A stretch of DNA of 63,394 nt from a virus. A model generated the notes under the pieces. It saw only the letters and a list, made by a program, of their open reading frames with translations. It did not search any database and was not told where the DNA came from. The position numbers and the translations under genes were made by a program. This document shows, piece by piece, positions 1 through 63,394 of this stretch. How positions within the stretch are numbered: position 1 is the stretch's first letter; every line of letters starts with the position of its first letter. Location of the stretch: positions 1 through 63,394 of IMG/VR virus record IMGVR_UViG_3300030060_002858; one strand, written 5' to 3'.

Positions 1-2
1 CT

Positions 3-245
3 GTCTCTATTATATCTACTAAGATTAGAAAACCTAATCAGATTATTCAACCTTGGCAATTTGGCCACGGTGAAACTAAAGCTACTTGTCTCTGGCTTAA
101 GAATCTTCCTAAGTTAAAGCCTACGGATATTGTAGACGGACGGGAAGCTCGTATACATAATATACCTCCTAGCAAAGACCGATGGAAGATTAGGTCTACT
201 ACATATTTAGGTATTGCCAATGCAATGGCAGAACAGTGGGGATAA
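3..245 (+). CDS. DNA methyltransferase-like protein, C-terminal end (partial)
   Basis: The window opens inside this gene. The frame is open from the first complete codon to TAA at 243-245, giving 80 residues with no start. The tail reads TKATCLWLKNLPKLKPT, then GREARIHNIPPS, DRWKIRS and GIANAMAEQWG at the very end. From memory this is the C-terminal signature of phage cytosine-type DNA methyltransferase-like proteins, which modify phage DNA against restriction. The SAM-binding and catalytic parts would lie upstream of the window, so the assignment rests on the tail only. The stop is followed immediately by the next start (TAAATG), so the two are co-translated. Confidence 0.55.
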   Translation, partial: VSIISTKIRKPNQIIQPWQFGHGETKATCLWLKNLPKLKPTDIVDGREARIHNIPPSKDRWKIRSTTYLGIANAMAEQWG

Positions 246-455
246 ATGGAACGTACTTATCAAGGTAGTAAAAAAATTTCTTATCTTAATGCTTTGGCTA
301 AACTGAAAGCGTTGAAAGCGTCTTACGAATCTAAATCAGATGGATCTTCTGTGGTTTCTATGTTAACTAGGGAGATCGAAGAACTTAATTTTATAATTAT
401 TAACTGGGATACTTTAAGTAGCAAGGATACAGATGAACAAGAGAACACTAATTGA
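246..455 (+). CDS. Hypothetical protein, 69 aa
   Basis: Starts directly after the upstream stop and overlaps the next gene by 23 nt. The N-terminal two thirds are Lys/Ala/Leu-rich and probably helical (NALAKLKALKASYESK). The C-terminus is acidic (KDTDEQENTN). No family is recognised. Codon use and packing match the neighbouring early genes, which supports it being real. Confidence 0.6.
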   Translation: MERTYQGSKKISYLNALAKLKALKASYESKSDGSSVVSMLTREIEELNFIIINWDTLSSKDTDEQENTN

Positions 456-642
456 TCCGGGCCAACATTGGCACAAGGATAATCTAGGCGACGAAGATTA
501 CATAGAAGTACCAGGTATTGATTACCCTAACTACGACGAACACTCTGAAGATAAAACTACATACAACGAACTTAATTGGAAACCTTTGACCTATGACTCA
601 AGCGCTCAATCGTGGGATGAGGATACCGAAATCCCTTTCTAA
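433..642 (+). CDS. Hypothetical acidic protein, 69 aa
   Basis: Overlaps the preceding gene by 23 nt and the deaminase gene by 26 nt. It is rich in Asp, Glu, Tyr and Trp (HWHKDNLGDEDYIEVPG, SWDEDTEIPF) and has no membrane segment. No family is recognised. A role as a small early phage protein acting on a host factor would fit its place, but that is a guess. Confidence 0.55.
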   Translation: MNKRTLIDPGQHWHKDNLGDEDYIEVPGIDYPNYDEHSEDKTTYNELNWKPLTYDSSAQSWDEDTEIPF

Positions 643-1000
643 TTTTGTAGAAGGCGCTTGGGAAATAGCAAAAAAATCTAATCAAAGAAAAAGACATGTG
701 TCTGTTATAACAAGGCAAGGTCTTATTCTTTCTGCAGAAGGCAACGCTTTTGAAGTACCTGACGCATATTCTTATAGAGGATATCGAAGTCTTCACAGTG
801 AAATCCACGCTTTTATGAAAGTAAATCAACGAGATAATCTTAGTTTGTACAACTTTAGATTTAATAATCAAGGTAAACTACGTATGGCTAAGCCTTGTGA
901 GATCTGCATGCCTTGGTGTACTGCGGTCTTTGATAACATTTACTATTCTAATGACGAAGGTAATCTTGTTAAACTAATTAAGGAACCTAATGATGTATGA
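617..1000 (+). CDS. Cytidine/dCMP-deaminase-fold protein, copy A
   Basis: 127 residues. It has the zinc and catalytic signature of the cytidine deaminase superfamily: H60-S-E62 and P93-C94-x-x-C97, plus an extra Cys at 101. I chose ATG 617 (MRIPKSLSNF) over ATG 593 because the predicted N-terminus then lines up with the paralogue at 3912-4271. The shared core runs HVS(V/L)I, HSE, NFRFN, RM(A/S)KPC, PWC, AVFD. The family hydrolyses an exocyclic amine on a base, nucleoside, nucleotide or tRNA; the substrate cannot be told from sequence. Next to ThyX, deamination of dCMP to dUMP is possible, but the small size and lack of a recognisable dCMP-deaminase body leave tRNA or other substrates open. 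Confidence 0.75.
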   Translation: MRIPKSLSNFVEGAWEIAKKSNQRKRHVSVITRQGLILSAEGNAFEVPDAYSYRGYRSLHSEIHAFMKVNQRDNLSLYNFRFNNQGKLRMAKPCEICMPWCTAVFDNIYYSNDEGNLVKLIKEPNDV

Positions 1001-1202
1001 TAATCTATACGAAATTACTCGTAGAGAGTATGAAGTTAGATTGCCTGATGAAACTCTATTGGAGATTACTGTTGATGAGCATAACTTCACTGCGTTTTAT
1101 CAAAACAAAGAACATGGAGTTTTTTGGGATGAAGTAGTACCCGCTTCTCCTTTGGAAGTACTAGCTAAGCTTATTCTTAAGGAGACTGAAAATGGAAGAT
1201 AG
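990..1202 (+). CDS. Hypothetical protein, 70 aa
   Basis: Begins at overlapping ATGs (MMYDNLYEITRREYEVRL) inside the end of deaminase A and overlaps the next gene by 11 nt. Mixed beta-strand-like N-terminal half and acidic, helical C-terminal end (SPLEVLAKLILKETENGR). No membrane segment and no recognised family. Tight coupling on both sides supports expression. Confidence 0.6.
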   Translation: MMYDNLYEITRREYEVRLPDETLLEITVDEHNFTAFYQNKEHGVFWDEVVPASPLEVLAKLILKETENGR

Positions 1203-1395
1203 GTTTGATGTCTACGGTCCTTACACTATTTCTAATGATAAAGTATACGTAAAGACATACTACTACCCGCTTGAGTTTGGGTCTGCTGATTTGAGAGATA
1301 TTATTACTAAGAAGAAGAACGAACTAACTAAAGAACTTTCTTCTTGGTGTCAACTAGAACACGATAATGAAAGAGCTATGAATGCGACAGACTGA
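1192..1395 (+). CDS. Hypothetical protein, YGPY family copy A, 67 aa
   Basis: Carries VYGPYTIS then K-V-Y-V-K and a YPLEFGS stretch, followed by a charged helical end (KKKNELTKELSSWCQLEHDNERAM). The protein at 16268-16489 has the same plan: DPYGPYSIS, K-A-F-I-K, VPFDLGS, then KIQKLTEELDKWNELLKENK. I read the two as paralogues. No known family is recognised. Both sit directly upstream of a nucleic acid or nucleotide enzyme (ThyX here, the exonuclease there) and overlap it by 14 nt. Confidence 0.65.
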   Translation: MEDRFDVYGPYTISNDKVYVKTYYYPLEFGSADLRDIITKKKNELTKELSSWCQLEHDNERAMNATD

Positions 1396-2065
1396 TGGAT
1401 GGGTTGTAGAACCTTTTGATCCTGTGGTTTATGTGGATAAGATGGGCGATGATTATGCTGTATGTGATGCAGCTCGTGTATCTTTTGATAAGACAGCTGA
1501 TACATATACGCCAGAAAATAATCAGAAACTACTTAATTATCTAGCCAAGCATAAACACTGGTCTCCTTTTGCTCATGCTCATATTAAGTTTAAGTTTCAA
1601 GCTCCTATGTTTATTGCTCGTCAGTTTGTAAAGCATCAAATTGGTTTTGCTTGGAACGAAGTAAGTCGTCGTTATGTTTCTACAGAACCTAAGTTTTTTG
1701 TTCCAACTTTATGGCGAAAACGTCCTGATAACATGAAGCAGGGTTCTGTATTTGATGGAGCGGTTCCTGTTGAAGGCGACTCTCTTACTAAGTATGTTGA
1801 TCAAATGCGTGAACATAGTAAAGACTATCGTTCTATGATTGCTGGGGGTATTTGTCCCGAACAAGTTCGTATGCTTATGCCTCAGTGCATGTTGACTGAA
1901 TGGATTTGGACAGGTTCTCTACAGGCGTGGTGGCGTTTCTTTGAACTAAGAAGCGACTCTCATGCACAAGCTGAGTGTTGGCCTTATGCTCATGCTGTTA
2001 AAGAAGAAATATCTAATCACTTTCCTATGTCATGGAAAGCTTTACAAGGAACTAACAATGCCTAA
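1382..2065 (+). CDS. thyX: Flavin-dependent thymidylate synthase ThyX
   Basis: 227 residues, the usual ThyX length. The fold markers HWSPFAHA (59-66) and R80-Q-F-V-K-H85-Q, followed by N92-E93-V-S95-R-R97-Y98, form the phage variant of the ThyX signature; the classical RHRxxSxNExSxRY is altered in its first half, but the NExSxRY half is intact. The enzyme methylates dUMP to dTMP using methylene-tetrahydrofolate, FAD and NADPH. It works with the class II ribonucleotide reductase (17233-19149) and dNMP kinase (15546-16268) to feed phage DNA synthesis. The start overlaps the upstream gene by 14 nt and the end overlaps the next by 8 nt, so all are co-translated. Confidence 0.93.
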   Translation: MRQTDGWVVEPFDPVVYVDKMGDDYAVCDAARVSFDKTADTYTPENNQKLLNYLAKHKHWSPFAHAHIKFKFQAPMFIARQFVKHQIGFAWNEVSRRYVSTEPKFFVPTLWRKRPDNMKQGSVFDGAVPVEGDSLTKYVDQMREHSKDYRSMIAGGICPEQVRMLMPQCMLTEWIWTGSLQAWWRFFELRSDSHAQAECWPYAHAVKEEISNHFPMSWKALQGTNNA

Positions 2066-2471
2066 TTGGTGTGAAAATAGAGTGACAATTTATTTCGATA
2101 CTTTGGATGACAAAGTTCTTTTTATTGATAGATGTCTTACAAAGTCTAGTGAAAATCTTGATTCTTATTTCCTAGATTTTCATAAGATCCGACCTTTGGG
2201 TTTGGGTGAAGATGAAAATGGTGAGCCAAATTGGGATTACAATGTAGCGGTAGATCTTTGGGGAACTAAGTGGGCAGTTGAAGAAATAGTAGCTGATCAA
2301 ACTTGGGTAGACGATAAAGAAGATCTTTGGCTTCAAATGTACTTTGAAACAGCTTGGGCTCCTCCCGATGGAATCTACAATGAGCTTAATGCAATGTTTG
2401 ACGATGCTGATATCTCTTGGTTTTATGACGAACCTGGTATGCAATTTGCTGGATATCTAGGTAACGATTAA
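2058..2471 (+). CDS. api92/DUF1281-like small protein, 137 aa
   Basis: Start chosen at ATG 2058, overlapping the ThyX stop; a longer in-frame reading from 1962 would lie almost wholly within thyX. The N-terminus MPNWCENRVTIYF is the hallmark opening of the api92-like/DUF1281 ferredoxin-fold proteins of phages and plasmids, and the C-terminal part (FETAWAPPDGIYNEL, WFYDEPGMQFAG) also fits that family. Function is unknown. It ends 6 nt before the first tRNA gene. Confidence 0.75.
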   Translation: MPNWCENRVTIYFDTLDDKVLFIDRCLTKSSENLDSYFLDFHKIRPLGLGEDENGEPNWDYNVAVDLWGTKWAVEEIVADQTWVDDKEDLWLQMYFETAWAPPDGIYNELNAMFDDADISWFYDEPGMQFAGYLGND

Positions 2472-2477
2472 GGTGTA

Positions 2478-2550
<73 letters not shown>

Positions 2551-2553
2551 TTA

Positions 2554-2633
2554 GCACTGGCAAGCTGCGTTGGCGTGTAGCGGGTGACTTATAATCGCCG
2601 TCATTTTCGTAGGTTCGAATCCTGCCCGGTGCA
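2554..2633 (+). tRNA. tRNA-Ile (TAT), atypical D-arm
   Basis: Acceptor GCACTGG/CCGGTGC (one wobble), anticodon stem GGTGA/TCGCC around loop CTTATAA (anticodon TAT, reading AUA), T-arm GTAGG-TTCGAAT-CCTGC (one wobble). The D-arm is irregular: only GCT/AGC pairs around a 12-nt loop, and the usual T8 is C. The variable loop is 9 nt. CCA is not encoded. A TAT anticodon is uncommon in bacteria, which mostly read AUA with a lysidine-modified CAT tRNA. Confidence 0.75.
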
Positions 2634-2635
2634 TT

Positions 2636-2709
2636 GGGCTGGTAGCTTAGCGGTCTAAAGCTGTCGACTCATAATCGATAGATCGTCGGTTCGAATCCGA
2701 CCCGGCCCA
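2636..2709 (+). tRNA. tRNA with CAT anticodon (Met or Ile2)
   Basis: Acceptor GGGCTGG/CCGGCCC, D-stem GCTT/AAGC, anticodon stem GTCGA/TCGAT around loop CTCATAA, variable loop AGATC, T-arm GTCGG-TTCGAAT-CCGAC, discriminator A. The first pair is a normal G-C, so this is not an initiator tRNA. CAT could be elongator Met or lysidine-modified Ile2; the adjacent Ile(TAT) gene makes Met more likely. Confidence 0.88.
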
Positions 2710-2721
2710 TTGGAGAATATT

Positions 2722-2850
2722 ATGTCTAAGTTCTGGGAAGATTTAGCTGAGTATGTAATAGAGCAATTAGAAAAACAAAAGATTGAAAAGAATGAATCTC
2801 TCATAAAAAAGTTAAAAAGTTTTCTTGGTAATAAAGAAAAGGATTCGTAA
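2722..2850 (+). CDS. Hypothetical charged helical protein, 42 aa
   Basis: ATG 2722 with a GGAG ribosome site 7 nt upstream, 12 nt after the tRNA. Sequence opens MSKFWEDLAEYVIEQLEKQ and is Lys/Glu-rich throughout, likely a single amphipathic helix. Its TAA shares a base with the ATG of the next gene (TAATG). No family recognised. Confidence 0.55.
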   Translation: MSKFWEDLAEYVIEQLEKQKIEKNESLIKKLKSFLGNKEKDS

Positions 2851-2987
2851 TGGCATCAAAGACAAACGTAGGTAATAAAGGTATGATCCGTGGTCTAAAG
2901 CCCGGTCGTCCTCGTAGATCAAAGAAGAGCAAGGGTAATACTCCTGCTCGTACTTCTCGTTCAGGTAATGGAAAGAGGATTAGATGA
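2850..2987 (+). CDS. Very basic small protein, 45 aa
   Basis: Starts in the TAATG overlap. Almost free of acidic residues; core GLKPGRPRRSKKSKGN, then Thr/Ser/Arg/Gly-rich to the end. The protein at 4540-4641 shares the core G-x-P-R-R-S-K-K, so the two look paralogous. The charge suggests nucleic acid binding; function unknown. Overlaps the next gene by 4 nt (ATGA). Confidence 0.6.
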   Translation: MASKTNVGNKGMIRGLKPGRPRRSKKSKGNTPARTSRSGNGKRIR

Positions 2988-3235
2988 GCGCACTTTCAGA
3001 AATTGAATACTTAGTCGGTAGATGGGTTCAAGATTGTATCCCACATCATTACAACGCTGAGAATAAATCAGATGCTTGGGAAGATAATTTAGAAAACTTC
3101 ATTGAGGATATAGCTTCAGAAATTGAAGGTGACTTAGAACCTATGATAGATACGTGGTTAGATAATCATTTTGAGTATCGTATTGAGACTTGGGTTGATA
3201 GTCTCCCTGAAAACGAGGAAGAAGATGAAGACTGA
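2984..3235 (+). CDS. Hypothetical acidic protein, 83 aa
   Basis: Follows the basic protein with an ATGA overlap. Strongly acidic, with repeated Asp-Trp and Glu patches (ENFIEDIASEIEGDLEPM) and a C-terminal run of Glu/Asp. Trp-rich, no membrane segment, no recognised family. One of four consecutive small acidic genes between the first three tRNAs and tRNA-Arg. Confidence 0.6.
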   Translation: MSALSEIEYLVGRWVQDCIPHHYNAENKSDAWEDNLENFIEDIASEIEGDLEPMIDTWLDNHFEYRIETWVDSLPENEEEDED

Positions 3236-3452
3236 ATACTTTGGTATTAATGACAGCGGTGAGCTCCATAATCTAGGAGAATGGGATTGTTGGGACGATA
3301 TAGAATACGAAGGAATCCCAAATCATTATTCTTGGATTTGGACTAGAGAATCTTTTACTCACTTTCTTTCTTATGGTGTAATGCTATTAGGAAGTAAAGA
3401 AGAAGGTGACGCTAACAACGAACTTTTTAGAAATGGAAAAATTAATGACTAA
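3225..3452 (+). CDS. Hypothetical acidic Trp-rich protein, 75 aa
   Basis: Start set at ATG 3225 (MKTEYFGINDSGEL) because GAGGAAGAAG lies just upstream and a longer reading would overlap the previous gene by 65 nt. Contains LGEWDCWDDIEYEG and SWIWTRESFTHF; acidic with many aromatics. No family recognised. The A/T-rich end overlaps the next start by 8 nt. Confidence 0.6.
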   Translation: MKTEYFGINDSGELHNLGEWDCWDDIEYEGIPNHYSWIWTRESFTHFLSYGVMLLGSKEEGDANNELFRNGKIND

Positions 3453-3678
3453 GCAACTTTATGATATTATTATTGACGTATGTGAGACTACTTGGTCTGC
3501 TGCTGAAGTTGTTATTGAAGCTGAAAGCATGGAAGAGGCTATTGCTAAGTTTGAACAAGATCCTTGGAAGAACGAGTGGGATCATTGGTCAACCTATGAC
3601 AGCGAGGTTCAAGACTGGAGTGTTAATGTAGACGAAACTGAAAGAACTAATCTTTGCCATTTGGATGAAGACTGCTAA
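3445..3678 (+). CDS. Hypothetical acidic protein, 77 aa
   Basis: I prefer ATG 3445 (MTKQLYDIIIDVC), next to the upstream stop, over in-frame ATGs at 3406 and 3433, which overlap the upstream gene more. Acidic, with a VVIEAESMEEAIAKF segment that resembles small beta-alpha phage proteins and a C-terminus ending LDEDC. Function unknown. TAA overlaps the next ATG by one base. Confidence 0.55.
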   Translation: MTKQLYDIIIDVCETTWSAAEVVIEAESMEEAIAKFEQDPWKNEWDHWSTYDSEVQDWSVNVDETERTNLCHLDEDC

Positions 3679-3830
3679 TGAATGATGTACAAGATATTGA
3701 TTGGTTTGAAGTAGCATCCTGTTTTTACTATGCTTCTGGCGGCGAAAGTGGTCTGCCTGATGATGACGGGCTAGACTATCTTTGCAACAAGTATGGTAAG
3801 TATTTTTCATACGATGAAGAGGAAGAATAA
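3678..3830 (+). CDS. Hypothetical acidic protein, 50 aa
   Basis: Opens MNDVQDIDWFEVASCFYYAS and ends in Asp-Glu-Glu-Glu-Glu. Starts in a TAATG overlap and stops 5 nt before tRNA-Arg. The section ESGLPDDDGLDYLC is acidic and unstructured-looking. No recognised family; supported mainly by tiling with its neighbours. Confidence 0.5.
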   Translation: MNDVQDIDWFEVASCFYYASGGESGLPDDDGLDYLCNKYGKYFSYDEEEE

Positions 3831-3835
3831 ATCCT

Positions 3836-3909
3836 GCCCCGGTAGCTCAGCTGGACAGAGCAGCTGACTTCTAATCAGCAGGTCGTAGGTTCGAGTCCTA
3901 CTCGGGGTG
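3836..3909 (+). tRNA. tRNA-Arg (TCT)
   Basis: Acceptor GCCCCGG/TCGGGGT (wobbles at both ends), D-stem GCTC/GAGC, anticodon stem CTGA-C/T-CAG around loop CTTCTAA, T-arm GTAGG-TTCGAGT-CCTAC, discriminator G. Reads AGA/AGG; AGA is the dominant Arg codon in the main body. The deaminase B start codon lies 2 nt downstream. Confidence 0.9.
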
Positions 3910-3911
3910 CT

Positions 3912-4271
3912 ATGAAACTAGATAAATATATTAATACAGCATTGCCTATTGCTGTAGATAACAAAAGAAAAAAGAAGCATGTGTCTTTGATTGTTCGAAA
4001 GGGTGATATTGTTTCTGTGGGTATTAATAAAATGAAGACCCACCCCCTTGCAAAACAATACGGATACAGGTATAATGAAATACATTCGGAGCTAGACGCA
4101 TTGCTTAAGTACAAGGGACCAAAAGATAAACTTGTTCTTGTTAACTTTAGGTTTAATCGTTTTGGTGATATGAGAATGAGTAAACCATGTAAGTTGTGTT
4201 TGCCGTGGTGTTCTGCGGTATTCGATAAAATTATTTATTCCACTGTTGATGGGATGGTCACGGCTCCGTAG
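3912..4271 (+). CDS. Cytidine/dCMP-deaminase-fold protein, copy B
   Basis: 119 residues, paralogue of the protein at 617-1000. Zinc/catalytic residues H58-S-E60 and P92-C93-x-x-C96, with the shared segments KKHVSLI, NFRFN, MRMSKPC, LPWC, AVFD. It lies between tRNA-Arg and tRNA-Leu. Its stop TAG (4269-4271) is formed by bases 8-10 of tRNA-Leu, so the coding region overlaps that tRNA by 10 nt. Family members act on free nucleotides or on bases in tRNA or DNA. The setting among tRNA genes makes a tRNA-editing role worth considering, but no substrate can be assigned. No Shine-Dalgarno is visible, because the tRNA-Arg 3' end occupies that space. Confidence 0.78.
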   Translation: MKLDKYINTALPIAVDNKRKKKHVSLIVRKGDIVSVGINKMKTHPLAKQYGYRYNEIHSELDALLKYKGPKDKLVLVNFRFNRFGDMRMSKPCKLCLPWCSAVFDKIIYSTVDGMVTAP

Positions 4272-4335
4272 CCCAATCGGCAGAGGCAATAGACTTAAAA
4301 TCTATACAGTGTGGGTTCGAGTCCCACCGGAGCTA
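4262..4335 (+). tRNA. tRNA-Leu (TAA) with a short variable loop
   Basis: Acceptor GGCTCCG/CGGAGCT, D-stem GCC/GGC, anticodon stem ATAGA/TCTAT around loop CTTAAAA (anticodon TAA), T-arm GTGGG-TTCGAGT-CCCAC, discriminator A. The variable region is only ACAGT, where bacterial Leu tRNAs normally carry a long extra arm. The 5' end overlaps the deaminase B stop. Confidence 0.82.
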
Positions 4336-4351
4336 TTTCAAGGAGACTATT

Positions 4352-4540
4352 GTGGGTCAGTTTAAGAACAAAGCTTATAGTTGTTGGGAAATGTGGAGAT
4401 CAAATGTTGCTAAACCAGATTGGGATAAGATTGGCAAGGCCAATGGAGTCAGTCCAAGTATTGCCGAAGACATGGCAAAAGGATGGGAAGCAGAGATGTC
4501 TCGACAAGAAGTGGAACACGAACCTGATTGGATTGGGTAA
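4352..4540 (+). CDS. Hypothetical protein, 62 aa, GTG start
   Basis: GTG at 4352 is preceded by AAGGAGAC at good spacing and there is no nearby ATG, so GTG is the likely start. Contains SCWEMWRSNVAKPDW and GVSPSIAEDMAKGWEAEM, mostly helical and weakly acidic. No family recognised. Stop overlaps the next ATG by one base. Confidence 0.6.
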   Translation: MGQFKNKAYSCWEMWRSNVAKPDWDKIGKANGVSPSIAEDMAKGWEAEMSRQEVEHEPDWIG

Positions 4541-4641
4541 TGGCAAAGATTAAACAACACCATCCCGGATCTAAAAAGGGTAAGCCCCGTCGATCAAAGA
4601 AAAACAAATACGGAGTACGGCGTAGAGGCCGAAAGAACTAA
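4540..4641 (+). CDS. Very basic small protein, 33 aa
   Basis: Starts in a TAATG overlap. Core GSKKGKPRRSKKNKYG is followed by an Arg-rich end (GVRRRGRKN), with no acidic residue. It shares P-R-R-S-K-K with the 45-residue protein at 2850-2987. Probable nucleic-acid-binding peptide; function unknown. Confidence 0.55.
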   Translation: MAKIKQHHPGSKKGKPRRSKKNKYGVRRRGRKN

Positions 4642-4811
4642 TGCATGGTAATAAAAAGCGAAGGGATTATAATCATAAAGATGATAGACCTAAGCAAAAG
4701 AAAGTAAAAGAAAGAGGCCGATCAACTATCAAATCTAGGTTGCGTAATCTAGAAGATAATTGGGAAATGGTTTCAGAAAAGTTTATTAAGGAAAAAAATA
4801 ATGAGTCATGA
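4641..4811 (+). CDS. Hypothetical basic protein, 56 aa
   Basis: ATG shares a base with the upstream TAA. The first half is highly charged and basic (KKRRDYNHKDDRPKQKK); the second half (SRLRNLEDNWEMVSEKF) looks helical. It overlaps the next gene by 11 nt. No recognised family. Confidence 0.5.
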   Translation: MHGNKKRRDYNHKDDRPKQKKVKERGRSTIKSRLRNLEDNWEMVSEKFIKEKNNES

Positions 4812-5784
4812 AATGATGGAAAACGACTCAGCTGTTTACTTTAAGAACCCCGCATGGCATGGTCTTGGTAAGACAGTTGAAGATGCAATCACTGTAAGTG
4901 AAGCAATGGATATGGCCGAGCTTAATTGGGAAGTTGATAAGTGGCCGCTGTTTACTTCTCATGGAGTACAAGCATTTGACTATCGAGGTGTAATGCGAAG
5001 CGACACCAAGGAAATCATTGGTGTTGTGTCTCCTCGTTATCAGCCTGTGCAGAACTGGGAAGCGTTCAATCTTGCTAGGTACTTTGGCAGCGATGTAAAG
5101 GTTGAGTCTGCTGGTTCTATTCGTAATGGTCGTAATGTCTATCTCCTTCTTAGGGGCGAAACATTTGATGCGGTCCCAAATGATACGGTACACAAGTACA
5201 TGGCACTGTTTTGGGGACATGATGGCACTGCGTCCTTGACAGTGCTTCCTACTTCTGTTAGAGTAGTGTGTAAGAACACTCTTGCTATGGTCATGGGACA
5301 AGCCAGAGGTACTTCTAACAAGATCTCGATTAGCCACAATGGTGACATCGCAGAAAAGATGCGGGCTGCTGAAGAGGCAGTCAAGAAGTTCAAGGAAACA
5401 GGCAAGCTATTTGAAAGCAAGGTTAAGCATATGGCAGCTTCTAACCCACGAAGAGAAAACATTAGTCAGTTCTTCTTGAACGTCTATGCTAATCTTAATA
5501 AGGTTGCTGTTGTTACTAACCCTTCTACTGAAAAGGAAGAAGAGGTTTACACAAAGGCACTTACTACTGTCAGTAAGTGGACTGAGACTTTTGAACTTGA
5601 GTCTCAGGATTTCGGTAACTGGAGTTATTGGACTGCTGCTAACGCAGTAACCAACGACATCCAGCATCGAGTTGCTGCAAGAGGAAAGAAGAAGTCCCCC
5701 GCTTCTTCAGCTTACAGCAATCTCATCGGTCAGAATGCTACAGATACCAACAAGGTATTTGCAATGGCACTGGCTGAAGTCTGA
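4801..5784 (+). CDS. DUF932 / TIGR03299-like phage protein
   Basis: 327 residues. The opening HEMMENDSAVYFKNPAWHGLG with later VSPRYQPVQN, LLLRGET and TSVRVVCKNTL is the pattern of the DUF932 (phage/plasmid-like, TIGR03299) family, which is widespread in phages and of unknown function. Compared with its tiny neighbours the gene uses more G/C-ending codons, like the capsid gene, which suggests strong expression. It ends just before a perfect hairpin at 5798-5832. Confidence 0.85.
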   Translation: MSHEMMENDSAVYFKNPAWHGLGKTVEDAITVSEAMDMAELNWEVDKWPLFTSHGVQAFDYRGVMRSDTKEIIGVVSPRYQPVQNWEAFNLARYFGSDVKVESAGSIRNGRNVYLLLRGETFDAVPNDTVHKYMALFWGHDGTASLTVLPTSVRVVCKNTLAMVMGQARGTSNKISISHNGDIAEKMRAAEEAVKKFKETGKLFESKVKHMAASNPRRENISQFFLNVYANLNKVAVVTNPSTEKEEEVYTKALTTVSKWTETFELESQDFGNWSYWTAANAVTNDIQHRVAARGKKKSPASSAYSNLIGQNATDTNKVFAMALAEV

Positions 5785-5797
5785 TCAGACTAGGGAT

Positions 5798-5832
5798 CCC
5801 CCTCTGGCTAGTATTCGCTCTACCAGAGGGGG
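5798..5832 (+). terminator. Hairpin after the DUF932 gene
   Basis: Perfect 10-bp stem CCCCCTCTGG / CCAGAGGGGG with a 15-nt loop. No T-run follows, so it may be an RNA processing or stability element rather than a true terminator. It separates the upstream early genes from the small gene before RNA polymerase 1. Confidence 0.6.
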
Positions 5833-5852
5833 TCATCCCGTTTGGAGGTTTC

Positions 5853-6140
5853 ATGGAACAAAAACACGATCAGTTAGCAGGTGGTAATTGGAATGCACAT
5901 AAACCACAAGTATGGAAAAAATTAAGAGAGAAGCATAAAAAACATAAAGCATCAGGCAAAGGTGGTCCTTCAATGCCTGAAAAACATGTGCCGTATGGCG
6001 GTGCAGGCAAGGGTGACATGAATAGAATTACTAACCAAACCAAATATTCTTTGGGCCTAGATCTTATACGCCTTGCAAAAGATAAGGGTAAAGATTCTGA
6101 AGAATATAAAGAAGCCCTTGAGGCTTGGAGGAACGCTTGA
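5853..6140 (+). CDS. Hypothetical basic protein, 95 aa
   Basis: ATG 5853 with TTGGAGG upstream. Contains GGNWNAHKPQVWKKL, a Lys/His-rich stretch (REKHKKHKASGKGGPS), then KHVPYGGAGKGDMNR and a helical end. No family recognised. Its TGA overlaps the TTG start of RNA polymerase 1 (TTGA), so translation of the polymerase is probably coupled to it. Confidence 0.65.
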   Translation: MEQKHDQLAGGNWNAHKPQVWKKLREKHKKHKASGKGGPSMPEKHVPYGGAGKGDMNRITNQTKYSLGLDLIRLAKDKGKDSEEYKEALEAWRNA

Positions 6141-8581
6141 TCTGGCACAAACTAACAGAAGAAGAAAAGGACATTAGAATACAATCACAAATATCCTTTG
6201 AAGAAAGTATGTTAGACTATGGAAGATCAAAGTATTGGCGTGAATATGACCGTGCTCCAGACGAAGGAATACCTGAACAAGAGCTAATTGATTCTTCTGT
6301 TCGTGAATTACAAGACTCTTATCAAGAATGGATAGATAAGGTTTGCTCTTCTGCACGCTGCCCTAAATGGTTGTACCCTCTAATTGAACTGGGTGCTAAA
6401 AAAATGGCTGACGTAACAATGCGAGCTATTGTAAGGAACTGGTTCTCTTCTTCTTATTGGGGATACAACTGGCAGAGCAATCAAATTGTACCTCCTCTTG
6501 CTCAATCTGTTGCCAGTCAAATAGCACAGGATGCTTTAGATATTATTGGATTCCAAAGAGCAAAAGATAACAACAGAGATGAGTGGCTCAAGCAATCTAA
6601 GTTTATAAAAAACTGGACAACAAAAAGATGCAAAGCATTCTCACTTAAACTAGAAGAGAATGTAAAGCTTTCAGTAAAAAACAAACATGACTTTGGTCAT
6701 AACATGTTGCGCATTGCTGCCGCATCTAATGTAATTAAATTAGTTACGCACCGAACAAGAAGAGGAAAAACATTTAGAAACTTATTGACTGTTGAGTTTC
6801 ACGCTTCTGTACTAAAAGAGTTACACAAGAGACATGAATTTTTACAGAACAGTGCCTTAATATATAGGCCAATGTTATCTCGTCCTGTACACCACAAGCT
6901 AGAATACTCTGGGGGCTACGTAAATTCAAAACTTAGAAAGCCTGTAGTACAAAGATACAAGTCAAACTTCTTTGGAGAAAAACCAAAGGATCAAAAGTTT
7001 TCTGTTCCTTCTCAGCTGGTGTTAGATGGGCTTAATTCTATGATGGATACAGAGTGGTCTATCAATACAAGAGTTTATGATGTAATGAAAACTTTGTTTG
7101 AGAATAATTCAGGGGTAGCTAACTTGCCCTACTATTCTTTTGAAGAGTTTATGTATAATGAGGAGTACCCTAAAGATGGGACTAAAGAACAACAGGCTTT
7201 GTGGTGCCAGAAAAAAGAAGAAGCTTGGGGCAAATGGTATAAGCAAGAGCAGTCAAGAGGTAGGATGCTTGTTCGGCTTGAGCTTGCAAAGGATCTTATC
7301 GAGTGCGGTTGGTTCTACCATGTATACACTTGCGACTTTAGGGGCAGAGCCTACACTGTTTGCGAGCTTTTGTCTCCTCAATCTTCCGACACTGATCGTG
7401 GATTGATACAATTCCACACGCCACAAAAACTAACAGAACGTGGAAGGTATTGGCAGAAAGTAAACATCGCCAATCTTTTTGATCAAGATAAAGTATCTTT
7501 AGATGAAAGAGTTAAGTGGGCTGATGATAACTTTGAAATGTTTACACGCATTGCTAATGATCCCTATACAAATAAAGAATGGTTAGATAGTTCGCCAAAG
7601 AAAAACAAATCATTCCAAAGACTGGCTGCAATCTTTGATATTGTTAGAGAAGATGGCTACAGTAGTATCCCAGTAAACATTGATGGCAAATGTAATGGCA
7701 ACCAGCATTGGTCTGCTATCATGGGCGATCCGGTCATAGCAAAGCTAACAGGAGTTAGTCCCGAAGATGAGCCTCATGATCTATATCAACACGTTGCTGA
7801 TAACACAACTGAATACTGTGTAAGACATAAAAAAGAAAACCAATGGTTTGAAAACTTTCTTTCATACTGGAATCATAAGATTGAAAGAGGGGTTACCAAA
7901 AGAAGTACAATGTGTGAGCCTTATGGTATAACTTTTTATGGCATTCAAAGATACATAAAAGAAGAAGGCCACTTAGATTGGGTGTCTAGAGATAAAAGAG
8001 GAGGTGCTATTGTTGAACTGGCAAGAGCAATAAAAGCAAGCCTTGATCTTTCTTTGCAAGAACCAAACAAAGGTAAAGAATATCTTAAGTCTTCTGTAGA
8101 AGAAGCAAACAAAAAGAATGTTCATGTTAAATGGACTACACCCAGCGGATTTAAAGTTGTTCATTACTATAATAAACAACAAAGAAAGAGATCATTGGCT
8201 GCGTTGTTTAATAAAAAAGAGCTTGTGTTTTATGTAAGAACAAATGACGTAAGCCCAAGAGAAGCAACGCAAGCTATCTCGCCTAACTTCATTCATAGTT
8301 TAGATGCAGCTCATATGTTTTTAACTATTGATATGATTATCAAGACTCATGGACCTATAGATTTTTGCATGATACATGATTCTTATGGTAGTCATGCGAA
8401 TGATGTTGATATAATGAGAGACTGTCTCAGAAAAACATTTGCAGATATACATTCAGAAAACCAACTGGAAATTTTCAAGAATCAACTTGAAGAACAACTC
8501 GGTGTAGAGTTGCCACCAGTCCCAGCAAGAGGCAATTTTGATATTACATCAGTCTTAGAATCAGATTACTTCTTTGCATGA
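6137..8581 (+). CDS. T7-type single-subunit RNA polymerase (RNAP 1)
   Basis: 814 residues counted from TTG 6137, chosen because GGAGG lies 5 nt upstream; another TTG at 6125 would add four residues but would lose that site. All catalytic motifs are present: D400-F-R-G-R404, motif A D516-G-K-C-N-G with QHWSA, motif B R-G-V-T-K588-R-S-T-M with Y596-G, PNFIHSLDA, and motif C H747-D748-S-Y-G. The protein ends SDYFFA, like the aromatic end of T7 RNA polymerase. The spacing from R404 to D516 (112) equals that of T7 (R425 to D537). Expected role: transcription of middle and late phage genes from phage-specific promoters. I could not identify those promoters by eye. Confidence 0.97.
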   Translation: MIWHKLTEEEKDIRIQSQISFEESMLDYGRSKYWREYDRAPDEGIPEQELIDSSVRELQDSYQEWIDKVCSSARCPKWLYPLIELGAKKMADVTMRAIVRNWFSSSYWGYNWQSNQIVPPLAQSVASQIAQDALDIIGFQRAKDNNRDEWLKQSKFIKNWTTKRCKAFSLKLEENVKLSVKNKHDFGHNMLRIAAASNVIKLVTHRTRRGKTFRNLLTVEFHASVLKELHKRHEFLQNSALIYRPMLSRPVHHKLEYSGGYVNSKLRKPVVQRYKSNFFGEKPKDQKFSVPSQLVLDGLNSMMDTEWSINTRVYDVMKTLFENNSGVANLPYYSFEEFMYNEEYPKDGTKEQQALWCQKKEEAWGKWYKQEQSRGRMLVRLELAKDLIECGWFYHVYTCDFRGRAYTVCELLSPQSSDTDRGLIQFHTPQKLTERGRYWQKVNIANLFDQDKVSLDERVKWADDNFEMFTRIANDPYTNKEWLDSSPKKNKSFQRLAAIFDIVREDGYSSIPVNIDGKCNGNQHWSAIMGDPVIAKLTGVSPEDEPHDLYQHVADNTTEYCVRHKKENQWFENFLSYWNHKIERGVTKRSTMCEPYGITFYGIQRYIKEEGHLDWVSRDKRGGAIVELARAIKASLDLSLQEPNKGKEYLKSSVEEANKKNVHVKWTTPSGFKVVHYYNKQQRKRSLAALFNKKELVFYVRTNDVSPREATQAISPNFIHSLDAAHMFLTIDMIIKTHGPIDFCMIHDSYGSHANDVDIMRDCLRKTFADIHSENQLEIFKNQLEEQLGVELPPVPARGNFDITSVLESDYFFA

Positions 8582-8590
8582 GGTACAAAC

Positions 8591-8821
8591 ATGGCATACA
8601 TCGGGGTTCATAGCGAGTGCGACATGGAACTTGCAATCGATCACACAATTGAGGTTGCTCAAGGAAGCAGCCCAACAAAAGTAGTTACTTTAGTTTTCAA
8701 TACTGAAGGAATGATGGAAATTTTTATGAACAATTTATTTGAAGAATTCGAAGTACAACAAGTTACCAAAAACAGCGGACTACATTTAGATATACACATA
8801 GCGGAGGAATCAAATGAGTAG
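8591..8821 (+). CDS. Hypothetical protein, 76 aa
   Basis: Follows RNAP 1 by 9 nt with an AGGTAC site ahead of the ATG and overlaps the metallophosphoesterase start by 8 nt. Contains TPTKVVTLVFN-like beta segment (SPTKVVTLVFNTEGMMEIF) and an acidic end (DIHIAEESNE). No family recognised. Confidence 0.65.
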   Translation: MAYIGVHSECDMELAIDHTIEVAQGSSPTKVVTLVFNTEGMMEIFMNNLFEEFEVQQVTKNSGLHLDIHIAEESNE

Positions 8822-9479
8822 GGTATTAGTTATTGGTGATTTGCACCTACCGGCAGAACGTCCCGACTATTTAGACTTTTGCCGCAACCTTAGAAAAAAA
8901 TATAAAACAAACAAGACAGTCTTTATCGGTGATGTTATTGATCACCACAGTATTTCTTTTCACAACAAACACCCTGAAGAAGACTCAGCTGTTGCTGAAT
9001 ACCATAGGGTTCAAGAAGCTATGAAAGCATGGAAGAAAAGTTTCCCTGCTGCTTTAGTTTGTATCGGTAACCATGATGAAAGAATACAAAGACTAGGAGC
9101 AAGTGTAGGCATTCCCTCAATGTACATGAAACCTTATAAGGAAATTTATGATACACCAAATTGGGAATGGGAATATACTCATGTTATTGACGGGGTTATG
9201 TATACCCACGGAACGGGTCACTCTTCTGCTGCTGTAGTGCCTGCGTTAAACACCGCCAAGGCATCAATGACAAGTACGGTCAGCGGTCATATTCACTCTT
9301 CCGCTGCAATAGCATGGTCCAAAGGGCCAAACAACTCTAAGATTTTTGGATTTAATGTACCCAATGGGGTTGACGAGCATCACAAGATGATGTATTATGG
9401 TAAGAACTTCTTACGCAAACCAGTCAACGGGGCTGGCGTAGTAATTGATGGACATCCTTTTATGGAGATAATGGACTAA
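8814..9479 (+). CDS. Calcineurin-like metallophosphoesterase
   Basis: 221 residues with the five metal-site motifs of the family in order: GDLHLP near the N-terminus, GDVIDHH, GNHDER, THGTGH and GHIHSS. The enzyme uses two metal ions to hydrolyse a phosphodiester or phosphomonoester. Substrates in phages range from protein phosphates to nucleotides and cannot be told here. It sits between RNAP 1 and SSB, so a nucleic-acid-related role is plausible. Overlaps its upstream neighbour by 8 nt and its downstream neighbour by 1 nt. Confidence 0.9.
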   Translation: MSRVLVIGDLHLPAERPDYLDFCRNLRKKYKTNKTVFIGDVIDHHSISFHNKHPEEDSAVAEYHRVQEAMKAWKKSFPAALVCIGNHDERIQRLGASVGIPSMYMKPYKEIYDTPNWEWEYTHVIDGVMYTHGTGHSSAAVVPALNTAKASMTSTVSGHIHSSAAIAWSKGPNNSKIFGFNVPNGVDEHHKMMYYGKNFLRKPVNGAGVVIDGHPFMEIMD

Positions 9480-9658
9480 TGGAAACTGTCGAACAACCAA
9501 CCGATAGCGAAGATAAGATCTGGATTCCTTATGAAGAGATCAAGAAGTATCTTGGTTCTTTACAGGAAACTCTAGAACAAATGTCAAACAGCATTGTTGT
9601 TTCGTTGGAAATGATTGAAACAAATGCAAAACAAATTAAGGAAAATGATAATGAATAA
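9479..9658 (+). CDS. Hypothetical acidic helical protein, 59 aa
   Basis: Begins in a TAATGG overlap with the metallophosphoesterase stop and overlaps the SSB start by 8 nt. Opens METVEQPTDSEDKIWIPYEE and continues as a probable coiled helix (LGSLQETLEQMSNS, LEMIETNAKQIKEN). No family recognised. Its place directly before SSB suggests the replication operon. Confidence 0.6.
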   Translation: METVEQPTDSEDKIWIPYEEIKKYLGSLQETLEQMSNSIVVSLEMIETNAKQIKENDNE

Positions 9659-10184
9659 GATTCAAGCTTTCACTACTGATACTGTTAATGTAGTCTGGTC
9701 TCACCTACACGCACCCGATGATAAGTTTGGTGCTGATTCCGCAAACCACAACATCACGATTCAAGTCGATGATGATCTTAAAGAGCAGCTTGACAATATG
9801 GTCAGCTCTGCTAACGCAACTAAGATCAATGGCTTTAAGGTTGATGACGAAGGACGTACTCTTCTTAAGGTAAAGTCTAAGGCTTTCGTAAAGAAGGGTG
9901 TTCACACTTTCCCTTGCCGTGATGCAAGCACTAACAGGACTGACGCAGTTCCGTTTGGCGGAGATACCGTAAGGCTTCGCCTCTCGCCCGCAGTTCTGTC
10001 TAGGGATAACTCGCTTAGTTTCTATCTTAATGGTGTTCAGATTATCACCAAGGAGATTCGAGACACCGGGGGCTTCGAACAGACTGACGGATTTGATGGG
10101 TCGAACTTTGTTCAGCCTGTTGAAAAGTCTAACGAAGATCAGGAGGCACCAGCTGAACCCGCTGGTTCCGATATCCCCTTCTGA
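9651..10184 (+). CDS. Single-stranded DNA-binding protein, gp2.5-like
   Basis: 177 residues from ATG 9651 (MNKIQAFTTDTVNVVW); AAGGAAAATG upstream fits this start better than the in-frame ATG at 9615. A predicted beta-rich OB-like body ends in an acidic, Pro-rich tail that terminates DIPF. An acidic tail with a final Phe is the protein-interaction tip of SSBs, including T7 gp2.5. Codons are richer in G/C than in the neighbours, as expected for an abundant protein. Role: coats single-stranded DNA and recruits polymerase and helicase. Confidence 0.8.
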   Translation: MNKIQAFTTDTVNVVWSHLHAPDDKFGADSANHNITIQVDDDLKEQLDNMVSSANATKINGFKVDDEGRTLLKVKSKAFVKKGVHTFPCRDASTNRTDAVPFGGDTVRLRLSPAVLSRDNSLSFYLNGVQIITKEIRDTGGFEQTDGFDGSNFVQPVEKSNEDQEAPAEPAGSDIPF

Positions 10185-10561
10185 TGCCTGAGTGGTTGTT
10201 CCCAATTAGTCCAGTAGCAGCAAGTAGGCCCCGCGTGTCGAGGCGTGGGGCCTACTTCGCTGGTCCTTACAAAAGATTTAGGAAAGACATGCAAACCCTA
10301 GTGTCTACGGTTATCGGAGAAGATTTTATTCCGTTAGAATCTAAACTAAAAGTAGACTTAGAATTATTTGTAACACAACCTAAAACAACTAAACTTTCTT
10401 TACCAAGAGCTGACATTGACAACTACATTAAATCTATTTTCGATTGTTGCAACGGCAGAGTTTGGGTAGACGATGCCCAGATTAAATCTGTTTACGCAGT
10501 TAAACAATGGCAAGACAAAGGTAAAGATGGTTATTTTATTCTAGGAGTAGATGAACTATGA
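10184..10561 (+). CDS. rusA: RusA-like Holliday junction resolvase
   Basis: 125 residues with the RusA pattern: PRVSRRGAYF near the N-terminus, then ADIDNYIKSIFDCCNGRVW and DDAQIKSV, giving the conserved Asp cluster (D-x-D-N ... D ... D-D). RusA cleaves four-way junctions; in a T7-like phage it would do the branch-resolving work that T7 does with endonuclease I (gp3). A strong 14-bp hairpin (10222-10257) lies within the 5' part of the coding sequence. Start overlaps the SSB stop by one base; the end overlaps the next gene by 4 nt. Confidence 0.88.
   Translation: MPEWLFPISPVAASRPRVSRRGAYFAGPYKRFRKDMQTLVSTVIGEDFIPLESKLKVDLELFVTQPKTTKLSLPRADIDNYIKSIFDCCNGRVWVDDAQIKSVYAVKQWQDKGKDGYFILGVDEL
10222..10257 (+). 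repeat. Strong inverted repeat inside rusA
   Basis: AAGTAGGCCCCGCG pairs with CGTGGGGCCTACTT (14 bp with one G-T) around an 8-nt loop. It is unusually G/C-rich for this region and starts 39 nt into the gene. It may be an RNA processing site, or a cruciform near the resolvase gene; coding constraint alone does not explain the perfect outer 11 bp. Confidence 0.8.
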
Positions 10562-10935
10562 AACATATATGGGTATTGCTTTTGTTGGCAGGATGTACTA
10601 CAATCCCAAAAGTACCGGGCAGCACAGAGCTGCTGACAACAGCCTTGGATCAGGAGTCTTCATCTTGCAACCCAATGCTGGGACTACTGGGGGGATTGTG
10701 TTGTCTGGGCGGAATGATTATGTTGGTGATAACTCAGGGCAAAGTAGGATGGAGGCCCATCATAGGTGGTATAGTATTTATTATGATAAACTACGCATTG
10801 GCAATGTACGCTCACTGGTTCTTTATTCCAGTAGCGATCTCAACAGGAGTCATCGGCCTAGCCTACACCTCTCGAATAGTTATCAAAATTCTAAAGAACA
10901 AAGAACTCAAGGAGCTAAAACTATGGAACTCTTAG
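10558..10935 (+). CDS. Putative lipoprotein with membrane segments, 125 aa
   Basis: N-terminus MKHIWVLLLLAGCTT has a lipobox (LAGC, lipidated Cys at 13). After a polar Ser/Thr stretch come about three hydrophobic helices (LGLLGGLCCLGGMIMLVIT, IGGIVFIMINYALAMYA, IPVAISTGVIGLAYTS) and a basic end. A lipoprotein signal followed by several membrane helices is unusual; a holin-like or membrane-remodelling role is possible but unproven. A longer overlapping reading in another frame (from 10551) has non-phage-like composition and I treat it as a shadow up to 10922. Confidence 0.7.
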   Translation: MKHIWVLLLLAGCTTIPKVPGSTELLTTALDQESSSCNPMLGLLGGLCCLGGMIMLVITQGKVGWRPIIGGIVFIMINYALAMYAHWFFIPVAISTGVIGLAYTSRIVIKILKNKELKELKLWNS

Positions 10936-11051
10936 CGTCAAACATTCTCGGTACAATCTTTTATACCTTAGTAGTCTTCGGGCTTGGTGCTCTAAGCGGT
11001 AAGAAAATCTGGCACTGGGTAAGAGCCTTCTTCCCTTGGAATAGAAAGTAG
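10923..11051 (+). CDS. Small membrane protein, 42 aa
   Basis: ATG 10923 is preceded by AAGGAGCTAAAACT, a good ribosome site, and overlaps the upstream gene by 13 nt. One clear transmembrane helix (ILGTIFYTLVVFGLGALSG) is followed by a basic aromatic tail (KKIWHWVRAFFPWNRK). It could be a small holin or holin partner of the lipoprotein before it. No family is recognised. Confidence 0.65.
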   Translation: MELLASNILGTIFYTLVVFGLGALSGKKIWHWVRAFFPWNRK

Positions 11052-11056
11052 AATAA

Positions 11057-12772
11057 ATGTCTAATGTAATTTCTAGAGAACAGTGTCCCTCTTGTGCTAA
11101 ACACGGGAGGGATACTTCTTGTGACAATCTTGTTGTCTTTGCTGACAATCACAAGCATTGTTTTAGTTGTGGATATCATAAACGAGGAGACTCCAGCGTG
11201 ACTCAAACATACAACCAACAAACTGTAAGTAATTTTGTAACCGGATCTGTAGTAGGTCTACCAGATAGAAAGATCAATGAAAAGACTGCACGTTTCTACG
11301 GATACCAGTGCATTGAAAAGGATGGCGGTCGCATTGAGATTGCTTCATTCTACAACAAGGATGGCAAGGTCGTAGGCCAAAAGCTTCGTGGTCCCAACAA
11401 GGCATTCCAGTGGAGGGGTCAGGCATCTAAGTCTCCGCTATGGGGACAGCATCTGTGGAAGTCTGCTGGCGGCAAGCGTCTGGTTATTACAGAGGGCGAA
11501 GTAGACTGTATGACTGTAGGTCAGTTGCTTGATTGCAAGTGGCCTGTTGTTTCTCTTCCAAGTGGTGCAGCAGGTGCGGCAAGAGCAGTCAAAGATAACC
11601 TAGAGTTTGTCACAAGCTATGATGAAATCGTACTTATGTTTGATATGGATGAAGCAGGACAAGATGCAGTCAAGGCTGTCGCTGACATCTTGCCTCCGGG
11701 TAAGTGTAAGGTAGCTACCCTGCCATACAAAGATCCAAATGAATGTCTTCTAAATGGTCAGGGCAAGTCAATTGTTCAGGCTATGTGGGAAGCACAGATG
11801 TACTCTCCAGATGAGATTGTACACGTATCAAACATTCAGAACGACAATAGTATTGATGACGTTCGAGTTTATCCTTTCCCCTTTGACGGACTATCAGAGT
11901 TCCTGCTAGGCCAACGAAGTGGGGAGATTACTCTATGGGCTTCTGGTACTGGATCTGGCAAGTCTACTCTGCTACGTGAAGTAATCTATCATCACCTTGA
12001 TGAAGGACGTAGTGTGGGTGCCATTATGCTCGAGGAATCTCCTCAAGAAACTATTGATGACATTATCTCTCTTATGCTCAACAAACCAGTGCGTGCAATC
12101 AGGGCAAAGAAAATGATGAACAAGCTTCGAGAAGAACTAGGCAAAGCTCCTATTGATATCTCTGTAATTGACGATCTTACTGACGAAGAGTATGCTAAGG
12201 CTCGTAAGCATCTTGAGGCTACTAACCTGTATATCTATGACCATCTAGGTAACAATGGTTTACAGAACCTATGTGCTCGCATTGAGTTTATGGCTGTATC
12301 TCTGGGCGTAGATGTTATTGTACTTGATCACATTACCGCAGCAGCCGCAGGTCTGTTGACTACCGATAATGACTTTGATGGTGGCAGTTCTGAACGATTG
12401 CTTATTGACAACATCATGAAGGAACTGCGTGGCCTAGTATCTAGAACAGGAGTGCGTATCGATGTCGTATCGCAACTTAAGAAAACTCAAAAGGCTTACG
12501 AAGAAGGAGATAGAATTACCCTGCAAGATCTTCGTGGCTCTGGTTCTCTTGCTTCAGTTCCTAATACTGTTATTGCTTTGGAAAGAGATCGACAGAATCC
12601 TGATCCCCGTATTGCAAACACAACAATTGTTCGCGTGCTAAAGAATCGATTGACTGGTAAGTCTGGCATTGCCTCTTGCTTGTTCTACGATCACGGCACA
12701 GGACGAATGCGTGAGTTAGATTTCGGTATTGATGACGAAGGTAATGTTGTCAATGACTGGGATGCAGTATGA
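11057..12772 (+). CDS. T7 gp4-like helicase-primase
   Basis: 571 residues, close to T7 gp4. N-terminal zinc finger (CPSC ... CFSC near residues 9-39), TOPRIM primase core with ITEGEVDCMT (about 143) and FDMDEAG (about 197), then a DnaB/T7-type helicase: Walker A SGTGSGK302-S, LDHITA as Walker B, and SQLKKTQ followed by DLRGSGSL near the C-terminus. It unwinds the duplex at the fork and makes primers for the family A polymerase at 13410-15107. The ATGA overlap couples it to the sulfotransferase-like gene. Confidence 0.96.
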   Translation: MSNVISREQCPSCAKHGRDTSCDNLVVFADNHKHCFSCGYHKRGDSSVTQTYNQQTVSNFVTGSVVGLPDRKINEKTARFYGYQCIEKDGGRIEIASFYNKDGKVVGQKLRGPNKAFQWRGQASKSPLWGQHLWKSAGGKRLVITEGEVDCMTVGQLLDCKWPVVSLPSGAAGAARAVKDNLEFVTSYDEIVLMFDMDEAGQDAVKAVADILPPGKCKVATLPYKDPNECLLNGQGKSIVQAMWEAQMYSPDEIVHVSNIQNDNSIDDVRVYPFPFDGLSEFLLGQRSGEITLWASGTGSGKSTLLREVIYHHLDEGRSVGAIMLEESPQETIDDIISLMLNKPVRAIRAKKMMNKLREELGKAPIDISVIDDLTDEEYAKARKHLEATNLYIYDHLGNNGLQNLCARIEFMAVSLGVDVIVLDHITAAAAGLLTTDNDFDGGSSERLLIDNIMKELRGLVSRTGVRIDVVSQLKKTQKAYEEGDRITLQDLRGSGSLASVPNTVIALERDRQNPDPRIANTTIVRVLKNRLTGKSGIASCLFYDHGTGRMRELDFGIDDEGNVVNDWDAV

Positions 12773-13413
12773 TAGTAGTCGCAGGATCTGGTAGATGTGG
12801 CACCAGCCTAATGATGCAGACCCTCAACCTTCTGGGTGTTCCTTTAGTGGAAAACCCAGAGGGTTGGGGGAAACATCAACTATGGCTTGGTTACGAAGAG
12901 ACTAACAACTTAAATCTCTCAAGCCTTCCTACAAATAAAAACCCAAAAGGGTACTTTGAACTTTCATACAATAAAATATTTGATATAATACACAACAAAG
13001 ACACCGATAGGTATACTGGCAAAGCTATTAAGTTTACAACTCCAGAACTTATACATCTAGATCCAGATAAAATAGATCAGATAATTTTCTGCGAGAGAAG
13101 AAATATAAGGAAGGCCGCAAAGAGCATGGCTTTACTAGCTAGGCAAGATTATGATTACGCTGTAGAACATTGCCTTGAGTTTTGTTTTGCATCTATCTAT
13201 CCTTCTGTAAAGATTAGAGACTGGGAGAAACACATGAAAATGTTTAACGAAACAACAAAAGCTTGGATGAAAGCTATTAAAAAACCTAATCTACATGTTT
13301 GGTTTGAAGACTTAGTAAATACTCCAGAGCCAATAATACAACACCTAGGAGATTTTCTTAACTTAGATAACCCCGATACGTCAGAAGCCCTGAAGAATGT
13401 GGACAAAAAATGA
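12769..13413 (+). CDS. Sulfotransferase-like P-loop protein
   Basis: 214 residues beginning MIVVAGSGRCGTSLMM. GSGRCGTS matches the 5'-phosphosulfate loop of sulfotransferases (GxxRSGTS), and a later CERR with K/S-rich helix and HVWFEDLVNTPEPIIQHLGDFL resembles the C-terminal part of that family. Such enzymes transfer sulfate from PAPS to sugars or other acceptors. It is locked between helicase and DNA polymerase by ATGA overlaps at both ends, an odd site for a modification enzyme. Alternative: a nucleotide kinase-like P-loop protein, less likely given the motif form. Confidence 0.72.
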   Translation: MIVVAGSGRCGTSLMMQTLNLLGVPLVENPEGWGKHQLWLGYEETNNLNLSSLPTNKNPKGYFELSYNKIFDIIHNKDTDRYTGKAIKFTTPELIHLDPDKIDQIIFCERRNIRKAAKSMALLARQDYDYAVEHCLEFCFASIYPSVKIRDWEKHMKMFNETTKAWMKAIKKPNLHVWFEDLVNTPEPIIQHLGDFLNLDNPDTSEALKNVDKK

Positions 13414-15107
13414 GACTTGTATTCGACATTGAAGCCAATGGTTTAACCGAAGTAACTATTGCAAAGAATAAAGTACATCAAGAAGCTGATACTGTTTGGT
13501 GTATTTGTTTGTACGATTTAGATACAAACGAATCATACAGCTTTGGCCCCCATCAAATTGAAGATGGCGTAAAGATGTTAAGAGAAGCTACTTTGGTTAT
13601 TGGACACAATATTATTTCTTATGATATTCCTATGCTTGAAAGACTCTACGGGCCTATCAATCCGCCAAATGTATTTGATACCCTAATTGCATCAAGACTA
13701 AAGTATCCTGACAGAGACAACCATCCTTTTGGTAGCAACTCTCTCAGAAGCTGGGGTATTCATTTGGGTTGCTTTAAGGATGATTATAACGAAGGCTTTG
13801 ATTCCTATTGTGCAACAATGCTAGAGTACTGCAAGCAAGATGTAGAAGTAACTCGCAGAGTATATGAAGAGTTAAAAAGTGTAGAAAAGAATATGGAGCT
13901 TCCATTTAAAATTGAACAAGCTATTGCAAAGATCATTGCAGAGCAAACCGATAATGGCATGGGCTTTGATTTGCATGGTGCTAATGAACTAGAGCAAGAG
14001 CTACTTATGGAAAAGGTCACAATTGAAGATGAGTTCAATGAAATCTTCCCTCCAATTGTAGAAAAAAGGTTTCATAAAACAACGGGCAAGCCGCTTAAAG
14101 ACAAGGTAACTTACTTTAATCCCGGCTCTAGAAAAATGATTGCAGAAAGATTGAATGAAAAGTATGGTTGGAATCCTCCTCAAACAGAAAAGGGTAATCC
14201 CAAAGTAGATGAAGCTGTTCTAAAGGGACTAAAATATCCTGAGTCAGAAAAACTAATCGAATACTTTTATACAATAAAGCTGCTTGGTTTTATTCACGAT
14301 TGGATTACTCGTTCCGTAAATAGTCGTGACAGTAGAATTCATTCTAGTACCAACACTCAGGGTGCTGTGTCAGGACGAATGACATGTAGCCAACCAAACT
14401 TGCAACAAGTATCTAGTGATCCTCGTGCTCGGTCTTTGTTCAGGCCAAGAGATGGGTGGGTACAAGTGGGTATTGATGCTTCAGGTTTAGAAGCTAGGCT
14501 GTTAGCAAACAGAATGGCTAAGTATGATGACGGTGCCTTTGGGGATGTAGTTCTTAATGGAGACATCCACTCAGAAAATCAAAAGGCTGCTGGACTACCT
14601 ACTAGAGACAACGCAAAGACATTCTTCTTTGGTTTAATCTACGGTGCTGGAGACAAAAAGATTGGTAAGATAATTAATCGAGACGCAAAAGCGGGTAAGG
14701 AAGTAAAGGATAGATTCTTCCATAAAATGCCTGCATTAAAGAAGGTTCTCGATAACTGCCATTTTCAAATTGCAAAGAAAGGAACTATCACTTTGCTAGA
14801 TGGAAGAGAAGTCCCTTGCCGTGCTAAGCACAAAGCATTGAACGTACAAATTCAAGGTGATGGGGCTATACTAATGAAAGTTGCCCAAGCTATTCTTTAT
14901 AAGAAACTAGAACAACAATATCCAGATGATTATTCTTTTATGATTACTGTTCACGATGAATGGCAAATTGAGTGCAGCCCAGACATCGCATCAAAAGTTG
15001 GTCAAATGGGATGTGACTCTATTCAAGAAGCAGCCAAGTTTCTTTCTTGCAAAGTACAGATGGATGGTGAATATAAAATTGGAAATAACTGGAAGGAGTG
15101 CCATTGA
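13410..15107 (+). CDS. Family A DNA polymerase (T7-like)
   Basis: 565 residues, shorter than T7 gp5. N-terminal 3'-5' exonuclease with DIEANGL (6-12), IGHNIISYDIPML and YCKQDVEVTRR; polymerase motif A GID356ASGLEARL, motif B RDNAK403-TFFFGLIYG, motif C VH515-D516-E517-W. Both proofreading and polymerase residues are intact. Missing length is mostly in the region where T7 holds its thioredoxin-binding loop, so this enzyme may not need a host processivity factor of that kind (inference). Start overlaps the previous stop (ATGA) and its stop overlaps the next TTG start. Confidence 0.97.
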   Translation: MRLVFDIEANGLTEVTIAKNKVHQEADTVWCICLYDLDTNESYSFGPHQIEDGVKMLREATLVIGHNIISYDIPMLERLYGPINPPNVFDTLIASRLKYPDRDNHPFGSNSLRSWGIHLGCFKDDYNEGFDSYCATMLEYCKQDVEVTRRVYEELKSVEKNMELPFKIEQAIAKIIAEQTDNGMGFDLHGANELEQELLMEKVTIEDEFNEIFPPIVEKRFHKTTGKPLKDKVTYFNPGSRKMIAERLNEKYGWNPPQTEKGNPKVDEAVLKGLKYPESEKLIEYFYTIKLLGFIHDWITRSVNSRDSRIHSSTNTQGAVSGRMTCSQPNLQQVSSDPRARSLFRPRDGWVQVGIDASGLEARLLANRMAKYDDGAFGDVVLNGDIHSENQKAAGLPTRDNAKTFFFGLIYGAGDKKIGKIINRDAKAGKEVKDRFFHKMPALKKVLDNCHFQIAKKGTITLLDGREVPCRAKHKALNVQIQGDGAILMKVAQAILYKKLEQQYPDDYSFMITVHDEWQIECSPDIASKVGQMGCDSIQEAAKFLSCKVQMDGEYKIGNNWKECH

Positions 15108-15613
15108 AATCTAGGATACAGGTGTGCTTTTATTCTTCAGAAGTCTCAGAGAGAGATCGCTTTGTTCAGTGGGCTACTGGGTCTGACGTTATTCATTGTG
15201 GTATAATGATTGACTATGAAGATATGAGCATTGTACTTTGTTCAGATAAATTTTTTAACGCAAGATTTATTAACTCAAAAGCATTTCATGAAAGGTACTT
15301 GACACCAAAATATATTGTAGACCTTGGTGAAAAAGATATCTCTGTTCAACAATTAGTAAATTATATTGACTGTAGTTACAGAGGAGACTTTAGGTCTATT
15401 GCATTCTGGTGGTTTGGTGGACGTTATTTATTTCCCACTCTCATACCAAAGACTTGCACTCTATTAACAACACAACTTCTTAGAATATGTGGGTACAAGA
15501 TAAAAGATTTTGTAAGCCCTCATCAACTATTAAAGGAATTTAAAGATGCAACTAATTATCCTATCCGGTCAAGCGGGAGTGGGCAAAACAACAATAGCTC
15601 ACATGATTGCTAA
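15104..15613 (+). CDS. Permuted papain-like (NlpC/P60/LRAT-type) protein
   Basis: 169 residues from TTG 15104, chosen because AAGGAG sits 5 nt upstream and TTGA overlaps the polymerase stop; GTG 15098 is too close to that site. A His in VIHCGIMID (near residue 30) and a Cys in KTCTLLTTQLL (near residue 125) follow the His-then-Cys order of circularly permuted papain-fold enzymes. The family includes peptidases, amidases and acyltransferases. A role in lysis or entry is possible, but the active site is only inferred. The last 68 nt overlap the kinase gene. Confidence 0.6.
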   Translation: MKSRIQVCFYSSEVSERDRFVQWATGSDVIHCGIMIDYEDMSIVLCSDKFFNARFINSKAFHERYLTPKYIVDLGEKDISVQQLVNYIDCSYRGDFRSIAFWWFGGRYLFPTLIPKTCTLLTTQLLRICGYKIKDFVSPHQLLKEFKDATNYPIRSSGSGQNNNSSHDC

Positions 15614-16268
15614 AGAAGCTTTTGAACTTGGGTTTATTCCTGTTATTGGTTCTTTTGCTAAAGCACTAAAAGAAGAAGCTGCTGAAAGAGGCTGCTCAAA
15701 AGAAGAAAACCCAGAAGGCTATCGAAAGTTTTGTCAAACTTTAGGAGCAGAAAAAAGACTAGAAGATCCTATGTATTGGGTTAATAAGTTTAATGAAGGC
15801 TTAGATAAACTAGAGAAAAAAGAACAAAGAGATCTTAAGAATAAAGAAAAGTATTGGGAGCGTTGTGTTATTGTAGATGACTGTAGATACGCAAATGAAC
15901 TTAAGTATGCAAGGGAGAAAAAAGCTACGACAGTCTTTATTATGTATGGTGAACGAGATAACCCTAACAAAACAAAAGGCTGGACTAATCATGAATCAGA
16001 AGAGATGGCTAACACAGTAGCAAACTCACCAGATCAATTTAATAATGTCTTTGAATACTTTCTTTACAATGACGCTGATATTAAGTCATTAGAAGAAAAG
16101 GTTAAAATAGCTACTCCCTTTTGGTGTAAGATACAAGCAGATGAAAATGCACCGGAAAGAATGAAAGAAATTTCTAGATGTATTTCTAATTTAATTGACT
16201 TGTTACTTCTTAGTTCTCTTGAAGAAGAAGAAAAGAAAGGCAACAATTTTAAGGAAGGCGCAGACTAA
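15546..16268 (+). CDS. Deoxynucleoside monophosphate kinase-like P-loop protein
   Basis: 240 residues. Walker A SGQAGVGKTT at the N-terminus; IVDDCRYANE about residue 113 matches the DxRxxNE segment of phage dNMP kinases (T4 gene 1 / T5 type). SFAKALKEEAAERG and the WVNKF segment also fit. It would phosphorylate dNMPs to dNDPs, complementing ThyX and the reductase. The long 68-nt overlap with the papain-like gene is unusual; the kinase start is backed by GGAATTTAAAG and by the P-loop lying at residue 7. Confidence 0.85.
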   Translation: MQLIILSGQAGVGKTTIAHMIAKEAFELGFIPVIGSFAKALKEEAAERGCSKEENPEGYRKFCQTLGAEKRLEDPMYWVNKFNEGLDKLEKKEQRDLKNKEKYWERCVIVDDCRYANELKYAREKKATTVFIMYGERDNPNKTKGWTNHESEEMANTVANSPDQFNNVFEYFLYNDADIKSLEEKVKIATPFWCKIQADENAPERMKEISRCISNLIDLLLLSSLEEEEKKGNNFKEGAD

Positions 16269-16489
16269 TGAGCAGATGGCAGACAAGATCAGACCCCTAT
16301 GGACCTTACAGTATTTCTCAAGGAAAGGCTTTTATAAAGTATAGCTATGTCCCTTTTGATTTGGGTAGTTTAGAACTAAACACCGTAGTAAATAATAAAA
16401 TACAAAAGCTAACAGAAGAACTTGATAAGTGGAATGAGCTTTTAAAAGAAAACAAAAAACTATTGGAGATGCGAAATGAACCAACCTGA
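16268..16489 (+). CDS. Hypothetical protein, YGPY family copy B, 73 aa
   Basis: Paralogue of the protein at 1192-1395: DPYGPYSIS, then G-K-A-F-I-K-Y, VPFDLGS and a charged helix (KIQKLTEELDKWNELLKENK). Overlaps both neighbours (1 nt with the kinase, 14 nt with the exonuclease). Function unknown. Duplication of such a small gene at two nucleotide-metabolism sites hints at a shared role there. Confidence 0.68.
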   Translation: MSRWQTRSDPYGPYSISQGKAFIKYSYVPFDLGSLELNTVVNNKIQKLTEELDKWNELLKENKKLLEMRNEPT

Positions 16490-17213
16490 CTCTGCTATTC
16501 TTGATGGAGATATATTAGCTTATCAGACTGCGTTCTGGGCAGAAGCTCACGATCCTTCTGAGTTTCCTAAGAAACTAAAGGAGTTAGTAAAGAAATGGAC
16601 TCCTAGTAATGTGTCTTCCATTAGAGTAGCATTGTCTTGTAGTCGTAGCGATAACTTTAGAAGAGATGAATGGCCTAACTATAAAATTAGCAGAGAGGAT
16701 ACTTATACTCCTGAGTATTTAAAAGATATCAAAGATTACATTCACCACAATTACTTCACAGAAACGATTGACAAGCTAGAGGCAGACGATATAATGGGAA
16801 TCAATGCCCCAGAATCAATTGCTGTTACAATCGACAAGGATCTTAAAGGCGTTTCTGGTTGGCACTTTAATCCAGATAAAGACAAAGAGCCAAAGTTTGT
16901 TGACAAAGATTCTGCTTATAGATTCTTTTGCAAGCAGTGGATGACGGGCGATGCTACTGATTGTATCCCCGGATTGTGGAGAGTCGGTCCAAAAAGAGCC
17001 GACAAGTTCCTAGATGAATGGGAACAAGCAGACTGGGAAGATAGTATTCTTAATTTATATTTAGAAGAGAAGTATATGGTTAAAGATCCTTGCGGACTAG
17101 AGCCAGAACAAGTAGCGATTGCAATGGCACGCTGCGTAAAAATCCTAGATCATACTCAATATGATTATAACACCTTAGAACACACACTTTGGAACCCTAA
17201 AAATGGGTCATAA
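16476..17213 (+). CDS. FEN-type 5'-3' exonuclease (T7 gp6-like)
   Basis: 245 residues. Metal-site motifs in order: LDGDILAY (N-terminus), NYKISRE, EADDIMG, VTIDKDL and GDATDCIPGLWRVGPKRADK, the last being the helix-hairpin-helix region. In T7 this enzyme removes RNA primers and degrades host DNA to nucleotides for reuse. It is coupled to YGPY copy B upstream and overlaps the longest reading of the reductase by 11 nt. Confidence 0.92.
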   Translation: MNQPDSAILDGDILAYQTAFWAEAHDPSEFPKKLKELVKKWTPSNVSSIRVALSCSRSDNFRRDEWPNYKISREDTYTPEYLKDIKDYIHHNYFTETIDKLEADDIMGINAPESIAVTIDKDLKGVSGWHFNPDKDKEPKFVDKDSAYRFFCKQWMTGDATDCIPGLWRVGPKRADKFLDEWEQADWEDSILNLYLEEKYMVKDPCGLEPEQVAIAMARCVKILDHTQYDYNTLEHTLWNPKNGS

Positions 17214-17232
17214 AGACAAATTGGAGAATTAC

Positions 17233-19149
17233 ATGGACAACTTCCAGCAGTTTATTGTCACCAGCAAGTATTGCAGGTGGATTGAAGAGGCCAACAGAAG
17301 AGAAACTTGGGCAGAGTGTGTGGACAGATACTTTAATTATATGATGAAAAGAACAGGGGCTGAATTTAATGCCAAACTTAGAGCGGCTTTTTCCGAAGCT
17401 AAGGATATGGTATATAACAGAGAGATTTTCCCTTCTATGCGGGGTCTAATGACTGCTGGCCCTGCTGCTGACGTAGATGACACCTGTCTTTATAACTGTT
17501 CTTATGTAGGCATTAACAGAATCAGAGCATTTAGTGACGTAATGTACATTTTATGCTGTGGTACTGGCGTTGGATTCTCTTGTGAGTCTGAAGAAATTAA
17601 CAACCTACCAGTTATCCCGGAGTCTATCGAACGAAAAGAAGGCATTGTTATTCAAGTTCCTGATAGTCGTGTAGGGTGGGCTGACTCCTTCAAAGAACTT
17701 CTTAATTACCTGTATGAGGGCGTGCATCCTACATGGGACACGTCTTTGATCAGGCCTTCCGGTGCTAGGCTCAAGACCTTTGGAGGCCGGGCATCAGGAC
17801 CAGAGCCTCTTGAACGACTGTTTAGGTATGTAGTTAACCTATTTAACAAAGCAAAAGGCCGCAAGCTAACTAGCCTAGAGGTCCATGATATTGTCTGCCT
17901 TACTGGCGAGATCGTTATTGCGGGTGCCGTTAGGCGTTCAGCCCTTATTTCTTTGTCTGATCTCCATGATGACGAGATGGCTAGGGCTAAGTCAGGCCCT
18001 TGGTGGGAAACTAGTGGACACAGAAGCCTTGCAAACAACTCAGCTGTATACGAAAGCAAGCCAACTATGAGCACTTTCCTAAAGGAGTGGTCTACTATCT
18101 TTGACTCTAGGTCAGGCGAGCGAGGCATTTGCAATAGAGAATCCTTGAAGTGGCTTGCTGGTAGAGTTGGCAGAGATACTGACTATCGATTTGGAACTAA
18201 CCCTTGCAGCGAGATTATCCTAAGACCAAATCAATTCTGCAACCTAACAGAAATTGTTATCAGACCAGAAGATACAGAAGAAACCTTAGCTAAGAAAGTT
18301 AAGTACGCTACTTTCTTGGGTACAGTACAATCATCTTGCACTAACTTTACCTATCTAGATGAAGAATGGAAAAAGAATTGCGAAGAAGAAAGATTACTAG
18401 GAGTTTCTTTTACTGGCGTATATGATAACAAGCTTATGTCGGGTCAGCTAGGAATGCCCAAGTTAAGGTGGGCCTTAAAGAATCTAAGAGACACAGCCCA
18501 GCTTGAAAATTATGCATGGGCAAAAGAACTAGGAATTAATTCAAGCTTATCTATTACATGTTGTAAACCAAGTGGAACCACAAGTTGTGTCGCTGGCACT
18601 GCTTCTGGTATGCATCCTAGATATAGCGAATTCTATATTCGAAGGGTAAGAATTGATGTAAAAGATCCTATCTGTGAGTTTATGGTTGAAAAAGGATTCC
18701 CTCATGAGAAGTGTACAATGAGGCCAGACACAACTATGGTGTTTGCTTTTCCTATGAAGTCTCCAACAGAATCTATTGTTCAAAAGGATTTATGTCCTAT
18801 TGATCACTTAGATCTTTGGTTAGAATATCAAACAACTTGGTGCGATCACAAACCTTCTGTAACTATCTCTTATTCAGATGATAAGTTTCTTGCAATTGGG
18901 GACTGGGTATGGAAGAACTGGAATATGGTTTCCGGAATTTCTTTCCTGCCTTACAATGACCATATCTATGAGCAAGCACCGTTTGAACCCATTGACGCAA
19001 GAACTTTTAATTTAATGAGAGCTACTATGCCTACCGATGTGGACTGGACTGAGCTTTCTAATTACGAAACAGAAGACAACACATCACAAGAAAAAACACT
19101 AGCTTGTTCTGGTGGTTCTTGTGAAGTTGTTGATCTAATAAAGGAGTAA
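17233..19149 (+). CDS. nrdJ: Class II (adenosylcobalamin-dependent) ribonucleotide reductase
   Basis: 638 residues from ATG 17233, preceded by TTGGAGAATTAC; an in-frame ATG at 17203 lacks such a site. NPC325-S-E327 is the active-site Cys/Glu pair of the monomeric Lactobacillus leichmannii-type reductase, with KPSGTTSCVAG as the phosphate-binding loop. The C-terminal C625-SGGS-C630 is the redox relay pair in the CxxxxC form of that enzyme. It reduces ribonucleotides to deoxyribonucleotides with coenzyme B12, needs no second subunit and works with or without oxygen. It depends on cobalamin from the host. Confidence 0.95.
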   Translation: MDNFQQFIVTSKYCRWIEEANRRETWAECVDRYFNYMMKRTGAEFNAKLRAAFSEAKDMVYNREIFPSMRGLMTAGPAADVDDTCLYNCSYVGINRIRAFSDVMYILCCGTGVGFSCESEEINNLPVIPESIERKEGIVIQVPDSRVGWADSFKELLNYLYEGVHPTWDTSLIRPSGARLKTFGGRASGPEPLERLFRYVVNLFNKAKGRKLTSLEVHDIVCLTGEIVIAGAVRRSALISLSDLHDDEMARAKSGPWWETSGHRSLANNSAVYESKPTMSTFLKEWSTIFDSRSGERGICNRESLKWLAGRVGRDTDYRFGTNPCSEIILRPNQFCNLTEIVIRPEDTEETLAKKVKYATFLGTVQSSCTNFTYLDEEWKKNCEEERLLGVSFTGVYDNKLMSGQLGMPKLRWALKNLRDTAQLENYAWAKELGINSSLSITCCKPSGTTSCVAGTASGMHPRYSEFYIRRVRIDVKDPICEFMVEKGFPHEKCTMRPDTTMVFAFPMKSPTESIVQKDLCPIDHLDLWLEYQTTWCDHKPSVTISYSDDKFLAIGDWVWKNWNMVSGISFLPYNDHIYEQAPFEPIDARTFNLMRATMPTDVDWTELSNYETEDNTSQEKTLACSGGSCEVVDLIKE

Positions 19150-19151
19150 GC

Positions 19152-19385
19152 ATGAGTATACATGGTTTAGACATGATCTACCGTAAAATGAAACTTCGTA
19201 GTGAAATTTTACCAGCAGAAATTATCCTTGTTGTTAAGGATTTCATGGTACGAATTGAAGCTTTAGAAGAACAACTAAAGAAAATGCAGGAGGAATGCAA
19301 TGCCTGTCGAACCGGAATGGAAGAAGCTCCCAAGACTGGACGTAGAACTGGTGGAGTTTCTAAGAAAAAAGTATCCTCCGATTGA
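19152..19385 (+). CDS. Hypothetical coiled-coil protein, 77 aa
   Basis: AAGGAGTAAGC precedes ATG 19152. A hydrophobic-helical start (IYRKMKLRSEILPAEIILVV) leads into a coiled coil (RIEALEEQLKKMQEE) and a basic tail. Overlaps the next gene by 86 nt in another frame. No family recognised. First gene after the metabolism block. Confidence 0.55.
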   Translation: MSIHGLDMIYRKMKLRSEILPAEIILVVKDFMVRIEALEEQLKKMQEECNACRTGMEEAPKTGRRTGGVSKKKVSSD

Positions 19386-19500
19386 GTTTAAAAACCAAAG
19401 CAAGGAAGAATTTTTAAAGCAAGCTATAATGCAAGCTGGTGCTGCTGAAGTTATTGCTAGTATCGACCGTATTATAGAACTTCAAAATAAAAAGGGGTAA
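19300..19500 (+). CDS. Hypothetical protein, 66 aa
   Basis: ATG 19300 has AGGAGGAATGCA just upstream, one of the clearest ribosome sites in the region, though it lies within the preceding gene. Sequence VELVEFLRKKYPPIEF, then a helical end (QAIMQAGAAEVIASIDRII). Resembles small structural-module proteins found before head genes; no named family. Overlap of 86 nt suggests at least one of the two genes may be shorter than drawn. Confidence 0.65.
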   Translation: MPVEPEWKKLPRLDVELVEFLRKKYPPIEFKNQSKEEFLKQAIMQAGAAEVIASIDRIIELQNKKG

Positions 19501-19503
19501 GTC

Positions 19504-20355
19504 ATGACCGCAGGACAATTCGTAGATGCAGCAACTAGTTATAAAAAAACTAGGGGTATTGCTTCTAATAACCACAGAAACGAATATATTGGATCGTTTG
19601 AGGTTAGGAAGGATACAAGAACACAACTTTGGTATCTCAAAGTAAACGAAGATCGTTTAATTGGAACTAAATACCCTAGCCAAAAAGAAACGCTAGCTGT
19701 TCTTCATGGGTTGTTTACTGGTATGGATGCAAAAAAAGAAGGCATGAATGCTGTCATTGCAAAGATGGTTTCTGAAGGTCGTGGTATTATAGATGCTTCT
19801 ACTGCTCTTGTTGACGATGCTATTGTATGGGCAAAGATGCAAGAAGATACGGCTACTGATGATACAAGTGGTTTAGGAAGTGCTCCAAAGAATCAAATGA
19901 CTATAGAGGCAGATACTACTACGTATGCTGATCAAGTTGGGTGGTACAGAGATAATAGCGAAACAGCCCAGTCTTTTATAGGTGGATCAGATGGAGATAA
20001 CGGTTGGGTTAAGCTTGATGACAATACCACACAAAATTACTTTGAAGGCAATGGAGATCATGGAGTAAAACTTAGTATAGCTACAAGTGCTAGTGATGGA
20101 ACACAAATTGTAGCTGATTGGTTCGCCACTGATGCTGCGGATAAAGTTTTAATTTTAAAAGAATTAACTGGTGGTGACATTACTGAGTGGGACTTTAGTG
20201 ACGCAGACTTTAGTGAATCCTCTGGTTCTCTTAATAGAGTAAGGCTAGACTTATCAACCAATGGCACACAAGCTACTGCTATTAATAACTATCTTGCAAG
20301 TAAGTGGACCGGCTCTGGTTCGTGGTACATTCAATTAGGCAAGAACCAATTCTAG
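19504..20355 (+). CDS. Putative virion decoration protein A, 283 aa
   Basis: Residues 1-95 match the first 90 residues of the next gene: R-G-I-A, R-N-x-x-IGSF, LWYL, RLIGT-x-YPSQ, VLHG-I/L-FT, GMNAVIA-x-MV, G-x-G-II. After that it has a Thr/Ser/Asp/Gly-rich beta body with no match to its neighbour (e.g. VKLSIATSASDGTQ, GSWYIQLGKNQF). Its place at the head of the structural module suggests a head fibre or decoration protein. The shared domain may be a virion anchor. No named family is recognised. Confidence 0.65.
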   Translation: MTAGQFVDAATSYKKTRGIASNNHRNEYIGSFEVRKDTRTQLWYLKVNEDRLIGTKYPSQKETLAVLHGLFTGMDAKKEGMNAVIAKMVSEGRGIIDASTALVDDAIVWAKMQEDTATDDTSGLGSAPKNQMTIEADTTTYADQVGWYRDNSETAQSFIGGSDGDNGWVKLDDNTTQNYFEGNGDHGVKLSIATSASDGTQIVADWFATDAADKVLILKELTGGDITEWDFSDADFSESSGSLNRVRLDLSTNGTQATAINNYLASKWTGSGSWYIQLGKNQF

Positions 20356-20364
20356 GAGTAGCAT

Positions 20365-22107
20365 ATGACTGGTCAATTTAATGCTGCTGACAACAAAATC
20401 TCCAGAGGAATTGCTGGCGGTATTTATAGAAATACAAGAATAGGCTCCTTTAAAATAGGAAAGAATGAAGCTACAGATCTTTGGTATCTTCTTATTAATC
20501 AGCAAAGATTGATTGGTACAGAATACCCTAGTCAAGATCACGCATTGTCTGTACTGCATGGTATCTTTACTTCTAATGACGGCAGCACTGCGGGAATGAA
20601 TGCAGTTATTGCACAGATGGTTGCAAGAGGTACAGGGATTATAGAGGCCGATGCCACAATTGGAACAGTCACTATTAGCGGTGATGCTAGTATGGATGCT
20701 GGTCAAACTAAAACTTATACAGCTGCGTTTGATGGTACAGCAACCGATGCTACATATAGCTGGTCTTCTCTCCAGACAGGTACAGCAAGTACGTCTTTCT
20801 CTACTACAACAGCAGCTTCTACAAATGTTACATTAACAGGAAACGGTTCAGTTACTTTAACTTGCACCGTAAGCTCTGCGTCTTCTTCAGATAGCCCTTC
20901 GGTTGATACACATGCCGTAAGCGTTACCGCAAACTCTCAAACAAACATTAACCCAAGTGGTATTCCCGGAGCAGTGGGAGTCTTATCTACTTCTAACCTT
21001 AGCGTAGGTGACAACGGATACGATGATATTGGTTTACTTCAAATTAACACTGTTAATAATGCTAGTGCTACATTCTATTTCTGGTCTCCTAGATCTAGAG
21101 ATAGATTTAAAGAGATGACATATTTTGATTTAGAAGGTACGTCTATAGATCCATCATCTAAAACATTTACAGAACTAGCCGCGTCATCTTCCCTTGGTTT
21201 TGGTTTGCTTCTTAGTGACGCTACTTTAGGGACAACTTGGACTACTGCACTAAACGCAGGAAGCAATGTAGACATTGAATACTCTACTACAAACGACTCT
21301 ATGCAAACTATTCAGATCGTGAAGTGGGCTAGTATTAACACCTCTGCTAAAACTGCTACGGTTACTACTGAAGTTCCTGACGTACTTCCTTCTACAGAAG
21401 TGATTGAAGATAGCCAAGCTACTTCACTTCTCGTAGGCAAGAGTAATAAAGAACCAATATTGTTTAATGGGTCTGCTGCTGATGCTTATGGAGCATCTTC
21501 AGGAACATTCCCTCAAGGAGGTCACAGTCTTTCCGACAATACTCAATGTGACTATTATTGGTCTAAGTTCCAAATCCAAATGTCTACTCCAGCTAATCCT
21601 TTAAGTTCTGTATATCAATGGGATGAAACAGAATTCCCATTAGCTGCTAACGCTCAACAAAATAAAAATCAATGGACCGCAGGTTCGTGGAAACATATAA
21701 GTAACGGAGACTCGGTTCGTTTTAAGGTGTATCACGCCTCTCCCTTAAATAATAGGCAATTATTATTTACTGTAGGCTCCAATCTACAAGATGCTTTTAC
21801 TAGTGTTATTCCTTTAGCAGGGCCTCATGAGCTTGCACCGGGTAGTGGCTTTGGATACACTAGCGGTGGTCCTCATGATCATAAGTTTACTTTGGATTTT
21901 ACTTTCTCAAAAAATAGTGAAGGTTTGTTAGAATGGATGACCAATAACCAAATAAGTTCTGGAGCAGATGCTCAACTTTGGTTTAATGGATCTAAAGAAA
22001 GTGACTTAACGGCAGCTATTGGTGCTGCTTCAGATGAAATTATTTTTACAAGAACTGACGGAGAAGCGTTAGTTGCTGGAAGAACTTATGAACTTAGACA
22101 TGTTTAG
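20365..22107 (+). CDS. Putative virion decoration protein B with Ig-like domain
   Basis: 580 residues. N-terminal 90 residues are paralogous to protein A. Residues about 95-190 form an Ig/PKD-like beta domain (VTISGDASMDAGQTKTYTA, TYSWSSLQTGT, VTLTCTVSSASS), a type common on phage surfaces for binding sugars. The remainder is a separate beta-rich domain ending RTYELRHV. Likely displayed on the virion. GAGTAGCAT precedes the ATG. Function is inferred from domain type and gene order. Confidence 0.7.
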   Translation: MTGQFNAADNKISRGIAGGIYRNTRIGSFKIGKNEATDLWYLLINQQRLIGTEYPSQDHALSVLHGIFTSNDGSTAGMNAVIAQMVARGTGIIEADATIGTVTISGDASMDAGQTKTYTAAFDGTATDATYSWSSLQTGTASTSFSTTTAASTNVTLTGNGSVTLTCTVSSASSSDSPSVDTHAVSVTANSQTNINPSGIPGAVGVLSTSNLSVGDNGYDDIGLLQINTVNNASATFYFWSPRSRDRFKEMTYFDLEGTSIDPSSKTFTELAASSSLGFGLLLSDATLGTTWTTALNAGSNVDIEYSTTNDSMQTIQIVKWASINTSAKTATVTTEVPDVLPSTEVIEDSQATSLLVGKSNKEPILFNGSAADAYGASSGTFPQGGHSLSDNTQCDYYWSKFQIQMSTPANPLSSVYQWDETEFPLAANAQQNKNQWTAGSWKHISNGDSVRFKVYHASPLNNRQLLFTVGSNLQDAFTSVIPLAGPHELAPGSGFGYTSGGPHDHKFTLDFTFSKNSEGLLEWMTNNQISSGADAQLWFNGSKESDLTAAIGAASDEIIFTRTDGEALVAGRTYELRHV

Positions 22108-22116
22108 GAGAAAACA

Positions 22117-22308
22117 ATGACAAGCATTCAATTACCTAGTGTACCACTACCAGTAGTAGGTAATATTATTACAGACTCTATCTGTCCTATTGTATGGTCA
22201 GAGACTAATACACGATTTGAATTTGCAACTAAAGAACAAATGGCTGAGCTTATCATAGCTACCTTAGTTGAACAGGGTTACATTACTGCTCAGGAGGAGT
22301 CCCCATGA
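22117..22308 (+). CDS. Hypothetical protein, 63 aa
   Basis: AGGAGAAAACA precedes the ATG. Pro/Val-rich start (LPSVPLPVVGNIITDS) and a helical end (KEQMAELIIATLVEQGYI). Overlaps the next gene by 4 nt. Structural-module position; no recognised family. Confidence 0.6.
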   Translation: MTSIQLPSVPLPVVGNIITDSICPIVWSETNTRFEFATKEQMAELIIATLVEQGYITAQEESP

Positions 22309-23102
22309 CAGCATCTCAAGAACAAATGATGGCAGCAATGCAAAAAGGTATGGCCCCTAAAGCCCCAAGCCCTGAAATTAAAGGTGACGAAAGTGCAGAG
22401 GCCAAGGAAGGAAGAGCTACTGATACAGTATTAGCTCACCTAACAGCAGGAGAAGTCGTAGTTCCCGTAGAGTTTCTTCAGAATAACAGAGACAAACTTA
22501 TTCTTTCTAGGTTATTTGAAAAATTTGATACCAATATTGACGAATATACTGTAGGTAATGAAGCAAATAAAGTAAACCCAGAAACAGGAAACCCTGAATT
22601 TTTCTTTCGTAAGCTGGTTAGTAAAATTACCGACGACGTTCTTGGGTTTGATCCCGGTGGTGGTGGTATTTTTGATGTTCCTGTTATTGGTGATGCTTTT
22701 ACTTATTTAGGTGCTGGTTCTCCTTTCTCCGGATTTATGCCCAGTTTTATGACAGGCCCAGCTCAAACTAAAGTAGCAAGGGAATATCTACAAAAAGATA
22801 TTGAAGAATCAGAAAAAAGAATGAAGGCTAGATTAGATGAATACTCTGCGAATATAGATGCAAAGGTTAAACAAGCAAAAGAAGAAGGCAAGAAACAAGT
22901 AGAAGAAATGAAAAATGTATCTGTTAGAAGTAAAAAAGATTTTGAAAGCGTAGTTAAGGGCAGAATCAAAGCTGAAATGGGACAGTCATTAGCCGGTGAA
23001 GGAGCAGCTGCTGGCGGTGGAGTAGAAAAATCTGCTGCTAAATTTAGTAAACGTAAACGGCGTGTAAAACGTGCTGTTACTAAATCTTCACGACCAAGAT
23101 AA
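22305..23102 (+). CDS. Putative internal or tail-associated virion protein, 265 aa
   Basis: Contains TVLAHLTAGEVVVPVEFL and DEYTVGNEANKVNPETGNPEF, a pair of motifs I recall from conserved T7-like podovirus structural proteins of unknown role. A Gly-rich centre (FDPGGGGIFDVPVIG) is followed by a long Lys/Glu coiled-coil and a very basic end (KRKRRVKRAVTKSSRPR), suited to DNA contact. AGGAGTCCCC precedes the ATG. Function not assigned. Confidence 0.6.
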   Translation: MTASQEQMMAAMQKGMAPKAPSPEIKGDESAEAKEGRATDTVLAHLTAGEVVVPVEFLQNNRDKLILSRLFEKFDTNIDEYTVGNEANKVNPETGNPEFFFRKLVSKITDDVLGFDPGGGGIFDVPVIGDAFTYLGAGSPFSGFMPSFMTGPAQTKVAREYLQKDIEESEKRMKARLDEYSANIDAKVKQAKEEGKKQVEEMKNVSVRSKKDFESVVKGRIKAEMGQSLAGEGAAAGGGVEKSAAKFSKRKRRVKRAVTKSSRPR

Positions 23103-23113
23103 GGAGATTACTT

Positions 23114-23470
23114 ATGGCTTTTGGAGATATGAGCGTACCCATGCTTTCTGGCGAAGAACAAGAAAAACTTCTTGAAAAAGAAGCCGAGCTTGCTAAGGTT
23201 CGAGATGAAGAAGCAAGAGCTTTTACTGAAGAACAAGAAAGAATGCGGGAAGGAAGAGAGCGTGCTCAAAGAATGCTCTTAGAACAAGAAGAAAAAGCTA
23301 GGCAAACAGAATTGCGTCAGCAAGAATCAGAAGCAGCAGAAGTAACACAAGAACTAGAGGAAGAAGTAGACTCAGACTCTGCTGTAGCTTCTATGTTTTC
23401 TGCCTTAGCTTATGGTACTGAAGGTCTTCCTGAAGATATGGAAGATACTACGGATCAACGCCCTGAATAG
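23114..23470 (+). CDS. Hypothetical Glu/Gln-rich coiled-coil protein, 118 aa
   Basis: AGGAGATTACTT precedes the ATG. Nearly the whole first 90 residues are Glu, Lys, Arg and Gln in heptad-like order (EAELAKVRDEEARAFTEEQE), then an acidic, Ala/Ser segment. Lies just before the portal gene; may be a minor head or assembly protein. No family recognised. Confidence 0.65.
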   Translation: MAFGDMSVPMLSGEEQEKLLEKEAELAKVRDEEARAFTEEQERMREGRERAQRMLLEQEEKARQTELRQQESEAAEVTQELEEEVDSDSAVASMFSALAYGTEGLPEDMEDTTDQRPE

Positions 23471-23479
23471 GAGAGTTAA

Positions 23480-25066
23480 ATGGAAACTTTAGCGGATAAA
23501 TTTAGAGTGCTCGATAGTCTTAGGTGGAACAAGCTTGAACGCTCTCGCTATTGTTCTTCTTTAACTATTCCATCAATTTTGCCACCAGAAGGTTATACCG
23601 AACAACAACAACTTCCACAACCTTTTAGTTCAGTAGCCTCTAGAGGGGTAACCTCTATGGCTTCACGAATGCTTAGTGCTTTGCTTCCTTTAAACGACAT
23701 GCCTTTCTTTAAGTTTGAACTTGATTCAGGAGATACAGGAGACACCGAAGTACAACAGTATTTAGAAACACTAAGCTACCAAGTCTTTAATAAAATTTCA
23801 AGCGGCAATATTAGAGAAATTATTTATCAGGCTCTTCAGCATTTGATTGTGGTAGGAGATGTCATGATTATTATTGAAGATGACATGAACTTTAGGATTG
23901 TAAGATTAGATCGTTACGTATGCAAAAGAGACGTTTACGGAGATGTTGAAGAAGTAATTTATATTGAGTATGAAACAGTAGAAGAAGAAAATGAAATGGC
24001 AGTTCTAAATACATCTATGACAGCTATGGAAAATAAACATGGGTATAAAGAAATATTCACCCAGATTAAGAAAACAGAAGATGGTTGGTCCGTTAAAAAA
24101 GAAGACATGGATGGTGTTTCTTTAGGCGGAGGAGATTACAAAGTAGCTCCTTATATATTCTTAAGATTTTCTGGCATTCCCGGAGAAAACTACGGTCGTT
24201 CTCATTGTGAGGATGTTATTGGAGATATAAAAACCCTTGAAGGATTTACAGAAGGAATGATTAACGGTGTAGCAGCTGCTTCATTGTTTTGGATGGGAGT
24301 AGATCCAACTAGCATTACAGATGTTGACGACATTGCTGGGTCTCCAAGCGGATCTTTTGTTTCTTCTAGGATGAACGAAGTGTTTACAATATCCCCTGCG
24401 GCTACAATGAACCCACAGATTCAAGCAACGCAACAAGGAGTCCAAATACTTAGGCAAGAAGTTGGAAAAGCTTTCTTAATGGACTCGGCTAGTATGCCTA
24501 GAGGGGAACGAGTAACAGCTACCGCAGTAAGAATGGTAGGACAAGAATTAGAAAATGTTTTAGGCGGGGCTTTCTCTTCTATTGCTAGAGAGCTTATGGT
24601 TCCTATTGTTTCAAGGGCTGTATTTGTTATGATTAATGAGGGTGAGATTGACGAAAGACTTAAAGAAATGTTTGTAGACGAGGAAGGTCTTTTGTCTGTT
24701 GCTGTAGTAACAGGTCTTCAAGCTCTAAGTAGAGATAGTGACTTGCAAAAACTTATGCAAATGGGTGAGATGGTACGAAACTTACCAGAACAAGCCGCCA
24801 TGATGTTTAGATGGGATGAGTATGGCAAAGCACTTGTTACTTCTCTTGGATTTAAAGCTAGCAATTGGATTAAGTCTGAAGATAATGTTCGACAAGAACA
24901 AATGGAAATGGCTCAAGCTCAAGCTCAAATTCAAGGCCAAGCTCAGTCTACTCAAATGGCTAATCAAGCTGTTACGCAAGGTATGTTACAAGCAGCCATG
25001 CAAGATCTCGATCAAACCGGCGGCAGAAATATTCAACAAGCCGTACAACAAGCTCAAGGAGGCTAA
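23480..25066 (+). CDS. Head-tail connector (portal) protein, T7 gp8-like
   Basis: 528 residues, the T7 portal size. Early ERSRYCSSLTIPSILPP, then SSVASRGVTSMASRMLSALLP and NDMPFFKFEL are typical of podovirus portals. Later FLMDSASMPRGERVTATAVRM and a long Gln-rich C-terminal helix (the barrel) complete the match. Twelve copies would form the ring at the packaging vertex, working with the terminase at 37839-39533. Preceded by TAGGAGAGTT. Confidence 0.93.
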   Translation: METLADKFRVLDSLRWNKLERSRYCSSLTIPSILPPEGYTEQQQLPQPFSSVASRGVTSMASRMLSALLPLNDMPFFKFELDSGDTGDTEVQQYLETLSYQVFNKISSGNIREIIYQALQHLIVVGDVMIIIEDDMNFRIVRLDRYVCKRDVYGDVEEVIYIEYETVEEENEMAVLNTSMTAMENKHGYKEIFTQIKKTEDGWSVKKEDMDGVSLGGGDYKVAPYIFLRFSGIPGENYGRSHCEDVIGDIKTLEGFTEGMINGVAAASLFWMGVDPTSITDVDDIAGSPSGSFVSSRMNEVFTISPAATMNPQIQATQQGVQILRQEVGKAFLMDSASMPRGERVTATAVRMVGQELENVLGGAFSSIARELMVPIVSRAVFVMINEGEIDERLKEMFVDEEGLLSVAVVTGLQALSRDSDLQKLMQMGEMVRNLPEQAAMMFRWDEYGKALVTSLGFKASNWIKSEDNVRQEQMEMAQAQAQIQGQAQSTQMANQAVTQGMLQAAMQDLDQTGGRNIQQAVQQAQGG

Positions 25067-25068
25067 TA

Positions 25069-25479
25069 ATGGCAACTCTATCATCGTTATCTTTTGCATC
25101 AGCATCAGTTGCAGGATATACAGTAAAAACAACCCCTACTACAAGCGTATTATCAACGGGAACTGACACACTTGTTAGTTCTAATATTGAAAGCAATACT
25201 GATACTATTGAAGACAAAAAAATTATCATGGGTATGGATGTTAAAGTTGCTTTTTCTGATGTCAATGCAGTGCTAAAGCTTCAAGCTTCTCACAACGGAA
25301 CAGACTGGGCTGATGTATCTACATTAAGTTCTGATACTACCCCAAATGTTACTGGAGTTAAGACTTTTGTTGTTGATCTCACTAATGTATTTGCGCCTTA
25401 CTTTAGAATTATTTTTAATGATACGGGTCTTGCGGTAGGAACATCTGGCACAGCCGAGTTTTTCTTTGCTTATAAATGA
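25069..25479 (+). CDS. Hypothetical virion protein, 136 aa
   Basis: Starts 2 nt after the portal stop. Small Ser/Thr-rich beta protein (TTPTTSVLSTGTDTLVSSNI, KVAFSDVNAVLKLQASH) ending in an aromatic strand (AEFFFAYK). It resembles a small head decoration or binding module but has no recognised family. Overlaps the glycosyltransferase by 4 nt. Confidence 0.6.
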   Translation: MATLSSLSFASASVAGYTVKTTPTTSVLSTGTDTLVSSNIESNTDTIEDKKIIMGMDVKVAFSDVNAVLKLQASHNGTDWADVSTLSSDTTPNVTGVKTFVVDLTNVFAPYFRIIFNDTGLAVGTSGTAEFFFAYK

Positions 25480-26162
25480 TTTCTTTTATTATCCCTGCGT
25501 ATAACGAAGAGAAATATATTAAGTCTTGCATAAGTTCAATTCAAATTGCATCCCGTAACTATGAGTACGAAACTATAGTTGTAAACGATAACTCATCAGA
25601 TAAAACAAAAGAGATTGCTCTAAAAAACGGAGCAGTTGTTATTGACGTAAACTATCGACATATAGGTAAGGTAAGGAATGCAGGTGCAAGATCTGCAAAA
25701 GGTAACCTTTTAGTTTTTATTGACGCAGATACCTGTATATTGTCTACTGTACTGACTGAAATAGTAAACAACAAAAATAAGTACAAAGCAGGGTGTGCAT
25801 TTGGAAAATACTACGACTTGTATTCAAATAAGTATTGTTTATTTTGCATGAATTTATACACTTGGGTAATGAAAAACCTGTGGAGAACAGGATTTGGTTA
25901 CTTTATGTGGTGCAATGCTAAGGATTTTAACAAGGGATTTAGTGAGGATCTTTACATCTTTGAAGACAAACATTTTGTTCGGTCTTTTAAAAGTAAAGAA
26001 TTCTATTTTGGTAAACAACGAGTTCTAACATCAGGCAGAAAAGTAAGAACTCACAACTTTTTAAACAAACTAGTGCCTTTCTTCATCAAATATTGTTTTA
26101 AAGGAAAGAAATTACTGAAAGATAAAAACGAACTAGATATCTGGTATGATGGAGTGCGTTAG
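25476..26162 (+). CDS. Family 2 glycosyltransferase
   Basis: 228 residues, GT-A fold. N-terminal SFIIPAYNEEKYIKSCI, VVNDNSSDKT and the metal-binding FIDAD are all intact; GYFMWCNAKDFNKGFSEDLY fits the acceptor loop, with the Glu-Asp pair as probable base. The family transfers a sugar from a nucleotide-sugar. Placed between portal and scaffold with ATGA overlap upstream, it is expressed with the virion genes, so it may glycosylate a capsid or tail protein or remodel the host surface late in infection. No transmembrane anchor is present. Confidence 0.88.
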   Translation: MISFIIPAYNEEKYIKSCISSIQIASRNYEYETIVVNDNSSDKTKEIALKNGAVVIDVNYRHIGKVRNAGARSAKGNLLVFIDADTCILSTVLTEIVNNKNKYKAGCAFGKYYDLYSNKYCLFCMNLYTWVMKNLWRTGFGYFMWCNAKDFNKGFSEDLYIFEDKHFVRSFKSKEFYFGKQRVLTSGRKVRTHNFLNKLVPFFIKYCFKGKKLLKDKNELDIWYDGVR

Positions 26163-26177
26163 TCAAGGGAGAATAAA

Positions 26178-26381
26178 ATGACTGACGACGATTGGAAACA
26201 GTACAAAAATTTAGTACTAAAAGAATTAGACAGAAACCATGATAAGCTAGATAGAATTGAAAAAAGATTAGGGCATATCGAAGAAAGGCTAACAATTATT
26301 AATACAAAAATTTACGTAGCTGCGTTTATTGCAAGCGCAGTAATTACGAGTATGGTACAGTATACGTTAGGAACGATCTGA
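26178..26381 (+). CDS. Coiled-coil/membrane protein, XhlA-like, 67 aa
   Basis: A charged coiled coil (LDRIEKRLGHIEERLTII) is followed by one C-terminal transmembrane helix (VAAFIASAVITSMVQYTLG). This layout resembles small haemolysin XhlA-like phage lysis proteins. CAAGGGAG precedes the ATG. Its site between the glycosyltransferase and scaffold is unusual for a lysis gene, so a membrane role in virion assembly is an alternative. Confidence 0.65.
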   Translation: MTDDDWKQYKNLVLKELDRNHDKLDRIEKRLGHIEERLTIINTKIYVAAFIASAVITSMVQYTLGTI

Positions 26382-26428
26382 ATCAGACTCTCCAGAGAGG
26401 GGAATAATCTGTAAGGAGCATAAAACAC

Positions 26429-27319
26429 ATGGATCCAGAAAGACCACTAGGTAAAGAAGGCGAGACTGCTATTGAATCTCAACCAACTCCAACGGCTGAA
26501 CAAATTCAATACGAGCATGAAAAGGAAGCCTTCAAAACCCACATGGCAACAAGCGGCGAACAAGTTCCAGAAAACTTTAAAGATGCTGGGGCGTACTTCG
26601 ATAGCCTTAAAGAGGCTCAGAAACAATACACCCAGACTAGACAAGAGCTTTCTGAATTACGCAATTCTATGGAACAACAGCCAGAACAACCTATTGTTAC
26701 GCCAGAAGCAGAAGCTTTGATTACTAATGAGTTAAGAATTCCTGCACCCGAAGAAAAGAAAGAAGAAACAAAGGCAGAAACTCTTGGGGTTGATGAAACA
26801 ACTTACGAAAAGTGGGGCTATGAATTTGCTACACAAGGAGATCTTAGTCCAGAAACAAGAGAAGAAATTAAGAAGACTACTGGATTTACTGATAGAATGG
26901 TTTCTGATTACATTGCAGGACAAAAAGCTAAGCTTAGAGAAGGATTTGATAAAGCCGCTACAGTTGTAGGTGGCAGAGATAATCTAAATAAGCTTTTTAA
27001 ATGGGCTTCAAATAATTTAAATAAAGAACAAATGGAAAATATTAACCTCGGGCTTTCTTCGCCCACCTATGAGGTTACTTTAAGAGGACTCAATGAGATG
27101 TACAAGGAACAGGTTACTAAAGAAAAACAAAAAGAACCTGCACCAAATCCCAATTTAACACAAGTGGCAGCAAGCCAAACAGGGATTCTTCCTTTTAATA
27201 GTCAAGTTGAGTTTAAGGAAGCGCGTAGCAATCCGCAGTTTCAATTTGATCCAAAGTATAGAGACGTAGTACAGAAAAGAATGGCTATAACGGATTGGAA
27301 CACACTTCCTCTAGTGTGA
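26429..27319 (+). CDS. Capsid assembly scaffold protein, T7 gp9-like
   Basis: 296 residues, acidic Glu/Gln/Pro-rich N-terminal half, helical middle, and a C-terminal segment (FKEARSNPQFQFDPKYRDVV) that mirrors the conserved helix-turn motif at the end of T7-type scaffolds. Directly precedes the capsid gene, as in T7. It would line the procapsid interior and leave before DNA packaging. GTAAGGAG precedes the ATG. Confidence 0.85.
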   Translation: MDPERPLGKEGETAIESQPTPTAEQIQYEHEKEAFKTHMATSGEQVPENFKDAGAYFDSLKEAQKQYTQTRQELSELRNSMEQQPEQPIVTPEAEALITNELRIPAPEEKKEETKAETLGVDETTYEKWGYEFATQGDLSPETREEIKKTTGFTDRMVSDYIAGQKAKLREGFDKAATVVGGRDNLNKLFKWASNNLNKEQMENINLGLSSPTYEVTLRGLNEMYKEQVTKEKQKEPAPNPNLTQVAASQTGILPFNSQVEFKEARSNPQFQFDPKYRDVVQKRMAITDWNTLPLV

Positions 27320-27494
27320 GGGGTTTAAGCGGACCCCATAAAGGATAGTTATCTGACAAGTCAAATCCCCCTGCGGGCAATGGATGGGCTAACGAGATAA
27401 TTACGCTTGACGAATGGACTCCTATGGAACAATCCAGACCGAGAGAATACGTAATCCGCGTTAATAGTTTTACGTTTTTATAGGAGAATTAATC
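27320..27494 (+). promoter_or_regulatory. Capsid gene leader, 175 nt
   Basis: This is by far the longest gap inside the structural module. It holds a short GGGG...CCCC hairpin near its start, no credible gene, and a TAGGAGAATTAATC ribosome site before the capsid ATG. Space of this kind before a highly expressed capsid gene is where T7-like phages carry a strong promoter or processing site. I see no match to a known phage promoter, so the call rests on position. Confidence 0.45.
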
Positions 27495-28799
27495 ATGGCT
27501 GATAGCCTAACAGAAGCACAATTAGCATATAGACAGGACGTAGCCGCAGAAGTTTCGGGTGCAGATTATAGTGACGGCGTTACCGCTGGTAAACTTTGGC
27601 TACCTATTTGGTCAGGCGAAGTTATCCACGCATATGACGAGTACAACCAATTCGAGGGTATGGTTCAGTCCAAGACTATCCCAAGTGGTACTACCGTAGA
27701 GATTCCAATCACTGGTACTGTCGGGCTTACTCCCGCTTGGAACGCTGGTGTTGAGCTACAGGGTGGAGCTGACTCGATCACTGATAGCTTCCAACTCAAG
27801 CTCGACAAGCGACCAATGGCCGCTCACTTCGAGATTGACAATGTAGACCTTATGCTTACTCAGTGGGAGTTCCGTGCAGAGCTAGCCCGTCAGGCTGCCC
27901 TCACCCTCGCTAACACTAGAGATAAGCAAATCTACTCGTATCTTGTTAGAGCTGCTGTTACTAGCCAGCTGGCTACTGATAAGGCAGAAGTTCGTGGTGA
28001 TCTTAATCTAGATTCCGCACTCTTTGGTTCTGACGGTTCTGATACTGGTAAGCTAAAGGCTGTAGGCACAACTGGTGGTTCTGCGGCTGATCGAGCTACT
28101 GGTGCTCTTTCGATGCTTGAGAAGATTGAAAAGTATGTTGTTTATCTACAAGAGAACAACATTCCTTACGGTCAGCTCTACTTATCGGTAAGTCCACGTA
28201 CTTTCATGGACATCCGTTCTCTAGGTGTTGCTCGAAGCAGTGCTGATCTCGGTGGCGCATTTAGTGCTAACTACAACACCGACGCAGTTCAAACCGATCA
28301 AAGTGGTGGTGCTCGTAATCCATACTTTGCTGGTAACTTCGGTCTTGGTGGCCCCCTTACTAGTTCGTATGGTCAGCTTGCTGATACTCTTGAGTACATG
28401 GGTTGCACCATTATCAAGACCAACCACGGTTCTGATAGCTTAAGAAACACAAAGGCTGGTACTACTCTTGGTGAAGCTAAGTACAATCTTGACTTTACTA
28501 TGGGTGCATCAGGCAGTGATAACAATGCTGGAGGCGTTCTTAACGGTGTCCGTGGTCTTATGTTTACCCCAGAGGCTGTTGGAGCAATTCGACTTCAAGG
28601 CCTTAAGGTTGATACGGTTGATGATGTTCGCCGTAACACCGTCTTTACCGTTGCATCTATGATGAGCGGTACTGGTGTTCTTAAGCCTGAATGCGCAGCA
28701 ATTATCCATACTCTTAATGGAACCAACGCTGCTCTCGATACAAGAGCTGAACTTGCTGCTGAAGCATATCTTGCTGTAGATGCTGATGGTTACGCTTGA
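27495..28799 (+). CDS. Major capsid protein, T7 gp10-like
   Basis: 434 residues, HK97-fold capsid of the T7 type. Typical segments: LTEAQLAYRQDVAAEVSG, LWLPIWSGEVIHAYDEYN, KTIPSGTTVEIPITGTVGL, KRPMAAHFEIDNVDLMLTQW and the long helix following it. Codons are noticeably more G/C-ending than those of neighbours, fitting very strong expression. Followed by a Rho-independent terminator (28829-28870), as in T7. Confidence 0.96.
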   Translation: MADSLTEAQLAYRQDVAAEVSGADYSDGVTAGKLWLPIWSGEVIHAYDEYNQFEGMVQSKTIPSGTTVEIPITGTVGLTPAWNAGVELQGGADSITDSFQLKLDKRPMAAHFEIDNVDLMLTQWEFRAELARQAALTLANTRDKQIYSYLVRAAVTSQLATDKAEVRGDLNLDSALFGSDGSDTGKLKAVGTTGGSAADRATGALSMLEKIEKYVVYLQENNIPYGQLYLSVSPRTFMDIRSLGVARSSADLGGAFSANYNTDAVQTDQSGGARNPYFAGNFGLGGPLTSSYGQLADTLEYMGCTIIKTNHGSDSLRNTKAGTTLGEAKYNLDFTMGASGSDNNAGGVLNGVRGLMFTPEAVGAIRLQGLKVDTVDDVRRNTVFTVASMMSGTGVLKPECAAIIHTLNGTNAALDTRAELAAEAYLAVDADGYA

Positions 28800-28828
28800 T
28801 ATTAAAGTTTGATTGATAGACAACTTAT

Positions 28829-28870
28829 CCCCTCCTCTGCCCTAACGGGTGGAGGGGGGCTTTCTTTATT
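28829..28870 (+). terminator. Rho-independent terminator after the capsid gene
   Basis: CCCCTCC (28829-28835) pairs with GGAGGGG, with inner GCCC/GGGT, followed by GGCTTTCTTTATTT. Equivalent in place to the T7 late terminator after gene 10. It would lower transcription of the tail genes relative to capsid. Confidence 0.85.
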
Positions 28871-28885
28871 TATAGGAGGATCCTC

Positions 28886-29545
28886 ATGGGAGATATTAGC
28901 AAACTAGACGCAGTAAACCACATGCTTCTGATGGCAGGAGAATCCTTGGTTTCTGATCTTGATGACAATTCTGGTCTTGATACAGAAACAGCTTTGTTTT
29001 GTTTAGAACAGTTTACTAAGGATTTTCAACTTAGGGGCGTAGCTAACAACCAGCAAATTAAAAAAATTACTTTAACAGAAGACGGTAAAATACCCATCGA
29101 TGCCACTGCTATTTCGGCAGAACTAATTAGCCACCATACTAATGCAGATAGGTATAATATTATTGGCACTTTAAAAGGAACTGGAACTGACAAGAGGTTG
29201 TTTAATACAACTGACCAAACAGATATATGGGAAAAAGACAAAGAATATAAATACCTTTTAATTAAAAGTCTTCCTTGGGAGGACATGGACACTCCTATTC
29301 AAAGAGGAATCCTAGCTTCAGCAGCAAGGCAGTATCAGTTTATTACTCAAGGTGACGGAGATGCCGATATTTATTTGCAAGAATTAGAACTACTTCATCA
29401 AGGCAAAGCAAAGGGTGCTGATTTAGACGACAAAAGAAGATCTGTATTTACTTCTGGTAGTGCAAAGCTAGAGCAAGCAAGAACTAGAACAAACTACCAT
29501 AGATCATCTACAGAATTAAGATACTGGAAGACAAACAATGGCTAA
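28886..29545 (+). CDS. Tail tubular protein A, T7 gp11-like
   Basis: 219 residues. LDAVNHMLLMAGE near the start, FTKDFQLRGVANNQQIKK and AARQYQFITQGDGDADIY are typical of podovirus tail tubular A (gatekeeper/adaptor) proteins. It would form a ring beneath the portal. TAGGAGGATCCTC precedes the ATG; the end overlaps tail tubular B by 8 nt. Confidence 0.9.
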   Translation: MGDISKLDAVNHMLLMAGESLVSDLDDNSGLDTETALFCLEQFTKDFQLRGVANNQQIKKITLTEDGKIPIDATAISAELISHHTNADRYNIIGTLKGTGTDKRLFNTTDQTDIWEKDKEYKYLLIKSLPWEDMDTPIQRGILASAARQYQFITQGDGDADIYLQELELLHQGKAKGADLDDKRRSVFTSGSAKLEQARTRTNYHRSSTELRYWKTNNG

Positions 29546-32312
29546 AAAGAAAAGAAAAAGATCATCTTATTTTCCTGTTAAGATACCTATTAGCAGTCTA
29601 TCAGGAGGAGTAGGAAGACAAGCACCAAATAAAAGATTACCTAACGAAGCAGAAAATTTAAATAATGTTTTTTGTACCACAGAAAGATCTATTGATAAAA
29701 GAAATGGATTCAAACTTCCGTCTACTGGATCTAAACTAGATATTCCGGGAGGCAACGATGTGTGGTTTTACTGGTACGACGCTGGAGATGATAGAAGATT
29801 TCTTATAGGTATTAATTTTAATCAAAATGTTTCAGCAACCGAAGAAGATGTCCTATATGTTTTTAAAGTAGAAGACGATGATACTTTAATTAAACAAGAT
29901 GTAAATCCTAATATAGATCAAGACATAATTAATTATTTAACCTTTGGTAATAAAAGCTCAAAAGAAACTCTTAAGGCGTGTGCTGTTGGATCTTCTGTTT
30001 TGGTTTTAAATACTCAAGTTAAAGCTGGATTTACGAGTGACGGAAGTTTAATAACTTTTGATAACGGAACAGACGAAGGAATACAAGGTGCTGTTTTAAA
30101 AGAGCTAGATGGAACTGACTTTGAAGATCCTAGTTTAATTCATGAAGATAAAAAGGGTCCTCCTTTAGAATACGAAACTGCTGCCAGTGTCGATCCTCTC
30201 GGAAGAGCAGAGGTGTTTACTGAGTTTACTGACTTTGTTCAAGGCCAAAGAACAATTGATTTAACAGACAAAAAAAGCGAGTGGGCTGGATCAGGAACAA
30301 CCGATACTGATGATAGTAGAGATGACCAAAGGTTCGGTGTTTGGCAAGTTAAATCTTCTGTAGATACTAATAATCTTCCCGGACCTAATTACTCTAATGG
30401 AACAATTACTGCTCCTAGTGCAACATCTAGCAGATGGGAAAGAGTTAAGATAGAAGGAGCCACAGGAACAAGCATAACAGATTATTTATGGACAGACTTT
30501 ATTGATCCAGAGGATTATGTATATCCTGATCCTACCAAACTTTATTTAGGTCAGGCAGTGTCTCAATTTTCTCAATTAAAGTTTCCTTTAAGTAATTTAG
30601 ATATTGTTGCAAACAACGGAAATGATTTAGTTAACCGAGCTTTTCAAGAGTTATACCCAAACGATGGAGATGAGAGTGGCGGAGGCAAGCTATTCTTTCT
30701 CTCGCAAGCATATCTATCAAGCACTCCGGGATACTATAGGTCAGTATCTACAAAATCTCCTTATCTTTCAAAGGTAAGAACTCCAGATAAAATGAGTGTT
30801 ATTGATAATAGAAGAATGCCCATGCAAGTTTTCTTAGACACAAGTGTTGACCCAGCAACCGAGCAACCTAGAAATTTTTGGTCTATTAGAAAAGTTGATT
30901 GGGATCCAAGAGATAGCGGAAGTGTAACTTCAAACCCCGGTCCTTCTGTTTTTAGAGATGAAAAAGGAAATGCAAAAGAAGTACAGCTAAAGGCTATTTC
31001 TTTTTATAGAGATAGACTATTTCTAGCTACCGAGGATACACTATTCTCTTCTAGGCTAGGTGATTTTTCTAACTTCTTTTTAGCAAACCCAGCTAATATT
31101 ATATTCTCAGATCCTATTGATATTAAAGTATCTTCTAATGTTTTTACGCCCATTACATTCTTAAAACCATTTAAAGACTTTCTGTTTTTAGGTACATCTG
31201 GAAATACTCAATATGAATTAATTGGATCAGAAAACCAAATCTCTCCTCTTAGTGCTGAGATAGCTCCAACTTCTTTCTTTCCTATGACAGAAGATGTTGA
31301 GCCTTTAGTTATGAATAATAATTTATTTTTCTTTTCAAAGAATAGATTGTTTATTTATTTCCAAAGATTTGAAGCTGCGGGTCAACAAGCATTTGAACTA
31401 TCAAGACATGTTCCTGATTTTCTTCCTGATAATTTTTGGAATACAACAGTTTCTTCCGCACATAATATGATTTTTGCTGTCGCGGGATCTAGTCCTACTA
31501 ATACAATTTTAGTATATCGGAATCAAATAACAGGAGAACAGATTACTCAAAACGCCTTCTTTACTTTTACAATGTCTGACGACACACAAATATATAGTAT
31601 TAAAGCATTAGAAGATAGCTTGTATGCGGTTACCAGTGTAGAGTCAAAAGAAGGAAGAGTTTATGAAGTTCAAGTATTAAACTTACTACAAGATGATCCA
31701 GAAATTGCTAGATTAGATTCTAGAACACAAATAGATATTAGCAGCGTAGTATATGATCCTGAAACAAACAAAACTAAAATTAGGTTTATTCCTAATAATT
31801 TTGTTGTCGCCAGCTCTATGAATGCAGTTGTTATAAATAATACAATATATAAAAAGTTTATTTTTGAAGGAGTAGAAGACGGTGAACATGAGATATCAGT
31901 TGAGGGAGCTGTTGTAGGAATAAACAATATTGTAATAGGAACAACTTATAATACAGAAATTGAACTATCAACTTTATTTGTTAGAGACGAAAGAAATAAC
32001 ATTACTCCGGGTACGTTAAACTTAAGATACGGAGTATTTAGACACCGGAATACAGGAAACTATGATGTAGAAGTAAAAAGAAAAAATAGAGAGGGTCGAG
32101 TTTACAATTTTGCCCCAGTGCATTTAAATGAGACTGATAGTTTAGAAGAAGGAAAAACATTTGAAAAAGACGGTATCTTTAAAATACCTTTACTAGGTTT
32201 TTCAGACGACATCGTTATTAAAATATCCTCGGACTATCCCAATCCTATGAATTTAACAGACATAGAGATTACGGGCAAGTTTAAAAGAGTACCAAAGTTC
32301 TTAACAACATAG
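29538..32312 (+). CDS. Tail tubular protein B, T7 gp12-like
   Basis: 924 residues, a little longer than T7 gp12. Early SSLSGGVGRQAPNKRLPNEA and NAENLNNVFCTTERSI-type text, then DRLFLATEDTLFSSRLGDFS and FFLANP are recurrent in this family. It forms the nozzle at the tail tip. An expanded, mostly beta-rich middle carries Asp/Asn-rich loops. Follows TTPA with an 8-nt overlap. Confidence 0.92.
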   Translation: MAKKKRKRSSYFPVKIPISSLSGGVGRQAPNKRLPNEAENLNNVFCTTERSIDKRNGFKLPSTGSKLDIPGGNDVWFYWYDAGDDRRFLIGINFNQNVSATEEDVLYVFKVEDDDTLIKQDVNPNIDQDIINYLTFGNKSSKETLKACAVGSSVLVLNTQVKAGFTSDGSLITFDNGTDEGIQGAVLKELDGTDFEDPSLIHEDKKGPPLEYETAASVDPLGRAEVFTEFTDFVQGQRTIDLTDKKSEWAGSGTTDTDDSRDDQRFGVWQVKSSVDTNNLPGPNYSNGTITAPSATSSRWERVKIEGATGTSITDYLWTDFIDPEDYVYPDPTKLYLGQAVSQFSQLKFPLSNLDIVANNGNDLVNRAFQELYPNDGDESGGGKLFFLSQAYLSSTPGYYRSVSTKSPYLSKVRTPDKMSVIDNRRMPMQVFLDTSVDPATEQPRNFWSIRKVDWDPRDSGSVTSNPGPSVFRDEKGNAKEVQLKAISFYRDRLFLATEDTLFSSRLGDFSNFFLANPANIIFSDPIDIKVSSNVFTPITFLKPFKDFLFLGTSGNTQYELIGSENQISPLSAEIAPTSFFPMTEDVEPLVMNNNLFFFSKNRLFIYFQRFEAAGQQAFELSRHVPDFLPDNFWNTTVSSAHNMIFAVAGSSPTNTILVYRNQITGEQITQNAFFTFTMSDDTQIYSIKALEDSLYAVTSVESKEGRVYEVQVLNLLQDDPEIARLDSRTQIDISSVVYDPETNKTKIRFIPNNFVVASSMNAVVINNTIYKKFIFEGVEDGEHEISVEGAVVGINNIVIGTTYNTEIELSTLFVRDERNNITPGTLNLRYGVFRHRNTGNYDVEVKRKNREGRVYNFAPVHLNETDSLEEGKTFEKDGIFKIPLLGFSDDIVIKISSDYPNPMNLTDIEITGKFKRVPKFLTT

Positions 32313-32321
32313 GAGAAAGCC

Positions 32322-35300
32322 GTGGCTTCATATAGTAACAATAAAGAAAAAACAACCTTTATTAAAAAAACAGGGTTAGAGATTAAAAATAACAACTACA
32401 AAGTAGATGTATCGTCTCTCTTGCCTAACTCAGGGGATCTAGATGTAACCTTAAGTGATAACGATGAGCTGCTTGTTATTAGGCAGTTTGATACTAGTAG
32501 CATTACCCCTGCTATTACCGCTGATGAAGCTTGGAATGCGTACACTCTACCTAATGATACTACAAGCGGAAGTACAATGTATTCTTTGGTGTCAGGAGAA
32601 ATTGTATTTTCTCAAACAGCTTCAGATTACACTTGGACAATTTTTCAATCAGGCAGAGCTGCTGATGTAGCCTTGCCTGTGCTTGCAGACTCAGATACTA
32701 TTTACATTATTAGAAAAGTATTTATTGAAGACACTTTAGTTACTTGGGCATCCGGCTCTAAAATTACCACGTCAAATCTTAATATCAACTCAAAACAATT
32801 ACTAAACCATACCCAAGAACTTTACACTTATTTTAAAAACTTCCATACTATGAATCCTAGCATTGGAAGGCCTAACGGCATTGCTCCTTTAAACTCTGAC
32901 GGAACAATTGATTCTGCGTATGTTGATGGAAGTACGATTAACCTTCAATCTACTAACGGAGTAAGTGGTCAAGGAACAGCATCGTCTCCTCTTACTTTAA
33001 ATCTTGATGGAGATTCTTTAACCCAATCTTCTTCTGGCGTTAAGGTACAAACTCAAGATAGCCTGACTAGCTCTTCTGCAACACAACCTTTATCTGCAAA
33101 TCAAGGCAAGCTACTTAATGAGTCAATTCAAACCTTAGGTACGGGTATTGTTTATAAAGGTGCCTTCGATATGCTCGGTACAACTGAATCGGTTGTAGGT
33201 ACTTTAGCAGCTGGACTTACTGTTGCACATACAGGTAGTGGAGGAACTGCTTCGGGCTGGTCTGGAACTCCTACTGTAGCCAATGGAAATCTTGTAAGAT
33301 ACAGTGGATCCGTTTGGCAGGTTGCTGCCTCGGCTAACTCGGTATTAGCTGACGGAAGTGTAGAGTTAGCTGACGGTCAAAAGATTGCGGCTACCCCCGC
33401 TGCTAATGTTGGAAATAACTCTGACGGAACAGAACGAGAAGCTGCAACTTGTGAGTATGTAGAAGATGCAATCATTAACACAGAGCTAGATGAACTAAAA
33501 GACTGTTACGTAGATGATACATCCCCAGCAAGTAATGACATGATCTACTATGACGGTAACTCTTGGGAACCTATTCAACTTGAAAATTCATTCGGTTCGG
33601 GTGAAAAAGTTATTACCACAGGTTCTAGTATTGAAGCTTTAGGTAATGTTAATTCAGGGGCTAGTAATAACCAAGTACTTCAATGGAATGGTTCAGCTTG
33701 GGTTCCCCAAACTATTGACAGTACGGCAACCGATACAATCTTAGGGGGTAACGGTAACGGTACAACAGATGATAGGGCTACTATTCAAAGTGGATTAGAC
33801 AGTAGTGGATTTGGGTACAATGCAACTACTGCTTCAGGCACAGGGCAAGTATCATTCCTAAACTTAACAGGTAGAAGATTTGCTGTTGATGGAGAGCTTG
33901 AGTTACCGTTTAAAAAACAAATTAGAATTGGTAACGGAACCTTTGAACTTAATGTAAATGATGCTGTAGACAAAACTCTACTTAAACCAGCTACTAGTCA
34001 AAGTTCTCTGTCTACTACATTAAGTGAGGATACATTAGCAGATAGATGTGATCTTACTGTAGCAGACTCTAGTTCTTTTAGTGCTGGCGATATTATTAGA
34101 ATTGTTAGCACAACTGGTATAGATCTGCAAACAGGTAGTGATGGGGGCGTGCAAAATCTTGTTTCTTCTATGCATATTACTAGAGTAGTAAGAATTGAAA
34201 ATAATTCTTCTGCGGATAAAATTATAATTGAAGATCCCTTGCCTCATAAATTCTTTACTAATTCTGTTATTAAACGAGAAGGCGGAGGAACAAACGGAGC
34301 AGATCAATTAGAAAATGTAGTGTTTGAAAACATGAGTTTTATTGATAAAAATAGCAAGGTAATTTATCTAAACGAAGTAGACTCTCCAGTAGGAGGGACT
34401 ACACCATTTACTGTTGTTGCGGGTAATGATAATGTAACTGTAACTCTCCCTTCGGATCACGGACTAGCAGTAAATGCTGGAGTACTTATTCAAGATGCAG
34501 ATCTTGGTGGCGGGGGTTCAGGATTTATTGTAGATGAAACCCAAGATATCAATAGATGGATGATTGCGGATGTTATTGACGGATCTAGTCACTTATTCAC
34601 TTTTACAGATGGAATGGGATCCAATACTAATACAGGTAAGAGTGGATCTTACGGTAGCGATAAAGCTTATGTAGTTCTTTCTCGTCACAACGGTGTACAC
34701 TTAAAAAATGCTACTAATGTTTTATTTAAAAAATGTATCTTTAAAGGATTTAATGGTGACTTTGCTGTTATGCTAGAGCAGTGCAAGGACGTAACATTTG
34801 AAGATTGCATTTTTACAGAATGTCGAGGCCCTAACTATACAGTAGACGGGCAGTCTAATGCTGCATTAAGAATTAAAGGAAGTGTTGGAGTTACTGTAAA
34901 AAATTGTAAATTTACTAACTGCACTAGAGGAATCGTAACGGAATTTGGAACTGAAACAGTAGATAGTGCCGCTAGAAAAGTACCTTCTAGTACACTTAAA
35001 GTATTAGATTCTGAATTTATTTGTTCTGCTCCTATTGAAAGTCCTTATGAACAACAGGGTGACGATAGTTGTTTAGGATTTTTATTAGGTAGAAACGAAA
35101 TTATTAATTGTAGACTGCTTCCTTTTAGTCCTAATCCTAATAGATTAGGTTTCCGTTATTACCACGTTGGATACGAAGACGGATCTTACGTTAAAAACGG
35201 AATCAATCTTGGAGCAGAAGAGCTAATTATTAAAGGATGCAATATAGAAGCTAAAAAAGAAGATGATTTCACTTTTGATGCAGATGCTTATTGGGGCAAG

Positions 35301-36191
35301 GGAGATGGTTATACGTTCTTCACTGCTGTAGTTGGGGAACCGTCTGAAAACAGTGGGAGAATGTTTGGATTTTACAACGGTGTTTATGTAAAAAGCTATC
35401 CAAATAATTGGAGAAACTATAGAGCAGGCAAAAGAATAGGAGTAGATGTAAGAGAAACAGCAGTTACAAGCCTTGAATGCAGGGAGAATAACATTTGGTC
35501 TTTCCATGGTAATGTATTGTGGGCATGGTACGCAACACAACCTCTTGGGGAGGGATTTATAATACAACCCTCATGTAAAATCGCAGACAACACCATGAAT
35601 GGTGCTTTATATGGAGCATACCTATATAATCCTTACGATAAATCTAGCTCAGCTAACTATGCGGCCTCTAATGTACGTGTAGATAGAAATAGTATCAATG
35701 TTACATATTCTGCTAATAGAATAATTGGCTTATTTAATGGCGCAACTGGCAAAGGAGGTACTACAGCTACTTATGAGAAAGACTGGTCTGCTAATTCTTT
35801 CAAAGGAATATGGCTTAAGGCGAAGCATAGTGCAAACAATGTAGGAGGAAAGTATAGGTTGTTTTCAATTGATGATAATATATTAATTTCTCCAAACAGA
35901 GGCTCTAGTAATATAAAAGGGCAAGGAATATTAATAGGCGACTCCAGCGGGCGTTTAAAAAACAACACTTTTCATACTGGATCCATGAGAGGAAATACAA
36001 TACAAAGCTGGCAGGTTGGTGGGTATTCTTATATAGCATATAATGCAGGGGTTCCTGCAAAAGCTGTATTTAGAAAATTTACTTGCAAAAATAATACTTT
36101 ATATGATTGCGTCACTGCATTTAATTCTGCGTTTAATAGCGGATTTAATGCTGACTCAACTAACTTTGCTACTGGAAATGATAATGCTTAG
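32322..36191 (+). CDS. Tail fibre/spike with parallel beta-helix
   Basis: 1,289 residues. The N-terminal 200 residues (RKVFIEDTLVTWASGSKI, NSKQLLNHTQELYTY) resemble the tail-attachment domain of T7-like fibres. A Ser/Thr/Gly-rich shaft follows, then a right-handed parallel beta-helix with repeated N/C-x-F turns (KKCIFKGFNGDFAVML, FEDCIFTECRG, VKNCKFTNCTRGI), the fold of pectate-lyase-like tail spikes. Likely binds and may cut a host surface polysaccharide; no catalytic residues are assigned. GGAGAAAGCC precedes its GTG start. Confidence 0.88.
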   Translation: MASYSNNKEKTTFIKKTGLEIKNNNYKVDVSSLLPNSGDLDVTLSDNDELLVIRQFDTSSITPAITADEAWNAYTLPNDTTSGSTMYSLVSGEIVFSQTASDYTWTIFQSGRAADVALPVLADSDTIYIIRKVFIEDTLVTWASGSKITTSNLNINSKQLLNHTQELYTYFKNFHTMNPSIGRPNGIAPLNSDGTIDSAYVDGSTINLQSTNGVSGQGTASSPLTLNLDGDSLTQSSSGVKVQTQDSLTSSSATQPLSANQGKLLNESIQTLGTGIVYKGAFDMLGTTESVVGTLAAGLTVAHTGSGGTASGWSGTPTVANGNLVRYSGSVWQVAASANSVLADGSVELADGQKIAATPAANVGNNSDGTEREAATCEYVEDAIINTELDELKDCYVDDTSPASNDMIYYDGNSWEPIQLENSFGSGEKVITTGSSIEALGNVNSGASNNQVLQWNGSAWVPQTIDSTATDTILGGNGNGTTDDRATIQSGLDSSGFGYNATTASGTGQVSFLNLTGRRFAVDGELELPFKKQIRIGNGTFELNVNDAVDKTLLKPATSQSSLSTTLSEDTLADRCDLTVADSSSFSAGDIIRIVSTTGIDLQTGSDGGVQNLVSSMHITRVVRIENNSSADKIIIEDPLPHKFFTNSVIKREGGGTNGADQLENVVFENMSFIDKNSKVIYLNEVDSPVGGTTPFTVVAGNDNVTVTLPSDHGLAVNAGVLIQDADLGGGGSGFIVDETQDINRWMIADVIDGSSHLFTFTDGMGSNTNTGKSGSYGSDKAYVVLSRHNGVHLKNATNVLFKKCIFKGFNGDFAVMLEQCKDVTFEDCIFTECRGPNYTVDGQSNAALRIKGSVGVTVKNCKFTNCTRGIVTEFGTETVDSAARKVPSSTLKVLDSEFICSAPIESPYEQQGDDSCLGFLLGRNEIINCRLLPFSPNPNRLGFRYYHVGYEDGSYVKNGINLGAEELIIKGCNIEAKKEDDFTFDADAYWGKGDGYTFFTAVVGEPSENSGRMFGFYNGVYVKSYPNNWRNYRAGKRIGVDVRETAVTSLECRENNIWSFHGNVLWAWYATQPLGEGFIIQPSCKIADNTMNGALYGAYLYNPYDKSSSANYAASNVRVDRNSINVTYSANRIIGLFNGATGKGGTTATYEKDWSANSFKGIWLKAKHSANNVGGKYRLFSIDDNILISPNRGSSNIKGQGILIGDSSGRLKNNTFHTGSMRGNTIQSWQVGGYSYIAYNAGVPAKAVFRKFTCKNNTLYDCVTAFNSAFNSGFNADSTNFATGNDNA

Positions 36192-36201
36192 GAGAAAATA
36201 G

Positions 36202-36411
36202 ATGAGTAAAATTGATAAATTAAATGACTTGCTTTTGCAATGTCTTCTAGAAGATTTAAATGATCCAACTAAATGTACTCCCGGACTTTACCAAGTTATC
36301 CGAGGAGTTATTAGCGACAATAAACAAGAGCTTGAAAATATTCCAAAGGAAGCTTTAGACTTTTTAGAAAACAAATTTACAGATGCTATTCCATTTAGAA
36401 AGGAAGCATAA
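36202..36411 (+). CDS. Probable small terminase subunit, T7 gp18-like
   Basis: 69 residues: LNDLLLQCLLEDLNDPTKC, then TPGLYQVIRGVISDN and DAIPFRKEA. This pattern recalls the small DNA-packaging proteins of T7-like phages, although T7 gp18 itself is longer. Position between fibre and large terminase agrees. AGGAGAAAATAG precedes the ATG. Recognition is from memory of the motif, without a search. Confidence 0.65.
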   Translation: MSKIDKLNDLLLQCLLEDLNDPTKCTPGLYQVIRGVISDNKQELENIPKEALDFLENKFTDAIPFRKEA

Positions 36412-36998
36412 TGAACTTAGATGATGTTAAACAAGACATGGAAAATTGGATTACAAATTACTTAGATATCCCTAATGAATATTATAACGGAATTAAACCA
36501 TGTCCATTTGCTAAAAAGGCTTGGTTCGATAATAAAGTAAAAGTAATATTGGGTCATAAAGAAGAAGTTCTTATGGAGTTAGATGATTGGGATGATAAGC
36601 ACCAGTTAGTAGCAGTTATTTTTAAAGATTTTGAAGGATTAGATGACTGGTGTCAAAGCTTAAACCCTGAATTATCAAAAGAAGATCTTTATCTTATGGC
36701 TCACGAACCTTTAGATGAAGACGAATATGAGGAAGGGGATCCTACTTTAACCTCGGAAAGTTGGGGGAAAGTTACAGACGAAGTGTATGGTTGGGTATTT
36801 ATTCAAAGACTATCGGAAGTCTGTAAATACTCGGACATATTAAGTAAGCAGGACTATTACAAAGATCTTCCTGCGGATTTTTTAGCTTATGTAGACTCAA
36901 GGAGGTCTTACTATGAAGGGTTCAAAGAAAAAGGCTGGAATGCGTGCGCCAAAGAAGGAAAAGAAAAACGGAACCACCGCAAGAATGGGTGGTGCTAA
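36411..36998 (+). CDS. Hypothetical acidic protein, 195 aa
   Basis: Begins on the last base of the small terminase stop. Acidic with many Trp/Tyr (MELDDWDDKHQLVAVIF, EPLDEDEYEEGDP, EVYGWVFIQRLSEV). No family recognised. The last 86 nt overlap the tiny basic gene at 36913, so its C-terminal end (KEGKEKRNHRKNGWC) changes abruptly to basic composition imposed by that overlap. Confidence 0.62.
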   Translation: MNLDDVKQDMENWITNYLDIPNEYYNGIKPCPFAKKAWFDNKVKVILGHKEEVLMELDDWDDKHQLVAVIFKDFEGLDDWCQSLNPELSKEDLYLMAHEPLDEDEYEEGDPTLTSESWGKVTDEVYGWVFIQRLSEVCKYSDILSKQDYYKDLPADFLAYVDSRRSYYEGFKEKGWNACAKEGKEKRNHRKNGWC

Positions 36999-37047
36999 GG
37001 GTGCGAGAAAAGCTGCAATGAAGCGAATGAAGAAGGGTGCAAGATAA
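36913..37047 (+). CDS. Very basic small protein, 44 aa
   Basis: ATG 36913 follows AAGGAGGTCTTACT, an excellent ribosome site. Lys/Arg/Ala/Gly-rich with almost no acidic residue (MKGSKKKAGMRAPKKEKKNG ... KRMKKGAR). Overlaps the upstream gene by 86 nt in another frame. First of five consecutive tiny basic genes between the terminase subunits. Confidence 0.7.
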   Translation: MKGSKKKAGMRAPKKEKKNGTTARMGGAKGARKAAMKRMKKGAR

Positions 37048-37062
37048 TATAGGAGATTAGTC

Positions 37063-37329
37063 ATGGCTAAGAAAAAGGGCGGGATGAAAGGATGTACCAT
37101 CAAGAATGGATGCAAATCCAAGAAGGGTGGACTCACTGCCAAAGGTCGTAGCATGATTAATCGCAAGACGGGATCAAAATTAAAAGCCCCCCAGCCGGGG
37201 GGTGGTCCCCGTAAGCGATCTTTTTGTGCTAGAAATAAAGGGCAGATTAAGAAGTTTAATATTAACTGCCAAAAAACTCCAAAAAAGAGAGCCTGCTTGG
37301 CTCGCAAGAGGTGGAAGTGTAGTAACTAA
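37063..37329 (+). CDS. Basic Cys-containing protein, 88 aa
   Basis: AGGAGATTAGTC precedes the ATG. Lys/Arg-rich with seven or more Cys (CTIKNGCKSKKGGLTAKGRS, RKRSFCARNKGQIKKF, RACLARKRWKCSN). The core GGLTAKGR...N..TGS.LKAP recurs in small uncharacterised proteins of marine phages and large DNA viruses as I recall it. Function unknown; a DNA-bound packaging accessory or zinc-binding role is possible. Confidence 0.65.
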   Translation: MAKKKGGMKGCTIKNGCKSKKGGLTAKGRSMINRKTGSKLKAPQPGGGPRKRSFCARNKGQIKKFNINCQKTPKKRACLARKRWKCSN

Positions 37330-37484
37330 TGGCAAAGAAAAAGAAAGCAAAACGAGATGCGTGTTATCATAAAGTTAAAAGCCGATATACTAAATGGCCT
37401 AGTGCCTATGCTTCTGGTGCTTTAGTTAAGTGCAGAAAGGTTGGTGCAAAAAACTGGGGCAATAAGTCTAAGGGGAAGAAGTAA
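37329..37484 (+). CDS. Basic small protein, 51 aa (DUF5872-like core)
   Basis: ATG overlaps the upstream stop (TAATGG). Core DACYHKVKSRYTKWPSAYAS, then GALVKCRKVGAKNWG and a Lys tail. I recall this CYxKVKxRY...PSAYASGALVxCRK pattern as a small family in cyanophages and giant viruses (DUF5872-like). Function unknown. Its stop overlaps the next ATG by one base. Confidence 0.65.
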   Translation: MAKKKKAKRDACYHKVKSRYTKWPSAYASGALVKCRKVGAKNWGNKSKGKK

Positions 37485-37708
37485 TGGCTAAAAAAGAAGG
37501 TCTTAAGAAATGGTTCGGCAGAAACAAAGGCAAAGGCTGGGTTGACTGCAAGACTGGGAAGCCTTGTGGCAGAAAGTCTGCTAAGGGCGGAAGCAAAAGA
37601 CCTTATCCAGCCTGCCGTCCAACAAAGGCACAGTGTACATCGGCTAAAAATAGAAAGAAGGGTCCAGCTAGAATTAGTTGGAAGAAGAAAAAGAAAGGAG
37701 CAAGATAA
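37484..37708 (+). CDS. Basic Cys-containing protein, 74 aa
   Basis: Starts in a TAATGG overlap. KGWVDCKTGKPCGRKSAKGG, then RPYPACRPTKAQC and a run of Lys (ISWKKKKKGAR). Same Cys/Lys style as its neighbours; the WVDCKTGKPCGR segment recurs in marine phage proteins from memory. Function unknown. Stop overlaps the next ATG. Confidence 0.65.
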   Translation: MAKKEGLKKWFGRNKGKGWVDCKTGKPCGRKSAKGGSKRPYPACRPTKAQCTSAKNRKKGPARISWKKKKKGAR

Positions 37709-37842
37709 TGGCACATAAATTTAAGTGCGCGTGCGGAACTACAACTAGGATGGAGGGAAAGGAAGCAAAAGCGGTAGGGAAACATAATAACTACAAGCTA
37801 TCTCCTAAGTATAACCCAACACCTAATAGGAAAAAGAAATGA
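37708..37842 (+). CDS. Basic small protein with Cys pair, 44 aa
   Basis: MAHKFKCACGTTTRM has a CxC pair, followed by a Lys/Asn/Pro-rich tail (NNYKLSPKYNPTPNRKKK). It starts in a TAATGG overlap and its TGA overlaps the large terminase ATG (ATGA). Last of the five basic genes. No named family. Confidence 0.6.
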   Translation: MAHKFKCACGTTTRMEGKEAKAVGKHNNYKLSPKYNPTPNRKKK

Positions 37843-39533
37843 AAGTACCCCAAGAAATGCTTGAAGATTTTAGGAATCACCTTTGGGCTTGTTTCAAGTA
37901 CCTAGGAATTGGTGAGCCTACTCCTGCCCAATACGCAATGGCAGAAGCTCTTCAGCATTTTGGTACAGACATGCAGCTTCAGGCTGGTAGAGGGTTTGGT
38001 AAGTCTGTTATTACTTCTTGCCTTGCTTCTTGGTTTCTTTTAAAAAATCCAAATACCACAATCATGGTTGTTTCTGCAACTAGTAATAAAGCAGCTGAGT
38101 TTATCTCCATGACTAGGCGAATTTTAGATCTAGTCCCTTATTGTGAGCACCTAAGACCGGGAGATCATACGTCAGATAATGCATTTGCGTTTAATGTAGA
38201 GTGTAGAACAAAAATTGGACAGGACAAATCTTGTTTTGCTAGGGGCATAACTTCTCAGCTAACAGGATCGCACGCCGATTACGTCATTGCAGATGATGTA
38301 GAAATTGAAGGCAACTGCGAAACGGCTGCTGCAAGAGACAAGCTAATGAATAAGATTAGTGAGTTTGAGCAAATTAGAAATGTAGGTGGTCGAGTCATTT
38401 TCTTAGGTACTCCTCAGATTAAAGACTCTATCTACAACCAATTAAAAGGCGGATACAAGGTAACAAAGTTCCCTGCTGTAATGCCAGCAAAAAATGAAGT
38501 CGATCTAGAAGATGTAAATGAATTTTTATTAGAGAATGGATTTGAAGAGGGCGATCCCATACAACCTGAAAGGTTTCCTATGGAACTATTAATGGAACGG
38601 CAGGCAAAAATTGGACCTAAGTTATTCGCTCTTCACTATAAGCTAGATACATCTCTTGCTGACTTCGAAAAGTTCCCTTTAAGATTGTCTGATCTAGTTG
38701 TTATCGATGTCGATCCTAACATTTGTCCAGAAAAAATTGTATGGGCTAACTCTGTTAAGATGAAAGGTATGCCTAATCATGGATTAAGTGGAGATTTTAT
38801 TTACGAACCTATGTGGGTATCTAATAATTATATAGAATACACACAAAGAGTGCTTTGCGTAGACCCCAGCGGAAGAGGAGACGACGAAACGGCTGTCTGT
38901 ATTGGATCTTTTTCTAATGGATACATCTATATTCACGAATTACTAGGGTATCCGGGAGGATATGAAACAAATATTCTAAAGAAAATAGCAAAACTTGCCA
39001 GAGAATATAGAGTTAGTCAAGTAAAGGTAGAGGCTAACTTTGGCGATGGCATGTTTACGCAATTATTAAGACCTATAATGTTTGATATATGTGGTCCAAT
39101 TGCTCTTGATGAATACAAAGTTTCAGGGCGCAAAGAAACTCGGATAATAAATTCGCTAGAACCTGTAATGTCACAGCACAGATTAGTTTTAGATCGTAGA
39201 GTTGCAGCTCAAGAAGAAAACCAAAAACAAATAACTCGAATATTTGACAAAAGGGGAGCACTTCCTCACGATGATAGGATTGATTGCCTTTCAGCTGTTG
39301 TGAACCACTGGGAAAACTTACTATCTATTGATGTCGATGAAGTTATTCAAACAAATAAACAACGAGAGTATCAGCAAATGGTGGCTAGCTGGGCTGATGA
39401 CGACAGGAGAGGTAATTTGGTTATCGGAGCTACCTCGGGAGCAGCCAGAATAGTTAGGCCTGAGCCTAAAAAACCTTACGATATGAACCGATCTAAATGG
39501 ACAGGCTACAGAAGGACGAGAAATCGTTTCTAA
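37839..39533 (+). CDS. Terminase large subunit, T7 gp19-like
   Basis: 564 residues. ATPase Walker A A49-G-R-G-F-G-K55-S, Walker B VIADD (149-153), and coupling motif FLGTPQ. RNase H-type nuclease with VD342PSGRGDDETAV and a late DDRIDCLSAV. It powers DNA into procapsids through the portal and cuts concatemers. Starts in an ATGA overlap with the basic gene before it. Confidence 0.96.
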   Translation: MKVPQEMLEDFRNHLWACFKYLGIGEPTPAQYAMAEALQHFGTDMQLQAGRGFGKSVITSCLASWFLLKNPNTTIMVVSATSNKAAEFISMTRRILDLVPYCEHLRPGDHTSDNAFAFNVECRTKIGQDKSCFARGITSQLTGSHADYVIADDVEIEGNCETAAARDKLMNKISEFEQIRNVGGRVIFLGTPQIKDSIYNQLKGGYKVTKFPAVMPAKNEVDLEDVNEFLLENGFEEGDPIQPERFPMELLMERQAKIGPKLFALHYKLDTSLADFEKFPLRLSDLVVIDVDPNICPEKIVWANSVKMKGMPNHGLSGDFIYEPMWVSNNYIEYTQRVLCVDPSGRGDDETAVCIGSFSNGYIYIHELLGYPGGYETNILKKIAKLAREYRVSQVKVEANFGDGMFTQLLRPIMFDICGPIALDEYKVSGRKETRIINSLEPVMSQHRLVLDRRVAAQEENQKQITRIFDKRGALPHDDRIDCLSAVVNHWENLLSIDVDEVIQTNKQREYQQMVASWADDDRRGNLVIGATSGAARIVRPEPKKPYDMNRSKWTGYRRTRNRF

Positions 39534-39610
39534 GCCATTACATGACGTACCCTACTGGGGGTATGCTTAATCTAATAGAAAGCCTTAGACGGGCTTTGAG
39601 GAGGTGTACG

Positions 39611-40318
39611 ATGCCTTTAGTACTTGGCGGCATAGCTATAGCCGGTGCAGTAATGGGCGGAATGCAGCAATCGCAGCAAGCAGCCCAGCAAAGAGCACAA
39701 CAAGCTCATCAAGAGTTTCAACGAAAAATGGAAACTCAAAGACAAAACAGAGCTATAGCCAAACAAAACGCTCTTAGATGGCAACAAAATAAATTCATCG
39801 CAGAAGCCGCAAACAAAGCCAGAGCCGAAAGAGATTACTACCTACGGTTAAACTACAATAATGAAACCGGGGAGTTTTCTAGAAACATGTCAAGTACAAA
39901 TAGTCGTATGCTCGGTTATTTAAATGGCCGAAATATTAAAGGTCAAACCGCCAAACAACTTATGAGACAATCTTTAGAGTCTGCAAAAAGTGCTCAAGTC
40001 AACCGGAGGTTGGCTCAAGAAAATAGATTGCTTGCTTCTGAAAGACAGCAACAAAGAGATCTATCGCAAAGAGACTTTTCTTATAACGACGCTATTTCTT
40101 TTATGCCTAATCCTCCTATGCCAGATCAAACAGGGGCTATTATGGGGGCCGCAATAACACAAGGTATCTTATCTGGAGCAGCTACTGCTTATGGGGCTAG
40201 CCAACAACAGGGATTCCAAAACGATCAGGTAGCTGCTATAAATAGACAAAATGAACTAATGACCCAATCTCTTGTTAATCAAGGTCAATATGTTCCCGGA
40301 GCAGGACCAAGAATATGA
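39611..40318 (+). CDS. Internal virion protein, T7 gp14-like
   Basis: 235 residues from ATG 39611, after TGAGGAGGTGTACG; upstream in-frame ATGs (39497, 39542) lack a ribosome site and overlap the terminase. The start MPLVLGGIAIAGAVMGGMQ is a glycine-rich membrane-type helix, followed by a long Gln/Arg coiled coil and an Ala/Gly segment (GAIMGAAITQGILSGAATAYG). This is the plan of T7 gp14, which inserts in the outer membrane during ejection. Confidence 0.78.
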   Translation: MPLVLGGIAIAGAVMGGMQQSQQAAQQRAQQAHQEFQRKMETQRQNRAIAKQNALRWQQNKFIAEAANKARAERDYYLRLNYNNETGEFSRNMSSTNSRMLGYLNGRNIKGQTAKQLMRQSLESAKSAQVNRRLAQENRLLASERQQQRDLSQRDFSYNDAISFMPNPPMPDQTGAIMGAAITQGILSGAATAYGASQQQGFQNDQVAAINRQNELMTQSLVNQGQYVPGAGPRI

Positions 40319-41325
40319 GCGCAGTAAATAAACTAAAAGAAATCATTGGCAGTAACTCACAGCCCAAGATTGAGCGAGATGATTCTTATGGACAGTCTTT
40401 AATCAATCGATCTGAAAACTGGCTAGCTACCCATGAATCATACGATAGTAAAACAAAACTAGAGGCTTGGGAAACAGAATTTAAAGATTGGGGTTTTACT
40501 TCTAACAATACTGAGTACTACTGGGAAACTCTAAAATCTCTCAGTCCTTTAGAAGGTCAAAAATTTCAAGAGTTTACAACTAATGATATTAGAACTAAAA
40601 TTGACTCAATGAGTTCCTTAGAAGAAAAGGAAAACTTCTTTAGAGACAACGCATATACGTGGCCTTCGTATGTTTTAAAAGATTTAGAAGGATACTTTAC
40701 TAATATTCGAGGAGCAAACGCGGGAAAAGAATTAGAAAGAAACAGATTAAATCAAATTATTGAATTAAAATCTTTTCTAAACGGTAAAACTTTTGACTTG
40801 AATCCTAATGTAAGTATTGAAGCACATACAGAAGATATGATTAAAGCCTATGACATGGGTTATAAAGAAGAAATTATTATAGATTCTAACGGAAGGGTAG
40901 CAATCCCCCTTGACGGAAACGAGACACCTATGTATACTCTACCTAGTCCTAACTTAAGCATGGAAGAAGAGTTTATTTCTCTTAATGATTTAAGGGGGGT
41001 TGTTAAAACTAGGTTTAAACCTATGCTTGAAACTAGTAGAAAAAAACAAAATGATCTAGAAAAACAAACACAAAAAGCACTCTTATCTAGATTTAAAACG
41101 GGAGAGATTCCTCAAGAATTTAAATCCAATGTTCTTATTGACGGACTTGGGACTGAACCAAACTCAGGCCAAAGAGCAAATCAATACATTCTTGAAAGCA
41201 TGGATTATAAATTAAAAAATAATATGTACCTTTCAATAAAAGATATGTTTATCGACTACAAAGAACAACTTAAAGATTTACATAGCAAGTTATCTAGGAG
41301 GTTAGAGGATGGAAATTATTCCTGA
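40315..41325 (+). CDS. Putative internal virion protein, 336 aa
   Basis: ATGA overlap with the gp14-like gene. Soluble, charged, mainly helical (NKLKEIIGSNSQPKIERDD, EAWETEFKDWGF, RKKQNDLEKQTQKALL). No recognisable motif. Position between gp14-like and the large core proteins suggests an internal core or ejection protein. Confidence 0.6.
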   Translation: MSAVNKLKEIIGSNSQPKIERDDSYGQSLINRSENWLATHESYDSKTKLEAWETEFKDWGFTSNNTEYYWETLKSLSPLEGQKFQEFTTNDIRTKIDSMSSLEEKENFFRDNAYTWPSYVLKDLEGYFTNIRGANAGKELERNRLNQIIELKSFLNGKTFDLNPNVSIEAHTEDMIKAYDMGYKEEIIIDSNGRVAIPLDGNETPMYTLPSPNLSMEEEFISLNDLRGVVKTRFKPMLETSRKKQNDLEKQTQKALLSRFKTGEIPQEFKSNVLIDGLGTEPNSGQRANQYILESMDYKLKNNMYLSIKDMFIDYKEQLKDLHSKLSRRLEDGNYS

Positions 41326-41698
41326 TTACGATACTCAATTTCAATCAATAGAAGCCCCAGCTCCAGTTCCTGTTCAAAGGGCGACTCAAGTAACAATTGA
41401 AGGCGGTATTTCTTTTGGGCAGTATAACGCAAATAATCCCGGATTAGATGCTATGTATAACATGGTAGGTAACCTGTTAAATACAGGGGCTACTCTATAT
41501 GAAAATATGACAAACCTTGGGTTTAAAAAAGCTGCTTTTGAGGCAGAGGAAAGAAGTAGAGAATTAAAAATGCAATTAGAAGAGCAGTATATGCGAAGTC
41601 AACTTGGTTATGAGCTTTTACAAGATGGCTATGCAGATCTTTTTCAACTAGGTTCTGGTGGCTATACCGGATCTATCATGATGGGAGGGATACAATGA
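41309..41698 (+). CDS. Hypothetical virion protein, 129 aa
   Basis: TAGGAGGTTAGAGG precedes the ATG; overlaps the upstream gene by 17 nt and the next by 4 nt. N-terminus Pro/Gln-rich, then EGGISFGQYNANNPGLDAMY, a helix (KKAAFEAEERSRELKMQLEE) and a Gly-rich end. No family; likely a small internal protein. Confidence 0.6.
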   Translation: MEIIPDYDTQFQSIEAPAPVPVQRATQVTIEGGISFGQYNANNPGLDAMYNMVGNLLNTGATLYENMTNLGFKKAAFEAEERSRELKMQLEEQYMRSQLGYELLQDGYADLFQLGSGGYTGSIMMGGIQ

Positions 41699-44600
41699 CA
41701 TATTCATTTAGAACTCCAGAACAAGAACAACAATTGCAGATTGACCTTGCTAACGCTCAGGCAAGGGCTTCAGTCAACAGAAAAAATAAACAGTTGGAAG
41801 ATCGTAGAGGCTTTACTGCTAACATGGTAGAGCTTGAAAATAAAAAAACATTAAGAAAGAAGAAATTTGAAGAGGCTTTAGGAAAACCGCAAGGAAAAAG
41901 ATATAAGGATATAGAAGAGCTTTATACCTTTTTAGAATCAGAGTACACCTCCGAAGGCCCTGAAGATACTGTAGACATTGTGTCTCTAGATAATCTAAGA
42001 CCTCAATTAAATTCTACTATAAACGATTTAATTCCAACTACAGCTCCTTCTATTTTTAGTCCAACAGGTTTTAGAAGATATGAAAATGTTTCTTTTCCCG
42101 ATGCAATGTCTTTTGCAGGAGAAAACGCTAGAGCTTTAATTAGTAATCAAGCAATAGCCGAATTAGAGTTTGAAGAATTTATTTGGGAACAGGGTGTTAG
42201 TGAAAGAATTAAAAAGTTTAGATCTTGGGAAAAAACAAGTAGAGAAATTACAAGCAGTACTAAAAAAGGAAATCCCTTTGATATGAGTTTAGTTTTTGCT
42301 GATATGGTTCTTTCGTCTATTGTAGATGATCCTAGGGAGTTTACCGAAGAAGAGCTTCGAGCAGAAATTGAAACTAATCCAGTAACATATTCAGAACTAA
42401 ATTTGCTATTTAATAAAAAGATTATGGGATCTGATTTGCTTGATAGGAGTACAACCTTTAGAACAGCTAAAGATTCCACTTCAGTTTTAGCGGCTGTTGT
42501 TCTTAAAGAGTTTGCAGAAAAACAAAAAGATCAAAGACTAGAAGAAATATCATTTGGTCAACCATCAAGATCGGAAGATGTATTTGGCGGAAGAGATTAT
42601 GACCCTAAAACAGGAATGTTTTATGGAATGAATTCTTGGGTATGGTCTGGAGAAGATAACTTCTTTAAAACTTCTATTGCAGACTTTGAAAGAAGACAAG
42701 ATACCTTTAGGCGCAATATGAGTCAAGTAGCTATAGATGGAATGATTGAAGAAGAAATGTTTTTAGAAACATTAGAAACAAATTACAAAAGAGCAAAAGA
42801 ATTTATTGCAGGCACCGCAAGAAGAGTGGCAACAGTTTTTGAAGACTCCAATAAAAAACAAAAAGCAAGAGAATTAAGCAGGGTCATGCAAGGCAATTTA
42901 TTTGAAATAGCTACAGATGCAGCAACAATTAAACCCGGAGAGACTGGACCAGAAGTTCAACTTAAATTAGGAAGTATTGAAGCAACCTTTGATTTTCTAA
43001 TCGAGCAAGAAAAATCAGGAGTTCAGACCAAGGAAGAACATCCTAAAGTTTATGAGCTTTTTGAAAAAGAAGGAATACTAGCTGCCAGCGAGGAAAATCT
43101 TACCCTAATAGAAAGATTAGAACGAAGTAAAAAATTCTTTGTAGATAATGTGGTATTTAAATTTAATCGTATGATGGAAACAATGACTACTCCTGAGGGT
43201 AGATACAAAGTCACTATGATTAATCAGTTTAAAGAGTTTGTAGATCCTAGCATAAATACTTTCCAAGGTGTTATGAAAAAGGTATATACTGCAATATACG
43301 ATAGCGATCCAAACCTTAACTATTATGAAAAGATAAAAATTATGAAATTGTATTCTACAGGTCGGTCTGCTTTTAAAAAAATGTCTTCGGTTGATGAAAA
43401 CCGATCAGCAATGGAAAAACGAATATTAGAAATTACTTCACCGCCTACAGGAACTCCTCCAGCTTCTAGTGTAACACCGCTATCTGTATTTGAAAGAGCA
43501 ACTAAAGTTGAACTAGGAGATCCAGCAAGGGCAGCCGAATTTAGACTAGGAATTATTACCGACTATAAGAATAGGATGATTAAGAACTTTGTAAATAGAT
43601 CCGGAGTAACAGAAAATCAAGCGGTTGCTGCAATTAACAACGCGGTTAAAATAGACACAACTGGAGGAGTACCAACAGCTTATATAGACTACGATGCAGT
43701 ATCTCCTTTAGAGCTTCCTTCTATTGTTGAGGTTATTTTAAATGAAATGGAAACATATAATGTTGTTGGTATTCCGCCAATTTTAGCTGGTCTTGGACAA
43801 CAAGTAAGAGAAGGGCTTGCTATATTTGGTACAGAAATTGATGTTAATACTGAAGAAGGAAAAGCAGCAGCACTCAAGGGCTTTAGAACAGTTACTGCTT
43901 TACATATTCTTTTTGGAGAAAGCGGACAACTAAGAGAAGATGTTGTAAAACAAATTCTAGGAGTTAGCGATCAAAAATACAAAGGAATTAGAAACGTAAT
44001 GGCAATCATTAAATCTATTCACGGAGATACAGCCTTTGGAGATCTGTCAAACTTCTATAATCTTCAAGATGAAAACCAACAGTTAGTTACTTCTGAAAGA
44101 TTTCAAATTGAATTCCAAAGTATTGCTAGGCAAATGCTAGCAGGCTTAGCATACGCTGGTTCTGATTTTAATTTGGTAGATGGTCAAGTATCTTCAGCTA
44201 TTCAAGACCTAGCAAATGGATCTGCTTTTCTAGGACTTGGAACTGGTTTAGATGAAGAGTCTGCTTTAACAGATAGCATAAATAAAACGGTCGGCAATAC
44301 TGGTAGAACTATAAGACAAAACATTAGAAGAAAAATGCAAATGGTTTTCGGTTTGCCTGAAATGGCAACTACAGAAGAATCTGAAGAAGTTTTTAGACCC
44401 ATTGCAACTAGGCTAGGAACAATATTAGGTTTAGATGTAGCTGCTATAGAAGAAGCAAACTATGAATATATAAACGATAGCGAGTATCCTATGGAAGATT
44501 TAACATATATTTTATTTAGAGAGCTTACTTCTAACGGGCATGTGCAACAAAAGCTAGCTAACTACATGAGTGCTCGAATGTCTGTTAGGACTGCAATTCC

Positions 44601-45465
44601 TCTTAGTATTGAAGAGACTCTTGCTATGGCAGAAACTTTTGCTACTCAGTACGGAGAAATTACGCCAAGCACAGTTATGCAAACAGGAGATTCCTCTGCA
44701 AGATTAGTCTTTGCTTCAAATTCTATGGACTCAGACTTCCTTAGAAAATTAAATAATGTAGAAATTCCCTCTACAAGTTACTCGCAAAATAAAACTTCTG
44801 TTGCTATAACCGAAAAACTTAAACGATCTAAACCTAAGTATAGCTCCGCAAGTACGCTTCCTCATTTAGAAGAAACCTTCTTAATCCAAACAGACTCACA
44901 CGAAAACGGTTTTAAAATTAGAATGGCTCAGGATTGGGGAATGGATCAAGAAAGATACAATGATATTATGCAAGAAGCTATTGAGAGAGCAAAAGAAAAT
45001 AAACACGCATCTTTGCCTGATTTTCACTTTGATGTAATATACCAAGCATTAAGTTTAGCTGAAGGTCAAGAAACAGCAGTAGATATGGAGGTAAGACAGA
45101 AAAGAGGTTATTCTTATGGGGGATTGAACTTAGATATTATGGGAAGGAAATCTCTTGAAGAAAAATATACAGTAAGGGTAGCACCTGATATTGGACAGCT
45201 TGCTGGAATGGGATACGGTTCTAACTTTGCTTCTCAAGATATTAGTGTTGAAGAAACAAGAACAAGAGAGGTAGTATCTTTTCCAAAACTAATGGAAGCA
45301 TATAAAATATTTTCCCCAGATCTTTCTACCATGAGTCCTATGGGTCAAGCATCTCAATCTCACTCTGTAGGTTTCGACCTACAAGCAGGAACTTCTAGCG
45401 GAAAAAAAGCAGGTTTTAGAATTTCCTTACCTAACATCACCTTTAAAGGAGACATCATTAAATGA
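41695..45465 (+). CDS. Large internal virion protein, T7 gp15-position
   Basis: 1,256 residues, mainly helical and charged, no membrane segment or known catalytic motif found by eye. It opens FRTPEQEQQLQIDLANAQAR and ends with a small beta segment (FRISLPNITFKGDIIK). In T7 the equivalent site holds gp15, a core protein of the ejected channel; this one is much longer. ATGA overlaps at both ends tie it to its neighbours, so the three core genes are co-translated. Confidence 0.65.
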   Translation: MTYSFRTPEQEQQLQIDLANAQARASVNRKNKQLEDRRGFTANMVELENKKTLRKKKFEEALGKPQGKRYKDIEELYTFLESEYTSEGPEDTVDIVSLDNLRPQLNSTINDLIPTTAPSIFSPTGFRRYENVSFPDAMSFAGENARALISNQAIAELEFEEFIWEQGVSERIKKFRSWEKTSREITSSTKKGNPFDMSLVFADMVLSSIVDDPREFTEEELRAEIETNPVTYSELNLLFNKKIMGSDLLDRSTTFRTAKDSTSVLAAVVLKEFAEKQKDQRLEEISFGQPSRSEDVFGGRDYDPKTGMFYGMNSWVWSGEDNFFKTSIADFERRQDTFRRNMSQVAIDGMIEEEMFLETLETNYKRAKEFIAGTARRVATVFEDSNKKQKARELSRVMQGNLFEIATDAATIKPGETGPEVQLKLGSIEATFDFLIEQEKSGVQTKEEHPKVYELFEKEGILAASEENLTLIERLERSKKFFVDNVVFKFNRMMETMTTPEGRYKVTMINQFKEFVDPSINTFQGVMKKVYTAIYDSDPNLNYYEKIKIMKLYSTGRSAFKKMSSVDENRSAMEKRILEITSPPTGTPPASSVTPLSVFERATKVELGDPARAAEFRLGIITDYKNRMIKNFVNRSGVTENQAVAAINNAVKIDTTGGVPTAYIDYDAVSPLELPSIVEVILNEMETYNVVGIPPILAGLGQQVREGLAIFGTEIDVNTEEGKAAALKGFRTVTALHILFGESGQLREDVVKQILGVSDQKYKGIRNVMAIIKSIHGDTAFGDLSNFYNLQDENQQLVTSERFQIEFQSIARQMLAGLAYAGSDFNLVDGQVSSAIQDLANGSAFLGLGTGLDEESALTDSINKTVGNTGRTIRQNIRRKMQMVFGLPEMATTEESEEVFRPIATRLGTILGLDVAAIEEANYEYINDSEYPMEDLTYILFRELTSNGHVQQKLANYMSARMSVRTAIPLSIEETLAMAETFATQYGEITPSTVMQTGDSSARLVFASNSMDSDFLRKLNNVEIPSTSYSQNKTSVAITEKLKRSKPKYSSASTLPHLEETFLIQTDSHENGFKIRMAQDWGMDQERYNDIMQEAIERAKENKHASLPDFHFDVIYQALSLAEGQETAVDMEVRQKRGYSYGGLNLDIMGRKSLEEKYTVRVAPDIGQLAGMGYGSNFASQDISVEETRTREVVSFPKLMEAYKIFSPDLSTMSPMGQASQSHSVGFDLQAGTSSGKKAGFRISLPNITFKGDIIK

Positions 45466-48400
45466 CAACTCAGGGTATTAATAAGTGGGCAACAGAACCA
45501 CTTCCTTTTTATATGGATAATCAAGAGGAGATGAGAGAATCAGTAGGGCAGTATAACGATTTTGTTCAAGGTTTAAACCCTTTAACAGACGGCGATAATG
45601 CTCTAAATGTTCCTGATCAATTAGTTGTTGACTTAAATACCCAAGAACTAGTTAGAGGTAATTACGGTATTACAGAAGCTATGGCTCTTATGTCAGCTAG
45701 AGGATACTTTGGTGGTATGTTTGAAGACAATCAATATCAACAAAAGTATTCTGCTAATATGCAGCTAGGCATGTACAGGGGTGACAAGTATAAAGAAGGG
45801 GATCTTTTAAAGTTTGGAGCAGACGAAGAAAAACTACTAAGATACTACGCTAAAAAAAGTCCTTGGAACCTTTCAAGACTTTCGGATCCTTTTATAGACG
45901 AGACATTAGATGGCGTAGAAGATATGTGGGACGCTCCTATTTTAAATAACCTTAATGATTCTCCTAATGATTTAATGGAAGCAGAAGCTCCTCCCGATTG
46001 GTCTCCCCAAGAAGCATTAAAGGTTTTGCAATTAAGAGATCCAGAAATGTATGCCGTATATGCTAATAGTTTAGGTGCTTCAAACTTAGAGCAAATTGTA
46101 GGTGAGGCTAAAAACCCATATGATTTTTTCTATACATTAACTGATACGATTCAAACAGCAGCTTTAAATACTACCATTGCAAAGTGGTACGAAGATGCTT
46201 CTAATACAGAGATTGCTTTAGAGTACGCTAGAAACTTTATTATAGAAGGAATTGTTAATGATCCAGACCTCGCAGCAAGCTTAGGAATAACAGCAGGACT
46301 TACTACTATCGGTAGTATTGCCGGTTTAAAGGCTGGTGTTATTGCAACTCTAGCCTATAAAATACCTAAAACTTTATACCAAGGTGTTAAGTATGTTAAG
46401 TTTATAAACATGATTCGCAAAGCAGCTACCACCACCATTAGGTACATGCCTGAAAATATCGGACCTACCTTGATTCAAAAAATCCCAGCCATGAAAAATT
46501 TCAGTAGAGGAGGATTTGTACAAAAGCATTTAATTGCTAATAGAATCGGTGACGCAGGAGAAGGACTTGTAACTGGTGGTTTAGCTGAAGCAGGAAACCA
46601 GTGGAGACAGTCTACTGCTGGAGTAATTGATGAGTTTTCTTATGGCGGCATTTTTAAAGAGGCACTATTTGAAGCAGCCCTATCTCCGGCAATTAACCCT
46701 GCTATTGGGGGTATTTATAGTTTAGGCGGAGGTGCAGTAAACCTTTCCTATATGGTTTCAGATAGTGTTGCTGCAAAGGTTATTGGAGAAAAAGGACACA
46801 AAGCATTTAGTAGATTTATTGATACTACCAAGAAATACCTTAATGCAGATGACGCAATAAAAAGATTAGAAAATGCACAACTATCTTTAGAGTTATCTTC
46901 TCAAGTAAATGATCTTACTTTAGAAGGAACAGAAGTAGAAATTCAAGACGATGAGGCTAAACCAGATAGACCAGATGGAATCCTTAGCATTATACTTGGT
47001 GCTATTTGGGATCAAACTGGACTAAGTAAAGGAGACTTCCTTACTACGGTAAAAGAAATACTAGCAGATTTCCAAGCAGAAGCAGCCGATCCTAGCCACC
47101 CAAGAAATAAACTAGGAGTAGATCAAGAAATTTTACTTTCAGAGATTGCACAAGAAGTTGTTAATAGAAATAGAGATGTAATTTTAGAAGCCAATGACGG
47201 AGATACTTCGTCCTTTGAAAAGATTTTGGGATGGACTCAACATCACTTAAGACTGGCTAGCGATGCTAAAAAAGAAGGAAAGACTTATAAAGAGTATACA
47301 GAAAAAATTATTGCTGATAATGAAGAGTGGAAACTTCTTGCGCCTCAAGTATTAGAAGCAGTCAAAGAAAAGATGGGCGATAAGTTTGACTCTAGTACTA
47401 CAGAAGAAAAACTAGACGTAGCCTTAGAATACATGCAAGAAACAATTCTTAAACAACAACAAGCTATTCGAGATTTAGATACATCTACTAAAGATAAAGA
47501 AGAAACAGCTGATGGTTTAGAAGAAGAACTAGAGGCAGCAGAACCTAAACCTGATCCTAAACCAGAAGACGCTCCTACTGGAGGAGAGCCAAAGGGAGAG
47601 GATGATAAACCAAAAAGAAAACCACCTCCGGGTGACGGTCCTATCGAAAGAAGAGCAGAATTAATTGAAAGATTAAAAAGAATGAAAGAAAGAGCTGAGA
47701 AGGCAAAGGCAGAAATTCAAGAAAAACTAGATAAGGGATTCAAGGGAGTAAATAGAAAAACAAAAGAAAATATTGTAGAGCTTGGTAGAAAGATTGATGA
47801 GGAGCTAGCTTTTGTTGAAGGAGAACTAGAGTCTTTCTTAGAAACTCATGGATTAGAAGACGGTGAAGTTAAAGACTCAATTCAACTTATGAAAACTTTA
47901 GAGACTGAGTTAAATGTTCTAAAAGAAACTCTTTCTAAGGATATTACTGATACAAAGGATGGTATACTATTTGGTTTTGTTCGGTTAAATAAACTAAGGG
48001 CTGCTAGAGAAAAAGCGGGTCTTCTTTTATTCAGAGATCTTAATCTAGAAAATTCTAAAAGAACAGAAGAAGGTAAGCCTGAGCTATCAAAATTACCTTG
48101 GGATAAAACACAAGAAGATACTAGAGAAGCTTGGAAAGAGCTAGCTGAACTAACAAAGGGAGATGAAAGTAAAGCAGCACAGAGAATTAGGCAGTTTGTA
48201 AATGACTTAGAAAGCGGAAAAGAAGAAGGTATTACAATGGGCGGTGTTAAAAATACTTTTACAAACTATATGAATATGCTCGGTACAGTTATGAAAAAAC
48301 ATGAGGAAAGATATAATAAGAGAGAAGATTACAAGAAACATGTGAGTCTATTTAAACAGTACAAAGCAGCTAGAAAGAACTATCAAAGGCTAATGTCTTC

Positions 48401-51400
48401 TATCTATAGATCAGAAACATTAAAAGATATTCAACAGTTTAATGCTATTCAATTACAACAAACAGGGCTAAGAGAAAAGAAAGAGCAAGAGTCTGTATTA
48501 AATGCTAGAAGGGCTTTATTCAATGAGTTCATTGCAGAAAAAGAAGCTAGTGGCGAAGATATTACGATGGAAGAATTTTTAAACTTTTTACATCCTTATT
48601 CAGAACAAGCTCAAACAGAAGCAGCGGCTATTGAACGAGATGCTAGCAAAGGAAAAGAAACTCTTACCATTGAAGAAGCGAAAAGAATTGAAGGCAAGGA
48701 ATATCAATCTGTAAAAGATCAACTTAAGTATTTGTCTATTGGTAAACTTTCCGGAATTAATAAGGGTGGTAGGTTTAAATATGTTCGGGGTAATTGGGAA
48801 CACCAGCATAGTGATTCTGATATTCTAGGAACATCTTATGATCCTGAGTTTGTTCTTAATGAATCAAACTACGGTAAAGAATTAGATACTGATGTAGTAT
48901 TTACCAGAGATTTAAGATCCGATCTAGAAGCTTGGATTGAACTAGAGCAAAAGATTTTAGCTATTGCAAGTCATACAGATCCATCTAAAGGTATTGCTGC
49001 TTGGAGAATTCACGCTGCATTGCCTCCTTACTTTAGAGATTTCTTGGGATTAGGTCCTTATGTGGTGTTTGGTAGAGGAAATATCCTTGGTGCTGAAAAC
49101 TCTGCTTTGATGCCTACTGAAGCTTTAGACCATAACTCGTTAGACCTTACCGATGAAAAAAGTATATCAGAACTTCAAAGATATCAACATCTATTAAGAT
49201 ACGATCCTCAAAAAATCTTGGCTATTATTAGAGCATGGAAAGACCGTGGACTAGCTAAAATTGATGGATGGGAAGCTAGAGAAACATCTTTTATTTTAGA
49301 CGAGCTTTCAAAAGAAATGCAAAACGAAGGAGACCCTAACTCTGCTGCTAACTTATTCTATACTCAAAAACTTTTAGAAAGAGTTCACAATCAATCTAGA
49401 GCTATTAATATGGCGAACTGGACAAAACGCCAAGGAGAAGGTGGCGGTTATATTATAGCCGTTGATCCAGATACTGGATTCCCTACGGAGTTTACCAACA
49501 GTGCTGGAACTTATAAAAGAGAAGCTCTATACCACGCAAAAGAAAGACTACAGTTTCTATTTGGCACCAGAAGATTTACAGAGCTACAACAAGTAGCTAA
49601 ATCTCTAGGGTTACTAACAGAAATTAGTCGAACAAAAGAAGACGGAAGAACAGAAATTATTATACGAGATAGAGAAGGCAATGTAAGAGCAGATGTAGTT
49701 GAGTATCTTACAGAACAAATTGGAGAGCAAACTGATATTAACATTACTGATTTAGGAAATGGTAACGAAGACTATGCATCAGCTCAAATCGCAGGCTACG
49801 GTATAGTAGACTTTATGAGTCAAAAACCAATGCCAGCTGTCCAACAAAGAAGTGTTGTTCTAGATAAAGATGGTAATACTGTTCCTACTGAAAGCAATGA
49901 AGATAGTGAAACCGCTTCTTTACCTACTGATATCCGCCTTCCTCAAGAAGGAGAAACAAACGCAGCTATGCCCATTCCTGTAATGAAACTAGCTGAGTTA
50001 ATTCAAAACTTTAAGGCTAGAGAAAGAATGCGGTATATCTTAAGTAAGGATACTTTTACGGACGCAGAAAGAGCTGCCTATAAAGAATGGGTAGAAGCTA
50101 AATGGTCTGATGTTTTAGCTGGAATGGATCCTGATCCTACCGGAGAAAACGCACAGATCTTTGTAGTTCCCCAAATAGTAGGCGGATCTCTACATGAAGC
50201 TGTAATGTCCCGAGCCGAGGCAAAAGAATTCTTACTAGAACTTATGTTAGATATCCCAAGAAACGCAGAAGCATTTATTCACGACCAAGTTACAAGAAAA
50301 CGCGGAAGTGCTTTAATGTTTAACGAGGGTCAGGGAGAGAAGGAAATTAATGTTTTAGACAAAGAAGGAAACATTGTAACAAAGAAAATTAAAGACCTCA
50401 ATGTTGAGGGTGGTCTTATGTTTGACCTCAGCCACGGGGATCACATGCTTGTTCCTCTAGGACGAATTGGTGAAATCATGGCAATTGAAGCAATGGGTCC
50501 ACAGTTTGCTGGGCTTACCGATATTGTAATAGACAAGGTTGTGCAATACTCAGATGCAGCAAGAAAAGAAGGAACACTAGATGAACTGCTAGCTTTTGAA
50601 AACTGGAGTGACAGAACAGCTAGCGGTGTATTTGAAATGAAACTACTTTCTTTAGCAGGAGATGCAGACTCTACTATTGAAATTGAAGTAGATGGTAAAA
50701 CTAAAAAAGTAAATGCACCTAAACTTTTAGATATGATTAGAGATGGAGTTATAGAACCGGGAACAAAAGCAGAGTCAGATTTTTATCTATCAACAGCAAT
50801 TATTGCGGCACCTTTATTTGCTATGGGTAAGAAAGGCGGACTACAAACTCTATTTGATGTTATTAATAAAAACGATATTCGTAGTGTAAAAGATCTTCAA
50901 GAAAAAGAAGCTGGTCTATCTGAAGGGGATAAAAAGAAGTTAAAACTATTGCGAGAAATATTTAAAGTTCCTGTTATGAGAAGAATTTATGGCGGATCTA
51001 AACCAAACTTTGATGTAGAATTTTCAGAGGGAGGCAAGGGATACGAGGCTTTAAAGAAAGCAGGCATGACTTCTGAAGAAGATATTGCTGCTCTTAAAAA
51101 AGTTTTATTCTCTGGAAACGGAGGAGCTACGCACATCTCTAAGACTATTCTTATTGACTATGCATTGGGAGTTAACGATAGAACTAAATATCTTGTACAA
51201 AAGTATTTGGGTATTGATCAAACCAGAAGCGTACCATTGTTAGACACATGGAAAGAATTAGTTAAACTAGATAATAAAGCCTTGTCTGCTGAGTTAGAAA
51301 GATCTCAAACCCACATCAGACTATTAGAAGATTCTTTAAGACAGAAATATGAGATTGATAATCCTGCTGACTTAACATTTGAACAATGGAAAAAAACAAA

Positions 51401-54400
51401 AGGATATAACAAGAGGTTTGAAAAAGCCAAGGCTTACCTAGAAGAACAAGAAAAAGCAAGTAATCCTATTCACCCCGGTACTGTAGCCTATGAAACATTT
51501 AAAAAAATACTTCAAACCACAGATCAACTAAGTGCTGAAAGTATTGGATACTTTAGAGCACTAAATATTCTTAACTCGCAAGAGTATAGGTTAAACGTAG
51601 ATCGACTACAGTTTGTAGCTCAAAGAGTATTGGGGTTAACAGACTTTAGTGTGCAAGACTTTATGGGATTTGAGCAGCACGCCTTGTATCAGCTTATGTT
51701 GCCCACAGCAACTTCAGGAAGAACATATCCGTTAAACACAACCGGACTAAATCCTTTAGGCATCTCTTTAGAAAGAGTAGCAAGAATGCAACCCTTTGTA
51801 AAGGATGGAGTTAGGTACAATGACTTTATTGATTATGTAGAAAGAAACCCCGGACTAGATGAAGCTGAGTTTAAAAAGGATCTAGAAGATTACCTAACCA
51901 ATCACGACGGAGCAGATGCTTTCGGTGCTTTTGATCTTGAAGATCCATCTCTTAGGAAGTTTGAAACTAGAGAAGAGGCTGAAGCTGCTCTTGAAGATCT
52001 AATGATTAAACAAGAGATGATGCTATGGTCTAGTTATGATAAGCCACCTAAGGAAGTATTTAAAGACTATACCGCAGAAGACAGTGATGAAGGATTCTTT
52101 AATAATCTTCTTACACAGTGGCATCAGCACTCAGAGCAAAGGCACTTGACGCTAAAAGAAGAAATAGCTTTCGAACAAGCCGAAGCAGATAGAATGATAG
52201 CAGACGGCAAGAGACCCACAGATAGTCCAGTTCTACAATTAAAAAATAAAGCTGGTGGGTTGGTCAATAAGAAACTAGTTGAAGCATCTGAAGGAGAGTT
52301 TAGATATCTTCCTTATCATGTTTCTGAAAGAAATCCTTCTTCGGTAATGATTCACACAGCAGGTCAAAGAGGACCACTATCTATGCGTCCTCGATTTAAA
52401 GAAAGACAGTACTATGATATGGGACTATTAAGTTTACAGAAGAGGCACGTTCAAGATAGGATTACTAAAGCAATGGGGCCTATTGAAACTATTAGAACAA
52501 ACGCAGATTCTCTAACAGAAGAAGATGCTATGATTAGCGGAGTTAACATAGGACACGCTCCAGCTTGGGATTCTAACAAACTGCCTCAGGTACTTCCTAC
52601 GCTTCCTAGAGCCATTGCCGCAGATCTTAGAACAGACATGGGTCAGAGAGCAGCTAAGATTTATTATGAAGTTTCTATCTGGGCTGAAGAAAGAGGACTC
52701 GCAGATAAACTAAAAGAAGATCCAGAAAACTTTGTACGTTTTTATATTATTAGAGAAATTGAAGAAGAGCGCAAGAGACAACTTAGAAGGACCAGAGAGA
52801 GTAATATTACAAATGAGAATGATATTATTGCAGCAAGAAATAAATGGATTGGAGGACTGCACGATATTAGTAGATACTCTAGAGATTTGAAAGATCCAGA
52901 AGGTAGGCGAGGTCTTCAATTGTTTACAGAAAGACAATCCTTTGCCGCTGTAAATCCAGCTGAAGAAGGCGAACTATACATGGATCTTCTAGTTAATGTA
53001 GCCGACGAAAACAATCCAGATGGTTTCTTGTTTACTAGAAGTCTTTTAGATGACGCATTTAAATTAGGGCCAGTACCTACGGGTGAAAGAATTATTATCA
53101 CGCCAGAAAATGTATCAGATGAAAAGACAATGGAAGAGATATTTGAATTTAAGGATCTTAACTTAGAATCTTGGGCAGTACAAAATGCTGACTTTAATAA
53201 ATTCTTAGCGGCTCAGTTATTTACAGAAGCAATCGGCAAAGCCATGCTAGAGTTTGAAGGCGGTAAGTATAAGAGTGTAGCGTTTACTCCAGATCAATGG
53301 GAATTTGCAATAGATCCAGAAGACCGCAAACCTTTAATTGCACTAGCAAAACAAATGGTCATGGAAATGCCTTCGTTTGAACTTACAGTAGGAATTGAAG
53401 AGTCGCTATACAACGACGATAGTAAGATTTCAACTTATAGGATGACCATTAACAGAGAAGGCGTTGCTCCTGAAAAAGGAAAGGAACGAGATAAGAAGGC
53501 CGTACCAACTCAACAAAGAAATGTGTTTGGGGCAGCAACGGGCTTTGGTATGCAGGTGATGACTAGAACTAAGTTAAAATCTAAAAAGGCAAAGCTTGCT
53601 CTTACACCAGAGCACAGAATGCAGTTATTCTCAATACTAGAAAACGCTCAAACCATGCAGGGAATTACTTTAAGCAATTGGTTAAATAAAGGATTAGGCG
53701 TGAAGTTAACAGAGGACGGTCAGATTGTTAGAGCGGTTCCTATCCAAGATAGAGTAGCAGATGCAATGGGCTATACTGCTCGTCCTATTAGAGACGCAGC
53801 TATTAACGAAGCTGAGGCCCTAAGAAGAGTTAGTTCGGTAGACGGTGAAAGTAGTGTTAGAATGATTGACGACCCTCTTACCAGCGTAAGGGGAGCTAGA
53901 GTTAATGTAGTAGATTTAGATTACTACGCTAGGGATAACTCTTCTTGGGGAGACGGGTCTATTAATACTGCTTGGCTTGAGTCTTACGTTAGTCCTATTA
54001 CTAAACTAATTCATATGCTAGATAGATCGGGAATTCAAGCCGGTAGTGAATTGGCAGATCTTAAGTTAGAACTACAGTCTTTAATTGCTTTAACAAGAGA
54101 ACAGGACAATATGTCTAGTGTTGTTGTAAGATTAATTGCATTAAAACTAGAAGATCCTTCTTTAGATTTTAGAAAAAATAAAATCAAAATGTTTTTTACA
54201 GACGCAGAAAGAAACGGAGATGACTTTAATACTGCTATTAACAAAGCTGACTCAATTATTTTAAAAATTAAAAAACACACATCAGACTATGGAGTTACTA
54301 GAAAACTTCCCGGATATTACGAAGCTAGGCAGTTTATCACAACTCAAGAATATAGTCCTGCTAACTTTGAAGAAACACTTCTTGCTTTTAAAAAGTATCT

Positions 54401-57400
54401 AGGAGATCCTACATTTGTTGGAACAGATGATCAACTAGAAGATGCACTTAGATTTGCTTTTAGAGATTTAGACGAAGAAAGATTAGATATTGACGAAGCT
54501 ATGAGTTTCTTTGGAGGAGAAAGAATTGCTTCAGAATCTTTAGAATTATTTACTAAAGGAACTGAAGAAGAGCTTTTAACATCACTAGGGCCAGCAATTG
54601 AAGACAATCCTGAGTTAGGATTAATGGTCAGAGGTCCAATAAGAAACTTAAATAAATTAATTAGAGAACAAAAAGTTCTTTCAGAAGAAGCTGGGGTAGC
54701 TATTAAGGCTATGCTATTTAGAGCAAATCAGTTAAATCCAGATATACTTCTAAATCTAAAGTTTGAATTTATTACAGAGCGATTAGAGGGAGTAGCCCAA
54801 GCAGAAAGAAAGGGAGATAATTTTACAATTAGACTAGGCTCTAACTTTAAAACTATTACAAAAGATAATCCTTTAACTGCAATTCAAATAGTTGCTCACG
54901 AACTAGCTCACGTTGCTAGGCTAAAATTTATTGCAGATAACTCTAGAGAATATAATGGGTTATTAGGACTTTGGCAAAGCGACGAAGGCAGGGACATGTT
55001 ACGAAAGGCTGTTCAAGCTTTTCATGGTGGAGTATTTACTTCTGAAGCTAAAAAAGAATATGAAAGATATTTAAATAATCCTGAAGAATTTATCGCAGGA
55101 TTTATGTCATACTTTCTTTTAGGAGACACAAATGTTGAGATTAGAGATTTAACTAAAAAACAAAAGGGAATGTTTAATGAGTTAACTTCTATTGTAAAAA
55201 GAATGATGACTTATGTTTCTAATATTTTAAACAATCTTCAAAATGCGTTTTACACTGGAAATGAAAAGTTTGATAAAGAGGTAAGAGCACTTGCTCTTCG
55301 AGTATGGGGACATGATGCAGCGACAGGAAAGCCTGCCCTAAGACAACTTGATTCTGGTCAAGTTGCAGATGCTACATATGGATGGAGTCAAAGATTTAAA
55401 GATACTAAAGAATTTGTAGTAGACCCTGATAAAGATTTACAAATAATTAAAGGACACAAAGAATTAGCTAGACTAAACTCAAAGGCTGAACTTACAGAAG
55501 AAGAAATTCTTACTAAACATAAAATCAATGACTTCTTATACGCAGAAGGTACTTATGCTCAAGAAAACTTTGGTTTGAATGGCCTATCACGCTCTGATTA
55601 TTTAGCAACTCTTCAACAGTTAAAAGAAAAATATCCATCTAAAAAACGAAGTGATTTAGAAAATGATTCTAGAAATAACGATGAATCTATTATTGATATA
55701 CGAGAGATACTTGCTCAAGGTACTAATAAAGAAAAGGCCACTGCTTTAGCTTACCTTATGGATGCTGTATCAAAAACATACGGAGATCCTATAGCTAAAG
55801 GTCTAGGTGCCATTGGAAACAGTATAGCAGATAGCATTCCTAATGTTAAGCAAGCAGCGGCAAAACAAGCATTATTTAACTTACTACTAGGTGATACCGG
55901 ATCGGGAGAAACATTTGGTGCTGAGTTCTTACTGCCTATTCTTATTACGCAAATGCTAGATGATAATATTGTTACTGCTACGGGTAATTATCTAAACACA
56001 GCAGGAACTCCTTCTGTTAGAACAAATATTCAAAAGCTAGAGACGTTCTCAACAAGTATTAGAACCAGTAAAAATCAAATTGCAGCTGCTCTTAGAGGTA
56101 TTACAGATGTAGCAAAGAGAACAGTATTTGAGTCGTTTGTTAGTGACACCGATAAAAAAGTTATGGCTAAGTTAGACAAACAGCTTATTACAAGTGTAAC
56201 TAAATTAAACGAAGGAGAGGCAGAGTTTACTTTCGATCTTTCAGAAGATGCATTAGGGGTAGCACTAAATGATAAACAAAAAGCAGTTATTCTAAAAGCT
56301 CTTGGAGAAATTAAAAATACGTTTACTCAAATGGCAGAAGATAATATTAGAGACGGAATATCTATTGGTGAATTTGGCGAAGGTTTTACGCAAGTAGTTC
56401 CATATCGTTTAGGCAATTCATTGCGTGCCGAAGATGTAAGAGCACCAGAGTTTAAAGATACAATGACTAGCTTAATTCAAAAAAGATTATCTCAAGGAAT
56501 AGAAAGCGGTCTTCTAGATGGAACAGTAATGGCTGCGGTAGGACTTATCCCGCACTTTGGAAATAACACAGCAGCAAGAGCAGATCTAGAAAGACTTAAT
56601 GCTCAGTATCCTCAATTGGTAGATGCTATTTTAGCCGAAGCAGTTAAACAAGAGGGAGATACTGAAAGACAAACTAAAGAAAAAGTTAACCTATTAAAAG
56701 CAAAACTAAATGATACCGCTAATGTAGATTCTTTTGTAGAGTTACAAGTAGGTACTGGGCGTTTCTTAAACAAACTTGCACAGGGAACAATCACTTTAGA
56801 TAGCATATTTACTAGGGCTAGTCAACGTATTGCTTTTGTAACAGAGTATAAGACTGCTGTAGAAAATGCTAACAAAAGATCAGCAGATGCTCGAAATAGA
56901 TTAGATGCTTTAACAAAAGAAAGTGGAGACATTCGCTCTAATACATTCTTTAGTCCTACCACAAAAGATACTCCTGTAGCAGCCTTTGATAGAGCAGCTG
57001 ATAACCCAATTGAATTTATTTTTAGAAACTTTCACAAGAGAGCTTCTAGGGGAGCGTACTATCCTAACGATAACTGGGCAATCCCTAGTGTAAGAGAAGC
57101 ACTAGAAGCTAATGAAGATATCCAAAAATATTTTGTAACAGACATGGCAGCATTAGCTGAAAATGCAAAACAAGGTCTATTTAATGATATTGCTGAAAAG
57201 AAAATGTTTAGAGAGTTCGGAGTACACGGAAACATTGAGCATGTATTAACTCTTATTAGTAGCGTAGCCTTTAGCGATTATTCAGTAATGGCTCCAGACG
57301 GAACGTCAATAGAAGGTCAACGAGTAAAACAAGTTGTAGAAGTATTAAGAAACAAACATAATGCTTTAAGAAATATTATTGAAAAACCAGAAGGAACTAA

Positions 57401-59141
57401 TACGGGTTCAGTAGAAAGTTCTATTGTAGATTATGCTAATGCTGCAACAAGAATTGCATATGGAGGCAACCTATTCCTTGCTACTACTATTGTAGAAAAC
57501 GGATACAGTGCAGTAGACGAACTAATCGGAAGAGGAAATATTGTAGGATTTTTAAGAAGTGCTTTAGCTCCCTTTAGTCAACTTACAAATAGAACAGAAA
57601 GAGCAAGAGTATTAAAAGATTTTGCTTACCTAATTGAGTCAATGACACAAGGATTTTTACCTGAATACGAAAGACCGTTAGGTACAGAAGGAGATAGTAC
57701 GGTATTAAAAGCACTCAAGGGCTTGGGTTCTGCAAACATGAGGCTTGCTAAGTGGCAACTTAAAAACATTACCGCAGCCCGTGCAATAAATATTAGATCT
57801 TTTATTCAGTCATATTTAAAACCAAACAAAGATGGAACGTCTAAGTTAAGTGAATTAGCTAGATTGTTAGAAGAATCTAATCTTTCTAAATTACCAATTG
57901 AAGAACAAGAACCAGCTTTAAAAGGAATACTAAGAAAGGCAAAGATTGGAACAAACAACTTACCAATAATTTCTTACCTTATTAAAGCAGGATTATTAGA
58001 ACCTACTAGATTAAGTATGCTTTTAGAAATGATGCCTGCCGAAGGACGTTACAGTCCATTTGAAATGACTCAGGAATTGTTTACCACTAAATCTCCTAGA
58101 ACTAATGCAAAAGAGTTTCAACAAAAACTTGACATTATTACAGCCCTTAAAAATATTGAAAGAAGATATGTAGAAGAAGCTATTCTAGCTCCCAATGCAT
58201 TTGATACTGCTACTGGTCCTAGAGGAACATTTGAACAAATCTTTGAAATCTATCGTAGATATCCCGTTCTCTTTGCAAGCCAACAAGTAATTAGAAAGTC
58301 AAGCAGGGTTGGAGTAGTTAGAGCAGGTTTTAGTTTAACTTCCTTGATTCTTTTAGATATGCTTTATATGGCTGCTCTATCAATGGCAGCAGGTAAACCA
58401 CTTGAAGATGTTGTAAAGGATTATGAAGAAGCTCCTCTAGCTAGTGCAGGCAAGCTTCTTTTAAGAACTCCAATCTTTGGTAGATGGTTAGCTATGGTTG
58501 GTCCAGTTTTAGCTAAAGGTCTAGAAGCTATTGAAAAAGGTCGTATGCCATCTGGATATGAACTTACTCAAGCTTTCCAGTCTGGTTCTGGTTTTATTCC
58601 TGTAGCAGCTTTAGGAGCAGCAGCAGGTTCTCTTCTAACAACATTCCAAACTATAGGGGGCGTATTTGGACTTAATGAGATGCCTAGAGGACAAGAACTT
58701 GTTAACTCTTTACGATTAATTCCAGCAGGAGACGCAGCAATTAGACTGGCTATCTTCTCCTTAGCGGGAGATAGTATTGAAAGGAAGAAAAGACGAGGAC
58801 CAAGCGGAGCAGGATCTTATGGAGGACAGCAGCCAGTCACAGGGCTTCACTATGGAATGCACAGAAACGATGCTGCTTTTACTTGGGAAAGCATGTACAA
58901 GGACATGATGACTCCTATTCTAAATGGCGAGTTACCTCAGGTTGTAAAAGAGTATTATAAAGACATAGAACAAATGGATGCAATGCAAGAGCTGGGAGCC
59001 ACGCCCGCCTCTCCACAACCCGCCGCGCCGCCCGCAAAACCCGCGCCGTCGCAGCCAGAGATCACTACACCTAAAGTAGATCCTGTAGACTCTATACTAA
59101 ATCAAGGACCTACCAAGGCACCTGATACTTTACTCGAATAG
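45462..59141 (+). CDS. Giant virion protein with N4-type RNA polymerase motifs
   Basis: 4,559 residues (about 0.5 MDa), 13.7 kb, in the T7 gene 16 position. Hydrophobic segments near 268-305 and 4285-4312; an acidic Pro linker near 693-735 leads into long coiled coils. Polymerase-like core: D1717-R-T-A-S-G resembles motif A (T7 D537-GSCSG), and R1831-E-I-F-K1835-V-P-V-M-x3-Y1843-G fits motif B Rx3Kx7YG (T7 KRSVMTLAYGSK). D-to-K spacing is 118, against 111 in N4 virion RNA polymerase and 94 in T7. The motif T/DxxGR is not clear (candidate 1611-1616) and motif C is not located with confidence (best candidate around H2365). HELAH at 3146-3150 with NPEEF near 3208 suggests a zinc metallopeptidase. 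The last 50 residues are Pro/Ala-rich and G/C-rich in DNA. Likely ejected with the genome to transcribe early genes. Function is inferred. Confidence 0.7.
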   Translation: MTTQGINKWATEPLPFYMDNQEEMRESVGQYNDFVQGLNPLTDGDNALNVPDQLVVDLNTQELVRGNYGITEAMALMSARGYFGGMFEDNQYQQKYSANMQLGMYRGDKYKEGDLLKFGADEEKLLRYYAKKSPWNLSRLSDPFIDETLDGVEDMWDAPILNNLNDSPNDLMEAEAPPDWSPQEALKVLQLRDPEMYAVYANSLGASNLEQIVGEAKNPYDFFYTLTDTIQTAALNTTIAKWYEDASNTEIALEYARNFIIEGIVNDPDLAASLGITAGLTTIGSIAGLKAGVIATLAYKIPKTLYQGVKYVKFINMIRKAATTTIRYMPENIGPTLIQKIPAMKNFSRGGFVQKHLIANRIGDAGEGLVTGGLAEAGNQWRQSTAGVIDEFSYGGIFKEALFEAALSPAINPAIGGIYSLGGGAVNLSYMVSDSVAAKVIGEKGHKAFSRFIDTTKKYLNADDAIKRLENAQLSLELSSQVNDLTLEGTEVEIQDDEAKPDRPDGILSIILGAIWDQTGLSKGDFLTTVKEILADFQAEAADPSHPRNKLGVDQEILLSEIAQEVVNRNRDVILEANDGDTSSFEKILGWTQHHLRLASDAKKEGKTYKEYTEKIIADNEEWKLLAPQVLEAVKEKMGDKFDSSTTEEKLDVALEYMQETILKQQQAIRDLDTSTKDKEETADGLEEELEAAEPKPDPKPEDAPTGGEPKGEDDKPKRKPPPGDGPIERRAELIERLKRMKERAEKAKAEIQEKLDKGFKGVNRKTKENIVELGRKIDEELAFVEGELESFLETHGLEDGEVKDSIQLMKTLETELNVLKETLSKDITDTKDGILFGFVRLNKLRAAREKAGLLLFRDLNLENSKRTEEGKPELSKLPWDKTQEDTREAWKELAELTKGDESKAAQRIRQFVNDLESGKEEGITMGGVKNTFTNYMNMLGTVMKKHEERYNKREDYKKHVSLFKQYKAARKNYQRLMSSIYRSETLKDIQQFNAIQLQQTGLREKKEQESVLNARRALFNEFIAEKEASGEDITMEEFLNFLHPYSEQAQTEAAAIERDASKGKETLTIEEAKRIEGKEYQSVKDQLKYLSIGKLSGINKGGRFKYVRGNWEHQHSDSDILGTSYDPEFVLNESNYGKELDTDVVFTRDLRSDLEAWIELEQKILAIASHTDPSKGIAAWRIHAALPPYFRDFLGLGPYVVFGRGNILGAENSALMPTEALDHNSLDLTDEKSISELQRYQHLLRYDPQKILAIIRAWKDRGLAKIDGWEARETSFILDELSKEMQNEGDPNSAANLFYTQKLLERVHNQSRAINMANWTKRQGEGGGYIIAVDPDTGFPTEFTNSAGTYKREALYHAKERLQFLFGTRRFTELQQVAKSLGLLTEISRTKEDGRTEIIIRDREGNVRADVVEYLTEQIGEQTDINITDLGNGNEDYASAQIAGYGIVDFMSQKPMPAVQQRSVVLDKDGNTVPTESNEDSETASLPTDIRLPQEGETNAAMPIPVMKLAELIQNFKARERMRYILSKDTFTDAERAAYKEWVEAKWSDVLAGMDPDPTGENAQIFVVPQIVGGSLHEAVMSRAEAKEFLLELMLDIPRNAEAFIHDQVTRKRGSALMFNEGQGEKEINVLDKEGNIVTKKIKDLNVEGGLMFDLSHGDHMLVPLGRIGEIMAIEAMGPQFAGLTDIVIDKVVQYSDAARKEGTLDELLAFENWSDRTASGVFEMKLLSLAGDADSTIEIEVDGKTKKVNAPKLLDMIRDGVIEPGTKAESDFYLSTAIIAAPLFAMGKKGGLQTLFDVINKNDIRSVKDLQEKEAGLSEGDKKKLKLLREIFKVPVMRRIYGGSKPNFDVEFSEGGKGYEALKKAGMTSEEDIAALKKVLFSGNGGATHISKTILIDYALGVNDRTKYLVQKYLGIDQTRSVPLLDTWKELVKLDNKALSAELERSQTHIRLLEDSLRQKYEIDNPADLTFEQWKKTKGYNKRFEKAKAYLEEQEKASNPIHPGTVAYETFKKILQTTDQLSAESIGYFRALNILNSQEYRLNVDRLQFVAQRVLGLTDFSVQDFMGFEQHALYQLMLPTATSGRTYPLNTTGLNPLGISLERVARMQPFVKDGVRYNDFIDYVERNPGLDEAEFKKDLEDYLTNHDGADAFGAFDLEDPSLRKFETREEAEAALEDLMIKQEMMLWSSYDKPPKEVFKDYTAEDSDEGFFNNLLTQWHQHSEQRHLTLKEEIAFEQAEADRMIADGKRPTDSPVLQLKNKAGGLVNKKLVEASEGEFRYLPYHVSERNPSSVMIHTAGQRGPLSMRPRFKERQYYDMGLLSLQKRHVQDRITKAMGPIETIRTNADSLTEEDAMISGVNIGHAPAWDSNKLPQVLPTLPRAIAADLRTDMGQRAAKIYYEVSIWAEERGLADKLKEDPENFVRFYIIREIEEERKRQLRRTRESNITNENDIIAARNKWIGGLHDISRYSRDLKDPEGRRGLQLFTERQSFAAVNPAEEGELYMDLLVNVADENNPDGFLFTRSLLDDAFKLGPVPTGERIIITPENVSDEKTMEEIFEFKDLNLESWAVQNADFNKFLAAQLFTEAIGKAMLEFEGGKYKSVAFTPDQWEFAIDPEDRKPLIALAKQMVMEMPSFELTVGIEESLYNDDSKISTYRMTINREGVAPEKGKERDKKAVPTQQRNVFGAATGFGMQVMTRTKLKSKKAKLALTPEHRMQLFSILENAQTMQGITLSNWLNKGLGVKLTEDGQIVRAVPIQDRVADAMGYTARPIRDAAINEAEALRRVSSVDGESSVRMIDDPLTSVRGARVNVVDLDYYARDNSSWGDGSINTAWLESYVSPITKLIHMLDRSGIQAGSELADLKLELQSLIALTREQDNMSSVVVRLIALKLEDPSLDFRKNKIKMFFTDAERNGDDFNTAINKADSIILKIKKHTSDYGVTRKLPGYYEARQFITTQEYSPANFEETLLAFKKYLGDPTFVGTDDQLEDALRFAFRDLDEERLDIDEAMSFFGGERIASESLELFTKGTEEELLTSLGPAIEDNPELGLMVRGPIRNLNKLIREQKVLSEEAGVAIKAMLFRANQLNPDILLNLKFEFITERLEGVAQAERKGDNFTIRLGSNFKTITKDNPLTAIQIVAHELAHVARLKFIADNSREYNGLLGLWQSDEGRDMLRKAVQAFHGGVFTSEAKKEYERYLNNPEEFIAGFMSYFLLGDTNVEIRDLTKKQKGMFNELTSIVKRMMTYVSNILNNLQNAFYTGNEKFDKEVRALALRVWGHDAATGKPALRQLDSGQVADATYGWSQRFKDTKEFVVDPDKDLQIIKGHKELARLNSKAELTEEEILTKHKINDFLYAEGTYAQENFGLNGLSRSDYLATLQQLKEKYPSKKRSDLENDSRNNDESIIDIREILAQGTNKEKATALAYLMDAVSKTYGDPIAKGLGAIGNSIADSIPNVKQAAAKQALFNLLLGDTGSGETFGAEFLLPILITQMLDDNIVTATGNYLNTAGTPSVRTNIQKLETFSTSIRTSKNQIAAALRGITDVAKRTVFESFVSDTDKKVMAKLDKQLITSVTKLNEGEAEFTFDLSEDALGVALNDKQKAVILKALGEIKNTFTQMAEDNIRDGISIGEFGEGFTQVVPYRLGNSLRAEDVRAPEFKDTMTSLIQKRLSQGIESGLLDGTVMAAVGLIPHFGNNTAARADLERLNAQYPQLVDAILAEAVKQEGDTERQTKEKVNLLKAKLNDTANVDSFVELQVGTGRFLNKLAQGTITLDSIFTRASQRIAFVTEYKTAVENANKRSADARNRLDALTKESGDIRSNTFFSPTTKDTPVAAFDRAADNPIEFIFRNFHKRASRGAYYPNDNWAIPSVREALEANEDIQKYFVTDMAALAENAKQGLFNDIAEKKMFREFGVHGNIEHVLTLISSVAFSDYSVMAPDGTSIEGQRVKQVVEVLRNKHNALRNIIEKPEGTNTGSVESSIVDYANAATRIAYGGNLFLATTIVENGYSAVDELIGRGNIVGFLRSALAPFSQLTNRTERARVLKDFAYLIESMTQGFLPEYERPLGTEGDSTVLKALKGLGSANMRLAKWQLKNITAARAINIRSFIQSYLKPNKDGTSKLSELARLLEESNLSKLPIEEQEPALKGILRKAKIGTNNLPIISYLIKAGLLEPTRLSMLLEMMPAEGRYSPFEMTQELFTTKSPRTNAKEFQQKLDIITALKNIERRYVEEAILAPNAFDTATGPRGTFEQIFEIYRRYPVLFASQQVIRKSSRVGVVRAGFSLTSLILLDMLYMAALSMAAGKPLEDVVKDYEEAPLASAGKLLLRTPIFGRWLAMVGPVLAKGLEAIEKGRMPSGYELTQAFQSGSGFIPVAALGAAAGSLLTTFQTIGGVFGLNEMPRGQELVNSLRLIPAGDAAIRLAIFSLAGDSIERKKRRGPSGAGSYGGQQPVTGLHYGMHRNDAAFTWESMYKDMMTPILNGELPQVVKEYYKDIEQMDAMQELGATPASPQPAAPPAKPAPSQPEITTPKVDPVDSILNQGPTKAPDTLLE

Positions 59142-59164
59142 CCTTTACATCCGGGGGACAGACA

Positions 59165-59425
59165 ATGGAAGCTATTGAAGGACACCTTATTGACATTTTA
59201 ATGACAGTAGTGAGCACAGCACTTTTTGGACTTATTGGTTTTGTCTGGAAGATTAGTCACAAAATTTCAAACCTAGAAAAAACCGTTGACACCTTACATA
59301 AAATGCAATCTAGAGATGTAACTGATTTAAGAAAAGATATTGATATGATATGTGCTAATATGGATAAAAACAGAGAGTGGACTACAAATAGAATGATGTC
59401 AATTGCCAAGGAGATGCCTAGATGA
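59165..59425 (+). CDS. Small membrane/coiled-coil protein, possible holin
   Basis: 86 residues: one N-terminal transmembrane helix (ILMTVVSTALFGLIGFVW), then a coiled coil (ISNLEKTVDTLHKMQSRDV) and a basic end. It mirrors the layout of the 67-residue protein at 26178 (coil then helix). Last-gene position next to virion genes suits a holin or a virion membrane component. Overlaps the dockerin gene by 4 nt. Confidence 0.62.
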   Translation: MEAIEGHLIDILMTVVSTALFGLIGFVWKISHKISNLEKTVDTLHKMQSRDVTDLRKDIDMICANMDKNREWTTNRMMSIAKEMPR

Positions 59426-59970
59426 TACTATTAGATACTTGCATCCCACAGCTAAATCCTTTTGACGTACATCGATTAGAACTAGAAAATGGATACCTGC
59501 ATAGCACTGGAGGTGTAGCTACGGAAACCCGAGTAGTTGAAATAGATTATTTTGATAATAGGAGAATAGTCACAAACTTGTTTGATTCTCAAGGAACCGC
59601 AACACTTACTAACATAACTAACAATAATCATCAAGCAAGAAAAGTTAAATACCGACATCATGTAAAAATACCATATGGTGATTATGTAGTCACTCAACAC
59701 GATGACGATTACGAAGTATGTGCAATTGATGGAGAAGTTATTTTTTATGTAGAGGTTCCACTGGCTAACGGAGCAACACACGAAGTTGATTGGGTATACA
59801 CTATTGAGATTGAACCATACGGTGACTTAGACGGTGACGGTAGAATCCGAGGATATGATCTTGGTTTGTTTTTTGCTGGCTGGGGACTGCCCGGTGAAAC
59901 TGACTTTAACAATGACGGTATTACCGATGGAGAAGACATGGGTATTCTATTTGAGAACTGGACCGGATAA
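59422..59970 (+). CDS. Protein with C-terminal dockerin-type repeats
   Basis: 182 residues. Residues 1-130 form a beta-rich domain with no recognised family. Residues 134-181 hold two EF-hand-like loops: D135-L-D137-G-D139-G ... D146, then DLGLFFAGWG; and D161-F-N163-N-D165-G ... D172, then MGILFENWTG. This doubled GDxxGDG...DLGxxxxxWG pattern is the type I dockerin form, and the LGL-x4-WG ending is particularly common in Planctomycetes proteins. Dockerins bind Ca2+ and dock proteins to cohesins or cell-surface partners. No signal peptide is seen. ATGA overlap with the membrane protein. Confidence 0.85.
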   Translation: MILLDTCIPQLNPFDVHRLELENGYLHSTGGVATETRVVEIDYFDNRRIVTNLFDSQGTATLTNITNNNHQARKVKYRHHVKIPYGDYVVTQHDDDYEVCAIDGEVIFYVEVPLANGATHEVDWVYTIEIEPYGDLDGDGRIRGYDLGLFFAGWGLPGETDFNNDGITDGEDMGILFENWTG

Positions 59971-60060
59971 ATCGACTAGGGGGTCACGAATTTATCTGAG
60001 GTGATGTATAGTATTGCGCTGTTGCAGTACCCCCCGTAACCCTGTTCGAAAGGATTTGGA
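59971..60060 (+). other. Composition boundary, intergenic
   Basis: From the dockerin stop on, A/T-rich sequence gives way to G/C-rich sequence. The gap holds GGGGGT (59979 region) pairing with ACCCCC (60030 region) around a 45-nt loop and a TTCGAAAGGAT ribosome-site-like motif (60045-60055) that recurs at 60866. No gene seen. The abrupt change could be a recombination joint or an assembly join. Confidence 0.6.
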
Positions 60061-60090
60061 ATTATTGTTCTTAGCTGGATACTGTTCGTC

Positions 60091-60210
60091 ATGATGGTTG
60101 TTGTCATGGTACTGGCAACCATCTCACCGTTGTTCTTTTCTTCTGAAGAGAACGATGAGGATTATCTGGAACCGGAAGAAGTAGACCCGGAGACTGGAAG
60201 GTACCACTAA
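60091..60210 (+). CDS. Small membrane protein, 39 aa or longer
   Basis: ATG 60091 gives MMVVVMVLATISPLFF and a strongly acidic tail ending PETGRYH. The frame stays hydrophobic upstream to a non-standard ATT at 60061 (IIVLSWILFV...), which lies 6 nt after GAAAGGA. A full-length membrane helix needs that extension, so the true start may be ATT 60061. Single-pass protein with acidic cytoplasmic or external tail; no family. Confidence 0.5.
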   Translation: MMVVVMVLATISPLFFSSEENDEDYLEPEEVDPETGRYH

Positions 60211-60219
60211 CACACACCG

Positions 60220-60249
60220 CCTCACGCTCCCTTTACTGGGAGCATGAGG
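60220..60249 (+). terminator. Hairpin after the small membrane gene
   Basis: CCTCACGCTCCC pairs with GGGAGCATGAGG, 11 of 12 positions paired, loop TTTACT. Very similar in arms to the hairpin at 60713-60742 after the next gene. No T-run follows. Confidence 0.65.
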
Positions 60250-60256
60250 TATTCCG

Positions 60257-60292
60257 CAGGACTAACCCCGTCAAGGTGACGGACTAATCCTG
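60257..60292 (+). promoter_or_regulatory. Two-part hairpin upstream of the 60316 gene
   Basis: CAGGA/TCCTG outer stem and CCGTCA/TGACGG inner stem around loop AGG. It ends 24 nt before the start codon and could mask or present the ribosome site of that gene. ATCCATATGGAT (60310-60321), a perfect palindrome, spans the start codon itself. Confidence 0.5.
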
Positions 60293-60315
60293 TTACTCTA
60301 ATGGAGGGTATCCAT

Positions 60316-60702
60316 ATGGATGCTACCATTACCGTACATCGGCGTAACACTGGAACGCCGATTGAGTTCAGGACGAACGTCCTGTTCGCGTCTTCTTTCG
60401 AGAAGGCACTTCAGGATGGCAACGCCACGGAGCTGGAGCAGATGATCGTCAAGATCAAGAAGCTTCACGACTACGTGCCGGAGTCCGAAGACAGCTTCGT
60501 CTCGGAACCTCATGTCTTCGACACGATTCGTGCTGACGGACATCGATGGTACTGTGTCGCTCGTACCTGCGTCACGGCTCAGGAGTTTGAGCATCTTGAG
60601 AGAGGTCTGGAAATCATGTGGGTTCCCGAACCCTACCAGACCCTCACCGACTGGACCTTGGACATCAAGGAAGCGTCGAAGGATCTCAAGCTGTTCATCT
60701 GA
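60316..60702 (+). CDS. Hypothetical protein, 128 aa, G/C-rich codons
   Basis: Start at ATG 60316 (MDATITVHRRNTGTPIEF) because GGAGG lies 8 nt upstream; ATG 60301 contains that site itself. Codons end mainly in G or C, unlike all genes before 59,970. Soluble, mixed alpha/beta (LEQMIVKIKKLHDYVPESED, RWYCVARTCVTAQEFEHLE). No family recognised. Hairpins flank it on both sides. Confidence 0.7.
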   Translation: MDATITVHRRNTGTPIEFRTNVLFASSFEKALQDGNATELEQMIVKIKKLHDYVPESEDSFVSEPHVFDTIRADGHRWYCVARTCVTAQEFEHLERGLEIMWVPEPYQTLTDWTLDIKEASKDLKLFI

Positions 60703-60712
60703 ACTCACCAGC

Positions 60713-60742
60713 CCTCACTGTTCCCGAAAGGGAATGGTGAGG
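60713..60742 (+). terminator. 13-bp GAAA-tetraloop hairpin after the 60316 gene
   Basis: CCTCACTGTTCCC pairs with GGGAATGGTGAGG (13 pairs, two of them G-T) closed by a GAAA tetraloop. It ends the 60316 transcript or stabilises it; CTTAAGG follows with no T-run. Confidence 0.7.
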
Positions 60743-60754
60743 CTTAAGGATTGT

Positions 60755-60956
60755 GGTTGCAAAGGATGCAACCAATAGAGATGTCTTCTCTAACACAAGG
60801 TAGTGTGGTGTAGAGAAGAGAGAATGTATGCAGACCCGTACTTGTTGTGCTGGGTCGAGGCCCTATTCGAAAGGATGTAATTTGGGCCTGTTCGTGTTTG
60901 TGGATCTAGCACGTATGCTAGGTTCGGTTCCTAACCCATCTGGTCTCAGAAGAGAC
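60755..60956 (+). promoter_or_regulatory. Structured leader of RNA polymerase 2 (hairpin array)
   Basis: Within 202 nt lie six successive hairpins: GGTTGC/GCAACC (60755-60773, loop AAAGGAT), CTTCTCTA/TAGAGAAG (60785-60818), GACCC/GGGTC (60833-60856), AGGCCC/GGGCCT (60858-60889, loop containing GAAAGGAT), CTAGC/GCTAG (60906-60921), GTCTC/GAGAC (60943-60956, tetraloop AGAA). Two place a ribosome-site-like AAAGGAT in the loop. No stretch like this exists in the A/T-rich part. A folded regulatory leader for the polymerase downstream is the simplest reading. Confidence 0.6.
60824..60880 (+). CDS. Possible 18-aa leader peptide
   Basis: ATG 60824 follows AGAGAAGAGAGA and reads MYADPYLLCWVEALFERM to TAA at 60878-60880, which falls in the loop of the 60858-60889 hairpin. 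Ribosomes reading it would disturb two of the leader hairpins. Only position and ribosome-site fit support it. Confidence 0.3.
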   Translation: MYADPYLLCWVEALFERM

Positions 60957-60980
60957 AGAAAGAATTTACTCTATGAGTAA
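60882..60980 (+). CDS. Possible 32-aa leader protein coupled to RNAP 2
   Basis: TTG 60882 lies 6 nt after GAAAGGA. The frame stays open (LGLFVFVDLARMLGSVPNPS ...) to TAA 60978-60980, overlapping the ATG of RNA polymerase 2 by 8 nt. The polymerase start has only a weak ribosome site, so coupling to this reading frame would explain its translation. Tentative. Confidence 0.3.
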   Translation: MGLFVFVDLARMLGSVPNPSGLRRDRKNLLYE

Positions 60981-62811
60981 GCTCAAGATGGCTAAGGACT
61001 TGAGGCACAGGATCCGCAGCTATGCGGACTCCCTCCTCCAGTCCAAGCTCAAGTGGTGGCTGGAGGACAAGAAGTCCGAAAGCTGGATCATGTCCGAGTT
61101 GTCCATCCCGGTGTTCATGCAGTTCCGGGATGACCTCACCCTCGATACCACTCCCATCAAGATCGATGGCAAGGAGTCTCGTCTCCTTGAGGTGGACGAT
61201 CTCAAGTCCGTTCAGCGAGAGATCTTCATCGCCCTCGATCAGAACATGGAGCGGTTGGAGTTGGACGGCTGGGAAGCTCCCCAGCGTCGTCTGGCTCATC
61301 GCACGCCTCCGACCCTCGATGGTCAGTTCGAGCCTGTGGTCGCTCGCAGGGGGGATCTCAAGATCTCCTCGGAGCAGAAGCAGGCCATGCAGCATCTCAC
61401 CAACACGCCTTGGGTCATCAACCAGAAGAACTGGGATGACATCAAGGAGTTCAGGGAGAGTCTGTCGGACGAGGATCGTAACAAGATCTTCTACGACTAC
61501 GAGGACGAAGAGGTCTCGGCTCTGATGACGGAAGAGGAACAGAGCGGCGACAAGCTCGCTTCTCTCTTCGACCGCATCGGAGACACGATCTTCTTCTTGG
61601 TCACCCGGAGGATGGATGAGGCGGGGCGTATGTATCCCTGTCCCATGCATCCGGTCTACAGCCGGTGGCTGCGGTGCGTCTTCCAGTTCCCCTCCCAAGA
61701 GTTGACGGAGGACGGCTGGAAGTTCCTGCGGAAGCACATCAAGGAGTCCTACGGACTCTGCAACGATGCCAAGCGGGATGCGTGGGCGAGGAACTGCGAC
61801 CGGGATCCCCAGAAGCTCTTCACCGAGAAGGGCAAGAAGGGTGCTGATGAGCTGGCTGCTGCACGTGGCTGGCTCGAGGCACGGGAAACCGGAGCCACTG
61901 GCTACACCGTCTCCAGAGACTTCGTGGCTCAGGGCATGGGACTGATCGCGGCAAGAGAAGGATGCCCGTGGCATCACGATCTCGTCAACGTCAATTCCGA
62001 CCAGTTCGTCTCGGCACACGATCGGTTCTCCGGTCGTATGCAGGACATGATCCGTAACTTCAGGATCCACAGCTTCGATGCTCTCAAGGGCATCTCCAAG
62101 AGCTGCATCACCCCCGGCATGTATGGGGGTGGCGGGAGTGCGATCTCCTGCAAGCTCACGGACATGTCCAAGGATGCCTTCGGTGAGTGGAACTTCGGCG
62201 AAGACGGGAAGAAGTTGCCCGAAATCGACCCGATCCTGCTCGACTACATCGGTAAGGACTTGTCCCCCGATGAGCAGATGGATGCTATCTTCAGCCTCTC
62301 GAAGAAGCTGACCCGCATCCTCCACTCGACCTTCCCGTTCCTCAGTCCCTATCAGGAAGCGGTTCGCCGCCACTGGAAGGGACACATCCAGAACGGCAAG
62401 TTCCCGGTCTTCACCGGAACCGATGGCTACGAGTACCACTCCTCTCCGTTCAACGTGAACAAGAAGTTGACCCGTTCGGTCAGGTTCTCTCGCTACCGCG
62501 ACGGCAAGAGGGTGGGGCAGCCCAGCGTTCAGTGCTGGCTGCACCAGCTGGAAGAGTCCGGCACGCCCATGTGTGCCAAGATCATCTTCATGCTGGACAG
62601 GTTGATCGCGATTCGGATCATCCTTGCACTCGCCAAGCGGGGCATTCATGTCTGCTCCATCCACGATGCGTTCCTCGTTCACCCGAACTACGGATACATC
62701 TTGGAGCAGGTGGCGACCGAGGCGTACAACTCCGTCATGTCGGAGAACGCCGATGTCATCGGTAGGATCTACCACGCCCTGCCGAACGATGCTGTCCTCC
62801 TGAGGGCCTAG
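60973..62811 (+). CDS. Divergent T7-type RNA polymerase (RNAP 2)
   Basis: 612 residues, much shorter than T7 (883). LTNTPWVINQKNWDDI (about 142-157) matches the NTPWxIN segment of the family. Catalytic motifs: D215-E-A-G-R219-M-Y (DxxGR), motif A RD316FVAQGMG, motif B SK376SCITPGMY384-GGGG (the usual upstream Arg is Lys), motif C IH564-D565-AF. K-to-motif C distance (189) is near that of T7 (181); A-to-B is short (60). The N-terminal promoter/leader domain is reduced to about 130 residues. Codons end in G/C, unlike RNAP 1. It would transcribe its own set of phage genes. A long antisense open frame over it is a codon-bias shadow. Confidence 0.88.
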   Translation: MSKLKMAKDLRHRIRSYADSLLQSKLKWWLEDKKSESWIMSELSIPVFMQFRDDLTLDTTPIKIDGKESRLLEVDDLKSVQREIFIALDQNMERLELDGWEAPQRRLAHRTPPTLDGQFEPVVARRGDLKISSEQKQAMQHLTNTPWVINQKNWDDIKEFRESLSDEDRNKIFYDYEDEEVSALMTEEEQSGDKLASLFDRIGDTIFFLVTRRMDEAGRMYPCPMHPVYSRWLRCVFQFPSQELTEDGWKFLRKHIKESYGLCNDAKRDAWARNCDRDPQKLFTEKGKKGADELAAARGWLEARETGATGYTVSRDFVAQGMGLIAAREGCPWHHDLVNVNSDQFVSAHDRFSGRMQDMIRNFRIHSFDALKGISKSCITPGMYGGGGSAISCKLTDMSKDAFGEWNFGEDGKKLPEIDPILLDYIGKDLSPDEQMDAIFSLSKKLTRILHSTFPFLSPYQEAVRRHWKGHIQNGKFPVFTGTDGYEYHSSPFNVNKKLTRSVRFSRYRDGKRVGQPSVQCWLHQLEESGTPMCAKIIFMLDRLIAIRIILALAKRGIHVCSIHDAFLVHPNYGYILEQVATEAYNSVMSENADVIGRIYHALPNDAVLLRA

Positions 62812-62834
62812 CCTCAAGTCCTACACACCACGAT

Positions 62835-62870
62835 CTCCCCTGCCCTTCGGGGTGGGGGAGTTTCTTTCAT
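62835..62870 (+). terminator. Rho-independent terminator after RNAP 2
   Basis: 11-bp stem CTCCCCTGCCC / GGGTGGGGGAG closed by a TTCG tetraloop and followed by TTTCTTTC. A textbook terminator ending the polymerase transcript. Confidence 0.9.
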
Positions 62871-63197
62871 TCCGGGGTTAATCACTAACGGTCAACACTG
62901 AGACCTGAGAGTGAGGGCAATACACTCCCGATACTGCGTCTCCTCCTTATCACTGTGCCGCCCACACGTCCCGCGCCCGCACGGCGGGGCGTGCGGGAGG
63001 GTTGATTTGGTTCGCGGCCCCCCGAGGCGGCGACCCAGAGTGGGTTTGACGTAAAAGTGGGTGTAAGAGTAGTTATCCCCTTAGGTCTGCCCTGATAGTC
63101 TGTTAATTAGGGTGTGATGATCGGGTAGGGTCACACCTAGACTGGATGCTAGGCCGTACACCTAGACAGTCCTTAGTACTACCCTTGGAGTAAAGTC
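62871..63197 (+). promoter_or_regulatory. Non-coding regulatory region, 327 nt
   Basis: No credible gene. It contains a perfect 8-bp hairpin CCCGCACG/CGTGCGGG (62976-62997), a TTGACG box at 63046-63051 without a convincing -10 partner, a GGTGTGA/TCACACC hairpin (63111-63137), and a direct repeat ACACCTAGAC at 63133-63142 and 63158-63167 (25 bp apart). The repeats just upstream of the last gene look like an operator or promoter pair. Which polymerase would use it is unknown. Confidence 0.5.
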
Positions 63198-63394
63198 ATG
63201 CCCCAGAGCATCGACATGACCCCACTTCCTCCCAAGGAGAAGAAGCCCCACTGGTCTCAGAGGGACTTGACTCCCAAAGAGGTGATCAACCTCGTCTCCA
63301 ACTGCCGTAAGGCGATGGGACAGAGCAACGACTGGTCTCCTGCCCACAAGCAGGCACTGGTTGCCAAGGCCGCAGAGCACGGCATCACCCTCAA
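63198..63394 (+). CDS. Hypothetical protein, N-terminal part (window edge)
   Basis: ATG 63198 with TTGGAGTAAAGTC upstream; the frame is still open at the window end (65 residues). MPQSIDMTPLPPKEKKPHW, then SQRDLTPKEVINLVSNCRKA and DWSPAHKQALVAKAAEHG. Helical, soluble, G/C-ending codons. No family recognised from this part. Confidence 0.6.
   Translation, partial: MPQSIDMTPLPPKEKKPHWSQRDLTPKEVINLVSNCRKAMGQSNDWSPAHKQALVAKAAEHGITL

Follow-up and report, generated by a model that had tools for sequence, protein, structure and literature searches.

The window, by which we mean the whole 63,394-nt stretch of viral DNA that was analysed (IMG/VR record IMGVR_UViG_3300030060_002858), contains at 45462-59141 (+) a single intact open reading frame coding for a protein of 4,559 amino acids, hereafter the giant; both its coordinates and its length were exact in the original prediction. 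The giant gene is the last of a cassette of three, placed after the terminase gene and ordered small-medium-giant, in which successive genes overlap by 4 nt: a 129-aa protein (41309-41698, +), a 1,256-aa protein (41695-45465, +), for which no family match was found, and the giant itself. The virion module had been described as T7-type, and the genome is indeed so: genes for RNA polymerase (RNAP; 6125-8581, +; PF00940, E 7e-81), primase-helicase, DNA polymerase, head-tail adaptor, capsid, tube/nozzle and terminase were found, and the T7-type RNAP, the capsid with its scaffold, the tube/nozzle proteins and the T7-type terminase are the features of an Autographiviridae-like phage. The one positional claim to be corrected is that the giant gene occupies the T7 gene 16 position, since it comes after terminase, at the end of the cassette. 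Like T7 gp16, the giant is the largest and last of three proteins of increasing size encoded within a T7-type virion gene block (T7 gp14-15-16 are also in this order), but it is 3.5 times longer, its gene follows terminase, and Pfam detected no lysozyme-type domain in it. Between the head-tail adaptor and scaffold genes, a match to GtrB-like glycosyltransferases (O-antigen conversion type) was seen at 25476-26162.

No annotated phage and no library family matched the giant. Relatives were found via the terminase, then via the giant itself; further searches of IMG/VR (including one with the DNA pattern of motif B, see below) and of genome contigs brought the number of contigs with a giant, apart from the window, to no more than six. 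These are G001 (57 kb), G002 (82 kb), G008 (29 kb), G011/L037 (45 kb, a near twin of G008), L066 (43 kb) and G006 (20 kb, partial), with region identities to the window of ~50% for G001, ~47% for G002, ~26% for G008 and L066, and ~24% for G006. All six were aligned; because of the twin pair they amount to five independent relatives (24-50% identical). In G002 the T7-type RNAP is divided between two open frames (620 + ~250 aa; G002:C1:39576-40737), the gene being either truly disrupted or affected by a sequencing error.

Residues 1139-2333 of the giant (48876-52460, +) form a conserved region which we propose to be a diverged single-subunit RNAP domain, on the basis of a motif-level match to the virion RNAP (vRNAP) of phage N4. 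The motif A candidate is D1717-R-T-A-S-G (50610-50627, +; D, R and S invariant) and the motif B candidate R1831-xxx-K1835-x-P-xx-R-xx-Y1843-G (50952-50993, +; R, K, P, R and Y invariant). Both read as originally given (D1717-RTA-SG and R1831-EIF-K1835-V-P-VM-RRI-Y1843-G), with an A-to-B spacing of 118. In shuffled copies of the giant, the pattern R...K.......YG is expected 0.035 times, and 0.0012 times when accompanied by D...[SN]G 85-140 residues upstream; with the N4-like K.P (a proline two residues after the lysine) as well, the count was 0 in 20,000 shuffles. These figures are not decisive by themselves because the motifs had been picked after being seen, and conservation is the better test. 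The 773-residue alignment of the window and its relatives has 61 invariant positions, among which are D1717, R1718, S1721, R1831, K1835, P1837, R1840, Y1843, D2158 and D2161; of the 63 lysines, only K1835 and one other are invariant. The YG of motif B, present in the window, is conserved as to its tyrosine only, the glycine being replaced in G008 (YE) and L066 (YS).

The original prediction regarded both motif C and the DxxGR element as unclear. For motif C a candidate that had been missed does exist, the invariant D2158-L-E-D2161 (51933-51944, +). As to DxxGR/TxxGR, none could be identified upstream of motif A: between R1522 and D1717 there is no invariant arginine and no matching element. 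An element reminiscent of GRxY, S2085-x-R2087-x-Y2089 (51714-51728, +; S, R and Y invariant), is found after motif B. Two other candidates, HDQ at ~1608 for DxxGR and N2035 for a mutated motif C, were rejected for want of profile support.

The giant family was then compared, by exhaustive ungapped profile comparison, with an alignment of 12 Schitoviridae-type vRNAPs, in which the reference residues, located in the N4 record, are R424, D559, R666, K670, Y678 and D951. Motif B on motif B (N4 RGIAKNPLTITIYGSG versus window REIFKVPVMRRIYGGS) came top of ~1.38 million diagonals. Of three window sizes, one gave D2158 and N4 D951 as reciprocal best, and in the others the pair ranked 2-9; this match is supportive and not decisive, because some 500 reciprocal-best pairs arise in the same matrix. 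D1717 on N4 D559 ranked only ~49 in its best window, while the residue is invariant and the spacing is right. Against a small T7 RNAP family, motif B ranked 1-2 and motif A 4-8 in the best windows, and the R2087 element ranked 4-6 against T7 R425 in one window. In the positive control, T7 versus N4, all four motifs ranked 1-5 and hhalign gave a P of 0.0012. For the giant family versus the N4 family, hhalign P values were 0.28, 0.17 and 0.041, i.e. not significant over the whole domain; in the 0.041 alignment, only the motif B part is credible, since the site on which N4 motif A is set there lacks conservation among the giants. A global profile alignment to N4 scored better than column shuffles, but 12 of 100 block shuffles scored as high, and it was not used as proof. 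Searches of Pfam, PHROG and the PDB with single sequences, members and profiles returned nothing for the polymerase-like domain. As far as the sequences tell, the giant-N4 similarity is thus of the motif level.

Structure prediction with AlphaFold gave low-confidence models for residues 1139-2333 (6 sequences in the alignment, pLDDT 46.9, pTM 0.34) and 1490-2262 (7 sequences, pLDDT 51.4, pTM 0.31). Foldseek found nothing with either of them, such searches being meaningless at this model quality. Locally, the low-confidence prediction has a helix at 1821-1842, at the end of which R1831-Y1843 lie, and places D1717 in a loop preceding a helix; both placements are those seen in known enzymes. A polymerase fold for 1139-2333 is therefore a candidate only, and unproven.

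Further along the giant, HELAH (residues 3146-3150; 54897-54911, +) is a zincin metallopeptidase signature, followed by PEEFIA at ~3207; HELAHVARLKF and PEEFIA are kept in the window, G001, G002 and G008. N4 vRNAP has HELVH at 2228, which falls within the C1 domain described in PMC12633501, and a zincin after the polymerase domain has been reported for N4-like RNAPs (PMC5512222; PMC12633501). Against the VCO139 vRNAP, the strongest full-length profile match was zincin on zincin (P 0.014); the third match covered giant residues 1831-1846 and lay ~100 residues past VCO139 motif A, where the motif B of that enzyme sits. Upstream of the polymerase-like region, the orthologues of G008 and L066 contain insertions matching PF18760 (ART-PolyVal), two stretches in the former (E 1.6e-26; L027 11072-14554) and one in the latter (E 4e-11; L066 2-2900), which were not found in the giant of the window. 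Additional HExxH motifs were noticed upstream in the same two orthologues. ART-PolyVal domains have also been reported with N4-like RNAP modules (PMC5512222).

A very large multidomain phage protein combining an MPTase (zincin) with effector-type domains, here the PF18760 of the orthologues, is what characterizes the polyvalent proteins of PMC5512222, from which the giant differs in that its polymerase-like region matches no library model and its genome is T7-type. We conclude with good confidence, and independently of the polymerase question, that the giant is a protein of the polyvalent kind. With its place as last gene of an ejection-type cassette, its zincin and the ART-PolyVal domains of its orthologues, it is also, very likely, an injected one.

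Just downstream of the giant, a 612-aa single-subunit RNAP is encoded at 60973-62811 (+; PDB 6dt7, E 3e-4). DxxGR and motifs A, B and C are all there, and the corresponding residues (R219, D316, K376, Y384 and D565) are invariant across relatives. Its profile matched those of N4 RNAP2 and N4 vRNAP equally well (P 7e-6 each) and that of T7 RNAP almost as well (4.5e-5), so that it may be affiliated with any of the three. It is like N4 RNAPII (gp15 + gp16; PDB 6DT7) in having the DxxGR of gp15 and the motifs A, B and C of gp16, but on one chain instead of two. After the giant gene, it is again present in G001, G002, G008, G011 and L066, i.e. in every relative which extends far enough, the order in G001 being giant, 612-aa RNAP, tRNAs and T7-type RNAP. 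This co-conservation of a second polymerase beside the T7-type one is a solid finding by itself. It fits the report that a vRNAP homologue is, in nearly all species which have one, accompanied by a heterodimeric RNAPII (PMC4496689) and was, for that reason, counted for the N4-type reading of the giant.

The 612-aa gene also stands out by its composition. GC content rises there from ~37% to 50-59% (60000-63394), and does so at the same place in relatives. In the window, the 612-aa gene uses AAA in 0 of 40 cases, ATA in 0 of 37, AGA in 2 of 45 and TTA in 0 of 55, against 225 of 324, 42 of 275, 178 of 249 and 183 of 460, respectively, for the giant gene. For these nearly avoided codons the phage has matching tRNAs of its own: Lys-TTT, Ile-TAT, Arg-TCT and Leu-TAA. 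The simplest reading of the codon use is that the 612-aa RNAP would be made first, with host tRNAs only. Eight sigma-70-like sites were counted in the region versus 3.1 expected, none of them diagnostic; the host RNAP may be what transcribes the module.

Among known systems, N4 vRNAP (gp50, Schitoviridae; mini-vRNAP, PDB 2PO4/3C3L) is like the giant in its motif B (R-x3-K-x-P-x5-Y), in what may be a shared motif C aspartate, in its great size, its place as last of a three-gene ejection-type cassette (gp52-gp51-gp50 have the same size order as the 129-, 1,256- and 4,559-aa proteins) and the HExxH zincin following its polymerase region; N4 too encodes a second RNAP. The giant differs from it by being ~1,000 aa longer and by residing in a genome that is T7-type and encodes a T7-type RNAP. 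As TxxGR was not found and the overall similarity is not significant, the giant cannot be counted as a member of the N4 vRNAP family.

The vRNAP originally predicted survives in part: motif B and the motif C candidate match N4 in the right order and at invariant residues, and both the architecture and the second RNAP fit, whereas motif A is only moderately supported. The best single explanation, to which we would give about an even chance, is that the giant is an active, injected and diverged virion polymerase of the N4 type. Invariant motif residues, the low chance expectation of the A + B pair, motif B as best diagonal and the reciprocal-best D2158 speak for it, as do the zincin, the ART-PolyVal of the orthologues, the N4-like cassette order and the downstream second RNAP with its early-type codon use. 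What speaks against it is the missing TxxGR, the weakness of motif A versus N4 and a non-significant profile similarity, where the T7-N4 control shows all four motifs, together with the low-confidence models and the lack of Pfam, PHROG or PDB matches. If it is correct, the N-terminal part of the giant would be followed by a highly diverged domain of the N4-vRNAP type at ~1139-2333 and then by the zincin peptidase; D1717 and D2158 would be the metal-binding pair, and R1831, K1835 and Y1843 would lie on the O-helix. Carried in the virion, it would enter the cell with the DNA and transcribe a first early module including the 612-aa RNAP, after which the latter and the T7-type RNAP would take over. 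Such an N4-like programme of three single-subunit RNAPs in a T7-type lineage, with the injected giant, an immediate-early 612-aa enzyme tuned to host codons and the T7-type enzyme, is a tentative proposal which we hold with more doubt than the activity of the giant.

Alternatively, the giant would be an injected polyvalent or ejection protein whose conserved central domain is unrelated and mostly helical, its motifs being coincidental, with host RNAP acting early, then the 612-aa and T7-type enzymes. The non-significant whole-domain similarity, the absent TxxGR, the weak motif A, the ~500 reciprocal-best pairs and the lack of a usable predicted fold all agree with this alternative, which is a real possibility falling well short of probable: coincidence hardly accounts for an A + B pair expected about 0.001 times, for a motif B that gives the best diagonal versus N4, or for the invariance of precisely the catalytic-type residues, with K1835 one of so few invariant lysines. 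A domain derived from an N4-type polymerase could also have lost catalysis and been retained within the ejection machine for structure or DNA binding, transcription being started by host RNAP. The lack of TxxGR, the weak motif A and the loss in relatives of the G of YG would then be explained, but a dead enzyme does not need D1717, R1831, K1835, Y1843 and D2158 to be invariant, and we find it unlikely. Finally, the window SGRTYP...NPLG resembles T7 GRVY...NPQG, and its invariant S, R, Y and following G, along with the rank of R2087 versus T7 R425, could point to an active polymerase in which the motif order is rearranged, the GRxY element coming after motif B. This seems very improbable, as the element is without support against N4 or from structure, and D2158, the best motif C candidate, comes after R2087, so that the order is not a simple cyclic one. 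Whether active, inactive or rearranged, a polymerase-derived domain is on the whole probable.

Reports of virion-carried single-subunit RNAPs have been limited to N4-like phages or prophages (PMC5512222). If the giant works as proposed, two strategies of transcription so far assigned to distinct groups of phages would be united in one T7-type phage, and injected polymerases would not be confined to N4-like phages; the virion-RNAP strategy would have moved across phage families, or would survive there in a diverged form. One could then also test in what way transcription begins, in the absence of the host enzyme or ahead of it, in a phage that itself encodes a T7-type RNAP.

Ahead of the GC-rich module lies a conserved structured leader (60215-60325; L024 4219-4330; L026 3560-3670), present in one copy per genome, without Rfam match and with two hairpins, of which the second has CTAAC/CTAA on both flanks and stems that differ but pair in the three genomes. 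Within the leader lies the hairpin CCGTCA-AGG-TGACGG (60268-60282, +), the stem of which has another sequence in G001 and G002 and pairs there too. One possible reading of the leader is an RNA element; a hairpin promoter is a speculative one. Ahead of the 612-aa RNAP gene, another hairpin with an AGGA/AAGGA loop was seen at 60754-60774 (TGGTTGCA-AAGGA-TGCAACCA), with GTACA-AGGA-TGTAC as counterpart in G002 (L026, reverse complement of 10855-10868). It was rejected as an N4-type promoter: in the N4 hairpins (557-573 and 4546-4562) the loop reads TCC on the coding strand, so that the loop seen here is on the opposite one. These AGGA-loop hairpins, which we take to resemble CsrA/RsmA binding sites, are perhaps a phage CsrA sponge leader. 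In the relative G001, a Pistol ribozyme scored above the Rfam gathering score (L024 8656-8712).

Follow-up and report, generated by a model that had tools for sequence, protein, structure and literature searches.

A compact second T7-type RNA polymerase predicted beside a full-length T7-like enzyme in a clade of uncultured phages

The stretch of viral DNA analyzed here (IMGVR_UViG_3300030060_002858, 1 to 63,394; hereafter the window, 63,394 nt in full, to whose positions all coordinates refer) encodes a compact enzyme, RNAP2, which by sequence and fold is a T7-type RNA polymerase with predicted activity. An earlier note on this DNA had described it as a second, compact T7-type polymerase and the description holds, since the DxxGR, A, B and C motifs are all there, the N-terminal region is short and a full-length T7-like enzyme (RNAP1) is found in the same phage. 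Phages are generally credited with a single T7-type polymerase or with the N4 pair, virion RNAP plus RNAPII. The present case suggests one phage using two polymerases of its own for different gene sets. The phage is one of a clade of T7-related phages, uncultured and about 65 kb in size. It has a T7-like gene set (packaging, portal, capsid and tail proteins, primase/helicase, DNA polymerase and a Gp2.5-like single-stranded DNA-binding protein) and distant relatives among isolates (terminase about 40% and RNAP1 28% identical). Near the window start, in an AT-rich region at 2478-4335, there are five genes for tRNAs (Lys, Ile, Met, Arg and Leu). A clue to the host was sought in bacterial genomes and none was found. 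The features discussed are collected in Table 1.

Table 1. Positions in the window of the two polymerases, their motifs and the surrounding elements.
Feature	Coordinates	Strand	Remarks
RNAP1, full-length T7-like RNA polymerase, 818 aa	6125..8581	+	Pfam RNA_pol 6.9e-81; phrog_414 3.9e-157
Gp2.5-like ssDNA-binding protein, candidate helper	9615..10184	+	phrog_112 5.2e-11
Giant protein, 4559 aa, upstream of junction	45462..59141	+	RNAP status unsupported
Junction element AATCGACTAGGGGGTC..GAATTT..CCCCCC..CCC	59970..60042	+	Single copy in window
GC-rich early island, GC 0.45-0.62, cut by contig end	59986..63394		Same island in G001, G002, G005, G006, G007
133-aa gene, upstream of RNAP2	60301..60702	+	89% identical in G001, dS 0.06
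RNAP2 untranslated leader, about 270 nt, several hairpins	60703..60972	+	Some stems covary, three relatives
RNAP2, compact single-subunit T7-type RNA polymerase, 612 aa	60973..62811	+	ORF and homology
DxxGR motif, DEAGR, residues 215-219	61615..61629	+	R219 invariant in 13 RNAP2s and in 30/30 aligned RNAPs
Motif A, catalytic Asp D316 (RDFVAQG)	61918..61920	+	Invariant in RNAP2 alignments
Motif B, K376-x7-Y384 then GGG	62098..62124	+	K and Y invariant
Motif B, K376 codon	62098-62100	+	ORF coordinates
Motif B, Y384 codon	62122-62124	+	ORF coordinates
Possible counterpart of T7 specificity loop (beta-hairpin 33-67 residues before motif C)	62470..62520	+	Inference
Motif C, H564-D565	62662..62667	+	D565 invariant in 13 RNAP2s

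Several comparisons identify RNAP2. It matches PHROG 2051 ("RNA polymerase") with E=1.6e-8, and among solved structures the N4 RNAPII large subunit comes closest (PDB 6dt7_B, E=2.9e-4), aligned in two colinear stretches. With hhalign, the RNAP2 family profile gave 99.8% and E=1.4e-30 against T7-like RNAPs, positions 109-566 falling on T7-like columns 275-773, 98.8% against N4 gp16 and 94.4% against N4 gp15, where the DxxGR region is in register. A Foldseek search with the RNAP2 model retrieved POLRMT (E=9e-9) and T7 RNAP (E=2e-7), the top matches listed being all single-subunit RNAPs, and among viral models phage RNAPs ranked first. The similarity does not reach over the whole family length, N-terminal domain included, since phrog_414 gave E=0.0095 across 63 residues, and a Pfam search of RNAP2 gave no match, RNA_pol included. 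Relatives were detected neither by tblastn of RNAP2 against isolate phages nor by scanning viral contigs with its single sequence. An antisense ORF of 623 aa (60946-62817, minus strand) overlaps the gene and is most probably a side effect of the high GC3; homology backs the plus strand only.

We have aligned RNAP2 with 12 others that are 15-66% identical to it, and the only invariant columns across the 13 are R219, D316, K376, Y384 and D565, that is, the DxxGR arginine and the catalytic residues of the T7-type motifs A, B and C. In a 30-sequence alignment the same five residues coincide with those of T7, N4 RNAPII and RNAP1. The motifs thus stand in the canonical order of the superfamily with its catalytic D, K, Y and D, and profile and fold similarity covers the catalytic domain, the fold with moderate model confidence. 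There are also local departures: motif A of the window RNAP2 is without the usual SG pair and the motif C histidine is substituted in some relatives. The interval from motif B to motif C is intact, with 181 residues against 173 in T7 RNAP, and may hold a candidate specificity-loop hairpin; AlphaFold predicts strands at residues 507-515 with low confidence, and the segment in Table 1 was placed by comparison with the position of the loop in T7 RNAP.

The base composition of this part of the window is very different, with a GC of 0.59 versus 0.38 and an abrupt rise from about 59,970-60,050. GC3 is 0.81 in RNAP2 versus 0.31 in RNAP1, and codon usage is uncorrelated between them (r = -0.09), bearing out what had been noted earlier, while RNAP1 and the giant gene correlate with r = 0.90. 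The composition had also been called foreign, which stands as a measurement of GC3 and codon use but not as a recent import, the island being common to relatives in the clade whose RNAP2 is only 16-66% identical. Since the island accompanies RNAP2 in such distant relatives, its composition is an old property and not the mark of a recent transfer. One guess is that the island is GC-rich to match, at the early stage of infection, the codon usage of a GC-rich host. An Rfam search of the island gave no match.

Abrupt changes in GC could also arise if the tail with RNAP2 were another genome joined through assembly error, which the earlier note had named as the refuting case, and the window is moreover cut mid-gene at both ends, with RNAP1 and RNAP2 at opposite ends of the contig. 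We have looked at relatives, collected via the terminase, the giant protein and a junction 16-mer, whose records were then searched with the family profiles. The 16-mer, AATCGACTAGGGGGTC (59970-59985), lies at the GC boundary and is found exactly in 24 other viral contigs (loci L069-L092); a bare 16-mer could recur randomly in a collection this large, but a longer element around it is common to all 24, so these matches are not due to chance. Wherever it can be read, the gene order is constant, i.e., giant gene, junction element, compact RNAP2 and RNAP1. In G001 an RNAP2 homologue (37% identical) and then RNAP1 (80%) come after the giant gene, in G002 likewise an RNAP2 homologue (66%) and then RNAP1 (51%), and the same order appears in G005, G006 and G007, found via the giant, with G005 stopping after RNAP2. 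The two enzymes stand in order on one unbroken contig in G001, G006, G007 and G017, and in G020 the RNAP2 gene runs across the contig ends, which is what a circular map would give.

Altogether, the search for other genomes with both enzymes, which had been suggested as a check, yielded 14 further contigs (G001, G002, G006, G007, G008, G011, G015, G017, G018, G020, G021, G022, G026, and G027), or 15 with the window, although some are near-copies (e.g., G008, G011, G021) and the independent lineages are fewer than the contig count. Every complete compact RNAP2 has a short open frame, in the range 585-669 aa. Fragments G012, G024 and G025 have RNAP2 only, G013 and G019 RNAP1 only, and G014 and G023 neither enzyme; G009, G010 and G016 carry RNAP1 with a second RNAP of 705-722 aa, and the compact RNAP2, looked for in these three, was not found. 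With the junction element in 24 other contigs, the giant-element-RNAP2 arrangement found again among the relatives and both enzymes in 14, a joining of separate genomes is contradicted to the extent that assemblies allow, and we consider it extremely improbable; on the sequence record, the GC-rich tail belongs to the phage. The 705-722-aa second RNAP is closer to RNAP1, and in G010 (L072:6048-8213) and G016 (L078) it is located 4-5.5 kb past the junction element. The 82-kb record G002 has two tail and terminase gene sets about 50% alike and an RNAP1 over two frames, and is perhaps made of two related phages joined by assembly.

The junction marks the end of the late genes and the start of the GC-rich early block, with RNAP2 just downstream, and is a possible promoter, genome end or origin. 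Its G-tract and C-tracts are able to pair around a variable inner hairpin. Hairpins are also present in the RNAP2 leader (60703-60972) and upstream of the 133-aa gene (60221-60282), with pairing kept through base changes in two relatives, a comparison of three sequences only. Between the window and G001, dS is 0.06 for the 133-aa gene and about 2.5 for RNAP1, a contrast that makes a recent recombinational exchange of the 60301-60702 segment likely. On the other side of the junction, the protein at 59422-59970 ends in a dockerin-like repeat (DLDGDGRIRGYDL...DFNNDGITDGEDM) and the gene ahead of it has a weak spanin match.

RNAP2 diverges very fast, being 37-38% identical between phages whose RNAP1s are 80% identical. 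Its dN/dS is about 0.26 versus the G002 homologue and 0.47 versus that of G001, far above the 0.06 of RNAP1 for the window-G001 pair, all rough values with synonymous sites near saturation. These ratios indicate that RNAP2 is kept by purifying selection, and its fast divergence could reflect relaxed selection. Such a pace might also be expected of a degenerating, non-functional gene, but the similar open-frame length in all complete members, the invariant catalytic residues and a dN/dS below 1 make this very improbable.

As to its origin, RNAP2 could be a lineage of its own or else descend from an early copy of RNAP1 whose N-terminal domain was lost and which then diverged rapidly. The second history is compatible with the same function, and we regard it as a real possibility without favoring it. 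The AU test does not reject a tree that joins RNAP2, RNAP1 and the 705-722-aa second RNAPs (p-AU 0.136), the two of these longer second enzymes included in the tree fall with RNAP1 (83/96), the place expected of an intermediate, and the best-conserved RNAP2s (L077, L080, and L074) match the T7 profile strongly, with E down to 1.8e-26. Against it, the best tree sets RNAP2 as one group (71/70) outside T7-like enzymes and RNAP1 (93/97), and also outside the N4 RNAPII clade (100/100), long branches making either placement of RNAP2 unsure, and its base composition is opposite to that of RNAP1.

The N-terminal region of RNAP2 is reduced, with about 214 residues ahead of DxxGR compared to about 420 in T7 RNAP. 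Confidence in the AlphaFold model is modest, with a mean pLDDT of 57, a pTM of 0.57 and pLDDT values below 50 for the greater part of the first 130 residues, so that the absence of the promoter-binding N-terminal domain is deduced from length and alignment. A different promoter recognition is a plausible consequence. N4 RNAPII likewise has a truncated N-terminus and works with the ssDNA-binding protein gp2 on AT-rich promoters that are melted, with a minimal promoter reaching from -7 to +2 (PMC4496689). We consider it likely that RNAP2 is a working second polymerase of the early phase, which would use a melted or short start site with a helper for a limited gene set, leaving the AT-rich bulk to RNAP1. 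Judging from the position of its gene alone, it would be produced early in infection. Devoid of the T7 promoter-recognition domain, it would presumably be incapable of recognizing and opening a long double-stranded promoter unaided, and because most of this region is missing it is likely to depend on melted DNA or on a helper. Its start site would probably be short or pre-melted and assisted, as in N4 RNAPII with its ssDNA-binding cofactor, and the Gp2.5-like protein is a candidate for this role. The genes served by RNAP2 would be a limited early or middle set, and RNAP1 would transcribe the bulk of the genome.

Repeated promoters for RNAP1 or RNAP2 were looked for and none was recognized, and N4-like hairpin promoters showed no excess in the window (16 hairpins with 3-nt loops versus 19.8 expected). 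RNAP2 is small, has no recognizable promoter-binding domain and adjoins a single-copy structured element that is a possible origin or genome end, all of which would also suit a primer-making or replication-linked polymerase instead of a messenger-making one; we find this role quite unlikely, given that the phage already has a primase/helicase (phrog_239, 2.4e-158). A bolder version of the early-polymerase proposal has RNAP2 founding a third lineage of phage single-subunit RNAPs and sharing with the T7-like RNAP a two-polymerase program, GC-rich island versus AT-rich rest, in which the junction, a single structured site that hardly varies, would be the program start or a physical end; we put this forward as a doubtful but conceivable extension.

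The giant protein had been counted as a polymerase too, giving three single-subunit enzymes in one phage. We find no support for it as a third RNAP, and two polymerases are supported. Its motif-like pieces are in non-canonical order, hhalign of the giant against N4 vRNAP, T7-like enzymes, gp16 and RNAP2 gave 0.2-1.0% (a weak negative on the vRNAP side, which is a single sequence), a PDB profile search gave no match, and AlphaFold (pLDDT 39) offers no support for an RNAP fold. The pieces, conserved [HY]D, D..xSG, R-x3-K-x7-YG and SxR stretches at about aa 1607-2090, recall RNAP motifs in an unusual order, and a conserved zinc-protease-like HE[LIV][AGS]H motif is found at aa 3146. The giant resembles the N4 virion RNAP (gp50) in being a very long late protein, and its R-x3-K-x7-Y-G is similar to motif B, but it has no profile similarity to gp50 and the ExDGxxxG motif of N4 vRNAP, looked for in it, is absent. 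No relative of its C-terminal part was found among isolate phages.

Full-text literature searches for phages that encode two RNAPs of the T7-like or single-subunit kind turned up N4-like phages but no T7-like phage having another such enzyme; coverage is thin for subscription journals and preprints, and the novelty of a second T7-like enzyme is thus provisional. Phages that combine two T7-type enzymes, with no giant virion RNAP in the pair and with one member, RNAP2, fast-changing and lacking most of the usual promoter-recognition region, offer a natural experiment in the minimal needs of a polymerase and in the way two polymerases may split one genome. If active, the compact RNAP2s are also candidate small laboratory polymerases.

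Among known systems, N4 RNAPII (gp15 + gp16, PDB 6dt7) is like RNAP2 a compact second enzyme of its phage with a truncated N-terminal region, and RNAP2 might be a single-chain member of that family, with gp15 and gp16 in one polypeptide. N4 gp16 is indeed its best single-sequence PDB match and aligns to residues 248-594, the end of gp15 aligns to the DxxGR region (the gp15 profile being matched over its last third only) and the total size is similar (612 vs 673). However, the N4 RNAPII clade excludes RNAP2 with full support, the RNAP2 family profile is nearer to T7-like enzymes than to gp16, and there is one 612-aa gene and not two subunit genes, all of which makes membership unlikely. N4 RNAPII is a heterodimer partnered by a virion RNAP, whereas RNAP2 is one chain and is partnered by a standard T7-like RNAP. 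With T7 RNAP and the other RNAPs of Autographivirales, RNAP2 has in common the catalytic core and the motif order, although it has about half of the N-terminal region, low identity and an opposite base composition, and is an extra enzyme in a phage already provided with a standard one. In size and predicted fold (BFVD), RNAP2 is like the RNAPs of phiEcoM-GJ1 (648 aa) and Shewanella phage SppYZU05 (527 aa), which are about 14% identical to it.
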